In this document: positions 1 through 64,000 of the stretch, piece by piece
Numbering within the stretch: position 1 is the stretch's first letter
Layout: every line of letters starts with the position of its first letter
From: Pseudomonas berkeleyensis
Lineage (GTDB): Bacteria; Pseudomonadota; Gammaproteobacteria; Pseudomonadales; Pseudomonadaceae
Direction: 5' to 3'
NCBI RefSeq assembly: GCF_014109765.1
Contig: NZ_CP059139.1
Location: forward strand, 5,167,001-5,231,000
DNA length: 64,000 nucleotides
Position numbers and translations under genes: made by a program
Notes under the pieces: model-generated
Database searches by the model: none
The model's input: the letters and a program-made list of their open reading frames with translations, nothing else
What the model was told of the DNA's origin: nothing

Positions 1-848
1 CCTTGCCATTCAATCCGCTCATCAGGCCAGCGCACGGGCCATTGAGCCGGCAACGCATAACCACAGATGCTAACGACGGCCTTCGGGCACTGCTGCCACA
101 GGCGTGGCATGACCTCTTCCATAGCCCACTCGACGGCATCCACGTTAGGCGAATACTCGTAATTGCCCAGAAACAATACTCTCTGCTGGGCAGAATCCGG
201 CTCCACCGTCGAGAAGTGAGCACAATCAACACCATTGACAACCACTGTTACAGGCCGCTCGGACAGGAGCCGCATCTGGGATGCATCAGCATCGGTCACG
301 GCTACCACACGAGAGGCTTGGCTCAGCACCCTTCTTTCCCAGCGGCGATAGCGCCATTGGTCGAACCAGACAAAGGGTCGTGCCCAAGCAGGAAAACGTG
401 AGTAGGTCGCCGCTCCCAATGAGGATTCGACGTTATGTTCCGTCAAGACGAACGGCTGTCGCCTGTCCTTCAGTAGTTTTTCCAAAGGCTGAAAGCTATA
501 GCTGTGCTCAACTTGCACAATATCCCAGTGCTCTTGCAGCAACGCTTTCAGACGCTCCTCCATAATACGGGAATAGCCGTTAATACTTGCCAGAAGCGGG
601 ACAGATGAAAACAGAGCAGCCCAGACACTCGTCAGGCTACGCAGTGGGCGGCGTGGGACAACAATCAAAGACTCAAGTAATGGCTCGATCATTGACCGGT
701 CAGCGTCCGTCAACACCTGCTTACTCTGCACAAGAAGAGTGATGCGATGACCACGAGCAGACAAACTACGCAGCAAGTTGTATTGCCGCGTTTTGCCACC
801 GCTCGTGGTTGGCCATGGAGAGTAGGGTAGAACCCAGAGTAAACGCAT
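1..848 (-). CDS. pslH: Psl glycosyltransferase PslH, GT4 family (partial, C-terminus off the left edge)
   Basis: This reading frame starts at an ATG (complement of 846-848) six bases after the pslG stop and stays open to the window edge, giving about 282 residues. It begins MRLLWVLPYSPWPTTSGG, a typical GT-B N-terminus with a glycine-rich loop. Further on it has TEHNVESS, then VVNGVDCAHF and VLFLGNYEYSPNVDAVEWA, which mark the start of the C-terminal nucleotide-sugar-binding domain of GT4 enzymes. The catalytic E(x7)E region lies beyond the edge. Its position after pslG in an otherwise collinear psl operon identifies it as PslH, a cytoplasmic glycosyltransferase for the Psl repeat unit. The donor and linkage cannot be read from sequence. 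Confidence 0.85.
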   Translation of the reverse strand, partial: MRLLWVLPYSPWPTTSGGKTRQYNLLRSLSARGHRITLLVQSKQVLTDADRSMIEPLLESLIVVPRRPLRSLTSVWAALFSSVPLLASINGYSRIMEERLKALLQEHWDIVQVEHSYSFQPLEKLLKDRRQPFVLTEHNVESSLGAATYSRFPAWARPFVWFDQWRYRRWERRVLSQASRVVAVTDADASQMRLLSERPVTVVVNGVDCAHFSTVEPDSAQQRVLFLGNYEYSPNVDAVEWAMEEVMPRLWQQCPKAVVSICGYALPAQWPVRWPDERIEWQ

Positions 849-853
849 CAAGC

Positions 854-2167
854 TCAATCCCAAGTCAGTATCTGCAGACTCGGTTTGGCTTTAACCGTCA
901 CCCAGCTACCGTCGCCCAACGATGTTTCAAGTCCAGTCAATGGATCATGCAGTACAGCTCGGGTCACACCAGGTAACTCGATATCACCGCCCTTTTCGGC
1001 CCAAAACATCCAGAGGTTTTGCCCCTTGTCGGTTTTCCAGGCAACGCTATACAAACCATCGACCTTGTTCTGAATCTGAGGCGGTTCGGCTGGCGCAAGG
1101 CGTGGCCCCGTTATCGCGAGAAAACGCTGTAGGGCAAGGTAAACAGGCTTAGGCTTGCCCTCTAGATCCAGTAGCCCGTAATCACGGTCACGAACCGAAG
1201 CCCTGGCATCTAGGTCATTGAGTGTAAAGAGAAATACACGATCGAAGTCCTGTGTACTCATCAGAGCCAGGCGACGCAATATGTAGTCGGCCTGACCATT
1301 ACGACCAATAATGTCCTGAGCCTCTTTCGGTCCTGCGTAGCTGGACCACCCCCACTCGGTAGCCCAGATGGCAGGTACACCGGAACGTCGCAAGACATTG
1401 TTGAGTTCTTGCGTGCGTAACGCAAAATCATTACCGCCACGCATATTCCCTTCCGGCAACTGCGTATAGGGGTGGTAAGCAACGATGGTCTCTAGACGCT
1501 GCACCCCAAGCTGTCCCAACTGCTCGAACATACTTTTACCGCCTGGGAGGTCACTGAAGAACGCCAGCCCTGCGCCAACAACCGGTTTTTCCGGAGCAAC
1601 CGCTCGCAGTGCCAACGTACTAGCCTCGAGAAGCCGTGCATAACCGGCAGCATCTGCCTCCGGACGCCAGAATCCCAACAAATTGGGTTCATTCCAGACC
1701 TGCCAGGCATCTACACTGGGGTAGCGCATGGCCAGCAGCGCCATACGATGAGCAAAGACCTCTGGATCGCGAGGTGGGTACTGATCCTGATAAGGTGATT
1801 CTGGTGGGGCGGTCGTGATAAATCGCGCCGAGCCAACCAGATAAAAAACTGACTTGAGCTTCTCTTTTTCCAGATCCCGCACCAGCACATCTAGCGCTGC
1901 CACGTTGTACTGTCCTTCGGTGAGCTCCAACTGATCCCAGTGCAGATCCAGGCGAACCCACTCAAGACCAAGGTCTTTGAGCCGCTGCATCTGCTGCCTA
2001 TAACGATCCGGGCTAAACCAGAGGAATTGGGCATTGACACCTAGAAAGTCCTTCCACACGACCTCGCGAGGTGCCTTCATCGTATGCATCTGGGCATCGA
2101 CACGCATCCCCCAGAGCAGCAGGCTGCCAAGTAGAAGGATCATCAAGACGGCGGCTGTCTTTCTCAT
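854..2167 (-). CDS. pslG: Psl glycoside hydrolase PslG (GH39-like)
   Basis: 437 residues with an N-terminal hydrophobic segment (about residues 5-21), so it is secreted or membrane-anchored in the periplasm. The TIM-barrel glycosidase has two visible catalytic acids: E160 in VWNEPN (acid/base) and E271 in WATEWGW (nucleophile). These sit at the same spacing as E165 and E276 of P. aeruginosa PslG, with a constant five-residue offset. In that species PslG is an endoglycosidase that cleaves Psl and is linked to its biosynthesis. Here it lies between pslF (12-bp gap) and pslH in the same operon. Length is close to the family (about 442 aa). Identification is strong. Confidence 0.93.
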   Translation of the reverse strand: MRKTAAVLMILLLGSLLLWGMRVDAQMHTMKAPREVVWKDFLGVNAQFLWFSPDRYRQQMQRLKDLGLEWVRLDLHWDQLELTEGQYNVAALDVLVRDLEKEKLKSVFYLVGSARFITTAPPESPYQDQYPPRDPEVFAHRMALLAMRYPSVDAWQVWNEPNLLGFWRPEADAAGYARLLEASTLALRAVAPEKPVVGAGLAFFSDLPGGKSMFEQLGQLGVQRLETIVAYHPYTQLPEGNMRGGNDFALRTQELNNVLRRSGVPAIWATEWGWSSYAGPKEAQDIIGRNGQADYILRRLALMSTQDFDRVFLFTLNDLDARASVRDRDYGLLDLEGKPKPVYLALQRFLAITGPRLAPAEPPQIQNKVDGLYSVAWKTDKGQNLWMFWAEKGGDIELPGVTRAVLHDPLTGLETSLGDGSWVTVKAKPSLQILTWD

Positions 2168-2179
2168 GGCGTCAGGCTC

Positions 2180-3352
2180 CTATTTGCACAGTTCATCAAA
2201 GTGCTTATGGAAGCGCCGACCGATACTACTCCAACGGCGCTCGCGCCCTATCGAGCTTGCCCGATCCCCCCAGGTGGACGCCAGATCAGGCTGACGAGCG
2301 AACTTCAGCAAGATCTCAGCCAATGCATTGGAGTCACCTTGAGCGAACGTCATGCCATTGCCATTACTCACTTCCTCCGCGAAAGCTCTGGCATCAGATG
2401 TAATCGCTCCTCTGCCGCATGCCGAGGCCCATGAAAGAGCCCCACTGGTGCCACGCTGCGCACCTAGGATGCTGAGTTTCTGAGATTCCCTATATGGCAG
2501 CACCATCACATGATGAGCCTGAATCACCTGAGCAATTTCATCCCGTGGCAGATTCAGACGCCAGTCAATGTTTGACTCGAGCCGAAAATCAGTAATCAGC
2601 GTCCGGAGTTCCTCCAGATAACTTCCGGATGCACCGAAGGCCATCTCCGCAGCAGTCCCGCCGGCCAGCGTCAGGCGCATCCGTGCCTTGAGAGAGCTAT
2701 CGCTCTGCAAGACTTTTGCAAATGCCTCCAACAGGCTTTCAATACCTTTTCCACGGTAGATAAAGCCAAAGTACAGAAGGCGTATAACCTCCGTAGGTGG
2801 CAGTTCGACAGGCGCAACATCCAAGTTGCCATGAGGCACCATAGCCACTCGCCCCGGTTCCAAGCCCATGCGATGTGCCAGGCATTGGGCACCAAGATTC
2901 GTCAGGGTGAAGAGTCGATCAAGGCTCCGAGCCAACCGACGCTCATCACGCAACGTTAGTGGGTCTGACAATACGACAGCTGCTTGTTGGATCAATCCTG
3001 GGAAGCGCTCCGTCCAGGCCAGCAACCATGGCAAATGTGCCGGCCGCCAGATCAGCCGTTCAGGATCATGAACCGTCGCGGTGAGCTTCAGATTGGGATA
3101 GCGCTGGCGCAACAGCTTCAATGCGTGAAACTCTCTCAGGCGGCCGCCCCCAAGCTCTGCATGCGCCAGATCGACTGACGTCCAGTCAAAAGCCGCTACA
3201 CAAGCCTCCACTGACTGAACATTTGCGTCACACCCCAGCAAAGGGGTAACAACTTCCACCCCATTGATTTCCAGCGCTGCCTTGAAATGCCCCGTGTAGT
3301 CGGCAATGCCGTTCTGATCAGGGGGCAGCGGCGCCAGAAGGGCAATGCGCAT
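2180..3352 (-). CDS. pslF: Psl glycosyltransferase PslF, GT4 family
   Basis: 390 residues, a cytoplasmic GT-B fold glycosyltransferase. The N-terminus MRIALLAPLPPDQNGIADY carries the acceptor-domain loop. The middle has ALAHRMGLEPGRVAMVPHGN, then LLYFGFIYRGKGIESLLEAF, the usual start of the GT4 donor domain. The start codon overlaps the pslE stop (ATGA type), showing translational coupling. It is fifth-sixth in the conserved order pslA to pslH, which supports the name. The sugar it transfers (mannose, glucose or rhamnose in the Psl pentasaccharide) is not evident from the sequence. Confidence 0.88.
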   Translation of the reverse strand: MRIALLAPLPPDQNGIADYTGHFKAALEINGVEVVTPLLGCDANVQSVEACVAAFDWTSVDLAHAELGGGRLREFHALKLLRQRYPNLKLTATVHDPERLIWRPAHLPWLLAWTERFPGLIQQAAVVLSDPLTLRDERRLARSLDRLFTLTNLGAQCLAHRMGLEPGRVAMVPHGNLDVAPVELPPTEVIRLLYFGFIYRGKGIESLLEAFAKVLQSDSSLKARMRLTLAGGTAAEMAFGASGSYLEELRTLITDFRLESNIDWRLNLPRDEIAQVIQAHHVMVLPYRESQKLSILGAQRGTSGALSWASACGRGAITSDARAFAEEVSNGNGMTFAQGDSNALAEILLKFARQPDLASTWGDRASSIGRERRWSSIGRRFHKHFDELCK

Positions 3353-5343
3353 CAGAACGAGCCCCGCAAACGATCAATTGCCTGCAGGACGCGTCCCGGT
3401 ACCTCAAAGCGACGACGGTTGATGATGATGCCATCTACCTTGCCAAAAGCTGTCGTCAGTATGGACAGCACATGTTGTATCACCGGAATGGAGCTCTGCC
3501 GCGCCTCAACGATCAACACAATCACATCTGCACGACGCAAGGCGACGAATGCTTCACGGCTGGCGAGCAACGCCGATGCATCCAACAGAACGATCTCACC
3601 GGGTTGCGCCTGCTCGGCACCACCAACCCGAACATTCAGATCATTCTCCTCAAGCAACTGCCGCAGCTGCTCAAGCACGAAACCGACTCCCTCGCCATGT
3701 CGAGCAGATGTCAGACCAAGCGTCAAACCTTCGCTGGCAATGCGCTTCAACGGCATAAAGCCATAGAGGCGGTAGACACTGGCCGCAAATGCATTACTAC
3801 TTTGTGCACTGGAATTATTCAATTCAGGCAGCGTAGTCCAAAGCGGCAGTCCGAAGCGGGCCTCAACCAGGCCCCCGTCATGGATGCGCTGATCAAGTAG
3901 ATAGCACAAGTAGACAACCAGAAGGCCAACCAGTACCGAGAACGGCAAAGCCAGCAGCAACATGATCAGCGTTTTCGGGAAGACACGCGCGGGGTTAAGC
4001 GTGGCAGCTTCGATAACCGCAATATTGCTGATCTGGCTGTTATCCAGTTCGCGATCAATACGTGATTTTTCCAGGCTGTCGGTATACAGGACGTAATTCT
4101 TTTCCGCCGCATCCAGTTCCCGTTGCAAGCGCGCTACTTCGGGCTCGACACGCATCGCCTCGGTACGCTGCTCATCCAACTCGGCAAGCTGCGCTTCCTG
4201 AGCAGCCAACTGGGCACGTAAAGCCCTGTTGTTGCTGGTCTCATCAAGCATCACTCGCTGCAGGTGGATAGAGAGGGTATTAGGCGCTCGATCTTCCGAG
4301 CTCTGCACCGTATCGCCCTCAGACGCAATCTGCTTCTCCAACGACGCGATTGATTCGTCCAGCGCCTGGATAGGCTCCGCAGTGGCCGTGTAGGTACGCA
4401 GCATATCTACACGCTCCAGACGCTTCTGGTTAAGCAAGCGGCGTAAATCCTGCTGAGCAGGGTTCAGCGCGATCTGGCGGACAGTGATCACCTCTTGCGG
4501 TAACCCGGCCAATTGCTTGCGCGTGTTTTCCAGCACACTGTCTGAAGAACTGATCAGGCGAATGGTATTGAAGCGCTCACCACGCAGAATGTTGATGCGC
4601 TCGGACAGATCCTCCAGACGGTCAGTTATGCTTGCTGCACCGAGCCCCTCCATTTTCTCCAGCAATTGTTCCTTGTAAGACTTGATCTGCAACGCACTGG
4701 CTGCACTCTGGGCCTCATAGAAAGTAAACAGGCTCTTGCGGCCCAACGCATCAGTTCGCTGCCGCTGATAGATCTCGATCCAGCTCTCCACAATGGCACG
4801 AGCGACATCTGGATCACTCCAGGTAAATCGTATTTCCATAACGCTCGAACCGAGCGCATGATCAACCTCAAAGTTTTTCTCCAGGCTGCGCGCGAGGCGC
4901 TCCACATCCGTCTGTTCTTCGATAATGCCTAGGGTTTCAAAAACTGTACGCACACCGTCGATTATCGCCCCGACAAAGCGTTTTACCTCGTACTTTATGC
5001 GTTTCCATATCCACTCGGGGGGAGGCTGATTGGCTAATACATCCAGGTAATGTTCGGCCACTTCATGAACAATCGGACGCCCAGTAAGCATGCGTTCTTC
5101 ATCGACAATAGGGTCACGCTGGCTGATCGGCATGACCATAGCCTGGCGATCACTTATCTCCAAGGGCACAGCCGTATCACGCCCAGGCTTAACCAATAGA
5201 CGTGCATTGGACTCGTACTTCGCAGGCAGCAGAAATGCCCCAAGTAGAATCACAATCAAAGTGACACATGTCGCCAGCTTGAACTCTCGAAAAAATATAA
5301 AAAGCAGTCGCAGCAGATCACGAAAGGAACGAATTTCGATCAT
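3352..5343 (-). CDS. pslE: Psl polysaccharide co-polymerase PslE (Wzz/BY-kinase-like)
   Basis: 663 residues. Transmembrane segments lie at about 20-40 and about 455-475, flanking a long periplasmic coiled-coil-rich domain (about 150-450) of the Wzz/GumC chain-length-control type. The C-terminus (about 525-663) resembles a CpsD/BY-kinase ATPase domain, but the expected P-loop is degenerate: LTSARHGEGVG replaces the usual GEGKS/T, so the nucleotide-binding lysine is absent. No tyrosine-rich tail is seen. With PslD it would span from inner to outer membrane for Psl polymerisation and export. It starts 14 bp after pslD and its stop overlaps the pslF start. Confidence 0.92.
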   Translation of the reverse strand: MIEIRSFRDLLRLLFIFFREFKLATCVTLIVILLGAFLLPAKYESNARLLVKPGRDTAVPLEISDRQAMVMPISQRDPIVDEERMLTGRPIVHEVAEHYLDVLANQPPPEWIWKRIKYEVKRFVGAIIDGVRTVFETLGIIEEQTDVERLARSLEKNFEVDHALGSSVMEIRFTWSDPDVARAIVESWIEIYQRQRTDALGRKSLFTFYEAQSAASALQIKSYKEQLLEKMEGLGAASITDRLEDLSERINILRGERFNTIRLISSSDSVLENTRKQLAGLPQEVITVRQIALNPAQQDLRRLLNQKRLERVDMLRTYTATAEPIQALDESIASLEKQIASEGDTVQSSEDRAPNTLSIHLQRVMLDETSNNRALRAQLAAQEAQLAELDEQRTEAMRVEPEVARLQRELDAAEKNYVLYTDSLEKSRIDRELDNSQISNIAVIEAATLNPARVFPKTLIMLLLALPFSVLVGLLVVYLCYLLDQRIHDGGLVEARFGLPLWTTLPELNNSSAQSSNAFAASVYRLYGFMPLKRIASEGLTLGLTSARHGEGVGFVLEQLRQLLEENDLNVRVGGAEQAQPGEIVLLDASALLASREAFVALRRADVIVLIVEARQSSIPVIQHVLSILTTAFGKVDGIIINRRRFEVPGRVLQAIDRLRGSF

Positions 5344-5357
5344 GGATTTATCGCTCC

Positions 5358-6122
5358 TTAGCGATTGATAGTGTAACTGGTGCCAATTCCTATCGATTTT
5401 GTAAAAGGAATAAGCTGATTCAGATATACATCCACGCCCTCGATGCGCTCTCCAACCGCAGATTTCGGCACAAAGACGATGTCTCCGCGCTGCAAGGAAA
5501 TGGTTTTCCGCCCTTGCTCACCCGTAATCAAAAGCTGGCTGTAATCAAGAAAGTAGGCGTGGTAAGCACCCTCCGCGTCCTCGCGGAGTAACGCAACCTT
5601 GCGGCTGTCGGCGGTCGACAGAACACCGCCAGCACCAATGATTGCCTGCTGAATGTTGTTGGCAGCCGGAATAGGCACAGCTGACGGATTACGCACTGCG
5701 CCACCGACAAAAACAGTGTTGCCCGGCGCGTTATTAATATTCACCGTTACCTTGGGCTGGCGGTAAACCTCCTTGAGGCGACTCGTCAGCTCTTCGGCAA
5801 CGTCACCAGGCGTACGCCTGGCTACAGGAACATTGCCAATGAACGGATAATAGATGGAGCCGTCATTTAGTACGGTAAAGAGTGTCAGCTCATAAATAGT
5901 GCTGACATTAAATGCTGACAGCGTCGGCATTTCTCCTGCATCACGAACGATACGCAAAGTATCACCTACTCGGATCCGCTCCTGGGGAGGCGGGACGAGA
6001 GCCAGTTGATCCAGAGCATCCTGCCCTGCCTCAATGGTATCAACGTCTGGCAGCATGACTCTTGCAGGTGTCGTACATGCCCCTAACATTACAACTAGCG
6101 ACAATAAAAAAGCCTGTCTCAT
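5358..6122 (-). CDS. pslD: Psl outer-membrane export lipoprotein PslD (Wza family)
   Basis: 254 residues from the start chosen at 6122, which has AGGAAG eight bases upstream. An in-frame ATG seven codons earlier lacks this and precedes the signal peptide unnaturally. The protein opens MRQAFLLSLVVMLGACTT, a lipoprotein signal with lipobox LGAC. It continues with a polysaccharide export (Poly_export) domain (RVGDTLRIV, DGSIYYPFIGNV) and a SLBB-like domain (VFVGGAVRNPSAVPI). It should form the outer-membrane/periplasmic secretin-like channel for Psl. It lies between pslC (29 bp) and pslE in the operon. Confidence 0.92.
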   Translation of the reverse strand: MRQAFLLSLVVMLGACTTPARVMLPDVDTIEAGQDALDQLALVPPPQERIRVGDTLRIVRDAGEMPTLSAFNVSTIYELTLFTVLNDGSIYYPFIGNVPVARRTPGDVAEELTSRLKEVYRQPKVTVNINNAPGNTVFVGGAVRNPSAVPIPAANNIQQAIIGAGGVLSTADSRKVALLREDAEGAYHAYFLDYSQLLITGEQGRKTISLQRGDIVFVPKSAVGERIEGVDVYLNQLIPFTKSIGIGTSYTINR

Positions 6123-6151
6123 TTCAATCACTTCCTGTAGCAAGTTAGGAG

Positions 6152-7063
6152 CTAGCGCCAGTAGCCAGAAAACATACTGACGCGACGCTTAATAGATAAC
6201 GGCAACTGTTCTTCCACCTGACCCAGGCGATAACCAGCCAACTTCATTGCACTGCGCAACACAACCTCTGGTAATCGGTACAACGCTCCCGCGCGACGCA
6301 ATGCAGCAATTTCCGCCTTCACGTAACGCAATCCTTCACCACCCGCCGCACCGAAAGCCTGGCGAATCCAGTTCTCCCGTCCGTAGAACACGCCGATATC
6401 GAAGTAGCGGCGAAACTCTTCAAACATGGTGTAATCGTGCGAATGGTGAACCATCGCATCGGCGGCATAGCGCACGGCATAACCGCTGAGCAGCATGCGG
6501 GCCGCAACGTAGGCGTCTTCACTACCGATGACATCATCGGGGAAGCCCCCGACAGCAAGCAGTGCTTCATATTTATAGGCAGAGAACGAGTCTGAACTGA
6601 AACAAGTTTTTATCCCCAGCTCAGGCGCATCGTTCATGCACTTGGTACGACTCTGAGCCGGATAGTTGAAGTGACGTGACTGCGCGCCAAGCAAGCCAGC
6701 ATCCGGATGTGGCAACTGACGGCCATAAGCGACACCGATACCTACCTCGGCATGCAGATCAGTAACGATGTTGGCGAAGGTGTCCGCTCGGGCCGGAATG
6801 GCATCCTGAGTCAGATAGATCAAGGTATCCGCGTCAACCAATTCACTGGCCCAACGCCGGGTTCCACCATGATTGAACTGGGTAGGCTCGATTACTTCGA
6901 CTCGGGCACCTGCTGCACGTAAGCGCACGACCGTATCGTCACGCGAAGCACTGTCGACTACCAGAAACTCGTCCGGCTGCAGTGTCTGCATGGCGATCGC
7001 AGGTAACAGACGATCGAGGTGAGCGCCTGCGTTGCGAGTCGGAATAATCAAGGCGACACGCAT
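6152..7063 (-). CDS. pslC: Psl glycosyltransferase PslC, GT2 family
   Basis: 303 residues of an inverting GT-A family 2 glycosyltransferase. The N-terminus has VALIIPTRNAGAHLDRLLP and FLVVDSASRDDTV, the nucleotide-binding fold. The metal/acceptor region shows DSFSAYKYEALLAVGGF and SEDAYVAARML with the ED motif. No multi-pass membrane domain is present, so it is a soluble or peripheral transferase rather than a processive synthase. Its ATG overlaps the pslB stop (ATGA), so the two are translationally coupled. The donor sugar is not known from sequence. Confidence 0.9.
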   Translation of the reverse strand: MRVALIIPTRNAGAHLDRLLPAIAMQTLQPDEFLVVDSASRDDTVVRLRAAGARVEVIEPTQFNHGGTRRWASELVDADTLIYLTQDAIPARADTFANIVTDLHAEVGIGVAYGRQLPHPDAGLLGAQSRHFNYPAQSRTKCMNDAPELGIKTCFSSDSFSAYKYEALLAVGGFPDDVIGSEDAYVAARMLLSGYAVRYAADAMVHHSHDYTMFEEFRRYFDIGVFYGRENWIRQAFGAAGGEGLRYVKAEIAALRRAGALYRLPEVVLRSAMKLAGYRLGQVEEQLPLSIKRRVSMFSGYWR

Positions 7064-8517
7064 CAGTTGGTCGCCTCACTTACTGGCGCACGACCATAGA
7101 TATCGTTGAAGCGAACAATGTCGTCCTCGCCCAGATACTCGCCGCTCTGCACCTCGATCATCACCAGATCGATCACTCCCGGATTGACCAAGCGATGGTG
7201 GTGGCCGGCCGGGATAAAGGTCGACTCATTGGTATTCAGTAAAAAGTCACGTTCACCGTTGACTACCCGTGCCGTGCCACTGACGACGATCCAGTGCTCG
7301 CTGCGGTGATGGTGCATCTGCAGTGACAGCGACTCGCCAGGGCGCACCATGATGCGCTTGATCTTGAAACGCGGGCCCTCTTCCAGCACGGTGTAGGTAC
7401 CCCAGGGACGAGTCACGGTACGATGCAGACGATAGGCATCGTGATCGCGCCTCTTCAGCTCCTGAGCGACGAATTTGACGTCCTGCGTGCACTGGGCGTC
7501 AGCGATCAGCAAGGCATCTGGAGTGTCGACCACCACAAGATCGCGCACCCCCACGGCACCGACCAGGCGCTTGGGCGAGTCGATGTAGCAACCCTGCACG
7601 TTATGCAGAATCACCTCGCCATTGATCTGGTTGCCGTTGGCATCTGCTGGCGTCAATTCGCGCAATGCCTGCCAGGAGCCGATATCGCTCCAGCCCAGAT
7701 TACAAGGCACCACGGCGACCTTGGCCGAACGTTCCATCAGGGCATAGTCGATAGAGATATCGGGCACTTCGGCGAAGCTTCCGCCATCCAGTTCGCACTG
7801 CACGCCCTGCTTGCCCTGCGCCGGGGCACTCAGGGCAAGGCACTTCTCCACACCCTCGACGACCTGCGGCGCATGTTCACGTAGTTCACGCAGCAGTACA
7901 TCGGCGCGAAAGCAAAACATGCCGGCATTCCACAAATGCTTGCCACCAGCCAGGTAAGCCTCGGCCGTCGCCAAGTCGGGTTTCTCGACGAAGCTGGCGA
8001 CACGGTAACCGCCCTCCAGCTCCTCGCCTTGCTGGATATAGCCATAGCCTGTCTCTGCATGATCCGGCTGGATACCGAACGTGACCAGCCAGCCAGCATC
8101 AGCCAGAGCACGAGCCCGTCCGATGGCGGCGATGAAAGCGGCCTGATCGCGAATCAAGTGATCTGCCGGCAGCACCAGCAACTGGGCGTCTTCACCGTAA
8201 TGACGCACGACATGCAGCGCCGCAGCCGCAATCGCAGGAGCGGTGTTGCGCCCCATGGGTTCGAGGAGGAAATCCAGCTCCAGACGCTTCTGATTCAGCG
8301 CGCGATAGTCATCCAGCGTGCGAAACAACAGCTCCCGATTGATCACCGTCAGCAGTTGGGCGACGTCATCCAGGCCAGCAACACGCTCGAAGGTTTTCTG
8401 CAGCAGGCTGCGCCCATCGGCCAGGCGCATGAACGGCTTGGGCATCGCCTCGCGTGAAACCGGCCAGAGCCGCGTGCCGGCGCCGCCAGCGACAATACAG
8501 GGAACCAGGGCACTCAT
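7063..8517 (-). CDS. pslB: Bifunctional mannose-1-phosphate guanylyltransferase / mannose-6-phosphate isomerase PslB
   Basis: 484 residues, a type II PMI/GMP enzyme that supplies GDP-mannose. The N-terminal nucleotidyltransferase has the signature GGAGTRLWPVSRE (about residues 11-23) and the substrate motif FVEKPD (about 176-181). The C-terminal cupin isomerase domain carries RPWGTY, then LQMHHHRSEHWIVVSGTA with the metal-binding histidines. Length matches PslB, AlgA and WbpW (about 480). It overlaps pslA and pslC by ATGA junctions on both sides, which ties it to the Psl operon rather than to alginate. Confidence 0.94.
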   Translation of the reverse strand: MSALVPCIVAGGAGTRLWPVSREAMPKPFMRLADGRSLLQKTFERVAGLDDVAQLLTVINRELLFRTLDDYRALNQKRLELDFLLEPMGRNTAPAIAAAALHVVRHYGEDAQLLVLPADHLIRDQAAFIAAIGRARALADAGWLVTFGIQPDHAETGYGYIQQGEELEGGYRVASFVEKPDLATAEAYLAGGKHLWNAGMFCFRADVLLRELREHAPQVVEGVEKCLALSAPAQGKQGVQCELDGGSFAEVPDISIDYALMERSAKVAVVPCNLGWSDIGSWQALRELTPADANGNQINGEVILHNVQGCYIDSPKRLVGAVGVRDLVVVDTPDALLIADAQCTQDVKFVAQELKRRDHDAYRLHRTVTRPWGTYTVLEEGPRFKIKRIMVRPGESLSLQMHHHRSEHWIVVSGTARVVNGERDFLLNTNESTFIPAGHHHRLVNPGVIDLVMIEVQSGEYLGEDDIVRFNDIYGRAPVSEATN

Positions 8518-9950
8518 CAGTAGGCCTCACGGGTGAAGATGACCGCAGGCAAGGTGCGGAAGAGGATGTAAAAGTCGAACCACACCGACCAGTTTTCGAT
8601 GTATTGCAGGTCGAACTCGACACGCTTCTCGATCTTCTCCAGCGTGTCGGTTTCACCGCGATAACCATTGATCTGCGCCCAACCGGTAATGCCAGGCTTG
8701 ACCCGATGACGCGCGGTGTATTCCTTCACCGCATCCTCGAACAGGATGCCGGCCGCCTTGGTCGCCGTGGCATGCGGGCGCGGACCGACCATGGACATGC
8801 TGCCGAGAAGCACATTGAACAGCTGTGGCAGCTCATCCAGGCTGGTCTTGCGGATGAAGCGCCCGACACGGGTGATACGGTCGTCATTGCGCGTGGTCTG
8901 CCGTTCGGCGTTGGCATCAGCGCGGTCGCAGTACATGGAGCGGAACTTGAACACTTCGATCAGTTTGTTGTTGTAGCCGTAACGCTTCTGGCGAAACAGC
9001 ACAGGCCCTGGGGAATCGAGCTTGATCGCCAGCGCGACCAAGATCATCACTGGCAGAGCCAAGGCCAGAGCCAGGAGGGCCAGGAGCAGGTCTTCGAGTC
9101 GTTTGATCAAAGGAGACCAGCCATCAAGCGGCCTTTCCGAGACATTGAACATCGGTAATCCTGCAACCTCGGTGATGCGATTGCGTGCATGCCTAAAGGC
9201 CAGCATGTCCGGCACCAGAAGGACGTTCACAGGGAGCTTACGCAGCTCGCGCACGATATGCTCGATGCGACTTTCGGCAGACCAGGGCAATGCAACCAGA
9301 ACCTGCGTAACTCGCTCTTCGCGCACCAAACGCTCCAGTGCGCTACTGTCCCCCAGCAACGGTACCCCCATCAGCTTATCGGGCAAGCGACCGATACGGT
9401 CGTCGATAAAACCGATCAGCCCAGAGCGAATGTCGCTATGGCGCTGCATGAACTCCGCCAGACGCAAGCCATTCTCAGTCGCACCAAGAATGACCGAACT
9501 CTGTAGGAATTGTCCGGCGCGCATCCAGTACCGATAAAGGGCCAGCAACGCCAAGCGCTCGGCGCCGAACGCGAAGAGGCTGCTCAGGAACCAGAAGCTG
9601 AGGAAATGCCACTCCATGAAGCTGAACATCGCCAACGCCTGGTGCATGAACAGCAGCAGACAAAACGCTGCCGACCAGGCGAAAAACATCACTCGGAAAC
9701 GCAGCAAGCCGCTGAATATTTCTTCCGAATAGACGCCCAGCGCCTGAAACATCATCACCGTCAGTACGCCGAAGAACAGCAGGACAGCAGCGTAGCTCTG
9801 CGTTAACAAGGGCTCTTCCGAGAGCCAAAGCAATAGCAGAAGCCCTGGTAACGCCGCGGTCAGGCCATGAACCAACCGCATTGCTGCCAGGAAGTACTCG
9901 ATGAATCCAGGGCGCGCCAGTAAGGAACTACCGACCAACTGCTGACGCAT
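8517..9950 (-). CDS. pslA: Undecaprenyl-phosphate hexose-1-phosphate transferase PslA
   Basis: 477 residues, the first gene of the psl operon. Several N-terminal membrane segments (about 20-130) are followed by a CoA_binding_3-like Rossmann domain (about 150-260) and a further helix (about 285-305). The C-terminus is the bacterial sugar transferase domain with [27 protein letters not shown] and MVGPRP. This family attaches the first sugar phosphate to undecaprenyl phosphate at the inner membrane, so PslA would start Psl repeat assembly. A GGGGGTGATC-type ribosome-binding site precedes the ATG. Length equals PslA of P. aeruginosa within one residue (from memory). Confidence 0.94.
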
Positions 9951-10386
9951 GAAAGATCACCCCCGCCATAATTTCCGTTCGCGCGCATCGATACGCCAGA
10001 AAAAAGGCAGTCGAGAAAATGTTTTCCGGAACGTGACAAAATATCGTCGAAAAATCTTATATAGCGACTTAACCACTTTTATAATGGCATTTCAACATCT
10101 GATTTAAGGGATAGCATAGTTAAATATTGACGCCATAAAAATCACAAAAAATACCCGCCTTATATGTTTTTTTAATGCTCTCTGCTCCACCTGTAATCAA
10201 CCAGAATAGCTCGCTCACGCCAATGAACTTGGTGTACAAACGAATGGCTATTCGAGCTAACGCCATATCACCTGCAAGGGAGCGCCCAGAACAACACGAC
10301 AAGAAATCTCGGATACAAAAACGAGAGTGATGCATCACTTCCAGCTTAGAAAAACGCTGCCCTAACCTTCGTTAAAGGCCTGTTCC
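9951..10386. promoter_or_regulatory. Divergent psl / rml regulatory region
   Basis: A 436-bp gap between pslA (minus) and rmlB (plus), clearly richer in A+T than the flanking genes, especially 10000-10200. It must hold both promoters. A 72-codon minus-strand frame (10120-10338) lies here but shows no recognisable protein and no good ribosome-binding site, so I treat it as non-coding. The pslA leader would be long if transcription starts in the AT-rich part. No rho-independent terminator is evident. Confidence 0.6.
10119..10131. promoter_or_regulatory. Candidate FleQ-box-like palindrome upstream of pslA
   Basis: GTTAAATATTGAC matches the FleQ-type palindrome GTCAATNATTGAC at 10 of 12 specified positions, with a perfect right half (ATTGAC). 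It is about 170 bp upstream of the pslA start, inside the AT-rich part of the gap. FleQ represses psl and pel in P. aeruginosa and responds to c-di-GMP. The match is by eye and the consensus is from memory, so this is a candidate only. Confidence 0.35.
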
Positions 10387-11448
10387 ATGCGCATCCTGAT
10401 CACCGGCGGTGCCGGCTTCATTGGCTCAGCTCTGATTCGCCACCTGATCCAAGATACCGAGCATGAAGTGCTCAACCTCGACAAACTGACCTACGCCGGC
10501 AACCTGGAATCGCTCAGGCTGGTTGCCGAGAGTCCGCGCTACCGTTTCATCCAGGCCGATATCGCCGATGCAGATCGAGTGACGAAGACGCTGAACGAGT
10601 TTCAGCCCGATGCCATCATGCATCTGGCGGCGGAGTCCCATGTCGACCGCTCCATCGATGGCCCAGCCGCGTTTATCCAGACCAATATCGTCGGCACCTA
10701 CAGCTTGCTGGAAAGCACTCGCACCTACTGGCTTGGCCTGGATTCGCAACGCAAGGCGGCTTTTCGCTTCCATCACATATCCACCGACGAGGTATACGGC
10801 GATCTGCATGGCGTCGACGACCTGTTCAGCGAAACCACGCCCTACGCCCCCAGCTCACCCTACTCGGCGAGCAAGGCAGCATCCGATCACCTGGTACGCG
10901 CCTGGCAGCGCACCTATGGCCTGCCGGTACTGATCACCAACTGCTCGAACAATTACGGCCCTTACCATTTCCCCGAGAAACTCATCCCACTGATGATTCT
11001 CAACGCCCTGACAGGCAAGCCATTACCGGTCTACGGCAATGGTCAGCAGGTACGTGACTGGCTGTATGTCGAAGACCACGCACGCGCACTGCTCAAGGTG
11101 GTTAGCGAGGGCAAGGTGGGTGAGACCTACAATATCGGCGGACACAACGAGCAGAAGAACCTCGATGTGGTACGCGCCATCTGTACGCTGCTGGAAGAAC
11201 TGGCTCCGCAGAAGCCAACCGGCATATCGCGCTATGAAGAGTTGATTACCTACGTAAAGGATCGTCCTGGCCATGACCTGCGTTATGCCATAGACGCCAG
11301 CAAGATCGAGCGTGAGCTGGGCTGGATACCGCAGGAAACCTTCGAAACCGGCCTGCGCAAGACAGTGCAGTGGTACCTGGAAAATCTCGACTGGTGCCGC
11401 CGTGTGCAAGATGGCAGCTACCAGGGTCAGCGACTCGGCGCACTCTAA
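10387..11448 (+). CDS. rmlB: dTDP-glucose 4,6-dehydratase RmlB
   Basis: 353 residues, second step of dTDP-L-rhamnose synthesis (dTDP-glucose to dTDP-4-keto-6-deoxyglucose). The NAD-binding motif GGAGFIGS (residues 7-14), the catalytic STDEVYGD and the YSASK catalytic tyrosine-lysine pair are all present, as is the [17 protein letters not shown] substrate loop. It is the first gene of an rmlBACD unit and is transcribed away from psl. Only a weak AAAGG precedes the ATG. RmlA starts nine bases after its stop. Confidence 0.96.
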
Positions 11449-11457
11449 GGAGCTTCA

Positions 11458-12330
11458 ATGAAAGGCATCATTCTCGCTGGCGGCTCCGGCACTCGCCTAC
11501 ACCCCATCACCCTCGGCGTTTCCAAGCAATTGCTGCCGATCTATGACAAGCCGATGATCTATTACCCTCTGTCGGTGCTGATGCTCGCCGGCATTCGCGA
11601 AATTCTGGTCATATCCACGCCCGTAGACTTACCCAACTTCCAGAAGATGCTGGGTGACGGCAGTCAGTTCGGCATCAGCCTGAGCTATGCAGAACAAGCT
11701 TCGCCCGATGGCCTGGCACAGGCCTTCCTGATCGGTGAGTCCTTTATCGGCGACGACCCGGTATGCCTGATCCTGGGTGACAACATCTTCCACGGCCAGC
11801 ACTTCACCGAGAAACTGCTACGGGCAGCCAGCCATAGCAGCGGCGCCACCGTATTCGGCTACTGGGTCAGCGACCCGGAGCGTTTCGGCGTGGTCGAGTT
11901 CGATGCAGCCGGCAACGCGTTGTCCATCGAAGAAAAGCCGAGCAAACCAAAGTCCAGCTTCGCCGTGACCGGCCTGTATTTCTACGACAATGACGTGGTG
12001 CAGATCGCCAAGGCGGTAAAACCTTCGTCACGCGGCGAGCTGGAAATCACCGACGTCAACAATGCCTACCTGGCTCGTGGCGATCTGCGCGTGGAACGTT
12101 TCGGTCGTGGCTTCGCCTGGCTCGATACCGGCACCCATGACAGCCTGCTAGATGCTTCGCAGTACGTACAAACGGTGGAGAAACGCCAAGGGCTGAAAGT
12201 CGCCTGCCTTGAGGAAATTGCTTACCAGCAGGGCTGGATCGACAACGATCACCTACTTGCCCGAGCCAAAGCGCTGGGCAAGACTGGCTACGGTCAGTAC
12301 CTGTACAAGCTGGCCGAGGAGCGGGCATGA
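11458..12330 (+). CDS. rmlA: Glucose-1-phosphate thymidylyltransferase RmlA
   Basis: 290 residues, first enzyme of the dTDP-L-rhamnose pathway (glucose-1-phosphate + dTTP to dTDP-glucose); the family is feedback-inhibited by dTDP-rhamnose. The signature [11 protein letters not shown] is at residues 8-18. [27 protein letters not shown] and EEKPSKPKS cover the nucleotide and sugar sites, and [14 protein letters not shown] is the C-terminal hallmark. AAGGAG precedes the ATG. The stop overlaps the rmlC start (ATGA). Confidence 0.96.
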
Positions 12331-12875
12331 ATGTAACGCCGACTGCACTGCCCGAGGTGCTGATTCTCGAGCCTCAAGTATTTGGCGACGAACGCGGCTT
12401 CTTCTTCGAGAGTTTCAATGCCCGCCGTTTCGCAGAGGAAACCGGCCTGAACCGCGACTTCGTGCAGGACAACCACTCGCGTTCGGCGCGTGGCGTGCTA
12501 CGCGGCCTGCATTATCAGTTGCAGCAAACGCAGGGCAAACTGGTGCGGGTCACGGCTGGTGAGGTCTATGACGTGGCCGTCGACATACGCCGTAGCTCGC
12601 CCAACTTCGGCAGATGGGTCGGCGTGCATCTGTCGGCGGAAAACAAGCGTCAGCTCTGGATACCGGGAGGCTTCGCCCATGGCTTTCTGGTACTCAGCGA
12701 CTATGCCGAATTTCTCTACAAGACCACCGACTACTACGCCCCGGCACATGAGCGCTGCATTCGCTGGGACGATACGGAACTGGCTATTGACTGGCCGCTG
12801 GACGGCTTGACGCCGCAACTCTCCGCCAAAGATCAGCAAGGCCTGAGCCTCAGCGAGGCAGAGGTTTTCGCATGA
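12327..12875 (+). CDS. rmlC: dTDP-4-dehydrorhamnose 3,5-epimerase RmlC
   Basis: 182 residues, a cupin-fold epimerase catalysing the third step of dTDP-L-rhamnose synthesis. Visible family motifs are [30 protein letters not shown] with the catalytic histidine, [11 protein letters not shown], and [13 protein letters not shown]. It is coupled to rmlA upstream and rmlD downstream by 4-bp ATGA overlaps. The order B-A-C-D differs from the B-D-A-C order I recall for P. aeruginosa. Confidence 0.95.
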
Positions 12876-13726
12876 GAATTCTCATCAGCGGCCATACCGG
12901 CCAGGTCGCCCGTGAACTGCAACTGGCGCTGAGCGAGCATGAGCTGATCAGCCTGGATCGTCACGCATTCGATCTGGCGCAGCCAAGCAGCCTGCGCCGG
13001 ACGATACTGCGCGAGCAGCCAGATCTACTGATCAACGCGGCCGCTCACACCGCGGTGGATCAAGCCGAGCAGGAGCAGGCGCTAGCCTTCACCATCAATG
13101 CCGAAGCGCCTGGTGTAATGGCCGTGGCCTGCGCCGAGCTAGGCATCCCGCTGATCCACTACTCCACCGATTACGTGTTCGACGGCAGCAAGGCCAGCCC
13201 CTACAGCGAAGACGACACGCCAAACCCGCTGAGCGTCTACGGCTCGAGCAAGCTAGCCGGTGAACGCGCCATTGCCGACAGTGATTGTGATCACCTGATC
13301 CTGCGCACCAGCTGGGTGTACTCCCGCCACGGCCGCAACTTCCTGCTGACCATGCAGCGTCTGCTGCAAGAGCGCGAACAGCTCAACGTGGTCGCCGACC
13401 AGATCGGCGCACCGACCTGGGCTGGCAGTATCGCGGGGGCGACCGCAGAACTGATCGACGCCTGGCAACAGGGCAACCGCCAGTGGGGCACCTACCACCT
13501 GACCAATCGGGGCGAGACCAGCTGGTTCGGCTTCGCCCAGGCCATTGGTGATCGCCTGCGCGCAAGCGCAAAGCCCTGCGCCAAACTGCAGCCCATTCCA
13601 ACCAGCGACTACCCCACGCCGGCTCGTCGCCCACTCAACTCGCGCCTGGACTGCAGCAAGCTGGAGCGCAATTGGAATGTGCGCCTACCCGAGTGGCAGA
13701 AAGCACTGGATGCCTGCCTTGCCTAG
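12872..13726 (+). CDS. rmlD: dTDP-4-dehydrorhamnose reductase RmlD
   Basis: 284 residues, the last step, NAD(P)H-dependent reduction to dTDP-L-rhamnose. It has a Rossmann N-terminus ISGHTGQVAREL, INAAAHTAVDQAE, the active-site region STDYVFDG and the catalytic YGSSKLAGE. The C-terminal TSDYPTPARRPLNSRLD is characteristic of RmlD. It closes the rml unit. No clear rho-independent terminator follows before dctB. Confidence 0.95.
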   Translation: MRILISGHTGQVARELQLALSEHELISLDRHAFDLAQPSSLRRTILREQPDLLINAAAHTAVDQAEQEQALAFTINAEAPGVMAVACAELGIPLIHYSTDYVFDGSKASPYSEDDTPNPLSVYGSSKLAGERAIADSDCDHLILRTSWVYSRHGRNFLLTMQRLLQEREQLNVVADQIGAPTWAGSIAGATAELIDAWQQGNRQWGTYHLTNRGETSWFGFAQAIGDRLRASAKPCAKLQPIPTSDYPTPARRPLNSRLDCSKLERNWNVRLPEWQKALDACLA

Positions 13727-13990
13727 GTTCTGAACAAGACGCGCCTGCGCATCAGTGAGGCTTCGCTGGATACGAGTTCGTAGTGCTTATCCATGGACGC
13801 GAACTCGAGCGGGAGCCCAACCCGCGTCGCAACCCGTCCTTCTGGAACCGCCATCGGTGTTCACCGACTTTTCCTATAGAACCTGGTGCGAGCCGTACGC
13901 GCCGAAGATCCCGCCATGCGGTCGACACGGCACACCCTCTCCGGCTGAAGGAATGTGCATAATGTTCCGATCATCCCGGTGCAGTTTTCC

Positions 13991-15805
13991 ATGAGTACGA
14001 CCCCAGCCACCCCGCGACGCCCCCGCTGGCGCAGCCTGCTTTTGCTGGCCATGCTGCTGGCCCCGCTGTTATGGCCCGTACACTTCCTCGCCGAGCGCTA
14101 CTACCGCGACGTGCTGCTTGAGCAGAACCGTCAAACGCTCGATCTGTATGTCGCCAACCTGCTCGGCACATTGCGCCGCTATGAGGTACTGCCACAGATT
14201 CTCGGCGACCTGCCGGGCCTGCGCGCAGCACTGTACGCCCCCGACGACAGCGCCATGGTCGAGCGCGCCAACCAGTTGCTGACCCGCGTGCGCGAGCAGA
14301 CCGGGGCCGATGTCATCTACCTGATGAATCCCCAGGGACTGACCCTGGCCGCCTCCAACTGGGATAAACCGGATAGTTTCGTCGCCGGTAACTTCGCCTT
14401 CCGTCCCTACTTTCGCGAAGCACTGGCTGGCCGCCTGGGCCGCTTCTTTGGCCTGGGCACCACGTCCGGCAAACGGGGCTACTACTTCGCCTATCCGGTT
14501 CGCGAGAATGACCAGAACATCGGCGCGCTGGTGGTCAAGGTCGACCTCGATCACACCGAAACACTGTGGGGCAATACACCAGAGCAGTTGCTGGTCACCG
14601 ATACCAATGGGGTCGTGATCATCACCTCTCGCCCTGACTGGCGTTTCCATGCCAGTCGCCCGCTGGACGCGGCCGAGCGCGCCGCCATTGCGGCCAATCA
14701 ACCCTACCCGACACAAGCGCCGCCCAAGCTCGACCTCTCTGCCAGCGCCTGGCTGACGCAGAGCCGCGCTCTGGAAGAAACCGGTTGGACGGTGAGCATT
14801 CTCGCCCCACGCATCCTCATCGATCGCCCGGTGCGCACCGCCGTCGCCGTCGGTGCCGCCGCCTTGCTGGTCTTGCTTCTGCTCCTGGGCCTGCTGATGC
14901 AGCGCCGCCGCCATTACCTCGAACGCATTGCTCTCGACAGCCGTGCCAAGGCCGAACTGGAGCAGCGCGTCACCGAGCGTACCCACGACCTTGAGCTGCT
15001 CAACAGTCGCCTCAAGGAGGAAGTGCTGGAGCGCGAACAGGCGCAACAGGAGTTGGTGCGCGCTCAGGACGAACTGGTACAGGCCGGCAAACTATCGGCC
15101 CTCGGCACCATGAGCGCCAGCATCAGCCACGAGCTCAATCAGCCCCTGGCGGCCATCCGCAGCTATGCCGAGAACGCCAGCACGCTGCTCGATCACGAAC
15201 GCAACGATGACGCTCGCGCCAACCTCAAGCTGATCCGCGAACTGACCGAGCGCATGGCCTCGATCATTGCGCACCTGCGCGCCTTCGCTCGCCGCGACCG
15301 CCACGCCCCCGAGCGCGTCGCCCTGCAACCGGCACTGGACGATGCCCTCGCCCTGCTAGCCAAGCGCCGCCGCGCCATGGACGTGGAGCTGATCCGCGAC
15401 CTGCCGGACGCCACGCTCTGGGTTCAGGCCGGCGAAACCCGCCTGCGCCAGGTGCTCGGCAATCTGCTCGGCAATGCCCTCGATGCTCTGGTCGACAAAG
15501 CGCCGCCACGGCGTATCTGGATCAGCGTGCAGGCTGAGGCCGAGCACCTTGACCTGCTGCTGCGCGACAATGGCTCGGGCTTTTCTGCAGAGTCCCTGGC
15601 GCGTGCACGCGAACCCTTCTTCACCACCAAGACCAGCGCCCAGGGCCTGGGTCTGGGCCTGGCCATCTGCGAGAGCCTGATGCGCGCGCTCGGCGGCGAG
15701 CTGCTGCTGGCCAATCATCCGAGCGGTGGCGCACTGATCACCCTACGCCTGCGCCTGGCTAGCCCCGGCGTCAACCTGCAACCCCCAGAGGATCCCTCGC
15801 CATGA
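13991..15805 (+). CDS. dctB: C4-dicarboxylate sensor histidine kinase DctB
   Basis: 604 residues from the ATG at 13991; a frame extension to 13955 adds 12 residues before the membrane segment and is less likely. TM1 is at about 14-32, then a periplasmic sensor domain (double-PAS type, about 35-275), TM2 at about 280-305, and a coiled coil to about 370. The dimerisation box ISHELNQPLAAI has phospho-acceptor His380. The ATPase domain shows LGNLLGNALDAL and GLGLGLAICES. It should sense external dicarboxylates and phosphorylate DctD, whose gene overlaps by 4 bp. The upstream 264 bp hold no gene. Confidence 0.9.
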   Translation: MSTTPATPRRPRWRSLLLLAMLLAPLLWPVHFLAERYYRDVLLEQNRQTLDLYVANLLGTLRRYEVLPQILGDLPGLRAALYAPDDSAMVERANQLLTRVREQTGADVIYLMNPQGLTLAASNWDKPDSFVAGNFAFRPYFREALAGRLGRFFGLGTTSGKRGYYFAYPVRENDQNIGALVVKVDLDHTETLWGNTPEQLLVTDTNGVVIITSRPDWRFHASRPLDAAERAAIAANQPYPTQAPPKLDLSASAWLTQSRALEETGWTVSILAPRILIDRPVRTAVAVGAAALLVLLLLLGLLMQRRRHYLERIALDSRAKAELEQRVTERTHDLELLNSRLKEEVLEREQAQQELVRAQDELVQAGKLSALGTMSASISHELNQPLAAIRSYAENASTLLDHERNDDARANLKLIRELTERMASIIAHLRAFARRDRHAPERVALQPALDDALALLAKRRRAMDVELIRDLPDATLWVQAGETRLRQVLGNLLGNALDALVDKAPPRRIWISVQAEAEHLDLLLRDNGSGFSAESLARAREPFFTTKTSAQGLGLGLAICESLMRALGGELLLANHPSGGALITLRLRLASPGVNLQPPEDPSP

Positions 15806-17187
15806 CCAGCGACAGCGCCATCGACAGCCGTATCCAGGTTCTGCTGATCGACGACGATGCCCACCTGCGCCAGGCGCTCAGCCAGACACTCGACCTGGCC
15901 GGGCTCAAGGTGCTCAGCCTGGGCGATGCCCAGGGCCTGGCCAAACGCATTCCCGCCAGTTGGCCAGGCGTGGTGGTCAGCGACATCCGCATGCCCGGTA
16001 TCGATGGCCTGGAACTGCTGAACCAACTGCACGAGCGCGACCCTGAGTTGCCAGTGCTGCTGATCACCGGCCACGGCGATGTGCCCCTGGCCGTGCAGGC
16101 GATGCGCGCAGGTGCCTATGATTTCCTGGAGAAACCCTTCGCCAACGACGCCCTGCTGGGCAGCGTACGCCGCGCGCTCGACCGCCGCCGCCTGGTGCTG
16201 GATAACCGCAGCCTGCGCCTGGCCCTTACCGACCGCCAGCAGCTGGCTGGGCGCCTGGTCGGCCAATCGCCGGCAATGCAGCGCTTGCGCGAACAGATCG
16301 GCGCACTCGCCGGCATCGCCACTGACGTACTGATCCTCGGTGAAACCGGCGCCGGCAAGGAAGTGGTCGCGCGCGCCCTGCATGATCTCTCAACTCGCCG
16401 CGACGGCCCCTTCGTCGCCATCAATGCCGGCGCCCTCGCCGAATCGGTGGTCGAGAGCGAGCTGTTCGGTCACGAGGCCGGCGCCTTCACCGGCGCGCAG
16501 AAGCGTCGCATCGGCAAGTTCGAGTTCGCCAACGGCGGCACCCTGTTCCTCGACGAGATCGAGAGCATGAGCATGGACGTGCAGGTCAAGCTGCTGCGCC
16601 TGCTGCAGGAACGCGTGGTCGAGCGGCTCGGCGGAAATCAGCTCATTCCCCTGGATATCCGCGTCATCGCCGCGACCAAGGAAGATCTGCGCCAGGCCGC
16701 CGATGCCGGCCGCTTCCGCGCCGACCTCTACTACCGCCTGAACGTCGCACCGCTGAGCATCCCGCCACTGCGCGAGCGCGGCGAAGATGCCCTGCTGCTG
16801 TTCCAGCACTTCAGCGAAAGCGCTGCTACCCGCCATGGGTTATCCGTGCGCGAGCTGCAGCCGGGTCAACGCGCCTTGCTACTGCGCCATCCCTGGCCCG
16901 GTAACGTGCGCGAACTGCAGAACGCCGCCGAACGTTTCGCCCTCGGCCTGGAACTGGCACTGGACAGCAACGCGCCCAACCTGCCGCCAGTCAGTGGCGG
17001 CCTCAGCGAACAGGTCGAGGCTTTCGAGCGCGCCCTGATCGCGGGTGAATTGAGCCGCCCGCATGGCTCGCTGCGCAGCCTGGCCGAAGCATTGGGCCTG
17101 CCACGCAAGACCCTGCACGACAAGCTGCGCAAGCACGGCCTGAATTTCTCCGGCGCTGGCGGAAGCTCGCCAGAGGACTTCGATTGA
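15802..17187 (+). CDS. dctD: Sigma-54-dependent response regulator DctD
   Basis: 461 residues, an NtrC-family activator. The receiver domain (about 10-125) has DDD near residue 14 and phospho-acceptor D61 in VVSDIRMPG. The AAA+ domain has Walker A GETGAGKE, the sigma-54-contact loop GAFTGA intact at 227-232, and FLDEIESM. The C-terminus (about 425-450) is a Fis-type helix-turn-helix ([19 protein letters not shown]). Its expected target is the sigma-54 promoter just downstream, before dctP. It is translationally coupled to dctB. Confidence 0.92.
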
Positions 17188-17252
17188 TTGGCGAGAAACC
17201 GCCATATCATCGATTTTCAGCGCCGCGTCCTGATTAAGCGCACCTATCGGTA

Positions 17253-17286
17253 GAGCCCCTTTTCATAGGGGCTCAAGCACTTTTTT
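17253..17286 (+). terminator. Probable dctBD terminator
   Basis: An 8-bp stem GAGCCCCT (17253-17260) and AGGGGCTC (17267-17274) with a six-base loop, followed after six bases by TTTTTT (17281-17286). The gap before the T-run makes it less than ideal, but it lies between dctD and the dctP promoter where a stop is expected. Confidence 0.55.
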
Positions 17287-17304
17287 CGGGCCTTCAAGCC
17301 AGCC

Positions 17305-17320
17305 TGGCACATCGGTTGCT
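17305..17320 (+). promoter_or_regulatory. Sigma-54 (RpoN) promoter of dctPQM
   Basis: TGGCACATCGGTTGCT has the exact -24 GG and -12 GC elements at the required spacing (TGGCAC-N5-TTGC). Transcription would begin near 17331, leaving a leader of about 140 bases before dctP. The neighbouring dctD encodes an intact GAFTGA activator, which supports the call. Confidence 0.85.
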
Positions 17321-17324
17321 CTAG

Positions 17325-18470
<1,146 letters not shown>

Positions 18471-18483
18471 TAGCTGTGCCCCC

Positions 18484-18512
18484 GCGCGGGACGCCGCCAG
18501 AGCGTCCCGCGC
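18484..18512 (+). terminator. Strong intercistronic hairpin between dctP and dctQ
   Basis: An 11-bp perfect stem, GCGCGGGACGC (18484-18494) with GCGTCCCGCGC (18502-18512) and a seven-base loop. No T-run follows, so it is more likely an RNA-stabilising or attenuating hairpin than a full terminator. Such a structure would keep the binding-protein message in excess over the membrane subunits. Confidence 0.65.
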
Positions 18513-18560
18513 CCTATTCTTGCCCCATTCGTCGCCCGCCCGACTGACGGAGAACTTCCT

Positions 18561-19202
18561 ATGCACGCCGTCGAACGTGTCTGGAACCAGCTAGAGGAAA
18601 TCCTGGTCGCATTCCTGCTCGCAGGCATGACCCTGGTGACCTTCACCTATGTGTTGGTCAACAACCTCTATGCGGTGTTTTATTCGCTCGCCGATTCATT
18701 CCCCTTCGCTGAGGGCGCCCTGTTCGCCATCGGTGACGGCATCCTTTTCATCTCCCAGGAAATGACCTGGAGCATCGCCCTGACCAAAGCCATGTTCGGC
18801 TGGCTGATCTTCATCGGCCTGGCCTGGGGCGTGCGTATTGGCGCCCACATTGGCGTCGATATGCTGGTACGCAACTTCTCCAAACCGATGCAGAAGATGG
18901 TTGCGCTGTTCGCCGTCGGCATTTGCCTGGCCTACTGCGTACTGATGGCCTACTCCAGCGAGCAGTGGGTCGCCGTGCTCTATCGCATAGGCACCGGTGC
19001 GGAAGACCTCGACCGCTTCGGCGTCAGCCAATGGCAGATCGTGATGATCGTCCCCATCGGTTTCACCCTCATGTTCCTGCGTTTCCTTCAGGTTTTCGTG
19101 CGCATCCTGCGTAACGAACAACTGGGCCTGGGCGGCCACGGCGAAGCCGAAGACGCCATCAAGCTCGCCGAAGAAACTAAGGCCGAGGAGATCAAACGAT
19201 GA
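18561..19202 (+). CDS. dctQ: TRAP transporter small membrane subunit DctQ
   Basis: 213 residues with four hydrophobic helices (about 15-40, 70-95, 105-130 and 155-180), the DctQ topology. The segment WSIALTKAMFGWLIFIGLAWG followed by RIGAHIGVDML is characteristic. The C-terminal tail is charged. ACGGAG lies just upstream of the ATG. The stop overlaps the dctM start by ATGA. It pairs with DctM to form the Na+-coupled permease. Confidence 0.93.
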   Translation: MHAVERVWNQLEEILVAFLLAGMTLVTFTYVLVNNLYAVFYSLADSFPFAEGALFAIGDGILFISQEMTWSIALTKAMFGWLIFIGLAWGVRIGAHIGVDMLVRNFSKPMQKMVALFAVGICLAYCVLMAYSSEQWVAVLYRIGTGAEDLDRFGVSQWQIVMIVPIGFTLMFLRFLQVFVRILRNEQLGLGGHGEAEDAIKLAEETKAEEIKR

Positions 19203-20479
19203 CCATCGCTTTCCTGTTCGTCGCCCTGTTCGCGCTGATGTTCATCGGCATTCCGGTGGCGATTTCCCTGGGTCTGTCCGGGGCCATGACCATCCTGATG
19301 TTCAGTAACGACTCCGTGCGTTCGCTGGCCATCAAGCTGTTCGAAACCAGCGAACACTACACCCTGATGGCGATCCCGTTCTTCCTGCTGGCGGGTGCCT
19401 TCATGACCACCGGTGGCGTGGCCCACCGCCTGATCGATTTCGCCAACGCCTGCGTCGGTCACATCAAGGGCGGCCTGGCCATCTCCGCGATCCTCGCGTG
19501 CATGCTGTTCGCGGCGCTGTGCGGCTCCTCGCCAGCTACCGTGGCAGCCGTAGGCTCCATCGTCATCGCCGGTATGGTGCGCTCCGGCTACAAGCAGGAT
19601 TTCGCCGCCGGTATCGTCTGTAACGCCGGTACCCTGGGCATCCTGATCCCGCCGTCCATCGTCATGGTGGTGTACGCCACTGCCACCGAAACCTCGGTTG
19701 GCAAGCTGTTCATGGCCGGTGTGGTTCCAGGCCTGCTGCTGGGCGTGTTCCTGATGGTGACCATCTACATCATCGCCCACATCAAGGACATGCCTTCGCT
19801 GCCGCGTGCGTCGTTCGCTGAAGTGGTGCGCACCGGTCGTCGTGCGATCTGGGGTCTGCTGCTGATCGTGATCATCCTCGGCGGTATCTACTCCGGCATG
19901 TTCACCCCGACCGAAGCGGCGGCCATGGCGGCCGTGTATGCGGCATTCGTGGCGATCTTCATCCACAAAGACATGACCTTCCGTCAGTGCCCGAAGGTGA
20001 TCGTCGAGGCTGGCAAGCTGAGCGTGGTGCTGATGTTCATCATCGCCAACGCCATGCTCTTCGCCCACGTGCTGACCACCGAGCAGATCCCGCAATCGAT
20101 CACTGCCTGGGTCGTCGATCAGGGCTTTTCGCCCATAGAATTCCTGATCGTGGTGAACATCGTCCTGCTGGTCGCCGGTACCTTCATGGAGCCGTCGGCG
20201 ATCATCCTGATCCTGGCGCCGATCCTGTTCCCGATCGCCATGCAGTTGGGCATCGACCCGATCCACCTGGGCATCATCATGGTGGTGAACATGGAAATCG
20301 GCCTGATCACCCCGCCAACCGGCCTCAACCTGTTCGTCACCTCAGCGGTTACGGGAATGCCACTGACGCGCGTAGTACGCGCCGTGTCGCCGTGGCTGCT
20401 GGTGATGCTGGGCTTCCTGATACTGGTCACCTACGTGCCGTTCATCTCGCTGGGCCTGCCCGAGTTCCTGGGCATGTAA
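19199..20479 (+). CDS. dctM: TRAP transporter large permease subunit DctM
   Basis: 426 residues, almost entirely hydrophobic with about 12 membrane segments. Family motifs include IPFFLLAGAFMTTGGVAHRL, AALCGSSPATVAAVG, GTLGILIPPSIVMVVY and the C-terminal ITPPTGLNLFVTSAV. It is the ion-coupled transport subunit for C4-dicarboxylates delivered by DctP. It is the last gene of the dctPQM unit and a rho-independent terminator follows 43 bp downstream. Confidence 0.95.
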   Translation: MTIAFLFVALFALMFIGIPVAISLGLSGAMTILMFSNDSVRSLAIKLFETSEHYTLMAIPFFLLAGAFMTTGGVAHRLIDFANACVGHIKGGLAISAILACMLFAALCGSSPATVAAVGSIVIAGMVRSGYKQDFAAGIVCNAGTLGILIPPSIVMVVYATATETSVGKLFMAGVVPGLLLGVFLMVTIYIIAHIKDMPSLPRASFAEVVRTGRRAIWGLLLIVIILGGIYSGMFTPTEAAAMAAVYAAFVAIFIHKDMTFRQCPKVIVEAGKLSVVLMFIIANAMLFAHVLTTEQIPQSITAWVVDQGFSPIEFLIVVNIVLLVAGTFMEPSAIILILAPILFPIAMQLGIDPIHLGIIMVVNMEIGLITPPTGLNLFVTSAVTGMPLTRVVRAVSPWLLVMLGFLILVTYVPFISLGLPEFLGM

Positions 20480-20521
20480 GGCAGACAGACTGCTACTTCG
20501 GTACCTCTGTGTACCTCCTCC

Positions 20522-20548
20522 GCCCGGCCATAGCGCCGGGCTTTTTTT
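20522..20548 (+). terminator. Rho-independent terminator of dctPQM
   Basis: GCCCGGC (20522-20528) pairs with GCCGGGC (20535-20541) around a six-base loop and is followed directly by seven T residues. It is a canonical terminator on the plus strand. Confidence 0.9.
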
Positions 20549-20663
20549 CGTCCGGGAAAAGCGCTGTTGCCATTATCCAGACGCATCCGGGGCGGATGAT
20601 TGCGCAGAGTCGTTCTGCTTGACGTAAAGTCCCCCACTAGGAATTTGTTAGGAACCCGGATGC

Positions 20664-21347
20664 ATGATCAGAAGCAGCCTGAAATCCATCGTCGCCACCT
20701 GGCTGACCGGCCTGTTATCCCTGCTCCCTCTGGCGCTCACCCTGGCCCTGCTGGCCTGGATATTCAGCCTGCTCAATCGACTGGTCGGCCCCTCGACGCT
20801 GATCGGCCAACTCTTTGCCGCCCTCGGCCAGCCGTTTTCCAGCAACAGCTACCTGGCCTACCTGCTCGGCAGCCTGGTATTGCTGGCCAGCCTCTATCCA
20901 CTTGGCCTGGCCGTACAACTGGGGCTGCGCCGACCGCTTTCCTGGCTGTTCGACCGCACCCTGCGCCGCACGCCATTGATCGGCAACTTCTATAACCTGG
21001 CCGACCGCTTCGTCGGCCTGCTGGACAGGAGCAAGAACCCGGATATCACCACCATGGCACCGGTCTGGTGCTTCTTCGGCGGTGACGGCGTGGCGGTACT
21101 CGCCCTACGCCCCAGCTCGGAAACGGTGGAGCTGGAAGGACGCCCCTATTGCGCAGTTCTGGTACCAACCGCGCCCATTCCAATCGGTGGCGGCCTGCTC
21201 TACGTACCGCAGGAATGGATACGCCCGGCGGAAATGGGCGTCGATCAACTGACCAGCATCTACGTCTCCATGGGCCTCACCCCGCCAACGCCCAGGCGTG
21301 GCGTGGAAAGCGCGCCCATCAAGCGCGCCGATGTCGATCCGCTCTAA
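20664..21347 (+). CDS. DUF502 family membrane protein
   Basis: 227 residues with two N-terminal membrane helices (about 10-33 and 60-85). The conserved family stretch is LSWLFDRTLRRTPLIGNFYN, then a soluble domain with VLVPTAPIPIGGGLLYVP and a C-terminal STYVSMG-like segment (QLTSIYVSMGLTPP). DUF502 proteins are widespread inner-membrane proteins of unknown function. AGGAA precedes the ATG. The TAA stop directly abuts the left end of the MITE-like repeat at 21348, so insertion may have set the present C-terminus. Confidence 0.85.
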   Translation: MIRSSLKSIVATWLTGLLSLLPLALTLALLAWIFSLLNRLVGPSTLIGQLFAALGQPFSSNSYLAYLLGSLVLLASLYPLGLAVQLGLRRPLSWLFDRTLRRTPLIGNFYNLADRFVGLLDRSKNPDITTMAPVWCFFGGDGVAVLALRPSSETVELEGRPYCAVLVPTAPIPIGGGLLYVPQEWIRPAEMGVDQLTSIYVSMGLTPPTPRRGVESAPIKRADVDPL

Positions 21348-21531
21348 GAGCCTGTTCAAAGGCTGCTGCGCGTCGGCCATACAGCGTTGAAATCAAGCTG
21401 GAACGCCAGCCCGGTCAGAATGCTCATTTACAGCTCGTAAAGTCGAACGCGACTCCGAGCGTTCTTCGCTCGATTCGCGGGGCCGCCATCGGTATTGCCT
21501 GGCTCTAGCTCGCGAGACTTTGAACAGGCTC
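21348..21531. mobile_element. 184-bp MITE-like element with 15-bp terminal inverted repeats
   Basis: The left end GAGCCTGTTCAAAG and right end CTTTGAACAGGCTC are perfect inverted copies. The trinucleotide TAA flanks both sides (21345-21347 and 21532-21534), consistent with a target duplication. The interior (about 155 bp) has no credible gene, though a run of codons of a plus-strand frame crosses it. It sits between two convergent genes and contributes bases to the stop codon of the Lrp-family gene. It probably moved with the help of a transposase elsewhere in the genome. Confidence 0.7.
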
Positions 21532-21998
21532 TAAGTCAGCGGCAAGCTGGTGGTGGACTTGATCTCCGACAACGCGACGATCGAGTTGACCTCCTGGATA
21601 CCTGGCACCAGCGACAGCTTCTCGAAGAAGAAACGCTCGTAGGCCTCGATATCACGGGTGACGATGCGCAGCATGAAGTCCACCGAGCCCATCAGCACAT
21701 GGCACTCCAACACCTCCGGGAATTCGCGCATGGCCTCGGCAAACTCGGTGAGATTGGAACGCCCATGGGCATTGAGTTTGACCTGGGCGAACACCTGCGT
21801 GTGCAAGCCAACCTTCTTGCGGTCGAGCAAGGTCACCTGACGGCGAATGACGCCCTCCTCCTTGAGGCGCTGGATGCGTCGCCAGCACGGCGACTGCGAC
21901 AACCCGACCCGTTCGGCGATTTCATTGGTGGACAGCCCTGCATCCTCCTGCAGCAGCGCCAGAATGCGTTGATCGTAGGCATCGAGAACGACGGACAT
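21531..21998 (-). CDS. Lrp/AsnC family transcriptional regulator
   Basis: 155 residues from the ATG at 21998, where the conserved domain begins (MSVVLDAYDQRILALLQED); a longer frame adds 47 residues of no family resemblance. N-terminal helix-turn-helix: STNEIAERVGLSQSPCWRRI. C-terminal RAM (ACT-like) ligand-binding domain: FAQVKLNAHG, PEVLECHVLMGSVDFMLRIV. Such proteins regulate amino-acid metabolism genes, often as octamers that sense leucine or another amino acid. The last codon is TAG formed by the end of the MITE-like repeat. It is divergent from the gene at 22126. Confidence 0.9.
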   Translation of the reverse strand: MSVVLDAYDQRILALLQEDAGLSTNEIAERVGLSQSPCWRRIQRLKEEGVIRRQVTLLDRKKVGLHTQVFAQVKLNAHGRSNLTEFAEAMREFPEVLECHVLMGSVDFMLRIVTRDIEAYERFFFEKLSLVPGIQEVNSIVALSEIKSTTSLPLT

Positions 21999-22125
21999 AA
22001 AAAATCCCTCAAAGGCATTTAACAAGGCAAGACTATCCACAAACAGTGTAAATACACAGAAAACAAGGCAGAACTTTTGCCTCACGAAGGATGAAACTGG
22101 AGCAAATCCTCCGCGAGATGCCAGC

Positions 22126-22461
22126 ATGCCCAACGCCACGCCTCTTCCAGCAGCCCACGCCCGTCGCGATCCCTGGCAGGATCGTCCCGAGCAGAGCGTG
22201 GAATATCATCTACGCACCGAGGCCGATGCCGATGTGCTGTGTCGGCTGCTCGGACTGTTCGCTCAACTGCAACTGCTGCCTCAACACTTGCAGGTGGAAC
22301 GCCAGGACAACGACCTGCAGGTCGTGCTGCAACTGAGCGGCTTGTCGTTGCACCGCGCCGCGCTGCTGGCCGAGAAACTGCGCGGCCTGGTTTGCGTGTG
22401 GCAGGTGGACTGGCGCCACCTCGATCACAACCTGGAACAGATAGCCCTGCGCACTGGCTAG
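22126..22461 (+). CDS. Hypothetical protein, possible ACT-like domain
   Basis: 111 residues, not recognised with confidence. The central part (YHLRTEADADVLCRLLGLFAQ, QLLPQHLQVERQDNDLQVVLQL, then LAEKLRGLVCVWQVDW) alternates beta strands and helices in the pattern of a small ACT-like regulatory domain: beta, helix, beta, beta, helix, beta. It is divergent from the Lrp-family regulator, with 127 bp between the starts, so it may be its target. No strong ribosome-binding site is visible at this ATG and the true start may differ. Confidence 0.6.
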   Translation: MPNATPLPAAHARRDPWQDRPEQSVEYHLRTEADADVLCRLLGLFAQLQLLPQHLQVERQDNDLQVVLQLSGLSLHRAALLAEKLRGLVCVWQVDWRHLDHNLEQIALRTG

Positions 22462-22589
22462 CAGATCACGCCGCAGCCTTCGCCCCGGTCATGCTTTTCG
22501 GGCATCCTAGTGGCTGATGAGGTTTGCCGGGCGCGCGGCAACACCGCCTGAAGCTATGCTTGACCAGGATGTTCAACCGAGGAACCCGC

Positions 22590-24374
22590 ATGTCCGCTTT
22601 TGCTGCCACCGCCCCAGACCGTGTATTGGATCTCGGCGATCTGTTGCGCGAGCTGGTCGCCCAGGGTCGGGTCGAGCAGGATGTGGCCGAGCAGTGCCTG
22701 GCGATTCGCCGCAGCTCGCTGAACAACACCCAGCACCCGCTGGAGTTTCTCGCCGCGCAGCAAGTGGACGACCGGAAACGACCAGGCAAGAAGCTCGACC
22801 TGGAAACGCTCACCGTCTGGCTAGCCGACTTCTCCGGCCAGCCCTATCTGCGCATCGACCCGTTGAAAATCGACGTGCCGGCCATCACCCCGCTGATGTC
22901 CTACGCCTTCGCTCAACGCCACAAGATCCTCGCCGTGGCGGTCGACAGTGAAAGCGTCACCATCGCCAGCAGCCAACCGCTGGTGCACAGCTGGGAAGCA
23001 AACCTGGTGCACGTACTCAAGCGCCCGATCAAGCGCGTGGTGGCAAACCCCAGCGATATCCAGCGCTTCACCACCGAGTTCTATCGCCTGGCCCGCTCGG
23101 TCAGCGGCGCCAATGCCACGGATCAGAAGATCAGCGGCGTCGGCAACTTCGAGCAATTGCTCAGCCTGGGCGCACAGGATCAGGAGCCGGACGCCAACGA
23201 CGCGCACATCGTCAACATCGTCGATTGGCTGTTCCAGTACGCCTTCCAGCAACGTGCCAGCGATATCCATATCGAGCCACGCCGCGAGCAGGGCACGGTG
23301 CGTTTTCGCATCGACGGCGTGCTGCACACCGTCTACCAGTTCCCTGCGCAGGTAACCATGGCGGTGGTCAGCCGCCTGAAAAACCTCGGCCGCATGAACA
23401 TTGCCGAGAAACGCAAACCACAGGACGGCCGGGTCAAGACCAAGACGCCTGACGGCAACGAGGTAGAGCTGCGCCTGTCCACTCTGCCCACCGCCTTTGG
23501 CGAGAAGATGGTGATGCGTATCTTCGACCCCGAGGTGCTGCTGAAAAGCCCGGATCAGCTCGGTTTCTCACCGGAAGATCTGCGTCGCTGGGCCAGCATG
23601 ACCAGCCAGCCCAACGGCATCATCCTGGTGACCGGCCCCACCGGTTCAGGCAAGACCACCACGCTCTACACCACGCTCAAACAACTGGCCACGCCGGAAG
23701 TGAACGTCTGCACCATCGAAGACCCGATCGAGATGATCGAAGGCGCCTTCAACCAAATGCAGGTGCAGCACAACATCGACCTGAACTTCGCCAGCGGCGT
23801 ACGTGCGCTGATGCGCCAGGATCCGGACATCATCATGGTCGGCGAGATCCGCGACCTGGAGACGGCCGAAATGGCCATCCAGGCGGCGCTGACCGGCCAC
23901 CTGGTGCTGTCCACCCTGCACACCAACGACGCGCCCAGCGCCATCACCCGCCTGCTCGAACTGGGCGTGCCGCATTACCTGCTCAAGGCCACTCTCCTCG
24001 GCGTCATGGCCCAGCGCCTGGTGCGCACCCTGTGCCCGCACTGCAAGGCACCGGTGCAACTGGACGAAGACACCTGGAACGGCCTGACCCGGCCCTGGAG
24101 CTCCCCCCTGCCAACTCAGGCACACCACGCCGTCGGCTGCCTGGAATGCCGCGAAACCGGCTACCGCGGCCGCGCCGGCGTCTACGAGATCATGCTGCTC
24201 AACGACACGATCAAACCGCTGATCACCGCCGACACCGATCTCACGGCGCTACGCCGCGCTGCCTTCAAGGACGGCATGCGCAGCCTGCGCCTGTCCGGTG
24301 CACAGAAGGTCGCCGCCGGGTTGACCACCATCGAGGAAGTGCTGCGCGTCACTCCCCAGAGCGAGCAGCGCTGA
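22590..24374 (+). CDS. GspE/PilB family secretion or pilus assembly ATPase (orphan)
   Basis: 594 residues from the ATG at 22590, preceded by GAGGAA. An N-terminal GspE_N-like domain (about 80-170) precedes the ATPase core with SDIHIEPRREQGTVRFRIDG, Walker A GPTGSGKTTT (about 349-358), the Asp box TIEDPIEM, Walker B IIMVGEIRD and the His box STLHTND. A zinc-binding CPHC...CLEC pair lies near the C-terminus. All motifs are intact, so it should be an active hexameric motor. No other type II secretion or type IV pilus gene is nearby, so its partner machine is unknown. Its end overlaps the convergent gene at 24349 by 26 bp. Confidence 0.88.
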   Translation: MSAFAATAPDRVLDLGDLLRELVAQGRVEQDVAEQCLAIRRSSLNNTQHPLEFLAAQQVDDRKRPGKKLDLETLTVWLADFSGQPYLRIDPLKIDVPAITPLMSYAFAQRHKILAVAVDSESVTIASSQPLVHSWEANLVHVLKRPIKRVVANPSDIQRFTTEFYRLARSVSGANATDQKISGVGNFEQLLSLGAQDQEPDANDAHIVNIVDWLFQYAFQQRASDIHIEPRREQGTVRFRIDGVLHTVYQFPAQVTMAVVSRLKNLGRMNIAEKRKPQDGRVKTKTPDGNEVELRLSTLPTAFGEKMVMRIFDPEVLLKSPDQLGFSPEDLRRWASMTSQPNGIILVTGPTGSGKTTTLYTTLKQLATPEVNVCTIEDPIEMIEGAFNQMQVQHNIDLNFASGVRALMRQDPDIIMVGEIRDLETAEMAIQAALTGHLVLSTLHTNDAPSAITRLLELGVPHYLLKATLLGVMAQRLVRTLCPHCKAPVQLDEDTWNGLTRPWSSPLPTQAHHAVGCLECRETGYRGRAGVYEIMLLNDTIKPLITADTDLTALRRAAFKDGMRSLRLSGAQKVAAGLTTIEEVLRVTPQSEQR

Positions 24375-25023
24375 GCGTCGCGCAACTGCGATAGCGATCC
24401 TCGGCCAGTTGCGGATGCCAGGCGAACAGGTACTGGCCATCCTCGAGCTGATCCACCACCAGCCGGATCACCTCCTGCTGCACGGCCGGACAGCCGAGGC
24501 TGCGCCCCATACGCCCGTACTTCTGCACCCAATCCGGCGCCACATAGTCAGCGCCATGGATCACCAGTGCCCGGGCACGTGCCTGGTCATTGAGCCCTGC
24601 TTCCAGCCCATCCAGGCGCAGTGAGTGGCCATGTCGGCCACGATAACTCTCGGCACCACGAAACAGCCCGAGACTCGACTGATGGCTGCCTGGCAGGTTG
24701 GAGAAGCGCTCGGCGAAGAGCTCGCCGGACTCCCGGCCATGCGCGACGAACTCGCGCTGCAGCAAACTCCGCTGGCTCAGATCGAACACCCACATCCGCC
24801 TCTCCAGCGAAGGCCGCGAATAGTCGATGACTGCCAGGCGATTGGCCTTGTTCGGCGTATCGTGTTCGGCGCAATGCAACGCCTGCAACGCAGCTTGCAA
24901 CACCCGGCCATCCAGTTGCGGCGCTGTGCGCTGCAATGCCTCCTGTAGCTCACTGGCCAAGGCGCGCTGCCCAACCAACGCCAGAGCAACGAACAGCAGC
25001 GGTAGCAGCAAGCGTTCGAACAT
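24349..25023 (-). CDS. Periplasmic murein L,D-transpeptidase-like protein (YkuD_2 family)
   Basis: 224 residues from the ATG at 25023. A signal peptide (MFERLLLPLLFVALALVGQRALAS region, cleavage near ALA-S) directs it to the periplasm. The conserved core has HGADYV and GRMGRSLGCPAVQ, giving the H156/C178 dyad of the YkuD_2 (PF13645-type) L,D-transpeptidase catalytic-domain family. The substrate would be peptidoglycan stem peptides. Activity is inferred, not established, for this subfamily. It is convergent with the GspE-like gene, and the coding ends overlap. Confidence 0.82.
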   Translation of the reverse strand: MFERLLLPLLFVALALVGQRALASELQEALQRTAPQLDGRVLQAALQALHCAEHDTPNKANRLAVIDYSRPSLERRMWVFDLSQRSLLQREFVAHGRESGELFAERFSNLPGSHQSSLGLFRGAESYRGRHGHSLRLDGLEAGLNDQARARALVIHGADYVAPDWVQKYGRMGRSLGCPAVQQEVIRLVVDQLEDGQYLFAWHPQLAEDRYRSCATLSAARSGE

Positions 25024-25188
25024 GATCAAGCCCTCACCAATTGCATGGCATTTGCCCACCTTGCGAAGGGGTCGGCGGCAGATCGCTAGCGGCTGTGCTT
25101 AGATTCATTGATCTGGCAATGGAGTCTATGCAATGCACACAGGCGGACGGGTGAGCCATACCCCTGGAACAGGTCTCAGCACTTTCTC

Positions 25189-25443
25189 ATGATCACCTAT
25201 CTTCAACACCTGTCGTTCTGGGACTGGGTAGCTCTCGCCACCTTGCTGCTGATTCTCGAAGTGTTCGGCGCTGGCGGCTACCTGCTCTGGATCGGTCTGG
25301 TAGCAGTTGTCGTCGGCGCGCTGACCTACCTCTTCCCGGAACTGCCCTGGGCCTGGCAATTCCTGCTGTTCGGTACGCTGGCGCTGCTCTCGGCGCTGCT
25401 CTGGTGGCGACATCAGCATCGCACCAGCAGGGCCAGAAACTGA
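25189..25443 (+). CDS. NfeD-like small membrane protein (YbbJ type)
   Basis: 84 residues from the ATG at 25189 (a longer frame to 25108 adds a polar, non-conserved leader). Two membrane helices with the family signature FWDWVALATLLLILEVFGAGGYLLWIG (split here as about residues 9-35) and a second helix at about 45-70, then a basic tail. NfeD proteins usually pair with a stomatin/SPFH protein (QmcA/YbbK). None is adjacent, and the usual C-terminal OB domain is missing. The ribosome-binding site is weak. Confidence 0.72.
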   Translation: MITYLQHLSFWDWVALATLLLILEVFGAGGYLLWIGLVAVVVGALTYLFPELPWAWQFLLFGTLALLSALLWWRHQHRTSRARN

Positions 25444-25531
25444 CCTGCCTGGCAACCGGCCATCGCCTGCAAGGAACCACAAGCGGCATCTGTCACTCCT
25501 AGGTTAGGAACCACCCCACAGGAGTTTCATC

Positions 25532-25870
25532 ATGCGTGTAACGAGCCGCGCCGCACTGGCTTTCAGTGCCTGCCTGATCGCCCAGACCGCAGCAGCCGAT
25601 GGCATGCTGCGCGACATTCTCTCCTCCGGCGCCACCACCGCCTCAACCTATCTGACCTTCAAGGATCGCAAGCTGGTCGCCGCGGCCGAAGAGGACGCGA
25701 GCAGCTTCGTCGCCAGCGCTGGCGAAATTCGCGGCCCACACCTGGAGGCCGCACTGCAAAAACTGCGCAGCGACAATCCGCAGTTACAGGACGCCGATGA
25801 CATGGCACTGGCCAGTGCCATCCTGGCGGCTTCGGCAAGCACCAGCGAGATCGCAACGATCGCTGAGTGA
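25532..25870 (+). CDS. DUF2388 family exported protein
   Basis: 112 residues. A signal peptide with cleavage after TAAA-D (about residue 22) is followed by a short conserved domain: TTASTYLTFKDRKLV, AAEEDASSFVASAGEIRG, LEAALQKLR, DDMALASAIL. This is the pattern of the Pseudomonas-restricted DUF2388/TIGR02448 family, a small periplasmic protein of unknown function. CAGGAG precedes the ATG. A perfect bidirectional terminator follows the stop. Confidence 0.8.
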   Translation: MRVTSRAALAFSACLIAQTAAADGMLRDILSSGATTASTYLTFKDRKLVAAAEEDASSFVASAGEIRGPHLEAALQKLRSDNPQLQDADDMALASAILAASASTSEIATIAE

Positions 25871-25878
25871 CACACATA

Positions 25879-25913
25879 AAAAATGCCCGCATCCAATGGA
25901 TGCGGGCATTTTT
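25879..25913. terminator. Bidirectional rho-independent terminator
   Basis: A 16-bp perfect inverted repeat with a 3-base loop: the left arm ends in ATGCCCGCATCC (to 25894) and the right arm GGATGCGGGCAT begins at 25898. It is flanked by A5 on the left and T5 on the right. It serves the DUF2388 gene on the plus strand and the convergent oprD-type gene on the minus strand. Confidence 0.92.
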
Positions 25914-25956
25914 GCTCAGGGAGTCGCAAGAACCTAACGCTCTCGCGCAGACCTGA

Positions 25957-27291
25957 TTACAGCAGCGGAATGGTGTAGCTGACGATCAAGCGGTTCTGAT
26001 CGGCATCGGTGGCGGCGTTGCCACGCAGCACACCATTGCGCCAGCCCAGACCCAGGCCCTTCAGGGCGCCTTCTTGGAACACGTAATCCAGCGCGATGTC
26101 ACGCTCCCACTCTTTGTTCTGCTCGCCATTGGCACGCTGAATGTTGGTGCCCTTCAGGTAAGCAACCGACGCTTTCAGGCCCGGTACGCCGAGGCTGGCG
26201 AAGTCATAGCTGTACTGACCGAAAGTCGTACGCTCACCGGCACGAGTGAAGTTGTGGTTCAGGCGGTCGGTCAGCAGGTAGACGCTGGCGCCAGCAGAAC
26301 CTTCGACACCACCCTGGTTCAGTTGAACGAAGTTGCTGTCCTCGGAAACACGCTGATAACCCAGCATCAGGGCATGGCCGCGCAGGCTGTAAGTGAACGC
26401 GGCGCTCCAGGTGTTGTTGTCGACCTCACCGGTGCCGTCACCAAAGGTGGTGTTGGCGGTGTAGCCTGCGGCGCGACCGGCAGCACTGCCGTTCTTGCCA
26501 TCGGAAGTGGTACGGAAGTAGCGCAGATCGGTCTTCAGGCTGCCCTCACCCAGAGCCAGGTTGTGGCCCAGTCCAGCGAAGTGCTGCTTGTAGAAGTCTT
26601 CCAGATTGGCGTAGTAGTACTGTGCGGTCAGATCCTTGTTGATCTTCCAGTCACCACCACCGAAGTAGAACTTGTTGGAGTCAGCCTGGCCAACGCTGCG
26701 GCCATCGATCGACAGACTGGTGCTGTTGCTCGAGGCACGGCCAACGGCGTGCTCGATCTGGCCAGCAGTCAGAGTCAGGTTGTCGATTTCGTTGGAAGTG
26801 ATCATGCCGCCTTCGAACATCTGCGGCAGCAGGCGCCCGTCGTTAGACGTCAGGATCGGCAGTTTCGGCATCAGAGTGCCGATGCGAGCTTCGGTCTTGG
26901 AGAAACGAACCTTGCCGGTCAGACCGCCTTTGCTGAAATCGTCAACTGCGCTGCCATCGCTTTCCAGCGGGAACAGAGCGCCCGGGGTACGATCACGGCC
27001 GTCCTTGTTGTTACGACCACCGCCGTCCAGGCGCACGCCCAGCATGCCAACAGCGTCAACACCGAAACCCACAGTACCCTCGGTAAAACCGGAGGTGTAG
27101 TTGAAAATGAAGCCCTGACCCCATTCACGAGCAGCACCGTTGTTGTCGGTCGTGTTCTTAACGTCGTTGTCGAAGTAGAAATTGCGCAGGGTGAGGTTGG
27201 CCTTGCTGTCACCGATGAAATCGGCGAAGGCGACTTGGCTCAGGCCCAGGGTGCTGGCGGCTACGGCCAGTGCCAGGGAGGTCTTTCTCAT
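25957..27291 (-). CDS. OprD family outer-membrane porin
   Basis: 444 residues with a signal peptide (MRKTSLALAVAASTLGLSQ..., cleavage after AFA). The mature start DFIGDSKANLTLRNFYFDND is typical of OprD-family 18-strand channels. Further conserved blocks are EWGQGFIFNYTSGFTEGTVGFG, SDGSAVDDFSK, KTEARIGTLMPKLPIL and TSNEIDNLTLTAGQ. The protein ends in the outer-membrane consensus IVSYTIPLL. It takes up small carboxylates, amino acids or related solutes; the substrate is not readable. A close paralogue lies at 55023-56351 in the organosulfur cluster. Confidence 0.93.
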   Translation of the reverse strand: MRKTSLALAVAASTLGLSQVAFADFIGDSKANLTLRNFYFDNDVKNTTDNNGAAREWGQGFIFNYTSGFTEGTVGFGVDAVGMLGVRLDGGGRNNKDGRDRTPGALFPLESDGSAVDDFSKGGLTGKVRFSKTEARIGTLMPKLPILTSNDGRLLPQMFEGGMITSNEIDNLTLTAGQIEHAVGRASSNSTSLSIDGRSVGQADSNKFYFGGGDWKINKDLTAQYYYANLEDFYKQHFAGLGHNLALGEGSLKTDLRYFRTTSDGKNGSAAGRAAGYTANTTFGDGTGEVDNNTWSAAFTYSLRGHALMLGYQRVSEDSNFVQLNQGGVEGSAGASVYLLTDRLNHNFTRAGERTTFGQYSYDFASLGVPGLKASVAYLKGTNIQRANGEQNKEWERDIALDYVFQEGALKGLGLGWRNGVLRGNAATDADQNRLIVSYTIPLL

Positions 27292-27725
27292 TATGTTTCT
27301 CTCCAGTGTGTTTAAGGTGACGCATCGACTCCTAGCACTGACTTCGGCACGAAGAGGCAGGCTCGGAGACGAATGGGGTGAACGCCCAGGCGCACGACCT
27401 CACGGCAGAAGGTTGCCGCGCCAGAGGCGAACGAAAATCAGAAAAGAGATAACAACGGGAAGCCCGGACAGAGGGGCAAGAGGAGACGGGCAGGTTGGGT
27501 CATAGTCGGCACTCGCATCGTTGTTATTGTGCGCCAGCATCCATTGGCCAGCTTTGAATAGCGAGTGCTAGAGCAGTTTGCGTGCCAGAACGGACGCAGC
27601 AATGGGCAAGAGCCGCTGCCGCGGGAAGTTACACTTTCCAGTCAGCGCAGTGACACCCTGATGACAGCCATTCGATAGGCAATTTGTTGCCTATCGAATG
27701 CATTAAAACGGCGGAAACCCGCCAA
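27292..27725. other. Intergenic region with a perfect 13-bp dyad
   Basis: 434 bp between two minus-strand genes. It must contain the promoter of the oprD-type gene. A perfect inverted repeat ATTCGATAGGCAA / TTGCCTATCGAAT occupies 27670-27682 and 27687-27699 with a 4-base spacer. Neither side has a T-run, so it may be an operator or a protein-bound RNA stem rather than a standard terminator for the cyclase gene upstream. No gene is supported in the rest. Confidence 0.5.
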
Positions 27726-28709
27726 TCAACCGACCACGATCTGATTCTTGCCCTGCCGCTTGGCCGCATACATGGCAGCGTCGGCGCGCGCATAGAGCGC
27801 GTCGAGAGTGGCGTCGGTCGCAAGCAAGCTGGTCAGGCCCTGGCTGACGGTAATGCCGAAATTCGTACCCTCGTGCTGAAACACCAGCCGCTGTACCTCG
27901 CGCTGTAGCCGCTCGGCCACCTGCAGCGCGACGTCCGGCTCACAGCCTGGGAACAACGCAGCGAATTCCTCGCCACCGATACGACCGAAGAGATCACCCC
28001 GGCGCAAGGTGGTGGCACCGCAGTGGGCCAGGCGCTGCAGCACCTGGTCACCAATCTGATGACCGTACTGATCGTTGATCTTCTTGAAGTCGTCCAGGTC
28101 GAGCAGCAGGAAGGCCATCGGGCTGCCGAATTGGCGAGCATGTTCGAACTCGCGCCGGGCGCATTCGAAGAAATGCCGGCGATTGCTGCTCTCAGTCAGC
28201 ACATCGGTGGTGGCCAGACGATGCAGCTCACCTTCCAAGCGCTTCTTCTCGGTGATGTCTTCAGCGATGCCGACGATCACGTTGCCCTTGTCCACACCAG
28301 GCAACGGGCTGACGAAGCACTTGTCGCTAAGCCAGCGCAGTTGGCCATCGGCCCGGATAATACGGTACTCCCGCGACTCCACCGCACCAGTCTCCAGCAC
28401 CTTGGCCAGGCTCTGGGCGGCGTACTCGACATCGTCCGGATAAATGCTGTTGCGCCACTCGCCATAGTCGGCCAGGAGCAGTGCAGCAGAGCGTCCGAAA
28501 ATACGTTCGTAGGCAGGACTGACGTAGATCATGCGCTGCTCGCGCCAGTCGAACGCCCAAAGCACGGCGTTGACGCTGCCGAGCAGGCTACTGAACAACT
28601 GCTCACGCTCACCCAGGCGCTCCACCTCGGCTCGGCTGTGCAGCAGGGCCAAGGTCAGTTCTTCCAACTCGGAGACAGCGTTGCCTTGATCATCCATCAC
28701 AACAGCCAT
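27726..28709 (-). CDS. PAS-GGDEF diguanylate cyclase
   Basis: 327 residues from the ATG at 28709, which has GAGGGA six bases upstream; the in-frame ATG six codons earlier lacks a site. A short helical N-terminus is followed by a PAS domain with PAC tail (about 40-155: MIYVSPAYERIFGRS, GIAEDITEKKRLE) and a GGDEF domain with intact GGEEF (245-249). An RRGD inhibitory I-site sits five residues before it. No membrane segments, so it is a cytosolic c-di-GMP synthase sensing an internal signal through the PAS domain. The TDVLTESSNRR segment deviates from the usual LTGLxNRR. Confidence 0.9.
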   Translation of the reverse strand: MAVVMDDQGNAVSELEELTLALLHSRAEVERLGEREQLFSSLLGSVNAVLWAFDWREQRMIYVSPAYERIFGRSAALLLADYGEWRNSIYPDDVEYAAQSLAKVLETGAVESREYRIIRADGQLRWLSDKCFVSPLPGVDKGNVIVGIAEDITEKKRLEGELHRLATTDVLTESSNRRHFFECARREFEHARQFGSPMAFLLLDLDDFKKINDQYGHQIGDQVLQRLAHCGATTLRRGDLFGRIGGEEFAALFPGCEPDVALQVAERLQREVQRLVFQHEGTNFGITVSQGLTSLLATDATLDALYARADAAMYAAKRQGKNQIVVG

Positions 28710-28765
28710 CCAATCCCTCGCAATCAATATCTATTGAGCATAGTGCGAGCAATTGGACAAATAGA

Positions 28766-28790
28766 AAGGCCCGCCAGTTCGGCGGGCCTT
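28766..28790 (-). terminator. Rho-independent terminator of the desaturase gene
   Basis: AAGGCCCGCC (28766-28775) and GGCGGGCCTT (28781-28790) form a 10-bp stem with a 5-base loop. On the minus strand it is followed by TTTCTATTT. It lies 20 bp after the desA-type stop codon. Confidence 0.82.
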
Positions 28791-28809
28791 CGGTTATCGC
28801 GTGAGGCGA

Positions 28810-30000
28810 TCAGGCGGTAGCGTTGGCAGGACGTAGCGAGTAAGTCTTCAGTTGCTCGGCGAACTCGCGCAGCGACTGGATACCGCTGGCCTCGGCCTCA
28901 TGCACCCACTGCTTCATAGCTTCGAGCATGTCATGCCCATTGCTGCTGGTCTTGACCCAGATCTGCTGCAGCGCCAGGCGCTTCTCGTAGATCACTTTCA
29001 GGGCCTGACTCTGCGCCAGCATGTCGGCAATACGCGCGTGATGCTGCTCTTCCAACAGGCTCGGTTCACGCGACAGCAAACGCTTGGCGCGATGGAAAAG
29101 GTGACGAACGGACGCGTCGGCCTTGGCCACTTCCTGTTTGACCAGCGGTGCGATGACCAGCTTGCGGTACTGCGCCATGATCTGGAAACGGTTGTTGAGG
29201 ATGGCCATGGCGGTGTCCATGTCCAGATGCCCCTTGCCTTCGACGCGGTGGGCGATAGGCGCAACACGCTGCACCTTGGCCAGCCCGAGGAAGCTGAACA
29301 GCTTGATCCAGGCCCAGCCCATGTCGAACTCCCACTTCTTCACCGACAGCTTGGCCGAGTTCGGATAGGTGTGGTGGTTGTTGTGCAGTTCTTCACCGCC
29401 AATCAGGATGCCCCAAGGCACCAGGTTGGTAGCGGCATCGCGGCATTCGAAGTTGCGGTAGCCGACGGCATGACCCAGGCCGTTGATCACGCCCGCGGCC
29501 CACACCGGAATCCACATCATCTGGATCGCCCAGACGGTGATGCCGGCCACACCGAACAGCAACAGGTCGATCACCGCCATAAGCGTCACACCACCGATGG
29601 GGAAACGGCTGTAGACATTGCGCTCGACCCAGTCGTCCGGGCAGTTCTTGCCATAGATACGCAGGGTTTCCTGGTTCTTGGCCTCTTCCTGATAGAGTTC
29701 GGCACCTTTGCGCAGCACAGTGCCCAGGCCCTTGATCACAGGGCTGTGTGGATCGTCGACAGTCTCGCACTTGGCGTGATGTTTACGGTGAATCGCGGTC
29801 CATTCGCGTGTGTTCTGGCCTGTGCTCAACCACAGCCAGAAACGGAAGAAATGCTTGAGCACGGGGTGCAGTTCCAGTGCACGGTGCGCGGAGTAGCGGT
29901 GCAAATAGACGGTGACACTTACAATGGTCACGTGCGTCATCAGCAAAGTCGCAGCCACCAGCTGCCAGACCGAAAGGTCGAGTAAACCGTTGTACCACAT
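28810..30000 (-). CDS. desA: Acyl-lipid/fatty-acid delta-9 type desaturase
   Basis: 396 residues from the ATG at 30000; the open frame extends to 30678, but that part is the antisense of the next gene. Membrane helices bracket the three histidine boxes of membrane di-iron desaturases: HRYSAH (HxxxxH), HRKHH (HxxHH) and HNNHH in GGEELHNNHHTYPNSA. The C-terminal third (about 300-396) is a soluble helical tail. It introduces a double bond into membrane acyl chains, as DesA (PA0286) does in P. aeruginosa. It is divergent from the PAS-GGDEF-EAL gene, as there. Confidence 0.9.
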   Translation of the reverse strand: MWYNGLLDLSVWQLVAATLLMTHVTIVSVTVYLHRYSAHRALELHPVLKHFFRFWLWLSTGQNTREWTAIHRKHHAKCETVDDPHSPVIKGLGTVLRKGAELYQEEAKNQETLRIYGKNCPDDWVERNVYSRFPIGGVTLMAVIDLLLFGVAGITVWAIQMMWIPVWAAGVINGLGHAVGYRNFECRDAATNLVPWGILIGGEELHNNHHTYPNSAKLSVKKWEFDMGWAWIKLFSFLGLAKVQRVAPIAHRVEGKGHLDMDTAMAILNNRFQIMAQYRKLVIAPLVKQEVAKADASVRHLFHRAKRLLSREPSLLEEQHHARIADMLAQSQALKVIYEKRLALQQIWVKTSSNGHDMLEAMKQWVHEAEASGIQSLREFAEQLKTYSLRPANATA

Positions 30001-30127
30001 GGACGCTGTTGCCTCTTGAAAGGGAAACGCGGCTTGTCCTACAAGGACGAACCTTGAATCATTATCCCTGACCCATAGCAGAAAACCAGTTGGTCTTTTA
30101 GATAAGAATGTTTCAGCCTTGTCCCAT

Positions 30128-30134
30128 CTATACT
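30128..30134 (+). promoter_or_regulatory. Candidate RpoS-type -10 element for the PAS-GGDEF-EAL gene
   Basis: CTATACT matches the extended -10 consensus preferred by sigma-S, about 35 bp before the start codon. No good -35 element is seen, which sigma-S promoters tolerate. By eye only. Confidence 0.35.
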
Positions 30135-30168
30135 GCCCAGCAATCACAGGGAGCGTAATTGCCCGCCC

Positions 30169-32469
30169 ATGCGTATCGACACCGCCGCCCTGCGTCTGAC
30201 CCTGGGCTACCTGCTGCTTGCCGGGCTGTGGATTCTGCTCAGCGACCATCTGCTGACGGCGCTCGGCCTGTCCGTGGCGCATCAGGAGCGCCTGCAATCG
30301 CTCAAGGGGTTGTTCTTCGTCACCCTCACCGCCGCCCTGCTGTATCTGGTGCTGCGTCGGCATGCCCAGCAGTACCGCCGTGCCCGGCTGCAACTGGCCG
30401 GCAACGAGGAGCGCTTGCGCCTGGCGCTGGACGCTACTCACGACGGTCTGTGGGACTGGGACGTATCGCAGCGTCGGGTGTTTTTCTCCGAAGGCTATGC
30501 CGCGCTGCTCGGCCTCACGCCTCAGGCGCTGGGCAATACCCGTGAAGACTGGGCCGAACGCCTGCATCCGGAGGATCGTGAGCGTGCCTTGCAGGCACTC
30601 GGCGCCGATGCGAACGCCGATCACTACGAGAACATCTACCGCCTGCGCCACGCCGATGGCAGTTACCGCTGGATTCACTCACGCGGCCGCCTGCTGCGCG
30701 ACGAGATGAACCAGCCACAGCGATTCCTCGGCATCGCCAGCGACATCACCCAGCAACGCGCCAACGATGACAGCCTGCGCCAGGCGGCGGCGGTGTTCGA
30801 TGCGACCCAGGAAGGCGTGCTGGTCACCGATCCGCAGCAGCGCATCGTCCACGTCAACCCGGCGTTCAGCCGTATCACCGGCTACAGTGCCGAAGAGATC
30901 CTTGGCCAACACCCCAACCTGCTCAAGTCAGGCCGTCACGATACCGCCTTCTACCAAAGCCTGTGGCACGCCCTGCAGAACCGCGGCGCCTGGAGCGGCG
31001 AAGTGTGGAACCGGCGCAAGAGCGGGGAGATCTATCCGCAGTGGCAGTGCATCCGCGCCATCCACGACGAGCAGGGGCGCGTCAGCCATTACGTCGCGGT
31101 ATTTTCCGACATCACGGCCCTCAAGCGTTCGCAACGCGAGCTGGACTACCTGGCTCACCACGACCCGCTGAGCAACCTGCCCAACCGCCTGCTGTTCACC
31201 GAACGGATCGCGCATGCCCTGGAGCGCAGCCCAGGCGAACAACTGCGTGGCGCAGTGCTGTTGATCGACCTCGACCACTTCAAGCACATCAACGAAAGCC
31301 TGGGCCACAACGTCGGCGACCTGTTGCTCAAGGAGGTGGGCGAGCGCCTGCAGCAGGATGTGCCCAACGGCAGCACCCTGGCGCGCCTCGGTGGTGACGA
31401 ATTCGGCCTGCTCTGCGAGAACTGCGCCGAAGCTCCACAAGCGGCCGAACTGGCGCAGCGCCTGCTGCGCTGCCTGGAGTCGCCCTTTCGTCTGGATGGG
31501 CACGAGCTGTACATCGGTGCCAGCATCGGCATCAGCCTGTTTCCCGAGGATGCCGACAGCGTCGAGCAGGTACTGCGCAATGCCGACTCGGCTCTATTCA
31601 AGGCCAAGAGCAGCGGCCGCGAGGGGTACGCCTTTTACGTCCAGGAACTGACCGACTACGCCAGACAACGCGTGGAGCTGGCCAGCAGCCTGCGCCACGC
31701 CCTCGACAACCACGAGCTGCGCGTTTTCTACCAGCCATTGCACGACCTGCAAGATGGCAGCCAGGTGGGAATGGAGGCCTTGGTGCGCTGGCAGCATCCG
31801 CAGCGCGGCCTGGTGCCTCCGGCCGAGTTCATCCCCATCGCCGAAGACAACGGCATGATCGGCGCCATCGACAGTTGGGTGCTGGAGCAGGCATGCCGCC
31901 AGATGGTGCGCTGGAATGCCCAGGGCAGCTCGCTGCGATTCGTCGCGGTGAATATTTCCAGCCGCCTGTTCAGCCGCGGTGAACTCGACCTGAAAGTCGC
32001 CCAGGTGCTGGCCGATACAGGCCTGAAGCCCTCCCAGCTGGAGCTGGAGGTCACCGAAAGCGCGGTGATGGAGGATCCTGCCGCCGCCCAGTTGCTGCTG
32101 ACCCGCCTGCGCGCCCTGGGCGTACGCCTGGCCATCGACGACTTCGGCACCGGCTACAGCTCGCTGGCCCGCTTGAAACGCCTGCCGGTGGACAAGTTGA
32201 AACTCGATCAGAGCTTCGTCCGTGGCCTGCCCAATGATCCCGAAGACGCCGCCATCGCCCGTGCCGTGATCGCCCTGGGCCACAGCCTGGATCTGAAGAT
32301 ACTCGCCGAAGGCATCGAACAGATCGAGCAGGCCGATTTCCTCCGCGACCTCGGTTGTGACTACGGCCAGGGCTACCACTTCGGCCGCCCACAGCCCGTA
32401 TCAGGGGCTGCATCTGCCAGCGGCAGCGTGGGCAAATCACCGGATAGCCAGGACAATACGAGGGGCTGA
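30169..32469 (+). CDS. Membrane PAS-PAS-GGDEF-EAL c-di-GMP protein (PipA/PA0285-like)
   Basis: 766 residues. Two N-terminal helices (about 8-32 and 45-65) anchor it. Two PAS/PAC domains follow (about 75-195 and 200-320: ALDATHDGLWDWDVSQRRVFF; AVFDATQEGVLVTDPQQRIVHVN). The GGDEF motif is intact at 408-412 and the EAL motif at 536-538, with DDFGTGYSSL and KLDQSFV of an active phosphodiesterase. It could make or degrade c-di-GMP; the P. aeruginosa neighbour of desA, PA0285 (PipA), is reported as a phosphodiesterase. The ribosome-binding site is far (GGGAG, 15 bp). Confidence 0.88.
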   Translation: MRIDTAALRLTLGYLLLAGLWILLSDHLLTALGLSVAHQERLQSLKGLFFVTLTAALLYLVLRRHAQQYRRARLQLAGNEERLRLALDATHDGLWDWDVSQRRVFFSEGYAALLGLTPQALGNTREDWAERLHPEDRERALQALGADANADHYENIYRLRHADGSYRWIHSRGRLLRDEMNQPQRFLGIASDITQQRANDDSLRQAAAVFDATQEGVLVTDPQQRIVHVNPAFSRITGYSAEEILGQHPNLLKSGRHDTAFYQSLWHALQNRGAWSGEVWNRRKSGEIYPQWQCIRAIHDEQGRVSHYVAVFSDITALKRSQRELDYLAHHDPLSNLPNRLLFTERIAHALERSPGEQLRGAVLLIDLDHFKHINESLGHNVGDLLLKEVGERLQQDVPNGSTLARLGGDEFGLLCENCAEAPQAAELAQRLLRCLESPFRLDGHELYIGASIGISLFPEDADSVEQVLRNADSALFKAKSSGREGYAFYVQELTDYARQRVELASSLRHALDNHELRVFYQPLHDLQDGSQVGMEALVRWQHPQRGLVPPAEFIPIAEDNGMIGAIDSWVLEQACRQMVRWNAQGSSLRFVAVNISSRLFSRGELDLKVAQVLADTGLKPSQLELEVTESAVMEDPAAAQLLLTRLRALGVRLAIDDFGTGYSSLARLKRLPVDKLKLDQSFVRGLPNDPEDAAIARAVIALGHSLDLKILAEGIEQIEQADFLRDLGCDYGQGYHFGRPQPVSGAASASGSVGKSPDSQDNTRG

Positions 32470-32471
32470 AC

Positions 32472-32624
32472 ATGCGCGCGCCAACCCCGCTACGCGAACT
32501 GGTCGGCGCCTGCTCCGCCCTGCCATCCGGTATTACCCACCGTGAGGCGTTGACCTGCGCCGAGGCTCAAGAGCCGCAGCGCCAGCACCGTATCGCCGAA
32601 ATGGTCGGAGTGCGGCCGCATTGA
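32472..32624 (+). CDS. 50-residue ORF translationally coupled to the downstream histidine kinase
   Basis: A short frame starting MRAPTPLRELVGACSALPSG and ending in VGVRPH. It has a strong ribosome-binding site (GAGGGG, seven-base spacer). It begins two bases after the preceding stop codon. Its TGA overlaps the TTG start of the kinase (TTGA, 32621-32624). The protein is not recognised and has no membrane segment. It contains two cysteines. It may be a leader peptide whose translation loads the weak TTG start, or a small functional protein. An in-frame remnant of a larger gene is also possible. Confidence 0.5.
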   Translation: MRAPTPLRELVGACSALPSGITHREALTCAEAQEPQRQHRIAEMVGVRPH

Positions 32625-35600
32625 ACAGCGTGCCACGGCCGATCCCAATCCGCTGGATCGTGATCGGCGGCAGTCTGTGTCTGGCGATCTTCTTCGCCCT
32701 GCTCGGATGCCAGGCGTTGCATGAGCGCGAAGCGCTCTGGCAGTTGCAGATGAACAAGCAGGCGGAGGCCCAGCGCCTGGCCTTGCAGAGCTTCCAGCAT
32801 GGCCTGCGTGAACGTGCTCAACTGCTCGCAGAAGCCATCGCCGCCGATGCCTGGGTTGCGGAGCTGGTGCGCCAGGCCCAAGCTCTGCCGACAGGCGACC
32901 AGAGCGCTCTGGCCAGCATCCGCAATCAGCTCTATACGCGTCTGGCGCCGCGCTGGCGCAATCTGCAGACACATCGCCCCTTTCGCCTTTACGTGCACCT
33001 GGCAGGCGATGCACAGGTATTGCTGCGCGTTCATCAGCCCCAGCATTTCGCCGATACACCAAGCACCGTGAGCCCCCTGGTCATGGAAACCCTGCGCAGC
33101 AACCGCAGCCAAGCAGGGTTGACCCAGAATCACGACAGCATCGACATGCACGCCATCGCCCCCTTGCAGGTCGACGACCAATCCGGCCTGCGCTCGGTCG
33201 GCGCCATCGGCGTGACGATGAACATGCTCGATGACCTGCCACAGCTCGACCAGGATCTCGGCAGTGGTATCGCCGTGCTGGCGAGTACAGCGCAGGACGC
33301 CAAAGATACCGCCACTGAGGATCACGGCTGGCGCCTGATCAGCCAGTCCCGCCCTCAGGCGCAACGCTGGCTGAACGCAGGCGAACTGCCCGAGCCCGAG
33401 CAAGGCGGCACCCAGCGCCTGCTGGAAGATGACGGCCGCCATTACCTGTTGAGCCAGTTGGTACTGGCGAGTGCCGACTCGCGCCCGACGGCCACGGCAC
33501 TGACCTGGCGGGACATCAGCGAGCTGTATGCCGTGCATGTGCACGACAAGCGCTGGCTGGTGGGCAAATGGCTGCTGGCCTGGTGCGGCGCCGAAACCCT
33601 GCTGCTGATTCTGCTACGCGCCACCCGACGCAGCACCCAACGGCTGATGCAACGCCAGCAGAGCGCCTTGCATGCGCTCAATGAAATCGCAGCCTTGCCG
33701 AACCTGAGCAGTCGCGAGCAATTGCGCGAAGCATTGCGCATGGGCGCGGATTATTTCGAGTTACCGCTCGGCGTGATCGGCCTGATCGATGACGACAACT
33801 ACCGCGTACTGGTACAGGTCTCGCCCAACGGTGAACTGCAGGACGGTCAACTGTTCAACCTGGGCGAGACCTATTGCAGCCTGGCCTTCGTGCAGGACGA
33901 TGTCCTCAGCATCGAGCGAATGACCACCTCGCCCTATCGCGAACACCCCTGCTACCAGCGCTTCGCCCTGGAAAGCTATATCGGCATCGCCATCTGGGTC
34001 GGCGGCCGGCGTGTCGGCACCCTGGCTTTTTGCGACCAGCAGATGCGCGAGCGCCCATTCGATGAAAACGAGCGCGAATTCCTCCGCCTGTTCGCTCGCT
34101 GGGTTAGCGCGATCCTCGAGCGCGACCAGCAGGAACAGGCGCGCCAGACGCTGCTCGAACGCCTGGCCAGCATCATCGAAGGTACCGACGTCGGCACCTG
34201 GGAATGGAACGTGCAAAGTGGCGCGACGGTATTCAACGAGCGCTGGGCGCAGATGCTCGGTTACCGTCTCGACGAGTTGCAGCCGACCACCGTGGAGACC
34301 TGGAAACGCCTCTGCCACCCCGATGATCGCCTGCCCAGCGAACAGCTGCTGCGTCGGCATTTCGCCGGTGAAGTGGCGTCCTACGACAGCCAGATCCGCA
34401 TGCGCCACCGCGACGGTCGCTGGCTGTGGATACAGGTGCGCGGGCGTCTTTCCAGCCGTGACGAGCTGGGCCGTCCGTTGCTGATGTATGGCACCCATAC
34501 CGATATCAGCGAGGCACGTAGGCGCGAGGACGCCGTGATCGACGCGCGCGCCTTCCTGCAGACGCTGCTGGATTCGGCCATCGGTGTATCGATCGTCGCC
34601 ACTGACCCGGAGGGCCTGATCACCCTGTTCAACTCCGGCGCCGAACGCCTGCTGGGCTATCGCAGCGAGGAAGTCGTGGGCCTGCGCACGCCAGTCTGTT
34701 TCCACCTGCCAAGCGAGATCGCAGCGCGCGCCAGTGAACTCACTCGCCTCGCCGGCCGGCCGGTCGAAGGTGTCGAGGTGTTCAACCACAATATCCGTGG
34801 CGGCGAACCGGAAACCCGCCAGTGGACTTACCTGCACAAGGACGGCAGCCAACGCCTGGTCAACCTCACCACCAACGCCATCTTCGATGCCAACGGCCAG
34901 ATCACCGGCTTTCTCGGCATCGCTAGCGACATCAGCGCCCTGCAGCAGGCCACACGTGCCCTGCAGCAGAGCGAGAGCCGCTTCCGCGGCCTGGTCGCCA
35001 ACCTGCCTGGCGTGGTCTATCGCTGCTCCAACGACAGCAGTTGGAGCATGCGTTACATCAGCGACGAAATTCTCAGCCTCACCGGTTACCCACCCACGGA
35101 CTTCATCGACAACCGCGTGCGCAGCTTCTCCAGCATCGTGCACCCGGACGACCTGCCCATCACCTACCGGGCCAACGACAGCATCGCCCGACATGAGGTG
35201 CTCGAGCTGACCTACCGATTACGCCATGCCGACGGTCACAGTGTCTGGGTGCGCGAGAAAGGCCGCGGCGAGTACGACTCGCAGGGCCGCCTGGTATGGA
35301 TCGACGGCTTCATCTGGGACATCAGCGAACGCAAGGTGATGGAGGACGAACTGCGCCTGAGCCAGCACATGTTCAGCAGCGCCTTCGCCACCGCCCCACA
35401 GGGCATGGCCCTGGTGGCCATCGACGGGCGCTGGCTGGAGGTCAACGACGAGTTGTGCCGCATGCTCGACTACAGCCGCGAAGAACTGCTGGCCCTGGAC
35501 TTCCAGCGCATCACCCACCCCGACGACCTCGACGCAGACCTGCGCAATGTCGACGACCTGCTGGCTGGGCGGATCAGTGCCTACCAGATGGAAAAGCGCT

Positions 35601-36775
35601 ATCTCGACAAACACGGCCAGGTGCTCTGGGTTCTGCTCAGCACAGCCGTGGTACGCGATGGCGAAGGCCGGCCCGTGCATCTGGTCGCGCAGATCCAGGA
35701 CTTCAGCGACCGGGTCGCCGCCGAACGGGCGATACGCGAGCACGAACACTACCTGAGCACCCTGCTCGACAACGTCATCGACGCCATCGTCACCCTCGAC
35801 GAAACCGGCCAGATCGAAACCTTCAACCACGCCGCCGAGCGCATCTTCGGCTATCGCCAGGCCGATATCGCCGGCCAGAACATCACCCGTTTGATACCGC
35901 CATCCGCCGATCACGGCTCGCCACGCACCTGGGCCCTGGGCCAGCCGCGCGAGCTGGAGGGCCTGCGCCACAACGGTGAACGCTTCGCCCTGGAGCTGGC
36001 GGTATCGCAAATCAGCCACCAGGGCCAGGCGCGCTTCATCGCGGTGATCCGCGACATCGCCGAGCGCAAGCGTATCGAGCAGATGAAGAACGAGTTCGTC
36101 TCCACCGTCAGTCACGAACTGCGCACGCCACTGACCGCCATCGCCGGCTCGCTCGGCCTGATCAACGGTGGCGCGCTCGGCGAAGTCCCGCAGGCCATGC
36201 GCCAGATGCTGAGCATCGCCCAGGCCAACAGCCAGCGCCTGAGCGAGCTGATCAACGACCTGCTGGACATGGAAAAGCTGGTGGCCGGCAAGATGCGCTT
36301 CGACCTGCAGACGCTGCCGCTAAAACCGCTGCTGGAACAGGCCGTGCTGCATAACCAGCCCTACGCCGATCAACACCAGGTGCGCCTGAATCTGCAGGTG
36401 GAGGACGATGCGCCCGTACGCGTCGATGCCCAGCGCCTGGCCCAGGTGCTGGCCAACCTGCTGTCCAACGCCGCCAAGTTCGCCCCGGCCGGGACTACGG
36501 TCGAAGTGCACCTGGGCAATGCAGGGCAATACCTGCGTACCAGCGTCAGCGACCAGGGGCCGGGGATTCCGGCGGCGTTTCACTCGCGCATCTTCGCCAA
36601 GTTCTCCCAGGCCGACTCCGGCGACACCCGGCACAAGGGCGGCACCGGCCTGGGCCTGGCGATCTGCAAGGAAATCATCGAACGCATGGGTGGACGTATC
36701 GGCTTCAATTCGGTGCCGGGCCAGGGCGCGACCTTCTGGTTCGAGCTGCCGCGCGACAGCGAGCCCGGCTCATGA
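32621..36775 (+). CDS. Multi-PAS/GAF membrane sensor histidine kinase
   Basis: 1384 residues from a TTG start with GGAG ten bases upstream; a GTG three codons later is an alternative. TM1 is at about 11-30, then a periplasmic sensor region to about 310 and TM2 at about 315-335. A GAF domain (about 345-505) and at least five PAS/PAC units (about 520-1140) follow. The kinase core has H1165 in VSHELRTPLTAI and the ATPase boxes LANLLSNAAKF, DQGPGIP and GGTGLGLAICKE. No receiver domain is attached; the single-domain regulator gene follows 78 bp downstream. The large sensor stack implies integration of several redox or ligand cues. The signal is unknown. Confidence 0.88.
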   Translation: MNSVPRPIPIRWIVIGGSLCLAIFFALLGCQALHEREALWQLQMNKQAEAQRLALQSFQHGLRERAQLLAEAIAADAWVAELVRQAQALPTGDQSALASIRNQLYTRLAPRWRNLQTHRPFRLYVHLAGDAQVLLRVHQPQHFADTPSTVSPLVMETLRSNRSQAGLTQNHDSIDMHAIAPLQVDDQSGLRSVGAIGVTMNMLDDLPQLDQDLGSGIAVLASTAQDAKDTATEDHGWRLISQSRPQAQRWLNAGELPEPEQGGTQRLLEDDGRHYLLSQLVLASADSRPTATALTWRDISELYAVHVHDKRWLVGKWLLAWCGAETLLLILLRATRRSTQRLMQRQQSALHALNEIAALPNLSSREQLREALRMGADYFELPLGVIGLIDDDNYRVLVQVSPNGELQDGQLFNLGETYCSLAFVQDDVLSIERMTTSPYREHPCYQRFALESYIGIAIWVGGRRVGTLAFCDQQMRERPFDENEREFLRLFARWVSAILERDQQEQARQTLLERLASIIEGTDVGTWEWNVQSGATVFNERWAQMLGYRLDELQPTTVETWKRLCHPDDRLPSEQLLRRHFAGEVASYDSQIRMRHRDGRWLWIQVRGRLSSRDELGRPLLMYGTHTDISEARRREDAVIDARAFLQTLLDSAIGVSIVATDPEGLITLFNSGAERLLGYRSEEVVGLRTPVCFHLPSEIAARASELTRLAGRPVEGVEVFNHNIRGGEPETRQWTYLHKDGSQRLVNLTTNAIFDANGQITGFLGIASDISALQQATRALQQSESRFRGLVANLPGVVYRCSNDSSWSMRYISDEILSLTGYPPTDFIDNRVRSFSSIVHPDDLPITYRANDSIARHEVLELTYRLRHADGHSVWVREKGRGEYDSQGRLVWIDGFIWDISERKVMEDELRLSQHMFSSAFATAPQGMALVAIDGRWLEVNDELCRMLDYSREELLALDFQRITHPDDLDADLRNVDDLLAGRISAYQMEKRYLDKHGQVLWVLLSTAVVRDGEGRPVHLVAQIQDFSDRVAAERAIREHEHYLSTLLDNVIDAIVTLDETGQIETFNHAAERIFGYRQADIAGQNITRLIPPSADHGSPRTWALGQPRELEGLRHNGERFALELAVSQISHQGQARFIAVIRDIAERKRIEQMKNEFVSTVSHELRTPLTAIAGSLGLINGGALGEVPQAMRQMLSIAQANSQRLSELINDLLDMEKLVAGKMRFDLQTLPLKPLLEQAVLHNQPYADQHQVRLNLQVEDDAPVRVDAQRLAQVLANLLSNAAKFAPAGTTVEVHLGNAGQYLRTSVSDQGPGIPAAFHSRIFAKFSQADSGDTRHKGGTGLGLAICKEIIERMGGRIGFNSVPGQGATFWFELPRDSEPGS

Positions 36776-36853
36776 AAATCGTAACGGCGCTGGCCGGAAC
36801 CGCCACACCTGAACCACACTGCAAGCAGCAGACCCCCGTCGGGGAAACGGTTC

Positions 36854-37240
36854 ATGACTGAACTCAAACGCATCCTTCACGTCGAGGACGACCCATCGAT
36901 CCAGGCCGTGGCCAAGGTCGCGCTGGAAGCCGTCGGTGGTTTTCAGGTGCTCAGTTGTGGCAGTGGCCAGGAAGCCCTCGACCAGGTGCAGGGCTTCGCC
37001 CCCGACTTCATCCTGCTGGACGTGATGATGCCCGGCATGGATGGCCCCAGGACACTGGAGCTGCTGCGCCAGCTGGTCGACCTCGAACGGACGCCAGTGG
37101 CCTTCATGACCGCCAAGGTGCAGCCCAGCGAAGTCGCTCACTACCGCAGCCTGGGCGCACGCGATGTGATCATCAAGCCCTTCGACCCCATGCAGCTCGC
37201 CAGCCAGGTGCGACAGATCTGGAGCGAGCGTCATGGATAA
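36854..37240 (+). CDS. Single-domain response regulator (CheY-like)
   Basis: 128 residues, receiver domain only. It shows the acidic pair VEDD (about residues 10-13), phospho-acceptor D56 in FILLDVMMPGMDG, the conserved Thr in AFMTAK and the Lys in IIKPFDP. With no output domain it most likely passes phosphate on, probably between the large kinase upstream and the Hpt domain of the next protein, whose start overlaps its last codons by 8 bp. Confidence 0.92.
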   Translation: MTELKRILHVEDDPSIQAVAKVALEAVGGFQVLSCGSGQEALDQVQGFAPDFILLDVMMPGMDGPRTLELLRQLVDLERTPVAFMTAKVQPSEVAHYRSLGARDVIIKPFDPMQLASQVRQIWSERHG

Positions 37241-38882
37241 GGTTCCTCACGCCCTGCAACAGCATCTGCAACAGCTTGGCCTGCAATTCAGCGAACGCCT
37301 GCGCCAGGAGCTGCCGCAGCTAGCGCAGCAAGCCAAACAATTGCTGGAAGTGGATGAAAGCGAACGCGAGCGCCTGCTGCAGAACCTGCGGGATCAGTTG
37401 CACAGGCTGGCGGGCAGCGCCGGCACCTTCGGTTTCGCCCAGCTCGGCCAGCAAGCCCGCGAGCTGGAACAACAGGCCGAGCGCTGCCTGGAGCGCCTGC
37501 TGCGCCAGCACCAGAACCTCAACGAATTCATCAGCGCCCTGCAGGAGCTGGGCGAACAACCGGCAATCGCCAGCGCCCCGCAGGAGCCCAGCGATCGCAA
37601 ACCCAAGCAGCCGCGCAACGAGGATGGCAGCCGCCATATCTACATCCTCGAAGGCGAAGCCGCGGTCGGCGAGAACATGCGCCAGACCCTGAACAACTTC
37701 GGCTACCACGCCGAGCACTTCAACTCCATCGCCGGGCTCGACGCGGCCCTGCAGCAGCGCCTGCCGGATGCTCTGATCATCGACGCCAAGCTACCCGATG
37801 AAGCCAGCTGCGGCCTGGAATACGCCAACCAGCTGCGCGCGCGTCTGGAGGAGCCTCTGCCGCTACTGGTGCTGACCGACCAGCAGGACGACTTCGCCAC
37901 CCAGTTGCAAGCCGTGCGCGCCGGTGCCATGGGCCTGTTCAGCAAGCCGGTGGACATTCCGCAACTGGAAAGCCGCCTGGAACGCTGCTTCACCCAGCAG
38001 AGCGGCGAACCCTACCGGGTGCTGATCGCCGACGACGACCAGGATCTGGCCAGCCGCTACAGCCTGGTGCTGCGTGACGCCGGCATGCTGGTGGAGGTGT
38101 TGCACGATCCGGCGCAGATCTTCAATCACCTGCGCGACTTCAACCCCGAGGTGATCCTGCTCGACGTCAACATGCCGGACTGCACCGGCCCCGAACTGGC
38201 GCAGATCATCCGTTGCAACGACGACTGGCTGCGCATCCCGATCATCTACCTGTCGGCCGAAACCGATTTCGGCAAGCAGATGAACGCCCTGATCAAGGCT
38301 GGTGACGACTTCGTCAGCAAGCCGATCTCCGACAACGCACTGGTCGCCACCGTATTCTCCCGCGCTCAGCGTGCGCGCCTGCTCTCCGATGCCCTGGCGC
38401 GTGACAGCCTCACCGGCCTGCTCAAGCACGGCGACATCAAGGAGCAGGTGGCCATCGAGCTGGAGCGCGCCCTGCGCAGTGGTGACCGCGCCAGCGTGGT
38501 GATGCTCGACATCGACCACTTCAAGCGGGTCAACGACGAACACGGCCACGCCGCAGGGGACAACGTCATCCGCGCGTTGGCCAACCTGCTGCGCCAGCGC
38601 CTGCGCCGTGTCGACAGCCTGGGTCGTTATGGTGGGGAGGAGTTTCTCGCCGTGCTACCGGATTGCACGCCGCAGCAGGCCAAACTGATCGTCGACGAGA
38701 TTCGCCAACGCTTCGCCGAACTGCACTTCATCGCCGATGGCGGGGAGTTTTCCTGCACCCTCAGCGCGGGCATCGCCGGCACCGACTTACACAGCGATGC
38801 CGATCAGTTGCGCGAACGCGCCGACAGGGCGCTATACGCCGCCAAGCACAGCGGGCGCAATCAGGTGCAGGTAGCGGAGTGA
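37233..38882 (+). CDS. Hpt-REC-REC-GGDEF phosphorelay diguanylate cyclase
   Basis: 549 residues. The Hpt domain (about 15-110) has LHRLAGSAGTFGF with H57. REC1 (about 135-250) has D184 but lacks the usual N-terminal acidic pair (EGEAAVGE instead), so its phosphorylation is doubtful. REC2 (about 265-385) is canonical: IADDDQD, LLDVNMPD and VSKPI. The GGDEF domain has GGEEF at 467-471 with an RRVD I-site five residues before. The architecture predicts kinase to regulator to Hpt to REC2 control of c-di-GMP synthesis. It is encoded as the last gene of the signalling unit. Confidence 0.9.
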   Translation: MDKVPHALQQHLQQLGLQFSERLRQELPQLAQQAKQLLEVDESERERLLQNLRDQLHRLAGSAGTFGFAQLGQQARELEQQAERCLERLLRQHQNLNEFISALQELGEQPAIASAPQEPSDRKPKQPRNEDGSRHIYILEGEAAVGENMRQTLNNFGYHAEHFNSIAGLDAALQQRLPDALIIDAKLPDEASCGLEYANQLRARLEEPLPLLVLTDQQDDFATQLQAVRAGAMGLFSKPVDIPQLESRLERCFTQQSGEPYRVLIADDDQDLASRYSLVLRDAGMLVEVLHDPAQIFNHLRDFNPEVILLDVNMPDCTGPELAQIIRCNDDWLRIPIIYLSAETDFGKQMNALIKAGDDFVSKPISDNALVATVFSRAQRARLLSDALARDSLTGLLKHGDIKEQVAIELERALRSGDRASVVMLDIDHFKRVNDEHGHAAGDNVIRALANLLRQRLRRVDSLGRYGGEEFLAVLPDCTPQQAKLIVDEIRQRFAELHFIADGGEFSCTLSAGIAGTDLHSDADQLRERADRALYAAKHSGRNQVQVAE

Positions 38883-38886
38883 AGCT

Positions 38887-38984
38887 GTAGGGCGTACTCG
38901 CGAAGCAGTACGCCGCTGGGATTCCAATGGAGCGTCGTGGTGCCGACGGCGGACTGTTCGCTTCGCTCCTGAGTCCGCCCTACG
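38887..38984. repeat. Dispersed palindromic repeat, family B
   Basis: Starts GTAGGGCGTACTCGCGAAGC and ends GAGTCCGCCCTACG, with outer arms complementary. Related copies lie at 52115-52208 and 56681-56785. It fills the gap between two convergent genes, and the CTA of its right end is the TAG stop codon of cysW. Confidence 0.75.
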
Positions 38985-39807
38985 CCTCGGCGCGCTGCAT
39001 CAGGCGGCGCTGACGCCATTCCATGAAGGTCTTGAGGAACAACGTGAGCAGCGCCATGCAGGCCAGCAGACCTGCTGCGGTGAAGGCTGCCGCGGGCTTG
39101 TAGTCGTTGTTGAGCTGATCAACCAGCAGCGGCAAGGTCAGGGTCTGGTTGATGATGGTGCCGGACACCACCGACACCGCGCCGAACTCACCGACCGCAC
39201 GGGCGTTGGTCACCACCACGCCATACAGCAGCGCCCACTTGATCTTCGGCAAGCTGATGCGCCGGAAGATCTGCCAGCCGCTGGCGCCCAGGCACATGGC
39301 GGCGGTTTCCTCGTCCTGGCCCTGGGCCTGCATCACTGGAATCAGGATACGCGCCACGTAAGGCGCGGTGACGAACACCGTAACCATGACGATGCCCGGC
39401 CAGGCGAACATCAGTTGCATGCCGTTATCGTAGAACCAGCGCCCGACGAAGCTCTCCAGGCCGTAGACCACCAGGTAACAGAGACCAGCGACCACCGGCG
39501 ACACCGCATAGGGAATGTCGATCAGGGTGGTCAGCAGCTTGCGCCCACGAAAATCGTAGTGGGTCACGCACCAGGCCAGGCAGATGCCGAAGCACAGGTT
39601 CAGCGGCACGGTAATCGCCGCTACCAGCAGGGTCAGGCCAATGGCGTGGAGCATGAAGTCTTCGCCCAGGTTGCTCCACAACAGGCCCAGGCCACCGGCC
39701 AGCGCCTTGGTGAAAATCAAGGCCAGCGGCACCAGCAACATCAGCGTCACTACCAGCAGACCGAGGATTACCAGCGCCCACTGGCGCCAATCTTGGGGCT
39801 TTTTCAT
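38980..39807 (-). CDS. cysW: Sulfate/thiosulfate ABC transporter permease CysW
   Basis: 275 residues from the ATG at 39807, which overlaps the cysT stop (ATGA); an in-frame ATG six codons upstream (39825) is an alternative. Six membrane helices and the ABC permease EAA loop (EETAAMCLGASGWQIFRRISLPKIKWALLYG region). DIPYAVSPVVAG is typical of CysW. It forms the inner-membrane channel with CysT. The cysA ATPase gene, usually next, is not present; a repeat and a convergent cyclase gene follow instead. The stop codon lies within that repeat. Confidence 0.9.
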   Translation of the reverse strand: MKKPQDWRQWALVILGLLVVTLMLLVPLALIFTKALAGGLGLLWSNLGEDFMLHAIGLTLLVAAITVPLNLCFGICLAWCVTHYDFRGRKLLTTLIDIPYAVSPVVAGLCYLVVYGLESFVGRWFYDNGMQLMFAWPGIVMVTVFVTAPYVARILIPVMQAQGQDEETAAMCLGASGWQIFRRISLPKIKWALLYGVVVTNARAVGEFGAVSVVSGTIINQTLTLPLLVDQLNNDYKPAAAFTAAGLLACMALLTLFLKTFMEWRQRRLMQRAEA

Positions 39808-40643
39808 CGACCTTGCCGTTGCCATGCGAACAGACGTCCCTGCACCACCTGCAGCAGGAACAGAAGAGTCAGCGACGCGAGCAGAATCACCGAAGCGATG
39901 GCTGCGGCCGCCGGGTAATTGAATTCCTGCAGACGGACGAAAATCATCAGCGAGCTGACTTCCGTCTGGTAGGGAATGTTGCCGGCGATCATGATCACCG
40001 CGCCGAACTCGCCGAGGCTGCGCACGAAGGCCTGCGAGCCACCGGTGACCAGCGCTGGGGTCAGGGTCGGCAGGATCACCTTGCGGAATATCTGCAAACG
40101 GCTGGCGCCGAGGGTACGTGCCGCTTCTTCGTATTCCGAGCCGAGATCCTGCAGCACCGGCTGCACGGTACGCACCACGAAGGGAATGCTGGTGAACACC
40201 ATCGCCACCACGATACCGGCGTAGGCGTAGGCCACCTTGAAGCCCAGCCACTGGCCGATCCAGCCGTTGGGTACCAGCAGCGCGGCGAGTGTCAGGCCGG
40301 CCACCGAAGTCGGCAGGGCAAAGGGCAGATCGACCAGCGCATCGACGATGCGTCGGCCGGGGAAATCGTAACGGGTGATGATCCAGGCCAGCAGCAGGCC
40401 GATCACCAGCACCGCCAGGGTCGAGTAGAACGCCGCGGAGATGGTCACCTTGTAAGTCTGCACCACACGCGGATCGCTGATCGCGAACCAGTACTGCGCC
40501 CAAGTCATGTCGCTGACGTACAGCAGCAGCGCCGACAACGGCAGCAAGATCACCAGCGAGAGGTACAGCACACTGACGCCGAAGCTCAGGCCAAAGCCTG
40601 GCAGCAGCGGAGTCTGCAGGAAGAACAGCGTGGGTTTGCTCAC
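39804..40643 (-). CDS. cysT: Sulfate/thiosulfate ABC transporter permease CysT (CysU)
   Basis: 279 residues, six membrane helices. VLYLSLVILLPLSALLLY is the first helix; DLPFALPTSVAGLTLAALL and the EAA loop EYEEAARTLGASRLQIFRKV identify the CysT/CysU family. It partners with CysW for sulfate and thiosulfate import from Sbp. An 81-bp gap separates it from sbp. Its stop overlaps the cysW start. Confidence 0.93.
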   Translation of the reverse strand: MSKPTLFFLQTPLLPGFGLSFGVSVLYLSLVILLPLSALLLYVSDMTWAQYWFAISDPRVVQTYKVTISAAFYSTLAVLVIGLLLAWIITRYDFPGRRIVDALVDLPFALPTSVAGLTLAALLVPNGWIGQWLGFKVAYAYAGIVVAMVFTSIPFVVRTVQPVLQDLGSEYEEAARTLGASRLQIFRKVILPTLTPALVTGGSQAFVRSLGEFGAVIMIAGNIPYQTEVSSLMIFVRLQEFNYPAAAAIASVILLASLTLLFLLQVVQGRLFAWQRQGR

Positions 40644-40724
40644 GAAAAAAACTCGGCTCTACAAATGCAGTTGGCCGCCCATTAGGCGGCCAACAGACCA
40701 GAATTTCAGCTCACCGGGAGGCTA

Positions 40725-41741
40725 TCAACGACCGGTGGCCAGAAGCTGGTCAAGAATACCACCGTTGTCGAAATGCTTGGCGGTGATGTCATCCCAGCTG
40801 CCGAGGATCTCGTTCGGGTTGATCAGGCGTACCGGAGCGAACTGCGCCTTGGTCGCCTCGACCACTTCCGGGTTGTGCACACGGTAGTTGTAGCGGGTCA
40901 GCAGCTGCTGGATGTCCTTGCTGTACTGGAAGTCGAGGAAGGCCTTGGCCTGCTCACGGGTGCCGCGCTCGTCGGCAACCTTGTCGACGATGGCGACCGG
41001 GAATTCGGCCAGCACGCTGACCTCCGGTACCACGACTTCCAGGTTGAGGGACTTGAACTCGTCGCCGCCGGCGATGTTGATCACTTCCGATTCGAAGGTC
41101 AGCAGCACGTCGCCCTGGCCGTTCTGGGCGAAGGCCACGGTGGCGCCACGGCCGCCAGTGGGGAAGTTCTCGACGTTCTTCAGCAGCTTGCCGACGAAGG
41201 CTTTCACCTTCTCCTGGTCGCCGTTGAATTTCTCGTTGGCGAACAGCCAGGCGCCCAGGTAGCTGTAGCGGGCGTTGCCGGAAGTTTTCGGGTTGGGGAA
41301 TACCAGTTTCACGTCATCGCGAATCAGGTCGTCCCAGCTCTTGATGTTCTTCGGGTTGCCTTCGCGCACCAGGAAGGCGGTGGTGCTGTAGTACGGCGAG
41401 GCGTTGTTGGGGAACTGCTTGGCCCAGTCTTCACGCAGAAGGCCGCGCTTGGCCAGGATGTCCACGTCGGAAACCTGGTTGAAGGTGACCACGTCGACCT
41501 TCTTGCCCTGGATGATGTCCTGCGCCTGGCGCGAGCTGCCGGCGAAGGACTGGATGATCTTCACTTCCTTGCCGCTCTGCTGCTTCCAGTGCTCGACGAA
41601 CAGCGGATTGATCTCGCCGAACAGTTCGCGGGCGATGTCGTAGGAGGCGTTGTGGAATGGCGTGTCGGCAGCTGCATGGCTCAGCGAGCCGGTAAGCAGG
41701 GTGGCGCTGGCCACACTGGCCAGGAGGATCTTCTTCAGCAT
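40725..41741 (-). CDS. sbp: Periplasmic sulfate-binding protein Sbp
   Basis: 338 residues from the ATG at 41741 with GGAAG upstream; the frame extends 11 codons further without a site. Signal peptide MLKKILLASVASATLLTGS, cleavage near HAAA-D. The mature protein has NASYDIARELFGEINPLF, SFAGSSRQAQDIIQGKKVDVV and NPKTSGNARYSYLGAW, which are family signatures for sulfate binding. It feeds CysTW. The AT-rich upstream region (about 41800-41860) probably carries the CysB-controlled promoter, by analogy. Confidence 0.94.
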   Translation of the reverse strand: MLKKILLASVASATLLTGSLSHAAADTPFHNASYDIARELFGEINPLFVEHWKQQSGKEVKIIQSFAGSSRQAQDIIQGKKVDVVTFNQVSDVDILAKRGLLREDWAKQFPNNASPYYSTTAFLVREGNPKNIKSWDDLIRDDVKLVFPNPKTSGNARYSYLGAWLFANEKFNGDQEKVKAFVGKLLKNVENFPTGGRGATVAFAQNGQGDVLLTFESEVINIAGGDEFKSLNLEVVVPEVSVLAEFPVAIVDKVADERGTREQAKAFLDFQYSKDIQQLLTRYNYRVHNPEVVEATKAQFAPVRLINPNEILGSWDDITAKHFDNGGILDQLLATGR

Positions 41742-42023
41742 GAGCGGCTTCCTTATCGTTGGCAGAGCCTGCAAGCAGGCGTTTTGATGGCGCGATTGTG
41801 GCGCAACGGCATATATCCGAAAAATACTATTTTCTTATCTGCTTATAACCAGACAAAAATCAACCACGCCATCAGACGAACCCGTCGCACAAGTGCGGCC
41901 AGGGAAAGACGGGGAAGCATACGGGAAGGTGCCGGAAGAGGCGAACAAGGAGGGATACGGGGACGTGACAGGGACGCCTCGCCCCGGCCACCCCGAGGAG
42001 CGGCCAGGGTGGCGCAAGAGCGA

Positions 42024-42239
42024 TCAGAGCTTGGCGATGGACACTTCGGTGGATTTCACGAAGGCGATCACTTCACTGCCCACCTGCAATTCCAGTTCAC
42101 GCACGGAACGGGTGGTGATCACCGAGGTGACGATACCGGCAGCGGTCTGTACGTCGATTTCCGACAGTACGTCGCCGATGACGATTTCCTTGATATTGCC
42201 TTTGAACTGGTTACGCACGTTGATGGCTTTGATGGTCAT
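42024..42239 (-). CDS. ssuF: Molbindin-like TOBE domain protein SsuF
   Basis: 71 residues, a single TOBE/Mop domain: MTIKAINVRNQFKGNIKEI, then GIVTSVITTRSVRELELQVGSEVIAFVKST. Such molbindins bind molybdate or other oxyanions. In P. putida SsuF is the last gene of ssuEADCBF and is needed for normal sulfonate or sulfate-ester use, though its exact role is unclear. Here it also ends the ssu operon, separated from ssuB by a palindromic repeat. GGAG precedes the start. Confidence 0.9.
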   Translation of the reverse strand: MTIKAINVRNQFKGNIKEIVIGDVLSEIDVQTAAGIVTSVITTRSVRELELQVGSEVIAFVKSTEVSIAKL

Positions 42240-42266
42240 GGTGTTTCTCCTCAGGTCGTTTTACAG

Positions 42267-42324
42267 GTAGCCCGGATGCGATCCGGGGAATTCTCGAGCT
42301 GCTCCCGGATTGCCTCCGGGCTAC
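42267..42324. repeat. REP-like doublet, family A, between ssuB and ssuF
   Basis: GTAGCCCGGATGCGATCCGG at 42267 and its inverted partner CCCGGATTGCCTCCGGGCTAC ending at 42324 form a palindromic pair of imperfect hairpins. It fills most of the 89-bp gap between ssuB and ssuF. Confidence 0.75.
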
Positions 42325-42328
42325 GGCG

Positions 42329-43129
42329 TCAAAGCGCCCAACGCAATTGCGTGGGCAGGGGTGATACGGGTTCCGGTGGCGTCGGCAATTCCGGCTGCGC
42401 CAGCACGCGATCGAGCACGCGCGCTTCCAGTGCCGCCAGCAGCGGCGAGCCATGCGGTCGCGGGCGCACCAGTTGCACATCGAGGTCGAGGCCGATCTGA
42501 CCGTCCTCGATCAGGATCACCCGATCCGCCACGGCGACCGCTTCGGCAACGTCGTGAGTGACCAGCAGCACGGTGAAGCCATGCTGCTGCCACAGGCGCT
42601 CGATCAGTTGCTGCATCTCGATACGGGTCAAGGCATCCAGCGCACCCAGCGGCTCGTCGAGCAGCAGCAGGCGCGGCCGATGGATCAAGGCACGGGCCAG
42701 CGCCACGCGCTGCTTCTGCCCGCCGGACAGTGCTGCCGGCCACTCATTGGCGCGATCCGCCAGACCGACCGCCGCCAGCGCCTCTTCCGCCTGCTTGCGC
42801 CAGTTGCCGGAAAGCCCCAGACCGACGTTGTCGATCACCCGCTTCCAGGGCAGCAGACGCGAGTCCTGGAACATCAGGCGAATGTCTTCACGCACCGCGT
42901 TGAGCGAGCCATTGCCGGCCAGCAACTGGCCAACGCTGGGCTGATCCAGACCGGCCAGCAGGCGCAGCAAGGTGCTCTTGCCACAGCCGCTACGGCCAAC
43001 CACGGCGACGAACTGGCCAGCCGGGATATGCAGGTCGATGCCCTTGAGCACCTGACGCTCGCCGAAGGATTTCTCGATTTTCTCGATCGCCAGGGGAATG
43101 CCCTGACGGATGTTATGCAGCGCTGTCAT
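42329..43129 (-). CDS. ssuB: Aliphatic sulfonate ABC transporter ATPase SsuB
   Basis: 266 residues. Walker [11 protein letters not shown] (about 42-51), signature LSGGQKQR, Walker [13 protein letters not shown] and switch THD are all present. The short region [16 protein letters not shown] is typical of nitrate/sulfonate/taurine importers. It energises SsuC. Its start overlaps the ssuC stop (ATGA). The stop lies four bases from a repeat. Confidence 0.94.
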
Positions 43130-43920
43130 TGCCCACCTGCCTTGGCCTGATAGGCCGGATGCCAGCGCAGCCAGACGCGCTCGAGACCACGGGCGGCGAC
43201 GTCGGCCAGCTTGCCGAGCACCGCGTAAAGCAGGATCGCCAGCACCACCACATCGGTCTGCAGGAATTCACGGGCGTTCATCGCCAGGTAGCCGATGCCG
43301 CTGCTGGCGGAAATGGTCTCCGCCACGATCAACGTCAGCCACATGAAGCCGAGGGCGAAACGCACGCCAACCAGGATCGACGGCAACGCACCGGGCAGGA
43401 TCACCTGACGGAACAGCGAGAAGCCGGACAGGCCATAGCTGCGCGCCATCTCCACCAGCGCCGGGTCGACGTTACGGATGCCGTGGTAGGTGTTGAGGTA
43501 GATCGGGAACAGCGTGCCGAGCGCGACCAGGAACACCTTGGCTGCCTCGTCGATGCCGAACCAGAGGATCACCAGCGGGATCAGCGCCAGGTGCGGCACG
43601 TTGCGGATCATCTGCACCGAGCTGTCGAGAAAGCGCTCGCCCCATTTCGACAGGCCGGTGATAAAGCCCAACAGCAGGCCGATACCACCGCCGATGGCGA
43701 AGCCGATCCCGGCGCGCTGGCCACTGATCGCCAGGTGCTGCCAGATTTCGCCGGAGGCCAGCAGCGCCCAGCCAGCCTCCAGCACGGCGCTGGGCGCCGG
43801 CAGGATACGGCTGGACAGCCAGCCACTGGCCACCGCCAGTTGCCAGGCGGCCAGCAGCCCCAGCGGCAAGGCCCAGGGCGCGGCGCGCAGGGCCAGTTTG
43901 TGAAGGGTCGTGTTGCTCAT
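43126..43920 (-). CDS. ssuC: Aliphatic sulfonate ABC transporter permease SsuC
   Basis: 264 residues from the ATG at 43920; the longer frame to 44031 is repeat-derived. Six membrane helices with the permease loop [29 protein letters not shown] split around the conserved EAA-type Gly. [20 protein letters not shown] and [12 protein letters not shown] are hallmarks of the SsuC/TauC family. It is the inner-membrane channel for sulfonates delivered by SsuA. Confidence 0.94.
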
Positions 43921-43950
43921 GGTTGCCTCGAAGAATTCTGTGTCTCTGTC

Positions 43951-44128
43951 CCCGGATTGCATCCGGGCTACATCTGCCCTCTCCCCCAGCCCCTCTCCCG
44001 CAAGCGGGAGAGGGGAGCCGAGCCGTACCACAGGGCAACCCAGCGGCGCCGATCAGCCCCCTCTCCCATTCATGGGAGAGGGCTGGGGAGAGGGCGCTTT
44101 TCAGTCCGTAGCCCGGATGCAAGCCGGG
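43951..44128. repeat. Composite nested palindrome between ssuC and ssuD
   Basis: Outer family-A units CCCGGATTGCATCCGGGCTAC (43951-43971) and GTAGCCCGGATGCAAGCCGGG (44108-44128) are inverted. Between them, CCCTCTCCC-rich and GGGAGAGGG-rich hairpins (about 43977-44020 and 44057-44095) also face each other. The whole could fold into a long cruciform-like RNA between two genes of one operon. Confidence 0.75.
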
Positions 44129-44150
44129 AAACCCTATGCCTGCGCTACCC

Positions 44151-45299
44151 TCAACTCGCCGAAGCCGCCTTCGGCAGGATGTCGCTGGAGATCATTTCGC
44201 CGAACGGGCTGACATAACCGCGACTTTCCGGACGCTGCGGCTGGGCCACATCCAGGTGCGGGAACAGCAGTTCGGCGACCCGGTACGACTCCTCCAGATG
44301 CGGGTAGCCGGAGAAGATGAAGGTATCGATGCCGAGGTCGGCGTATTCCTTGACCCGCGCTGCCACGGTCGGGCCATCGCCGACCAGCGCGGTGCCAGCG
44401 CCGCCGCGCACCAGGCCGACACCGGCCCAGAGGTTCGGCGACACTTCCAGGTTGTCGGTCTTGCCGCCGTGCAGGGCGGCCATGCGCTGTTGGCCGACGG
44501 AGTCGAAGCGCGCCAGCGACGCCTGGGCGCGGTCGATGGTGTCCTGATCCAGGTGGCTGATCAGACGATCCGCCGCGGCCCAGGCTTCCTCATTGGTCTC
44601 GCGCACGATCACGTGCAGGCGAATGCCGAAGCGCACTTCGCGCCCCTGCGCAGCAGCCTTCTCACGCACCTGAGCGATCTTCTCGGCAACAGCGGCCGGC
44701 GGCTCGCCCCAGGTCAGGTACAGCTCGACCTGCTCGGCGGCCAGATCCTGCGCCGCGTCGGATGAACCACCGAAATACAGCGGCGGACGCGGCTGCTGGA
44801 TCGGCGGGTAGAGCAACTTGGCACCCTTCACCTGGATGTGCTTGCCGTCGTAGTCGACAGTTTCGCCTTCCAGCACGCGGCGCCAGATACGGGTGAATTC
44901 GACGGAAGCCTCATAACGCTCGGCATGCGACAGGTGCAAGCCATCGCCGGCCAGTTCGTCCGGGTCGCCACCGGTCACCAGGTTGAACAGCGCACGGCCG
45001 TTCGACAGGCGATCCAGGGTCGCCGCCTGGCGCGCAGCCACGGTCGGTGAAATGATCCCAGGGCGCAGGGCGACGAGGAACTTCAGGTTCTGCGTGAGCG
45101 GGATCAGCGAGGCTGCCACCAGCCAGGAGTCCTCGCAGGAACGCCCGGTGGGGATCAGCACACCGCCGAAACCAAGGCGATCAGCCGCCTGAGCGACCTG
45201 GGCCAGGTAGCCGTGGTCGACGGCGCGCGCGCCTTCGGAGGTGCCCAGGTACTTGCCATCACCATGGGTAGGCAGGAACCAGAAGATGTTGAGGCTCAT
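44151..45299 (-). CDS. ssuD: FMNH2-dependent alkanesulfonate monooxygenase SsuD
   Basis: 382 residues from the ATG at 45299 ([19 protein letters not shown]), the family start; 22 upstream codons in frame are not conserved. It is a luciferase-fold TIM barrel: [49 protein letters not shown] and [14 protein letters not shown] are characteristic. It splits alkanesulfonates to aldehyde and sulfite using FMNH2 from SsuE. Length matches the E. coli enzyme (381). Confidence 0.96.
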
Positions 45300-45328
45300 G
45301 GAGTTGTCTCCTTTTACGAAATCGTCAT

Positions 45329-45470
45329 AGTCCGGATCAATCCGGGAAATTCGGCCCTGTCCCAATCCTCGGCCCGACGGGGCGAGGGAGCTGGCCGGCG
45401 GCGCCGAAACGTCCGCCTACCTTGATCGGCTCCCCTCTCCCGTTCACGGGAGAGGGGCTGGGGGAGAGGG
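45329..45470. repeat. Palindromic repeats between ssuD and ssuA
   Basis: A partial family-A unit (TCCGGATCAATCCGGGA, 45331-45347) and a TCCCCTCTCCCGTTCACGGG hairpin (45431-45457) followed by GGGGGAGAGGG to 45470. These match the composite structure at 43951-44128 but as a reduced copy. Confidence 0.7.
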
Positions 45471-45478
45471 CTACGGTC

Positions 45479-46459
45479 TTACTGGGCCTGGGCCGCCGTT
45501 GCGGGCGGAACCGCATCCGGTCGAGACCAGATCACATCCTTGATGGTCAGTTTCTTGGGGATCAGCTTCAGCTCGGTGAAGGTATCGGCGATCTTCTGCT
45601 GTGCCTCGACCACATCCGGGGTGATGAACTGCGCGCCATAGCCCTGGCGCTCCACGGCCTGGCGGGTGATTTCCGGGGACAGGCCGATCAGCGGCGCGAC
45701 CTGGCTGGTGGCTTCGTCGAGGTTGCCCTTGACCCACTCGCCAACACCGCGGATTTCCTCGACCAGCGCACCGATCACCTGCGGGTGCTGCTCGGCATAG
45801 GTACGGGTCGCCAGATAGAACTGGTGGTTGTCGACCAGGCCACTGCCATCACGCAGGGTACGGGCCTGCAATTGTTTCTCGGCGGCGGACTGGAACGGAT
45901 CCCAGATCACCCAGGCATCGACGCTGCCACGCTCGAATGCGGCGCGGGCATCGGCCGGCGGCAGGTAGACCGGGGTGATGTCGCCGTACTTGAGGCCGGC
46001 GTCTTCCAGTGCACGCACCAGCAGGTAATGCACGTTGGAGCCCTTGTTCAGAGCGACCTTCTTGCCCTTGAGCTCGGCTACCGATTTGATCGGCGAGTCC
46101 TTCGCAACGAGGATCGCCTCGCCGGTTGGAGCCGGTGGTTCATGGGCGACGTAGAGCAGGTCGGCGCCAGCCGCCTGAGCGAATACCGGCGGGGTTTCCC
46201 CGGTGACGCCAAAGTCCACGGAGCCGACGTTGAGACCTTCGAGCAGTTGCGGGCCACCCGGGAACTCCGTCCACTTGACCTCAACGCCCTGCTCGGCCAG
46301 GCGTTTTTCCAGGGTGCCCTTGGCCTTGAGCAGCACCAGGGTGCCGTATTTCTGATAGCCGATACGCAGTGTCTCGGCCTGTGCATGAGTGATGGCGCCG
46401 AAGGAGATGGCCGCGGCAAACAGGGCGACCAGGCTTCGACGCAAAGTAATGGTGCGCAT
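45479..46459 (-). CDS. ssuA: Aliphatic sulfonate-binding protein SsuA
   Basis: 326 residues. Signal peptide ends at HAQA-E (about residue 28). The mature protein begins TLRIGYQKYGTLVLLKAKGT, then GPQLLEGLNVGSVDFGVTG, APTGEAILVAKDSPIKS and VDAWVIWDPFQSA, all SsuA family signatures. It binds sulfonates in the periplasm for SsuCB. A closely related paralogue is encoded at 56947-57906. A repeat lies just after the stop. Confidence 0.95.
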   Translation of the reverse strand: MRTITLRRSLVALFAAAISFGAITHAQAETLRIGYQKYGTLVLLKAKGTLEKRLAEQGVEVKWTEFPGGPQLLEGLNVGSVDFGVTGETPPVFAQAAGADLLYVAHEPPAPTGEAILVAKDSPIKSVAELKGKKVALNKGSNVHYLLVRALEDAGLKYGDITPVYLPPADARAAFERGSVDAWVIWDPFQSAAEKQLQARTLRDGSGLVDNHQFYLATRTYAEQHPQVIGALVEEIRGVGEWVKGNLDEATSQVAPLIGLSPEITRQAVERQGYGAQFITPDVVEAQQKIADTFTELKLIPKKLTIKDVIWSRPDAVPPATAAQAQ

Positions 46460-46542
46460 GGCGCTCTCCCTTTGCGGTGATGTCTTGGTTGGCTACCTGC
46501 TTGCCCGTTGGCGGGCGAGTAAGGCGGGGCATTACGGGTGGA

Positions 46543-47136
46543 TCAGATGCTCCAGCGGGCGTTCACCAGCCGGTCGTTCAATAGGTTCGGATCGATCGGC
46601 CTCGGCCGTCGCGCCAGGGCTGCGCCCAGTTGTTCCAGTGCCTCGTCGAGGCGTTCGCGCAACTCGTCGTCGATCTGCGCGGGCCTGTCCCCTTCCGGGT
46701 AGGCGATCTGTTTGTCCACGGCGAACACGCCAGAGAGCATTTCCTGCGCCTTCAGCGCGGCCAGCACCGGCTTGAGCGCGTAGTCCACCGCCAGCAGATG
46801 CGCCGGGCTGCCGCCACTGGCCAGGGGCAGTACCACCTTGTGCGCCAGAGCGCGCTCGGGCAACAGATCCAGCAGCACCTTCAACGCCCCCGTGAACGAC
46901 GCCTTGTACACCGGCGTACCGACCACCAGACCATCAGCGCTGGCCACCACGGCCTGCAGCTGCTGGACAGCCGGGCTGTCGAAGCGAGCATGCAACAGAT
47001 CCTCAGCTGGAAAATCCCGTACCCGCAGCAGACTCACTTCCACGTGCTGCGCCTCGAGGCGTTGACGCACGTAGTCCAGCAACACTTCGGTGCGCGAGCG
47101 CGCCGCAGGGCTGCCGGACAGCAACACGACATGCAT
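46543..47136 (-). CDS. ssuE: NAD(P)H-dependent FMN reductase SsuE
   Basis: 197 residues, flavodoxin-like fold. Motifs: [18 protein letters not shown] (phosphate-binding loop), [27 protein letters not shown] and [20 protein letters not shown], typical of SsuE. It supplies reduced FMN to SsuD and possibly to the flavoprotein at 57903. It sits nine bases after lsfA, showing the two are one transcript. Confidence 0.95.
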
Positions 47137-47145
47137 GTTCGATCC

Positions 47146-47784
47146 TTACTTGTTGGGTTGCGGCGTCAGACGTAGATAGGGCTTCACTGCGCGATAGCCT
47201 TTCGGGAAGCGCTGGGCGATTTCGGCTTCGTCCTTCAGCGACGGCACGATCACCACCTCTTCACCGTCCTGCCAGTTGGCCGGCGTGGCCACCTTGTAGT
47301 TGTCGGTCAGTTGCAGCGAGTCGACGACGCGCAGGATCTCGTTGAAATTGCGCCCGGTACTGGCCGGATAGGTGATGGTCAGGCGCACCTTCTTGTTCGG
47401 GTCGATGACGAACAGCGAACGCACGGTCAGGGTGTCGTTGGCGTTCGGGTGGATCAGGTCGTAGAGGTCGGACACCTTGCGGTCGGCATCAGCGATGATC
47501 GGGAAATTGACTCCCGTGTTCTGCGTCTCGTTGATGTCGTCGATCCACTTCAGGTGCGAATCCACCGGGTCGACGGACAAAGCGATGGCCTTGACGCCGC
47601 GCTTGGCGAATTCGTCCTTGAGCTTGGCGGTAAAGCCCAGCTCGGTGGTGCACACCGGGGTGAAGTCAGCCGGGTGGGAGAAGAGGATGCCCCAGCTGTC
47701 GCCCAGCCATTCGTGGAAACGAATGCGGCCTTCGCTGGAGTCCTGCTCGAAGTCGGGGGCGATGTCGCCCAGGCGGATGGTCAT
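47146..47784 (-). CDS. lsfA: 1-Cys peroxiredoxin LsfA
   Basis: 212 residues, Prx6-type. The peroxidatic cysteine is C45 in HPADFTPVCTTELG. IALSVDPVDSHLKWIDDI, FPIIADADRKVSDLYDLI and LTITYPASTGRNFNEILR are family-typical. No resolving cysteine is evident. In Pseudomonas LsfA is induced by sulfate starvation and is linked to ssu, as here. It would protect against peroxide from flavin-dependent desulfonation. It is the first gene of the ssu operon. Confidence 0.95.
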   Translation of the reverse strand: MTIRLGDIAPDFEQDSSEGRIRFHEWLGDSWGILFSHPADFTPVCTTELGFTAKLKDEFAKRGVKAIALSVDPVDSHLKWIDDINETQNTGVNFPIIADADRKVSDLYDLIHPNANDTLTVRSLFVIDPNKKVRLTITYPASTGRNFNEILRVVDSLQLTDNYKVATPANWQDGEEVVIVPSLKDEAEIAQRFPKGYRAVKPYLRLTPQPNK

Positions 47785-47901
47785 GATCGTGCTCCTTGGC
47801 AGTAGCTTGCGTGGTGCTCACTATGCTCAGGAACAAAGAGAAACAAAAAGAATAAATAATGATTTATTTATAACTAAAAAATCATTCAGGAACGATCCGT
47901 C
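47785..47901. promoter_or_regulatory. Divergent AT-rich control region of lsfA-ssu and the GNAT gene
   Basis: A 117-bp gap whose middle (about 47835-47890) is almost pure A+T. It contains AAAAAGAATAAATAAT at 47845-47860. The core AAAAAGAAT recurs twice upstream of the second organosulfur operon (56528 and 56559). It fits a CysB-controlled sulfate-starvation promoter, by analogy with known ssu regulation. Confidence 0.5.
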
Positions 47902-48357
47902 ATGACCACCCCGAGCCTGCACAAGGTTCCCAGCGAACAGGCACCCATGGCGCTGCTGCTGGAAGCCGACCCCAGCCCCGTCACCATCGCCCACTACCTG
48001 CAGGAGGGCCATTGCGTGGTCGCACGCCTGGACTACGCGATCGTCGGCGTCTACGTGATCAAGGCCCTGCACGCCAGCACCTGGGAACTGATGAACATCG
48101 CCGTGGCGCCCGAACACCAGGGTCAGGGCATCGGCGCCCTGCTACTGCATCACGCCATCGACCAGGCCCGACAGCTCGGGGCCAAGCGCCTGGAGCTGGG
48201 CACCGGCAGCTTCGGCCACCAACTGACGTTCTACCAGCGCGCCGGCTTTCGCGTGGTGGCGGTGGAACCGGACTACTTCCTTACCCACTACCCCGAACCG
48301 CTGTTCGAGAATGGCCTGCAACATCGGGATCGTTTGCGCCTGGCGTTGAAGCTATAG
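47902..48357 (+). CDS. GNAT family N-acetyltransferase
   Basis: 151 residues. The acetyl-CoA site is ELMNIAVAPEHQGQGIGALLLHHAI (residues about 68-92; Q/RxxGxG/A loop QGQGIG). Further: LELGTGSFGHQLTFYQRAGFRVV. The acceptor substrate cannot be predicted. It is divergent from lsfA-ssu across the AT-rich control region, so it may share sulfur regulation. Its end overlaps the convergent CHR transporter gene by 6 bp. Confidence 0.88.
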   Translation: MTTPSLHKVPSEQAPMALLLEADPSPVTIAHYLQEGHCVVARLDYAIVGVYVIKALHASTWELMNIAVAPEHQGQGIGALLLHHAIDQARQLGAKRLELGTGSFGHQLTFYQRAGFRVVAVEPDYFLTHYPEPLFENGLQHRDRLRLALKL

Positions 48358-49686
48358 CGCCAAGTGCACCGTCAGGCCGACCAGCGCACAGGCCACCAGC
48401 GTCTCGATCACACCGCGCTTGAAGCCCAGCAACGCCACACCTGCACCGAGGGTGATCAACGCCGACACCCAATCGAACGCCCCGGCGAAGCCCTGCGGCC
48501 AGAGCACGTGATAACCGAAGAACAGCGCCAGGTTGAGGATCACCCCGACCACGGCGGCGGTGATGCCGGTCAGCGGCGCGGTGAACTTCAACTGCCCGTG
48601 GGTCGACTCCACCAGCGGCCCGCCGGCGAGGATGAACAGAAATGACGGCAGGAAGGTGAACCAGGTAACCAGAACCGCTGCCAGCGCGCCACTGGCGAAG
48701 GCCGAATCGCCACCGAACACCGGCTGGCCGTAAGCGCCGACGAACGCGACGAAAGCCACCACCATGATCAACGGCCCCGGTGTGGTCTCGCCGAGTGCCA
48801 GGCCATCGATCATCTGCCGGGGCGTCAGCCAGCCGTAGTGCTCGATGGCGCCCTGGTACACGTAAGGCAGCACCGCGTAGGCACCGCCGAAGGTGAGCAA
48901 CGCCGCCTTGGTGAAGAACCAGCTCATCTGCGTCAACGTACCCTGCCAGCCGAACGCCAGGGTCAGCAGGCCCATGGGTAGCAGCCAGAGCACAGCGCCA
49001 ACCAGCAGGATCAACGCCAGGCGGCTGGAACGGAAATAGGTATGTGCCAGACGCGTCTCGTCATCGATCAGCGCCGGCGCATGCGCCCCGCTCGCCTCGC
49101 CATGTCCGGCGCCGACCGCGAAGTGCTGCGGCGCCAGTCGCCCGCCGATGTACCCCACCAGCGCGGCGCCCAGCACGATCAGCGGGAACGGCAGTTGCAG
49201 CGCGAAAATGGCCACGAATGCCGCCGCCGCGATGACCCACAACCAGGCGTTCTTCAACACTCGCCCGCCGATACGCCAGGCCGCCTGCACCACGATGGCC
49301 GTCACCGCCGGCTTGATGCCATAGAAGATCCCCGCCACCAGCGGCACATCGCCGAACACCAGATAAACCCAGGACAGCGCGATCAGGATCAGCAGCGACG
49401 GCAGCACGAACAGCGCCCCGGCGATCACCCCGCCCCAGGTGCGGTGCATCAGCCAGCCGATATAGGTGGCCAACTGCTGCGCCTCCGGCCCGGGCAGCAA
49501 CATGCAGTAGTTCAGCGCATGCAGAAAGCGCCGCTCGGACAACCAGCGGCGCTTCTCCACCAACTCCTGATGCATGATCGAAATCTGCCCGGCCGGCCCA
49601 CCGAAGCTGATCAACCCCAGCTTCAACCAGAACCAGAAAGCCTGCAGCAAACTGACCGGGGCGGGACGCTCGGGGGACTCGGACAT
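48352..49686 (-). CDS. chrA: Chromate/sulfate-type ion transporter ChrA (CHR family, two-domain)
   Basis: 444 residues with 10-13 membrane helices. Two homologous CHR domains: the first has GLISFGGPAGQISIMHQELVE-like and LPGPEAQQLATYIG motifs, the second ALLTFGGAYAVLPYVYQGA and GLALGETTPGPLIMVVAFVG-like. Such proteins export chromate, and some link to sulfate. Position beside sbp/ssu and another sulfur cluster suggests a role under sulfur limitation, but that is inference. It is followed by a convergent GNAT gene. Confidence 0.9.
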   Translation of the reverse strand: MSESPERPAPVSLLQAFWFWLKLGLISFGGPAGQISIMHQELVEKRRWLSERRFLHALNYCMLLPGPEAQQLATYIGWLMHRTWGGVIAGALFVLPSLLILIALSWVYLVFGDVPLVAGIFYGIKPAVTAIVVQAAWRIGGRVLKNAWLWVIAAAAFVAIFALQLPFPLIVLGAALVGYIGGRLAPQHFAVGAGHGEASGAHAPALIDDETRLAHTYFRSSRLALILLVGAVLWLLPMGLLTLAFGWQGTLTQMSWFFTKAALLTFGGAYAVLPYVYQGAIEHYGWLTPRQMIDGLALGETTPGPLIMVVAFVAFVGAYGQPVFGGDSAFASGALAAVLVTWFTFLPSFLFILAGGPLVESTHGQLKFTAPLTGITAAVVGVILNLALFFGYHVLWPQGFAGAFDWVSALITLGAGVALLGFKRGVIETLVACALVGLTVHLAL

Positions 49687-50274
49687 CGAAGGGCTCCAGC
49701 AACTGAAATCGACCGGCCACTATAGCTGCGAGACGTGACAGCCGCGCGACACCGAACGAAAAATCACCAGCTCCACGCAGCCCTTACCCCACCTGGGCTG
49801 GAAGAGTTTTCCCGCATCTTATCCACAACACTTTCCCCAGATTCTGTGCACGACACCCGTCAGCACGCCCTCGCCCTGCTCCACGGTTGAAAACCCGATC
49901 CAAGTTATTGATTAAAAGTGATATTCCGCCTGGCGATAACGCCAGTGCAACGTCATTGGACAAAAATTGAACGGCCTGCCGAGGCCTGCTTGAATGCTAG
50001 GCGTGAGGCGCTTTTGCAAAGGTTATCCACAGCGCTGTTAACAGAATTTGTGGGTGGGTTCGGGAAGGTCTGGATCGCCATTTCTCCAACGGCAAACGAC
50101 CCACATGGCATTTTGCCCATGAAGCATGGACAGCCTGACGGTGGATGGACTAGGTTCTGGCTTGAAACTGTTGGCGCGGCGAGGTAGCCCCAAGACCTGC
50201 AACCCAAGCTACCTATGTTCATAGCTTTCAACAGTATTTGAAGTGGCCCCAAGCAAGCCTATTTTGAGCTACTC
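49687..50274. other. Non-coding region with two perfect DnaA-box 9-mers
   Basis: 588 bp without a credible gene (an 89-codon plus frame at 49918-50187 looks random). It contains TTATCCACA at 49819-49827 and again at 50023-50031 in the same orientation, and a TGGCGATAACGCCA hairpin at about 49931-49944. The composition shifts towards A+T around 49900-49970, at the left border of the AT-rich patch. It may be a DnaA-binding locus or the edge of an acquired segment. Confidence 0.45.
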
Positions 50275-50712
50275 ATGAAGACCATATTGATACTGAGCGG
50301 ATTTTTGCTCGTGACTGGCTGTATACCGTTTCCAACCTATAAGACTCTTCAGCCAGAAAGCTCGATAACCGTCGTCGATCCGGCAGGAGTTCCTATCGAC
50401 TTTGCAAGTGTCCAGCTGATCAGTAGCTCATATCCCTACGGGTATGAAAAATTCAGAGTCATCACGAAAACCAGTCCCAGTGGCAAAGCAAATTTTACCA
50501 AGATCAAACAATGGCGAATTGAAGCACCTTTGATGATGCACGGCGCAGAGTATTTTTTCTGGAACTGGTGCATCAGCAAAGAAGGTTATAAAACCTTTCA
50601 GACACGCTACACAAGCAGCACCGAATTTGATAACACCTCTTTTGTAACCTTATACCCAGGAAGCTCTAAAGTCTGCCCTGAAGAACACGAATCGTGGCAA
50701 CCTCAGGAATGA
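50275..50712 (+). CDS. Hypothetical lipoprotein in an AT-rich patch
   Basis: 145 residues. Signal peptide MKTILILSGFLLVTGCIPF with lipobox LVTGC (Cys16). The rest is a small beta-rich domain resembling a carboxypeptidase-regulatory or transthyretin-like fold (SITVVDPAGVPIDFASVQLIS, SPSGKANFTKI), with C-terminal cysteines. No family is recognised. It is A+T rich compared with the flanks, suggesting acquisition. It lies 54 bp before the Coq7-like gene. Confidence 0.65.
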   Translation: MKTILILSGFLLVTGCIPFPTYKTLQPESSITVVDPAGVPIDFASVQLISSSYPYGYEKFRVITKTSPSGKANFTKIKQWRIEAPLMMHGAEYFFWNWCISKEGYKTFQTRYTSSTEFDNTSFVTLYPGSSKVCPEEHESWQPQE

Positions 50713-50766
50713 CAGGCTATTTAATCAAGACAAATGCGGTAAAAACACAAGACATACAGGAGCTCT

Positions 50767-51288
50767 ATGTCAATTCAACAGGAAGTCGAACGCATCTTAA
50801 GAGTCAACCATGCAGGAGAGCGAGGCGCCATCAGTATCTATACCTTACAGATCGCTATTTCAAAGCATCTGTGGCCAAGCTGCGTTCCCGCATTGAAAGA
50901 AATGCTGACTCATGAGCAATCTCACTATCTAATATTTGATTCTGCATTGAGAACACGCGGAGCTCGTAGCTGTTACGCATTGTCACTCTGGAGTCTCGGC
51001 GGTGCAACGTTAGGCGCTATAACGGGGTTACTTGGCCCAAAAGCAATCTGGTCATGCACTGCTGCTGTCGAGAGCACGGTCTACAAACATCTTCAAGAAC
51101 AAATCACATTCCTTGAACAACATGACAAGGACGCCTTGCTTGCAGTTCAGGCTATTGAGGCAGATGAGAAGTCCCACCTTCATCACGCTTTGAACAGTGG
51201 AGGCGCTCCAGCAAGAGAAAATAAAATCATTTGGGTTATCGTCTCGTTATGTACGTCCCTCGCCATTTGGCTATCATACCGAATATAG
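50767..51288 (+). CDS. Coq7-like di-iron protein with a C-terminal membrane helix
   Basis: 173 residues. All six expected di-iron ligands of the 5-demethoxyubiquinone hydroxylase family are present: E18 (NHAGE), E50 and H53 (HEQSH), E102 (AVE), E134 and H137 (DEKSH). The order and spacing match Coq7. An added helix at about 153-170 (IIWVIVSLCTSLAIWLS) could anchor it to the membrane. CAGGAG precedes the ATG. Pseudomonas normally has its own coq7 elsewhere; this AT-rich copy looks acquired and may hydroxylate another quinone or have a different role. Confidence 0.8.
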   Translation: MSIQQEVERILRVNHAGERGAISIYTLQIAISKHLWPSCVPALKEMLTHEQSHYLIFDSALRTRGARSCYALSLWSLGGATLGAITGLLGPKAIWSCTAAVESTVYKHLQEQITFLEQHDKDALLAVQAIEADEKSHLHHALNSGGAPARENKIIWVIVSLCTSLAIWLSYRI

Positions 51289-51362
51289 ACTCAGCAAAAA
51301 CAAGTTAGCGAGCTCACCTCACTCACTAACACCTTTACATTCAACTTAAATTAGCCACACCT

Positions 51363-51773
51363 ATGTCATTCGAAGCAAAGCTAATCATTTTCTGGGTACT
51401 TTTATTTACTATCACATGGCTAGTTCATAGACATCCCAATACCAGCTTATCAACGCTAGCAAGCTCTTGGCATGGCCCCATTCCGAGGGAAAACGAACTC
51501 TTAAGCTCTTTTCTACTAAGGCAATCAACTCATGCGTTCAGTTGGGCGCTCCAGACAGCCTTTATCATCACAGGACTTTTCTTGCTGGAACTCTGGTTCC
51601 CTGAGCTAAATCAATCCAACCTTTACATAGCCAGTATTTTCTCAACATTTCTTCTAGGTGGAACCTTCTTACTGGCCACACTGGTTTATTTTTTCCAAGC
51701 CATCAAACAGCGCTGGATTGGCCCAAATCCATTAGTGCTTGAGTCAGAGAATGAAGATCCTGTTGAAAAATAA
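51363..51773 (+). CDS. Hypothetical membrane protein in the AT-rich patch
   Basis: 136 residues with membrane helices at about 5-22, 62-80 and 90-115 (AKLIIFWVLLFTITWLVH; FIITGLFLLELWF; TFLLGGTFLLATLVYFF). Nothing recognised. It shares the AT-rich composition of its two neighbours and may complete a three-gene unit with them. Weak ribosome-binding site. Confidence 0.55.
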   Translation: MSFEAKLIIFWVLLFTITWLVHRHPNTSLSTLASSWHGPIPRENELLSSFLLRQSTHAFSWALQTAFIITGLFLLELWFPELNQSNLYIASIFSTFLLGGTFLLATLVYFFQAIKQRWIGPNPLVLESENEDPVEK

Positions 51774-52398
51774 ACTCACCTCATCAACTCAGCCTACTTG
51801 AAATAGACGCAATACATTTCGAAACGGGGGAAAGGTTTATTTACTATTCTTGCAAATTACAGTGCATAAAAAATTCGGTACGCATGGCGCACCCTACGAT
51901 AAAAACGCCGATACATCAGGCGCGCGAGTAGCCCCTTCAGGAAGGTGAGCGGAATCGTCGTGGAAGAGGTTGAGCGGCATGGATGCCAAAGCCGAGAGCT
52001 GCAATGGCAAGGGCCGCCTAGGCAGGAATGGTTCTTCGTCTGTGGGCCGCATCCGGTCGTGCCTCTGGAACGATGATGGAGCGAACGAACCCCGGCGAAG
52101 CAGGGTGGGCGCGCGTAGGTCGTACTCGCGAAGCAGTACGCCGATGATGTGCTGGACGCAGGTTACGGCCTGGCGGGCTGCTCGCTTCGCGAGCGAGGCC
52201 GCCCTATGTCAGCAAGTGGGCTGGGGGGAGCACCTTCAGCCGAATGAAACTTTCGGTTTCATACCCGCCATAACCTCTGAAGCCTCGCCCTGACAAAGCC
52301 CCCGGATTTCATCCGGGCTACAAAAGCCTGCGCGTGCGGCGCGGGCAAAAAAATCGGGCCTGACGGCCCGAAAAAGTACTCCACCTTGAAGAGTTCGT
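51774..52398. repeat. Gene-free region with three repeat units and a terminator
   Basis: 625 bp. It contains a family-D end (GGTACGCATGGCGCACCCTACG, 51877-51898, given in parts: GGTACGCATG + GCGCACCCTACG), a family-B copy (52115-52208) and a family-A copy CCCGGATTTCATCCGGGCTAC (52301-52321). An 107-codon plus frame at 51970-52293 runs through the repeats and is not credible. A terminator ends the region. Confidence 0.65.
52347..52371 (-). terminator. Rho-independent terminator of the second sulfonate ABC operon
   Basis: CGGGCC (52355-52360) and GGCCCG (52365-52370) with loop TGAC. Read on the minus strand it is followed by ATTTTTTT. It lies about 30 bp after the ATPase stop codon. Confidence 0.88.
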
Positions 52399-53130
52399 TT
52401 ACAGCACGTGCGACTGATAGAGCTCGGTCAGTGCTTCACCGCGCAAGTAGGCCAACTCCGCCGAGCGGCGGTCGCGGGGGCGGGCCAGGGGCACGGCCAG
52501 CTCGCGTTGCAGGCGGCTTGGCGTGCCGCCGAGGATCAGCACGCGGTCGCTTAGATAGAAGGCTTCGTCGAGGTCATGGGTGACCAGCAGCACGGCGATC
52601 TCGTAGCGGGCGGCCAGCTCCACCACCAGATCCTGCAGTTTCATGCGGGTGAAGGCGTCAACCGCGCTGAATGGCTCATCCAGCAACAGCACCTGCGGTT
52701 TGCCGTACAGCGCGCGGGCGATGGCCACACGCTGGGCCTGGCCGCCGGAGAGGTGCTTGGGTAGCGCCTCGCCACGCCCGTGCAAGCCGACGTCGCGGAG
52801 CAATTGTTCCACCCACTGGTCGTCGGCCACCCAGCCATCGGCGAAGCCGACGTTCTGCGCCACGCTAAGCCAGGGCATCAACCGGGGTTCCTGGAACACC
52901 ACACCGATGCCGCTGCCACGCCCGAAGTTGAGCAGCGGGTTGAGTTCCAGCCCGCCCTGGTATTCCTGATCCAGCCCGGCTGCGATGCGCAGCAGGGTGC
53001 TCTTGCCGCAGCCGGAGGGGCCGAGCAGGCTGACCACTTCGCCAGCGGCCAGGCTCAGGCTGACGTCTTCGAGCACACGCACGTCAGCGAAGGCCTTGTG
53101 GATATTCTGCAGTTTCAGCAGCGCACTCAT
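52399..53130 (-). CDS. Nitrate/sulfonate/taurine-type ABC transporter ATPase (second locus)
   Basis: 243 residues from the ATG at 53130, overlapping the permease stop (ATGA); the frame is open further but only as antisense of the permease. Walker A LLGPSGCGKST (about 34-44), FQEPRLMPWLSVAQNV, LSGGQAQR, LLLDEPFSAVDAFTR and THD are intact. The family is that of SsuB, TauB and NrtD. It is the last gene of a minus-strand operon with a porin, an SBP and a permease. Confidence 0.92.
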   Translation of the reverse strand: MSALLKLQNIHKAFADVRVLEDVSLSLAAGEVVSLLGPSGCGKSTLLRIAAGLDQEYQGGLELNPLLNFGRGSGIGVVFQEPRLMPWLSVAQNVGFADGWVADDQWVEQLLRDVGLHGRGEALPKHLSGGQAQRVAIARALYGKPQVLLLDEPFSAVDAFTRMKLQDLVVELAARYEIAVLLVTHDLDEAFYLSDRVLILGGTPSRLQRELAVPLARPRDRRSAELAYLRGEALTELYQSHVL

Positions 53131-53957
53131 GCTCCGTCCTCCCCGCCCTGATAACTGTCGCGCCAGCGCAGGGCGCGGGTTTCCCAGGCCTTGAGCAGGC
53201 TGTCGCTGAGTTTGCCGAGCAGCGCCAGCAGCAGGATGGCGGCGATCACCAGATCCGGCCGCGAGGTTTCCCGGCCATCGCTGAGCAGGTAGCCAAGGCC
53301 ACGGGTGGCGGCGATCAGTTCGGCGGCGACGAGGAACATCCAGCTCAGGCTGAGCGCGCCGCGCAGGCCGGTGAACAGGCTCGGCAGCGCAGCTGGCAGC
53401 AGAATGCGGCGCACCAGCGCCAGCGGCGACAGGCCGTAGAGCCGGCCCACTTCCACCAGTTTGCGGTCGATGTTGCGGATGCCGGCGAGCAGCGCCAGGT
53501 ACACCGGGAAGAAGGCGCCGAGGGCGATCAGCACGATCTTCGGCGTTTCGTCGATACCCAGCCAGAGCAGCAGCAACGGCACCCAGGCCAGGCTGGGAAT
53601 CGCCCGCAGCGCCTGGAAGGTCGGTTCCAGATAGGCTTCGGCGCGGCGGCTGAGGCCCACCCAGGTGCCGATGACGATGGCCAGCGCGGCGCCTATGGCA
53701 AAGCCGGCGCCGACGCGCAGCAAGCTGGCGTTCAGATGCCGCCACAGTTCGCCGCTCTGCGCCAGCAGGTACAGCGTTTGCGCCACCTGGCTCGGCGCAG
53801 GCATCTGGTGCGCGGGCAATACGCCGCTGCGCACCAGGGTTTCCAGCAGAGCCAGAATCAGCAGGGGCACCACCCAACCACGCAGGTCGGTCAGTGCCGG
53901 CCGCCAGCCTGGAAGCCGTTCAGCCCAGCGACCGATGACGAGATTGAGCGCGCCCAT
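53127..53957 (-). CDS. Nitrate/sulfonate/taurine-type ABC transporter permease (second locus)
   Basis: 276 residues with six membrane helices. RAIPSLAWVPLLLLWLGIDETPKIVLIALG and the EAA-type loop VEVGRLYGLSPLALVRRILLPAALPS (split in meaning: conserved Gly and LP) belong to the SsuC/TauC family. The helix AAELIAATRGLGYLLSDGRE is also typical. It starts three bases after the SBP stop. The likely substrate is an organosulfur anion, inferred from neighbours. Confidence 0.92.
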   Translation of the reverse strand: MGALNLVIGRWAERLPGWRPALTDLRGWVVPLLILALLETLVRSGVLPAHQMPAPSQVAQTLYLLAQSGELWRHLNASLLRVGAGFAIGAALAIVIGTWVGLSRRAEAYLEPTFQALRAIPSLAWVPLLLLWLGIDETPKIVLIALGAFFPVYLALLAGIRNIDRKLVEVGRLYGLSPLALVRRILLPAALPSLFTGLRGALSLSWMFLVAAELIAATRGLGYLLSDGRETSRPDLVIAAILLLALLGKLSDSLLKAWETRALRWRDSYQGGEDGA

Positions 53958-53960
53958 CGG

Positions 53961-54953
53961 TCAGTTCCCCACCTTGGCCACGTTGCTGCCGATCACCTGA
54001 GCGGCCAGTTGCGGCTGGATCAGTTGGTCGACCACCTGGGCCACGTCGGTGCCCGGACGCACCAGTTGCTCGTCGAGCAGGATGGGCGCGGCGGCTTTCA
54101 GCGCCTTGATGTGTTCGGCGCCCGGCTGCGGGTTGCTGAAGTCGGTGCGCGACAGTTGCAGCTTGGCCACTTCCAGCGGCAGCTTGGCTTCATCGGCGAG
54201 CAACTGAGCCAGGGCATCAGGGTTGGCGATGGCCCACTGGCGCGCCTGCTCGTAGGCGGCGATCACCTGCTGGATCAGCTCGGGCTGCTCCTTGGCGAAC
54301 TTCTCGGTGACGCTGAGCACGCTGTAGCTGTTGAAGTCGCGGTTGCGGTACAGCAGGCGCGAGCCGGCTTGCAACTCGCTGGCCGCCATCAGCGGGTCGA
54401 GCCCGGCCCAGGCCTGCACGTCACCGCGCTCCAGGGCGACGCGGCCGTCGGGGTGTTGCAGATGGACGATTTCCACGTCGTTCTTGTCCAGCCCCGCCTT
54501 CTGCAGGCTTTGCAGGAGGAACAGGAAGGGGTCGGTGCCCTTGGTGGCGGCGACCTTCTTGCCCTTGAGGTCGGCCAGCGACTGGATGGGCGAGTCCTTG
54601 GGCACCACCAGCGCTGTCCATTCCGGGCGGCTGGCGACGTAGACGGTATTGATCGGTGCGCCGTTGGCGCGGCTGAGCACGGCAGCCAGGCCGGCGGTGG
54701 AGGCGAAATCGGTGCTACCGCCGTTGAGGTATTCCAGCGAGCGGTTGCTGCCCTGGCTGAATACCCATTTGACGGCGATGCCTTGCGGCGCGAGGGCTTT
54801 TTCCAGCAAGCCCTGCTGCTTGAGCACCAGGCTGGTGGGGGCGTAGTAGGCGTAGTCCAGGCGGACTTCTTTCGGTGGTGCGGCATGTACGGCGGCTGGC
54901 AACCAGGCGGCGAACAGCGCCGCCAGGCCAACGCGCAAGGCATTCTTCTTCAT
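53961..54953 (-). CDS. Sulfonate-type ABC substrate-binding protein (second locus)
   Basis: 330 residues. The ATG at 54953 has GAGGAG six bases upstream; the ATG two codons earlier sits directly against that site. The signal peptide ends near HAA-PP (about residue 25). SLVLKQQGLLEKALAPQGI, GSNRSLEYLNGGSTDFAST and ALVVPKDSPIQSLADLKGKK place it in the aliphatic-sulfonate family, but it is clearly more distant from SsuA than the protein at 56947. It precedes its own permease and ATPase genes. Confidence 0.9.
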   Translation of the reverse strand: MKKNALRVGLAALFAAWLPAAVHAAPPKEVRLDYAYYAPTSLVLKQQGLLEKALAPQGIAVKWVFSQGSNRSLEYLNGGSTDFASTAGLAAVLSRANGAPINTVYVASRPEWTALVVPKDSPIQSLADLKGKKVAATKGTDPFLFLLQSLQKAGLDKNDVEIVHLQHPDGRVALERGDVQAWAGLDPLMAASELQAGSRLLYRNRDFNSYSVLSVTEKFAKEQPELIQQVIAAYEQARQWAIANPDALAQLLADEAKLPLEVAKLQLSRTDFSNPQPGAEHIKALKAAAPILLDEQLVRPGTDVAQVVDQLIQPQLAAQVIGSNVAKVGN

Positions 54954-55022
54954 GGTCATCTCCTCGTGGAAGAACAGCCTTCCGGCCCGTTGGCGGGCCG
55001 GTCAGGAGATGGCGAAACGGCG

Positions 55023-56351
55023 TTACAGCAGAGTCAGGGTGTAGCTCAGAATCAGGCGGTTCTCGTCAGTGTCGGTGGTGAAGTTGCCGCGCTGGGTCGC
55101 GTTGCGCCAGGACACGCCCAGACCTTTCAACGGGCCATCCTGCAGGGTGTAGTCGAGGCGGAAATCGCGTTCCCATTCCTTCAGATCACCGTTGGCAGAA
55201 TCGATATTGTCGCCCTTGAGGTAAGCGACGCTGGCCTTCAGGCCCGGTACGCCGAGCTTGGCGAAGTCATAGCCATACTCGGCCAGCCAGGTACGCTCGC
55301 CGGCGTTCTGGAACTTGCCGATCTGGCGGTCGGTGATCAGGTAGGACGAGCTGCCGCCGCCCTGGTTGAGGAACGGGAAGGCGCTGTCGCCTTCGACCTG
55401 CTGGTAGCCCAGGCTGGCGAAGTGGCTGCCCAGGGTGTAGGTGAACAGGGCGCTCCAGGTCTGGTTGTCGACCTCACCGGTGCTGCTGTCGCCGGCACGC
55501 CAGTAACCGGCGCTGCGGTAGCCATCGGCACGGCCGGAGGCGCTGCCGTTCTTGCCGTCGGAGTTGCTGTCGAAGTAACGCAGGTCGGTCTTCAGTGAGC
55601 CCGGGCCGATGGCCCAGTTGTGCACCAGGCCGAGGAAGTGCTGTTTGTAGAAGTCTTCCAGGTTGCCGTAGTAGTACTGCAGCGTCAGATCCTTGGTCAG
55701 CTTGTAGTCACCACCGGCGAAGTAGAACTTGTTGGTGTCGGCGTCACCGGTAGCGCCGGCGATACGCAGAGAGATGTCGTCGGTGGAGCTGCGGGTCTTG
55801 GTGCTTTCCAGTTGGCCGGCGGTCAGGGTCAGGCCGTCGATCTCGTTGGAAGTGATCTGCCCACCTTCGAAGGTCTGTGGCAGCAGGCGGCCGTCGTTGA
55901 AGGTGACCACTGGCAGCTTCGGCAGCAGGGTGCCGATGCGCGCCTCGGTCTTGGACAGGCGCACCTTCGCGGTCACGCCGGCCTTGCTGTAGTCGTCAAC
56001 GGCACTGCCGTCGCTATCGAGCGGGAACAGCTGGCCAGGGGTGCGATCTTGCCCGGCCTTTGCTGGCGTTACGTTACGACCACCAGCATCCAGCTTCACA
56101 CCCAGCAGGCCGATGGCGTCGAGGCCGAAACCGACGGTGCCTTCGGTGAAACCGGAGCTGTAATTGAAGATGAAGCCCTGACCCCACTCCCGCGCCTCAC
56201 CATTGTTGTTGCCGGTGTTCTTGGTGTTCAGGTCGTAATAGAAATTGCGCAGGCCGATGCTGGCCTTGCTGTCTTCAATGAAACCAGCGGCGGTCGCTTC
56301 GGTGGCCAGAGCGGCCAGGGCGACGGCCAGCGCCAGATTGGACTTGTTCAT
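55023..56351 (-). CDS. OprD family porin linked to sulfur uptake
   Basis: 442 residues from the ATG at 56351; a 33-codon extension has no signal features. Signal peptide ends at ATAA-G. The mature start GFIEDSKASIGLRNFYYDLN and blocks EWGQGFIFNYSSGFTEGTVGF and KTEARIGTLLPKLPVV match the paralogue at 25957 closely. It ends LILSYTLTLL, an outer-membrane signature. As first gene of the porin-SBP-permease-ATPase unit it likely gives outer-membrane access for the organosulfur substrate. Confidence 0.92.
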   Translation of the reverse strand: MNKSNLALAVALAALATEATAAGFIEDSKASIGLRNFYYDLNTKNTGNNNGEAREWGQGFIFNYSSGFTEGTVGFGLDAIGLLGVKLDAGGRNVTPAKAGQDRTPGQLFPLDSDGSAVDDYSKAGVTAKVRLSKTEARIGTLLPKLPVVTFNDGRLLPQTFEGGQITSNEIDGLTLTAGQLESTKTRSSTDDISLRIAGATGDADTNKFYFAGGDYKLTKDLTLQYYYGNLEDFYKQHFLGLVHNWAIGPGSLKTDLRYFDSNSDGKNGSASGRADGYRSAGYWRAGDSSTGEVDNQTWSALFTYTLGSHFASLGYQQVEGDSAFPFLNQGGGSSSYLITDRQIGKFQNAGERTWLAEYGYDFAKLGVPGLKASVAYLKGDNIDSANGDLKEWERDFRLDYTLQDGPLKGLGVSWRNATQRGNFTTDTDENRLILSYTLTLL

Positions 56352-56596
56352 GCTCGATGCTCCAGGTGCTGTATGTGCTGTTTTAGGTTTGGCACTGCAC
56401 AGGGGCTCGGCAGGACAGCGGACATGGCGCTGGTCTCGGCGGATTGGCATAAGAGCCCCTGATTCGGGCCCGATGCGGTGGTCCGCTGTCGGCTGGTGGC
56501 TAATCTACGAAATACGCACTAATCCCTAAAAAGAATTATTTTTCACTTTGTAGTAACCAAAAAGAATATAAGTCCGATCCCGGTGCAACTCGGTTC

Positions 56597-56619
56597 GTAG
56601 GAGCGGATTCATCCGCGAA
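56597..56619. repeat. Short palindromic repeat, family C
   Basis: GTAGGAGCGGATTCATCCGC then GAA: a small hairpin (GCGGAT / ATCCGC) of a dispersed family, with further copies at 60293-60339 and 61666-61689. Confidence 0.7.
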
Positions 56620-56680
56620 TCCTGCGAGCCACTCCTGACGGCTTGCTCGGCCAGCCCGAACACGGCCCCCCTGCGGCGTC

Positions 56681-56785
56681 GTAGGGCGTACCGGGACACC
56701 GGCCACTCGGAAGCAGTACACCGTCAGATATGCGCAGTACCACAGAGCGGCGGGCTGCTCGCTGCGCTCGCGAGACCGCCCTACG
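56681..56785. repeat. Dispersed palindromic repeat, family B (diverged copy)
   Basis: GTAGGGCGTACCGG at the left and ACCGCCCTACG at the right, with GAAGCAGTAC and GGCTGCTCGCTGCGCTCGCG inside. It aligns with the copies at 38887-38984 and 52115-52208. Confidence 0.7.
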
Positions 56786-56946
56786 CGCGGTCGATGCCTA
56801 AGCTAATTCCTAAAAATTATTTGTTGGCTATTTTTTAGATCGTCTAGCTTCTCTCCACCGGATCACCGGACTTCTTTCCCCCAACACTGAAGTACGCGTG
56901 ATCCGCCGCACCCCATGGCCGGCACGTGTTCGTATAGAGAGCCGCC

Positions 56947-57906
56947 ATGTCCAAGACCCATTCCAAGCGCAGCACACTGATCGCCGCCTCTCTTGCCATC
57001 GGCCTGCTCGTCGCTCCGTTCACCGAGGCTGCCGAGCAACTGCGCATCGGCTACCAGAAGTCCTCCACGCTGATCAGCCTGCTGAAGAGCCAGGGCACCC
57101 TGGAAAAAGCCCTGGCCAATCAGGACATCACCGTCAGCTGGCACGAATTCCCCAACGGCCAGCCGCTGCTGGAGGCACTCAACGTCGGCAACATCGACCT
57201 GTCCGCCGATGTCGCCGACACCGTGCCGGTGTTCGCCCAGGCCGCCGGCGCCGACCTCGCCTATTTCGCCCAGGAAGCGCCCTCCCCCAGCGCCCAGGCG
57301 ATCATCGTGCGCGAGGATTCGCCGATCAAAGCCCTGGCCGACCTCAAGGGCAAGAAAGTTGCCGTGACCAAGGCAGCCGGCGTGCACTACCTGCTGATCG
57401 CCGCGCTGAACAAGGCTGGCCTGAAGTTCAGCGACATCGAACCCGCCTACCTGACCCCGGCCGACGGCCGCGCCGCCTTCGAAAACCGCAAGGTAGACGC
57501 CTGGGTCACCTGGGAGCCCTTCCTCAGCGGCGCCCAACAACAGTTGCCAACCCGCATCCTTGCCGACGGCAAGGGCCTGGCCGACTACCAGCGTTACTAC
57601 CTGACCAGCGCCACCTTCGCCAAAAGCCACCCGCAAGTGCTGCAGACCGTGTTCGCCGAGCTGGTGAAGACCGGCGACTGGCTGCGCGCCAACCCGCGCC
57701 AGGCCGCTGAAATCCTCGGCCCGCTGTGGGGCAATCTCGACCCGGCCATCGTCGAGAAGGCCAACGCCAAACGCAGCTATCAGGTGCGCCTGGTACAGCC
57801 GGACAGCCTCGCCGAGCAGCAGAAGATCGCCGATGCCTTCTACGGCGCCAGCCTGCTGCCAACCTCGGTGGATGCACGCGAAGTGAGTATCTGGAGCCCG
57901 CAATGA
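56947..57906 (+). CDS. SsuA-like aliphatic sulfonate-binding protein (second of this locus)
   Basis: 319 residues. Signal peptide ends near TEA-AE (about residue 29). QLRIGYQKSSTLISLLKSQGTLEKAL, GQPLLEALNVGNIDLSADV, VREDSPIKALADLKGKKVAV and VDAWVTWEPFLSGAQ closely track SsuA at 45479, far more than the SBP at 53961. It has no permease of its own here, so it may share the divergent ABC permease/ATPase. Its stop overlaps the next start (ATGA), linking uptake to the flavoprotein. Confidence 0.93.
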   Translation: MSKTHSKRSTLIAASLAIGLLVAPFTEAAEQLRIGYQKSSTLISLLKSQGTLEKALANQDITVSWHEFPNGQPLLEALNVGNIDLSADVADTVPVFAQAAGADLAYFAQEAPSPSAQAIIVREDSPIKALADLKGKKVAVTKAAGVHYLLIAALNKAGLKFSDIEPAYLTPADGRAAFENRKVDAWVTWEPFLSGAQQQLPTRILADGKGLADYQRYYLTSATFAKSHPQVLQTVFAELVKTGDWLRANPRQAAEILGPLWGNLDPAIVEKANAKRSYQVRLVQPDSLAEQQKIADAFYGASLLPTSVDAREVSIWSPQ

Positions 57907-59132
57907 GCCTTGAGGCCCGCCTGCATCCCAGCCTGCGCGACGAACCGCTGTTCGCCGCGCACCTGTTCCCCGTGGACTTCGGCAGCCGCACGGCCAAGGT
58001 CGAGCGCCTGGCCAGGCGCCTGGCGGCCAGCGCGGTGGAACGGGACAGGACAGGCGGCAGCCCGCAGGCCGAGCGCGAACTGCTGCGCGACAGCGGCCTG
58101 CTGACCCTGGCCGTGCCGCAGCAGTACGGTGGCCAGGGCGTGGCCTGGCCGGAGATCTACCGCATCACCCGTTACCTGGCGGCGGTGGACAGCTCGCTGG
58201 CCCACCTTTTCGCCTTTCAGCACCTGCAAGTGGCCACCCTCCTGCTGTTCGGCAACCCCGATCAGCAGCGCCACTGGTTGACGCGCACGGTGCAGGAGCG
58301 CTGGTTCTGGGGCAACGCCACCAACGGTCGCGACAACGGCCTGACGCTCGCCCCGCGCGAGGAACATTACGAGCTCAATGGCAGCAAGTCGTTCTGCTCC
58401 GGTGCGCTTGGCGCAGACGCGCTGGTGATCGGCGTGCAGCGCAGCAAGAAGCCGGAAGACCGTGTATTCATCGTCCTGCCCAGCCAACGCGAAGGGCTGG
58501 CGGTGAACAGCGACTGGGATGGTTTCGGCCAACGCCAGACCGACAGCGGCACGGTGCAGTTCGAGCAGGTATTCGTCGACGCCAGCGAGCTGCTCGGCCC
58601 GGTCGGCCCCAGCCCACGCACCACCCTGCGCGCCTGCCTGTCGCAACTGATCCTCACCCAGCTCTACCTGGGTAACGCCCAGGGCGCGCTGGACGCAGCG
58701 CTGCGTTACACCCGCGAACAGAGCCGCGCCTGGCCAGCATCGGGCGTGGCCAATGCCAGCGACGATCCATTCATCCAGCAGCGCTACGGCGAGCTGTGGC
58801 TGCGCTACCGCAGCGCCCTGCCCCTGGCCGAACACGCCGCCCAGCGCCTGCAAACAGCCTGGGAAAAACCGGCACTGACCGCCGCCGAACGCGCCGAAGT
58901 GGCGCTGGCCATCAGCGAGGCCAAGGTGGTGGCGGTGCGCGCCGCCCTCGATATCACCAGCCAGATCTTCGAAACCATGGGCGCCCGCGCCACCAGTTCG
59001 CGCTACGGCTTCGACCGTTTCTGGCGCAACGTGCGCGTGCACAGCCTGCACGATCCCATCGACTACAAGGTGCGCGACCTCGGGCACTGGCTGCTCAGCA
59101 GCCAGGGCCCGCAACCGTCGCTCTACAGCTGA
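57903..59132 (+). CDS. Acyl-CoA dehydrogenase-fold flavoprotein, DszC/SfnB-like
   Basis: 409 residues from the ATG at 57903, overlapping the SBP stop. The N-terminal helical domain has LLRDSGLLTLAVPQQYGGQG and VDSSLAHLFAFQHLQ. The flavin region has WFWGNATNGRD and ELNGSKSFCSGALGADALV, and the C-terminal helical domain has FETMGARATSSRYGFDRFWRNVRVHSLHDP-type residues. The family contains FMNH2-dependent sulfur monooxygenases (DszC) and SfnB-type sulfur-acquisition enzymes. The acyl-CoA dehydrogenase catalytic glutamate is not evident, supporting monooxygenase rather than dehydrogenase activity. Reduced flavin could come from SsuE. Confidence 0.85.
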   Translation: MSLEARLHPSLRDEPLFAAHLFPVDFGSRTAKVERLARRLAASAVERDRTGGSPQAERELLRDSGLLTLAVPQQYGGQGVAWPEIYRITRYLAAVDSSLAHLFAFQHLQVATLLLFGNPDQQRHWLTRTVQERWFWGNATNGRDNGLTLAPREEHYELNGSKSFCSGALGADALVIGVQRSKKPEDRVFIVLPSQREGLAVNSDWDGFGQRQTDSGTVQFEQVFVDASELLGPVGPSPRTTLRACLSQLILTQLYLGNAQGALDAALRYTREQSRAWPASGVANASDDPFIQQRYGELWLRYRSALPLAEHAAQRLQTAWEKPALTAAERAEVALAISEAKVVAVRAALDITSQIFETMGARATSSRYGFDRFWRNVRVHSLHDPIDYKVRDLGHWLLSSQGPQPSLYS

Positions 59133-59235
59133 CAAGGAGGTTAACGCCACAGGAACCATGCAAGGACATCACGACGTTCCACAGCGATGAAGGCGGCTCC
59201 GCCGCACAACTGCCAACTCTCAAGAGGTCGCAACC

Positions 59236-60162
59236 ATGACGATCAAGACCCTTCTCGGTGCCAGCCTGCTGGCCGCCGCCACTCTGCTGCAAACGGTCAC
59301 GGCGCATGCCGCCAGCGAATACCTGGTCAGCACCGACTGGCTGGAAAAGAACCTGAAAGACCCCAAGGTACGCATCATCGAAGTCAGTGTGGTGCCCGGC
59401 GTCTATGAACGCGGGCATATCCCCGGTGCGGTGAATTTCGCCTGGCACAGCGATCTGGTCGACCCGGTACGCCGTGACATCGCCAGCCAGGAGGCCTTCC
59501 AGCAACTGCTGCGCAAGGCCGGGGTGAATGACGACAGCACCACCATTCTCTACGGCGACAACAACAACTGGTTCGCCGCCTGGGGCGCCTGGGTGTTCGA
59601 CGTGTACGGCGTCGATAACGTCAAGCTGCTCGATGGTGGTCGCGCCAAATGGGAGGCCGAAGGCCGCACCCTGGACAGCCGCGCCAGCACGCCGAAAGCC
59701 GGTAACGTAACGGTGCAGGCCGCCAACAAGGATCTGCGCGCCTTCCTCCCGGACGTACTCGCCGCCGCCGAGAAACGCAGCGACGTGCAGTTGGTGGATA
59801 TCCGTTCGCCGGATGAATACAACGGCAAGGTCTTCGCCCCGCAGGGCGTGCAGGAGCTGGCCGTACGTGCCGGCCACGTGCCCGGCGCGGTGAACGTGCC
59901 CTGGGGCCAGGCGGTAGCCGCCGACGGCACCTTCAAATCGGCTGAGGAGCTGAAGAAGGTCTACGGCGCAGTAGGTATCGATGGCAGCAAGCCGATCATC
60001 ACCTACTGCCGCATCGGCGAGCGCTCCAGCCACACCTGGTTCGCCCTGAAGAAAATCCTCGGCTACGACGTGCGCAACTACGACGGCTCCTGGACCGAGT
60101 ACGGCAATGCCGTAGGCGTGCCGGTGGTGAACGTGGCGGGCACCGTCTGGGGCGGCAAGTAA
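59236..60162 (+). CDS. Periplasmic two-domain rhodanese (thiosulfate sulfurtransferase)
   Basis: 308 residues. Signal peptide ends at AHA-AS (about residue 25). Two rhodanese domains: the first (about 28-140) has IIEVSVVPGVYERGHIPGAVN and no catalytic cysteine; the second (about 165-300) has LVDIRSPDEYNGK, RAGHVPGAVNVPW and the active loop CRIGERSS with C258. It should transfer sulfane sulfur in the periplasm, from thiosulfate or a persulfide. It follows the flavoprotein gene by 103 bp and precedes a thiosulfate-type transporter. Confidence 0.92.
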   Translation: MTIKTLLGASLLAAATLLQTVTAHAASEYLVSTDWLEKNLKDPKVRIIEVSVVPGVYERGHIPGAVNFAWHSDLVDPVRRDIASQEAFQQLLRKAGVNDDSTTILYGDNNNWFAAWGAWVFDVYGVDNVKLLDGGRAKWEAEGRTLDSRASTPKAGNVTVQAANKDLRAFLPDVLAAAEKRSDVQLVDIRSPDEYNGKVFAPQGVQELAVRAGHVPGAVNVPWGQAVAADGTFKSAEELKKVYGAVGIDGSKPIITYCRIGERSSHTWFALKKILGYDVRNYDGSWTEYGNAVGVPVVNVAGTVWGGK

Positions 60163-60198
60163 ACCCTCTAAGACTGCCGCCTTGCACGGATGGCTTTT

Positions 60199-60339
60199 GT
60201 AGGGTGTCGCGGGGTTGCCTAGGCCGCGCGCACCAATGACGGCAGCGCTGGCACTGCGGTGCGCACGGCGCACCCTACCTTGAGGCTGTTCTGTAGGAGC
60301 GGATTTATCCGCGAATTTCGCGGCTGAAGCCGCTCCTAC
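60199..60339. repeat. Adjacent family-D and family-C palindromic repeats
   Basis: Family D: GTAGGGTGTCGCGGGGTTGC (60199) to GGTGCGCACGGCGCACCCTAC (to 60278). Family C: GTAGGAGCGGATTTATCCGC (60293) to GGCTGAAGCCGCTCCTAC (to 60339), a complete inverted pair. They occupy the 260-bp gap between the rhodanese and YeeE/YedE genes. Confidence 0.75.
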
Positions 60340-60422
60340 CGAGCAAGCGTCAGTCACGCAAGACACGGCGCTGGCCTGACGCCCAGGGCCGCTTTCGTCA
60401 TCACGGTCGGAAAGGACAACCC

Positions 60423-61607
60423 ATGACCGCCAGTATTTCTTCCAATCGCGCAGCGCTGCCTATCACTTTGGCCGGCCTTCTTGCCCTCGCCCTGCTCACC
60501 TTCATCTGGCAACTTTCCGATGGCAGCAACCAGGGCCGCGCCCTCAGCTATTCGCTGGCCAGCGGCGCCTTGTTCGGCCTGTTGTTACAACGCTCACGCT
60601 TCTGCTTCTTCTGCGTCACCCGCGACTTCGTCGAACGCCGCATACCGGATGGCCTGCTCGGTCTGCTCGCCGCTCTGGCGGTAGGCACCATTGGTTATCA
60701 CACGGTGTTCGGCGCCTTCCTGCCCGATCCCAGCGGTGGGCGCCTGCCACCGGATGCTCATATCGGCCCGCTGAGCTGGGTGTTGGCGCTGGCCGCCACG
60801 GTGTTCGGCCTCGGCATGGCGATCTCCGGCTCGTGCATCAGCGCGCACCTGTATCGCCTCGGCGAAGGCCACTTCGCCTCACTGGCAACGCTGGCCGGTG
60901 CACTGCTCGGTTTCGCTCTCGGTTTTCTCAGCTGGAACCCGCTGTACCTGGCCGCCCTGCAGGAAGCCCCCGTGCTCTGGCTGCCGGGCAAGCTCGGTTA
61001 CGGCGGCTCGCTGCTCTTGCAACTGATCCTGCTTGGCGCGCTTGCCGCCTGGCTGCTGCGTTATCGCCAGGCGGGCACGTCAGTCGAACCCCAGGGACTG
61101 TGGTCGCTGCTGTTTGGCGCGCGTTGGCCGACCTGGGTCGGCGGCGTGCTGATCGGCGGGTTGGCGGTGCTGGCCTATTTCCGCATCGCACCGCTGGGGG
61201 TGACGGCCGAGCTGGGTAGCCTGGCGCGCACCAGCGCCGATAGCCTGGGCTGGCTACCCGAACGCCTGGAAGGACTCGACGGTTTTTCCGGGTGTGCCAC
61301 GGTGGTCAAGGAAACCCTGCTGTCGAACAACGGATTGTTCGTGATTGGCCTGGTGATCGCGGCCTGGGCCAGCGCCCTGGCCGCAGGCGATTTCCGCCCC
61401 AGCGGCGGTGCGCCACGTGACTGGCTACGCGGCCTGCTCGGCGGCGTGCTACTGGGCTGGGGCAGCCTGCTGGCCCTGGGCTGCACCGTGGGTACGTTGT
61501 TGTCCGGGGTGATGGCCGGCGCGGCGTCGGGCTGGTTGTTCGGCCTGTTCTGCCTGGTCGGCACCGTGCTTGGTTTGAAGCTGCGGCCGCTGTTGCGGTT
61601 GGGGTAG
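60423..61607 (+). CDS. YeeE/YedE family (TsuA-like) sulfur-compound transporter
   Basis: 394 residues, about nine to ten membrane helices. Conserved cysteines lie in RSRFCFFC (C61, C64), GMAISGSCIS (C138), GFSGCATV (C291) and ALGCTVGTLLSG (C354). This pattern fits thiosulfate uptake proteins of the TsuA family, where cysteines relay the thiosulfate. Next to a periplasmic rhodanese it probably moves thiosulfate or a related sulfane-sulfur species across the inner membrane. AAAGGA precedes the ATG. Confidence 0.9.
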   Translation: MTASISSNRAALPITLAGLLALALLTFIWQLSDGSNQGRALSYSLASGALFGLLLQRSRFCFFCVTRDFVERRIPDGLLGLLAALAVGTIGYHTVFGAFLPDPSGGRLPPDAHIGPLSWVLALAATVFGLGMAISGSCISAHLYRLGEGHFASLATLAGALLGFALGFLSWNPLYLAALQEAPVLWLPGKLGYGGSLLLQLILLGALAAWLLRYRQAGTSVEPQGLWSLLFGARWPTWVGGVLIGGLAVLAYFRIAPLGVTAELGSLARTSADSLGWLPERLEGLDGFSGCATVVKETLLSNNGLFVIGLVIAAWASALAAGDFRPSGGAPRDWLRGLLGGVLLGWGSLLALGCTVGTLLSGVMAGAASGWLFGLFCLVGTVLGLKLRPLLRLG

Positions 61608-61625
61608 TCAGGATCATCACCCGGC

Positions 61626-61689
61626 GCGGTGCGCACGGCGCACCCTACGGAACAAGGCAGGTTCCGTAGGAGCGGCTTCAGCCGCGAAA
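61626..61689. repeat. Family-D and family-C repeat units
   Basis: GGTGCGCACGGCGCACCCTAC (61628-61648) followed by GTAGGAGCGGCTTCAGCCGC (61666 on). It lies between the convergent YeeE/YedE and MFS genes and is a shortened version of 60199-60339. Confidence 0.7.
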
Positions 61690-61741
61690 CCTGACACCCG
61701 CGTTAGTGACCAAACCACTCCTGCCCCGGTGCCTACTCTCG

Positions 61742-62983
61742 CTAGCCCACCTTGCTCGGCGAAGCATCCTCGAAGCGGTCGACCTTGCGCAGGCTCTTGA
61801 AGCCGAGCATCCAGCCGCCGGTCACTAGCAGCGTACAGGCGCAACCCAGCAACGCCGCCGGCACCACGCCGAACCAGGCGGCGCTGGTGCCGGCGCGGAA
61901 TTCGCCCAGCTCGTTGGAGGAACCGATGAACAGCATGTTCACTGCGTTGACCCGGCCACGCATGGCGTCCGGCGTGGAGAATTGCACCAAGGATGAGCGG
62001 ATGTACATGCTCACCATATCCGCGCCGCCCGCCACCATCAGTGCAGCGAACGACAGCCAGAACAGGCTGGACAAGGCGAACACCAGGTTGGCCACACCAA
62101 ACAGCGCCACCGCGCCGAACATCACCAGGCCGACATGGCGGTTGAACGGTTTCATGCTCAGGTACAGGCCAACGGACACCTCGCCGATAGCCATGGCGCT
62201 GCGCAACAGGCCGAGGCCCGTCGGCCCGACTTCCAGCACTTCCTGGGCGTAGATCGGCAGCAGCGCCACTACGCCGCCGAGCAGCACGGCGAACAGATCC
62301 AGTGAGATGGTGCCCAGGATGATCGGACGCGAACGAATGAAGCTGATCCCGGCGGTAAAACGTGCCCAAGCGGTGGACTCCAGCGCCTGCATTTTCTCGG
62401 CGTAGTGCACCGGCACCAGCGGCAACAGCGCGGCACCAGCGAGAAAGCCAACCAGGCAGGCCGAGTAGGTCAGCCCACCACCACCGATGGCATACAGGCC
62501 GCCACCGATCACCGGCCCGGAAATGGTCGCACCACGCATGATCATGCTGTTGGCGGCAATCGCCGCAGCCAGGCGCTCGCGCGGCACGATCTGCGGTAGC
62601 AGGCTCGACAGCGCCGGTCCGGTGAAGGCCCGTGCACTGCCGTAAAGAACCAGCACGCCGTAGTACCAGGTCACTGGTGCCTCGCTCTGCGACAGCCACA
62701 GCAAGGCCCCGGCACAGACAGCCTCCACCAGCCAGCTGAGCATCAGGATCAGCTTGCGGTCGAAGCGGTCGATCAAGTCGCCGGCCGGCATCAGCAGCAC
62801 CAGCATCGGGATGAACTGGGCCAGGCCGACATAGGCCAGCGACAGCGGATCGCGGGTGATGTCGTAGACCTGCCAGGCGACGACGATGGCCTGGATCTGC
62901 ATGGCGAACACCGCCATCAGGCGTGCAGCAAGGAACGGCAGGAAACCGGGAAGACGGTAGACGGAGACAGGGGCAGCGGACAC
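61742..62983 (-). CDS. MFS transporter (MFS_3/EntS-like exporter)
   Basis: 413 residues with 12 predicted helices. The loop motif DLIDRFDRKLILMLSWL (G-x-L-x-D-R-x-x-R-K type) follows helix 2. AIAANSMIMRGATISGPVIGGGLYAIGGG and SSLVQFSTPDAMRGRVNAVN are typical of MFS_3 exporters such as EntS. The substrate is unknown. It is convergent with the YeeE/YedE gene, so not obviously part of the sulfur unit. No clear ribosome-binding site decides the start. Confidence 0.88.
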   Translation of the reverse strand: MSAAPVSVYRLPGFLPFLAARLMAVFAMQIQAIVVAWQVYDITRDPLSLAYVGLAQFIPMLVLLMPAGDLIDRFDRKLILMLSWLVEAVCAGALLWLSQSEAPVTWYYGVLVLYGSARAFTGPALSSLLPQIVPRERLAAAIAANSMIMRGATISGPVIGGGLYAIGGGGLTYSACLVGFLAGAALLPLVPVHYAEKMQALESTAWARFTAGISFIRSRPIILGTISLDLFAVLLGGVVALLPIYAQEVLEVGPTGLGLLRSAMAIGEVSVGLYLSMKPFNRHVGLVMFGAVALFGVANLVFALSSLFWLSFAALMVAGGADMVSMYIRSSLVQFSTPDAMRGRVNAVNMLFIGSSNELGEFRAGTSAAWFGVVPAALLGCACTLLVTGGWMLGFKSLRKVDRFEDASPSKVG

Positions 62984-63128
62984 GGCAGAAACCTCGAGGC
63001 ATGACCGGCCAGTGCCGGTCGAGGTGAGCCGGCCAATCTACGACATAGCGCTGCTGCGGGGCAAACGCCCGAACAGCCTGTTGCGCAGATCGAACCCCAG
63101 GACGTGTGGAGAAATCGTAGAAGCGAAG

Positions 63129-63190
63129 CGTGGGAGGCACTTCATCAGCGACCAGGGCGACTCGGGGTCGCCGCTGAAGTCCCTCCCACG
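63129..63190. repeat. Long imperfect palindrome (24-nt arms)
   Basis: The left arm (63129-63152) begins CGTGGGAGGCACTTCA and the right arm (63167-63190) ends TGAAGTCCCTCCCACG; 21 of 24 positions pair, around a 14-nt centre. It resembles a fused pair of REP units and is unlike families A-D. It lies between the MFS gene and the small CxxC gene. Confidence 0.75.
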
Positions 63191-63202
63191 ATCATCACCA
63201 GG

Positions 63203-63487
63203 CTAGACGAATGCCTGGTCGCCGAAACCACGGGGCAGACGCTGGCGGCCTGGCAAGGCGGTCAGGCGCGCCTCCCAGGAGGTACGCCAGTCGTTGACGG
63301 CGCGCGCGGCCTTCTCGCGGCGGGCGGCACGTCGAGCGGCATTGCGGGCGTTGCGGCGGGCTTCGGTGAAGACCTCGGTCTTGCGGCAATTGCGGCATTT
63401 GACCTTGGCCAACTCGGTGGTGGCAGGCAGCTTTTCACCATGAGAGCCACAGGCGAGGTGGCCAGAGACTTTGTAGTGCGTAACCAT
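63203..63487 (-). CDS. Small basic CxxC protein of unknown function
   Basis: 94 residues with AAGGAG just before the ATG. The N-terminus has C13 and a CRNC pair (C31-C34), possibly a zinc site. The middle is an Arg/Ala-rich helix (TEARRNARNAARRAARREKA) likely to bind nucleic acid. It looks like a conserved Pseudomonas hypothetical, but I cannot name a family. The stop lies 13 bp from the palindrome at 63129-63190. Confidence 0.72.
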   Translation of the reverse strand: MVTHYKVSGHLACGSHGEKLPATTELAKVKCRNCRKTEVFTEARRNARNAARRAARREKAARAVNDWRTSWEARLTALPGRQRLPRGFGDQAFV

Positions 63488-63662
63488 CGCGTTATCTCCT
63501 TGATTGTGGGCGCCCGACTACAGCCAGCCGGTCTACGCCCCTCAGGAAATGGGACTGTGCAAGCGGTACGCGGGTTCATTGGCTGCCGACCAAATGGCAT
63601 GTCGCCCCTGGCCGTGCACATCACCAAGCGGTTTTAATGCGCTCTTTTACCGGAACCCCACC

Positions 63663-64000
63663 ATGCCCCTGAGCCCCGACGAACTCGCGCAGATCAGCGC
63701 CCTCACCCTGGCCCACTACCAGAGCAGCGCCGAGGACTTTCGCGAGGGCACACGCGACCATGACGTGAGCCAGAACATCGCCGCGCTGCTGCGTCATATC
63801 GAAGGCGAGAAGCCCTGGCGCATCCTCGATTTCGGCTGCGGGCCGGGACGTGACCTGCGCACGTTCAGCGGGCTTGGTCACGAAGCCGTCGGCCTGGATG
63901 GCTGCGCCGAGTTCGTCGCCATGGCGCGCGCCGACAGCGGCTGCGAGGTGTGGCAACAGAGCTTTCTCGAACTGGATCTGCCGGCCGGGCATTTCGACGG
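63663..64000 (+). CDS. Class I SAM-dependent methyltransferase (partial, cut by the right edge)
   Basis: About 112 residues visible from the ATG at 63663. The frame remains open at the window end. LTLAHYQSSAEDFREGTRDHD is followed by the SAM-binding motif ILDFGCGPGRDL (motif I), then HEAVGLDGCAEFVAMAR (acidic residue of motif II). These show a Rossmann-fold methyltransferase. The substrate is unknown. Confidence 0.85.
   Translation, partial: MPLSPDELAQISALTLAHYQSSAEDFREGTRDHDVSQNIAALLRHIEGEKPWRILDFGCGPGRDLRTFSGLGHEAVGLDGCAEFVAMARADSGCEVWQQSFLELDLPAGHFD

Follow-up and report, generated by a model that had tools for sequence, protein, structure and literature searches.

What does the gene cluster at positions 52399–61607 of the Pseudomonas berkeleyensis window (the whole stretch of DNA analyzed, 64,000 nucleotides long) acquire, and does it do so by one pathway or by two? 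The original prediction described eight genes forming a single organosulfur pathway. All eight open reading frames are present where they had been placed, with a Pfam or NCBIfam family match for every one; one boundary has moved, as the ATPase gene is now read from the ATG at 53130. The proposed sulfur-acquisition character is supported, and the cluster indeed looks like a sulfur-acquisition locus. In its architecture it combines two modules. Module A, the organosulfur part, comprises an OprD porin, an SsuA-like binding protein (SBP1), a permease and an ATPase, divergent from a second binding protein (SBP2) and a flavin monooxygenase; module B comprises a secreted rhodanese and a YeeE protein. 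Genes resembling SsuD, SsuA and sulfate-uptake components, judged by eye, also occur within the window, the SsuD gene about 12.5 kb upstream of the locus. In the open-licence literature, no described pathway with this gene set was found, and the accessible portion of PMC9878933 contains nothing relevant to such a locus. An Rfam scan over 43000–62500 returned just one sub-threshold miRNA match, taken as chance.

Our preferred reading, held with slightly more confidence than doubt, is that module A imports and oxidizes an anionic organosulfur compound while module B imports sulfane sulfur, the substrates being inferred. OprD would bring the organosulfur compound across the outer membrane, the two SsuA-like proteins would capture it, one ABC transporter would import it, and the reduced-flavin monooxygenase would oxidize it in the cytoplasm. 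The most likely chemistry would be conversion of a sulfinate to a sulfonate, with the product passing to SsuD. In module B, the secreted rhodanese would withdraw sulfane sulfur in the periplasm from thiosulfate or a comparable donor; the five-cysteine YeeE would receive this sulfur and pass it on to the cytoplasm, where it would go into cysteine and methionine. Expression of the locus may respond to sulfur limitation.

Porin, binding proteins and ABC importer

The minus strand carries the OprD-family porin (55023–56351, with the start taken as the ATG at 56351; PF03573, 482.4 bits against a cut-off of 25), SBP1 (53961–54959; TIGR01728, 259.3 bits, cut-off 163.5), an SsuC-like permease (53127–53957; PF00528, 107.8 bits) and an SsuB/TauB-like ATPase (52399–53130; PF00005, 114.7 bits), whose ATG overlaps the permease stop in a shared ATGA. 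On the plus strand, SBP2 (56947–57906; TIGR01728, 211.8 bits, cut-off 163.5) is, like SBP1, an SsuA-family binding protein by this model. The predicted ATGA coupling of SBP2 to the following monooxygenase gene is confirmed (CCCGCAATGAGCC); of 16 related loci compared, 8 show it as well. Co-conservation of the divergent halves, likewise predicted, is borne out by eight genomes of the genus read in detail: the porin accompanies the SBP2–monooxygenase pair in all eight, and SBP1, permease and ATPase are there in seven.

The closest familiar system is the aliphatic sulfonate importer SsuABC, with which module A shares SsuA-family binding proteins and an SsuB/SsuC-like ATPase and permease. Unlike SsuABC, module A has two binding proteins in divergent units and an OprD porin, has no SsuD in its unit, and stays under the equivalog cut-offs: the top NCBIfam match of the ATPase, SsuB PRK11247, scores 199.6 against a cut-off of 395, and the permease reaches 222.5 on SsuC PRK11365, for which 347 is required.

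A separate clade of flavin monooxygenases

The monooxygenase (57903–59132, plus strand), an acyl-CoA-dehydrogenase-fold family match, had been described as DszC/SfnB-like. Nearest structures, the tree and a table of site residues place it in a separate clade of the DszC/MsuC branch, so the first half of that description holds and the second does not. The nearest solved structure is MsuC 6u76 (346 bits), followed by DszC 4doy (332). The SfnB model TIGR04022 yields 284.6 bits against a cut-off of 430.9, and the genome's own SfnB pair reaches 601.6 and 547.5 on it; the DszC model NF043015 yields 364.6 against 850. In the tree, the clade (14 rows, support 92/99), nested in a wider clade of 20 rows (87/92), lies apart from MsuC, DszC/TdsC and SfnB. 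The core site of the solved branch members is kept in the clade, namely His92, Asn129, Phe161, Ser163, Trp205, His388 and His391 in DszC numbering. Equating the enzyme with plain MsuC was considered and rejected: the same genome has a separate MsuC (L002, 715 bits to 6u76), which groups with 6u76 at 100/100 to the exclusion of the window enzyme.

The enzyme is nonetheless distinct from both MsuC and DszC in combining an MsuC-like Phe96, common to its clade, with a DszC-like His388, kept across the clade where MsuC has Gln, and in its genetic linkage to OprD, both binding proteins and the ABC importer. That His388 favors an alternative which is plausible but improbable on balance, namely that what module A oxidizes is, as with DszC, TdsC and the Dms enzymes, an uncharged organic sulfide, sulfoxide or sulfone and not a sulfinate. 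Group D monooxygenases have the same fold as the window enzyme. In A. baylyi, three of them, Dms1-3, oxidize DMS and DMSO, and MsuC shows low-level oxidation of DMSO; the accessible text of the same paper argues that MsuC is perhaps not mainly a sulfinate oxidase (PMC13352529). Against a neutral substrate, an ABC import system with two SsuA-family proteins fits an anion, and the shared Phe96 ties the clade to MsuC. On our preferred reading of an anionic substrate, module A would assign a class of substrates to an uncharacterized clade close to MsuC and DszC; what enzymes of this group act on physiologically is in question even for MsuC, as far as the available part of PMC13352529 goes.

The rhodanese and its YeeE partner

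The rhodanese (59236–60162, plus strand; PF00581, 124 bits in two stretches) has the two rhodanese domains and catalytic cysteine loop of a thiosulfate sulfurtransferase; on the 3-mercaptopyruvate sulfurtransferase model PRK11493 it scores 153.1 against a cut-off of 250. Its CRIGERS loop is intact, as predicted, and aligns to both of the best solved relatives, the thiosulfate sulfurtransferases 3hwi and 3aax, two-domain rhodaneses with an identical CRIGERSSHTWF loop. These we take to be of the mycobacterial CysA type and cytoplasmic; the window rhodanese differs from them in having a signal-like N-terminus and a YeeE partner. The signal peptide of the original prediction finds backing both in that N-terminus, recognized by eye, and in relatives, being present in 70 of the 71 assignable rhodaneses among module-B relatives.

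The YeeE/YedE-family transporter (60423–61607, plus strand) exceeds the gathering score of Sulf_transp PF04143 (179.3 bits, cut-off 27), and its predicted fold is that of solved YeeE/TsuA. Five cysteines, C61, C64, C138, C291 and C354, had been called conserved and prove invariant: all 80 aligned rows carry them (the window plus 79 loci; L116, which contains a stop, was omitted). A sixth, C377, is retained by 60 of 77. The relay cysteines of TsuA, C22, C91 and C293, align to C61, C138 and C354, respectively. The label "TsuA-like" is justified by this fold and these three cysteines and fails at the level of family models, as the NCBIfam TsuA models give 71.6 against a cut-off of 400 and 58.5 against 645. 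Compared with TsuA–TsuB (YeeE–YeeD), the window YeeE is 24% identical, has two additional invariant cysteines (five vs three), and is partnered by a secreted rhodanese rather than a cytoplasmic TusA-like protein. Among small frames starting with M or V within 1.5 kb at 80 loci and the window, 19 bear CPxP, and none of these, inspected by eye, is a YeeD/TsuB-like partner.

The pairing itself is nearly constant. In 77 of 80 loci the gene immediately before YeeE encodes the rhodanese, and contig ends truncate the remaining three; with starts chosen by script, the two genes overlap in 7 of 75. Distant YeeE proteins of other Pseudomonas genomes (27–33% identity) were rejected as members of the same system: of 34 such matches, 25 were examined at the locus level, and none of these has such a rhodanese within 1.5 kb, two of them (L022 and L032) being cut upstream. 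Rhodanese–YeeE is a separable, tightly kept two-gene module in very different bacteria.

Neighboring genes bear on its role. In the freshwater SAR11 genus Fonsibacter, CysK and then MetX follow the pair, which points to sulfur assimilation. This order, with MetY nearby, was found in 4 of 80 loci, two from Fonsibacter (L142, L151) and two from unclassified alphaproteobacteria (L138, L150), a number at which a CysK/MetX-type neighbor was rejected as a general rule. CysB or a sulfate-type binding protein lies within 0.5 kb in six other loci (L091, L109, L112, L117, L121, L129). Where module B stands away from A (61 loci), any of 11 tested families occurs within 6 kb in only 16, two of which have only a sigma-54-type regulator.

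That rhodanese and YeeE together point to thiosulfate or sulfane sulfur, as predicted, is supported, and the form in which the sulfur crosses the membrane is a matter of weighing. YeeE may import intact thiosulfate as TsuA does, leaving the rhodanese a side role in periplasmic cyanide or sulfite handling; we regard this as unlikely, though it deserves serious consideration. The predicted TsuA fold and the three aligned cysteines agree with it, as does the in vitro transport of thiosulfate by S. thermophila YeeE alone, reported in the available text of PMC11073785. It sits poorly with the near-constant rhodanese, the two extra invariant cysteines, TsuA scores far under cut-off and the lack of a YeeD among the CPxP frames.

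If module B works as we prefer to read it, importing sulfane sulfur, it would be a second architecture for the import of reduced inorganic sulfur, with transfer driven by a periplasmic rather than a cytoplasmic enzyme. It would also allow a test of how LD12/SAR11 bacteria that lack sulfate reduction obtain sulfur. For the first LD12 isolate, a sulfurtransferase and partial sulfide-assimilation pathways have been noted, and the accessible portion of that paper mentions no transporter adjacent to the sulfurtransferase (PMC6018831). A more detailed proposal, speculative and rather improbable as a whole, casts the pair as a rhodanese-fed sulfane-sulfur channel, a mirror of TsuA–TsuB: the periplasmic partner would load C291, sulfur would pass along C354, C138 and C61, and at the exit C64 would take the place of the TsuB cysteine that is lacking. 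Such a channel would provide bacteria ranging from Pseudomonas to freshwater SAR11 with inorganic sulfur, bypassing sulfate reduction; in Pseudomonas, where it is joined to module A, thiosulfonates might be split and both sulfurs used.

Linkage of the two modules

Among 398 genomes of the genus, the YeeE orthologue occurs in 14, the monooxygenase orthologue in 26 and both in 13, so that 13 of the 14 genomes with this YeeE have the monooxygenase. Conversely, in the 26 monooxygenase genomes module B is adjacent in 10, elsewhere in the genome in 3, and YeeE is absent from 13, leaving 16 in which module B is not in cis. Even among the eight closest genomes (93–95% identity), two (G298 and G377) are without YeeE. 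Across the 80 module-B loci, 61 have no adjacent monooxygenase, although 11 of these have less than 1.5 kb upstream, too little to show one. A shared pathway is therefore not required, given module B beside the monooxygenase in 10 of 26 genomes and YeeE missing from two of the eight closest, and the single integrated pathway first envisaged for the whole cluster is not upheld. A single joining of A and B inherited without loss is not supported either, since the A–B label needs five changes on the tree, perhaps four, as L108, scored as lacking A, is cut by a contig end.

An integrated pathway of a specific kind can still be framed. Rhodaneses use thiosulfonates (R-SO2-S-), and the window rhodanese might strip the sulfane sulfur for YeeE, after which module A would import the sulfinate and oxidize it to the sulfonate for SsuD. 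This would explain why A–B linkage appears in two deep branches of Pseudomonas and allied gammaproteobacteria, why A and B co-occur so often, and why the neighbor of module B in L094 and L118 is an SBP2-like protein on its own. We nevertheless think it quite unlikely: half of the monooxygenase genomes lack YeeE, most module-B loci lack A, and shared regulation could account for the linkage.

Sulfur oxidation and selenium

A dissimilatory role for module B, as a SoxT-type importer in sulfur oxidation, appears very improbable. Its attraction lies in SoxT1A and SoxT1B of Hyphomicrobium, which like module B couple YeeE-like sulfur import to sulfur-transfer partners, SoxT1A adjoining the cytoplasmic rhodanese Rhd442 (accessible portion of PMC11582611), and in the finding that 9 of 51 genomes with module B have a strong SoxZ match (82 bits or more). 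The other 42, some of them incomplete, have no strong SoxZ, and P. berkeleyensis itself has a 40-bit match only. In contrast to the SoxT1 importers, the window YeeE has no recognized Sox genes next to it, none of the nine window proteins scanned at the locus belonging to a Sox family, and Fonsibacter-type relatives join module B to the assimilatory CysK–MetX. Selenium, finally, is hardly credible as the cargo of YeeE, for although the selenium model selen_YedE_FdhT is its best NCBIfam match, above TsuA, and matches 60 of 60 members scanned, the window protein scores far under cut-off (92 of 350; 47.8 of 200), its partner is a relative of thiosulfate sulfurtransferases, and sulfur genes lie in several neighborhoods.

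Control region and repeats

The divergent units of module A share a control region (56352–56946), and when 19 such regions are aligned, conserved blocks stand out. Its length of 595 bp, given in the original prediction, is not conserved (368–763 bp in 18 relatives), and the window copy holds a REP-like repeat at 56598. A short conserved element, CTAATNCCTAAAAA, compared across the 19 regions, has two exact copies on the plus strand, CTAATCCCTAAAAA on the porin side (56519–56532) and CTAATTCCTAAAAA on the SBP2 side (56803–56816); these are its only exact matches in the 5.65-Mb genome. It replaced an earlier AT-rich pattern with one genome match. A sigma-54 regulator adjoins several module-A loci, presumably SfnR-like, the one scanned reaching no NCBIfam cut-off; a sigma-54 promoter was nonetheless rejected for the control region, as a loose −24/−12 pattern matched 0 of the 19 regions. 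Scans for sigma-70 promoters found 0 against 1.0 expected, and those for terminators 9 against 7.1. The gap between rhodanese and YeeE (60163–60422) contains two kinds of repeat, REP-like copies at 60294 and 60318 and a GTAGGGTGCGCC repeat at 60258.

Two modules in one locus

The locus is real, partly well conserved and composite. Presented by the original prediction as a single organosulfur locus with two divergent units, it is divided here into modules A and B. In module A, an OprD porin (55023–56351), the SsuA-family binding protein SBP1 (53961–54959), a permease (53127–53957) and an ATPase (52399–53130), all on the minus strand, diverge from a second such protein, SBP2 (56947–57906), and a monooxygenase (57903–59132) on the plus strand. 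Module B, also on the plus strand, consists of a secreted rhodanese (59236–60162) and a five-cysteine sulfur transporter of the YeeE/YedE family, YeeE (60423–61607). Open frames and family models bear out all eight predicted genes, and the predicted ATGA overlap between SBP2 and the monooxygenase is likewise present; ATGA is also common to the overlapping ends of the permease and ATPase genes. SBP1 and SBP2 alike pass the SsuA family cut-off, and the ATPase and permease are SsuB-like and SsuC-like, respectively, both scoring below the corresponding equivalog cut-offs.

By a modest margin over even chances, we read module A as a system that would import an organosulfur compound and then oxidise it, standing beside a module B in which the rhodanese would feed sulfane sulfur to the YeeE importer, both serving sulfur scavenging.

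Conservation and control of module A

Neighbourhoods were examined in eight genus genomes with a monooxygenase orthologue (the own genome, L039, L040 and L072–L076), which make up the full set found among 119. The predicted association of the divergent halves holds across them: OprD accompanies SBP2–monooxygenase in 8/8, and SBP1–permease–ATPase is present in 7/8, being absent from the G063 stretch. The SBP1 proteins of L072, L075 and L076 are only 51–52% identical, so their ligand may differ. In L072 (5647–10851), module A adjoins two SfnB-type monooxygenases (by tree) and an LLM-like monooxygenase (by eye), forming a larger organosulfur cluster. Three relatives (L099, L100, L110) carry an LsfA-like peroxiredoxin, named by eye, between SBP1 and SBP2, at the position that the porin takes in other loci.

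The 595-bp control region contains two direct copies of CTAATNCCTAAAAA, one close to each divergent unit and with a REP-like element between them. These are the only exact matches in the 5.65-Mb genome, in which the reversed pattern has no match; two further sites match with one mismatch (L163, L164), and no sulfur gene was recognised by eye adjoining either. When the window and 18 relatives were compared with up to three mismatches allowed, a loose limit, all 19 control regions had at least one match and 18 at least two (L074 has one); L072 and L040 each have one copy that reaches the three-mismatch limit. The copies lie 74–88 bp apart in ten relatives; other loci space them more widely, the window among them at 284 bp. 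The element supports putative joint control of the divergent halves. Several relatives carry, next to module A or B, a gene for a sigma-54-type regulator that we take to be SfnR-like (L073, 8171–9106; just after YeeE in L087–L090, L099 and L110); no such gene was seen in the 2.4 kb of the window that follow YeeE or in the rest of the window.

The monooxygenase and its substrate

Among solved structures, MsuC and DszC are nearest to the window monooxygenase. A 30-sequence tree places it in a 14-row clade (support 92/99) nested within a wider clade of 20 (87/92). MsuC groups outside the window clade with the own genome's MsuC (L002, 715 bits to the solved MsuC structure 6u76), and DszC groups with TdsC, also outside it; both DszC and TdsC are long branches, which makes the exact branching order tentative. 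By DszC site numbering and residue roles, the core residues of DszC are retained. The window enzyme differs from DszC in having Phe at the Tyr96 position, as MsuC does, and from MsuC in having His rather than Gln at 388, as in DszC.

A sulfinate is favoured as the substrate of module A because both of its SBPs belong to an anion-binding family; a neutral sulfide is a less likely alternative. In A. baylyi, Dms1–3 act on DMS and DMSO, MsuC is slow on methanesulfinate with low-level activity on DMSO, and the authors of that study question whether MsuC acts mainly on sulfinate (PMC13352529).

Module B as a proposed sulfane-sulfur importer

Scanning the YeeE alignment over GTDB species genomes gave 437 relatives, of which the best 80 (identity 51% or more) were kept; the nearest named among these are from Pseudomonas composti, P. 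toyotomiensis, P. chengduensis and P. guguanensis. In 77 of these best 80 loci, the gene immediately preceding YeeE, in the same orientation, encodes a rhodanese; the remaining three have 601 bp or less of upstream sequence. The frames overlap in 7/75 loci (starts chosen by script), and by a simple hydropathy test the rhodanese N-terminus is signal-like in 70 of the 71 loci with an assignable start. As a control, 25 of the 34 distant YeeE matches in the genus (27–33% identity) were examined, and none has such a rhodanese within 1.5 kb (the L022 and L032 loci are truncated on the upstream side). Elsewhere in the own genome, two more rhodaneses match at 32% identity, and a search at E 0.001 gave no further YeeE. 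In L094 (7783–9763) and L118 (7868–9769), an SBP2-like protein directly precedes rhodanese–YeeE without a monooxygenase. In L041 (3001–5073) and L042 (2544–4706, minus strand), where B stands apart from A, a large TonB-receptor-like gene seen by eye follows YeeE, perhaps replacing the porin.

The order rhodanese–YeeE–CysK–MetX, with MetY encoded on the opposite strand, occurs in four loci: L142 (876–5875) and L151 (965–7006), assigned by name to Candidatus Fonsibacter (SAR11, LD12 branch), and L138 and L150, whose names go no further than alphaproteobacteria. L151 scores 494.8 for CysK (cut-off 387), 510.3 for MetX (331) and 579.4 for MetY (495). Three of the four loci also have an intervening OsmC-like frame, which scores under its cut-off (33.8 of 95). 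In two loci from Pelagibacteraceae (L147, L156), the sequence stops just past YeeE. Five of these six genomes, which are small and partly incomplete, give only weak PAPS-reductase matches (20.6–25.9 bits, four of the five exceeding 22.5, a loose family cut-off) in frames of 522–524 residues, likely another enzyme; L147 has an 85-bit match in a 130-residue frame. Through module B, freshwater SAR11, in which sulfate reduction is absent, might obtain inorganic sulfur.

Six other loci have CysB or a sulfate-type binding protein no more than 0.5 kb from module B, but none of 11 tested families occurs within 6 kb in 45 of the 61 module B loci not beside A. With strong SoxZ matches in 9/51 module B genomes and weak SoxZ-like matches alone in six more (the own genome included), Sox oxidation is not what these genomes share.

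Linkage of the modules

Module B adjoins A in three of the eight genus genomes and lies elsewhere in two (G054, G013); an orthologous YeeE was not found in the other three. At identity of 71% or more, 26 of 398 genus genomes have the monooxygenase orthologue and 14 the YeeE orthologue; 13 have both, at most 1.5 kb apart in 10 and farther in 3, leaving YeeE alone in 1 and the monooxygenase alone in 13. Among the eight genomes with 93–95% monooxygenase identity, two (G298, G377) are without YeeE. A hypergeometric test of co-occurrence gives 1.7e-16, an overstatement since kinship is ignored. Forty of 81 YeeE rows were selected for a tree, on which the label "beside A" requires 5 changes, against 13.7 for shuffled labels, and occurs in two deep branches (a contig end cuts the L108 locus). 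These label changes, together with the genomes carrying one module only, indicate that the linkage is old or recurrent and that neither module needs the other. An integrated thiosulfonate pathway, attractive as it is, appears improbable.

Genomic surroundings

The locus is part of a larger sulfur block, as the window also encodes, by eye from translations, a sulfate/thiosulfate-type binding protein and two CysT/CysW-like permeases adjoining SsuB, SsuC, SsuD and SsuA (38980–46459); no CysA-like ATPase was seen by eye adjoining the two permeases. Two repeat kinds fill spaces in the locus (56598, 60294, 60318 and 61667; 51877, 60258 and 61628), including the control region interior and the rhodanese–YeeE gap. 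Just upstream, at 50001–52000, lies an AT-rich patch (GC 0.46 versus about 0.64 around it), perhaps acquired, with small genes, among which one frame looks COQ7-like by eye. At 25957–27291 on the minus strand lies another OprD-like porin, judged by eye to be similar to the one at 55023–56351.
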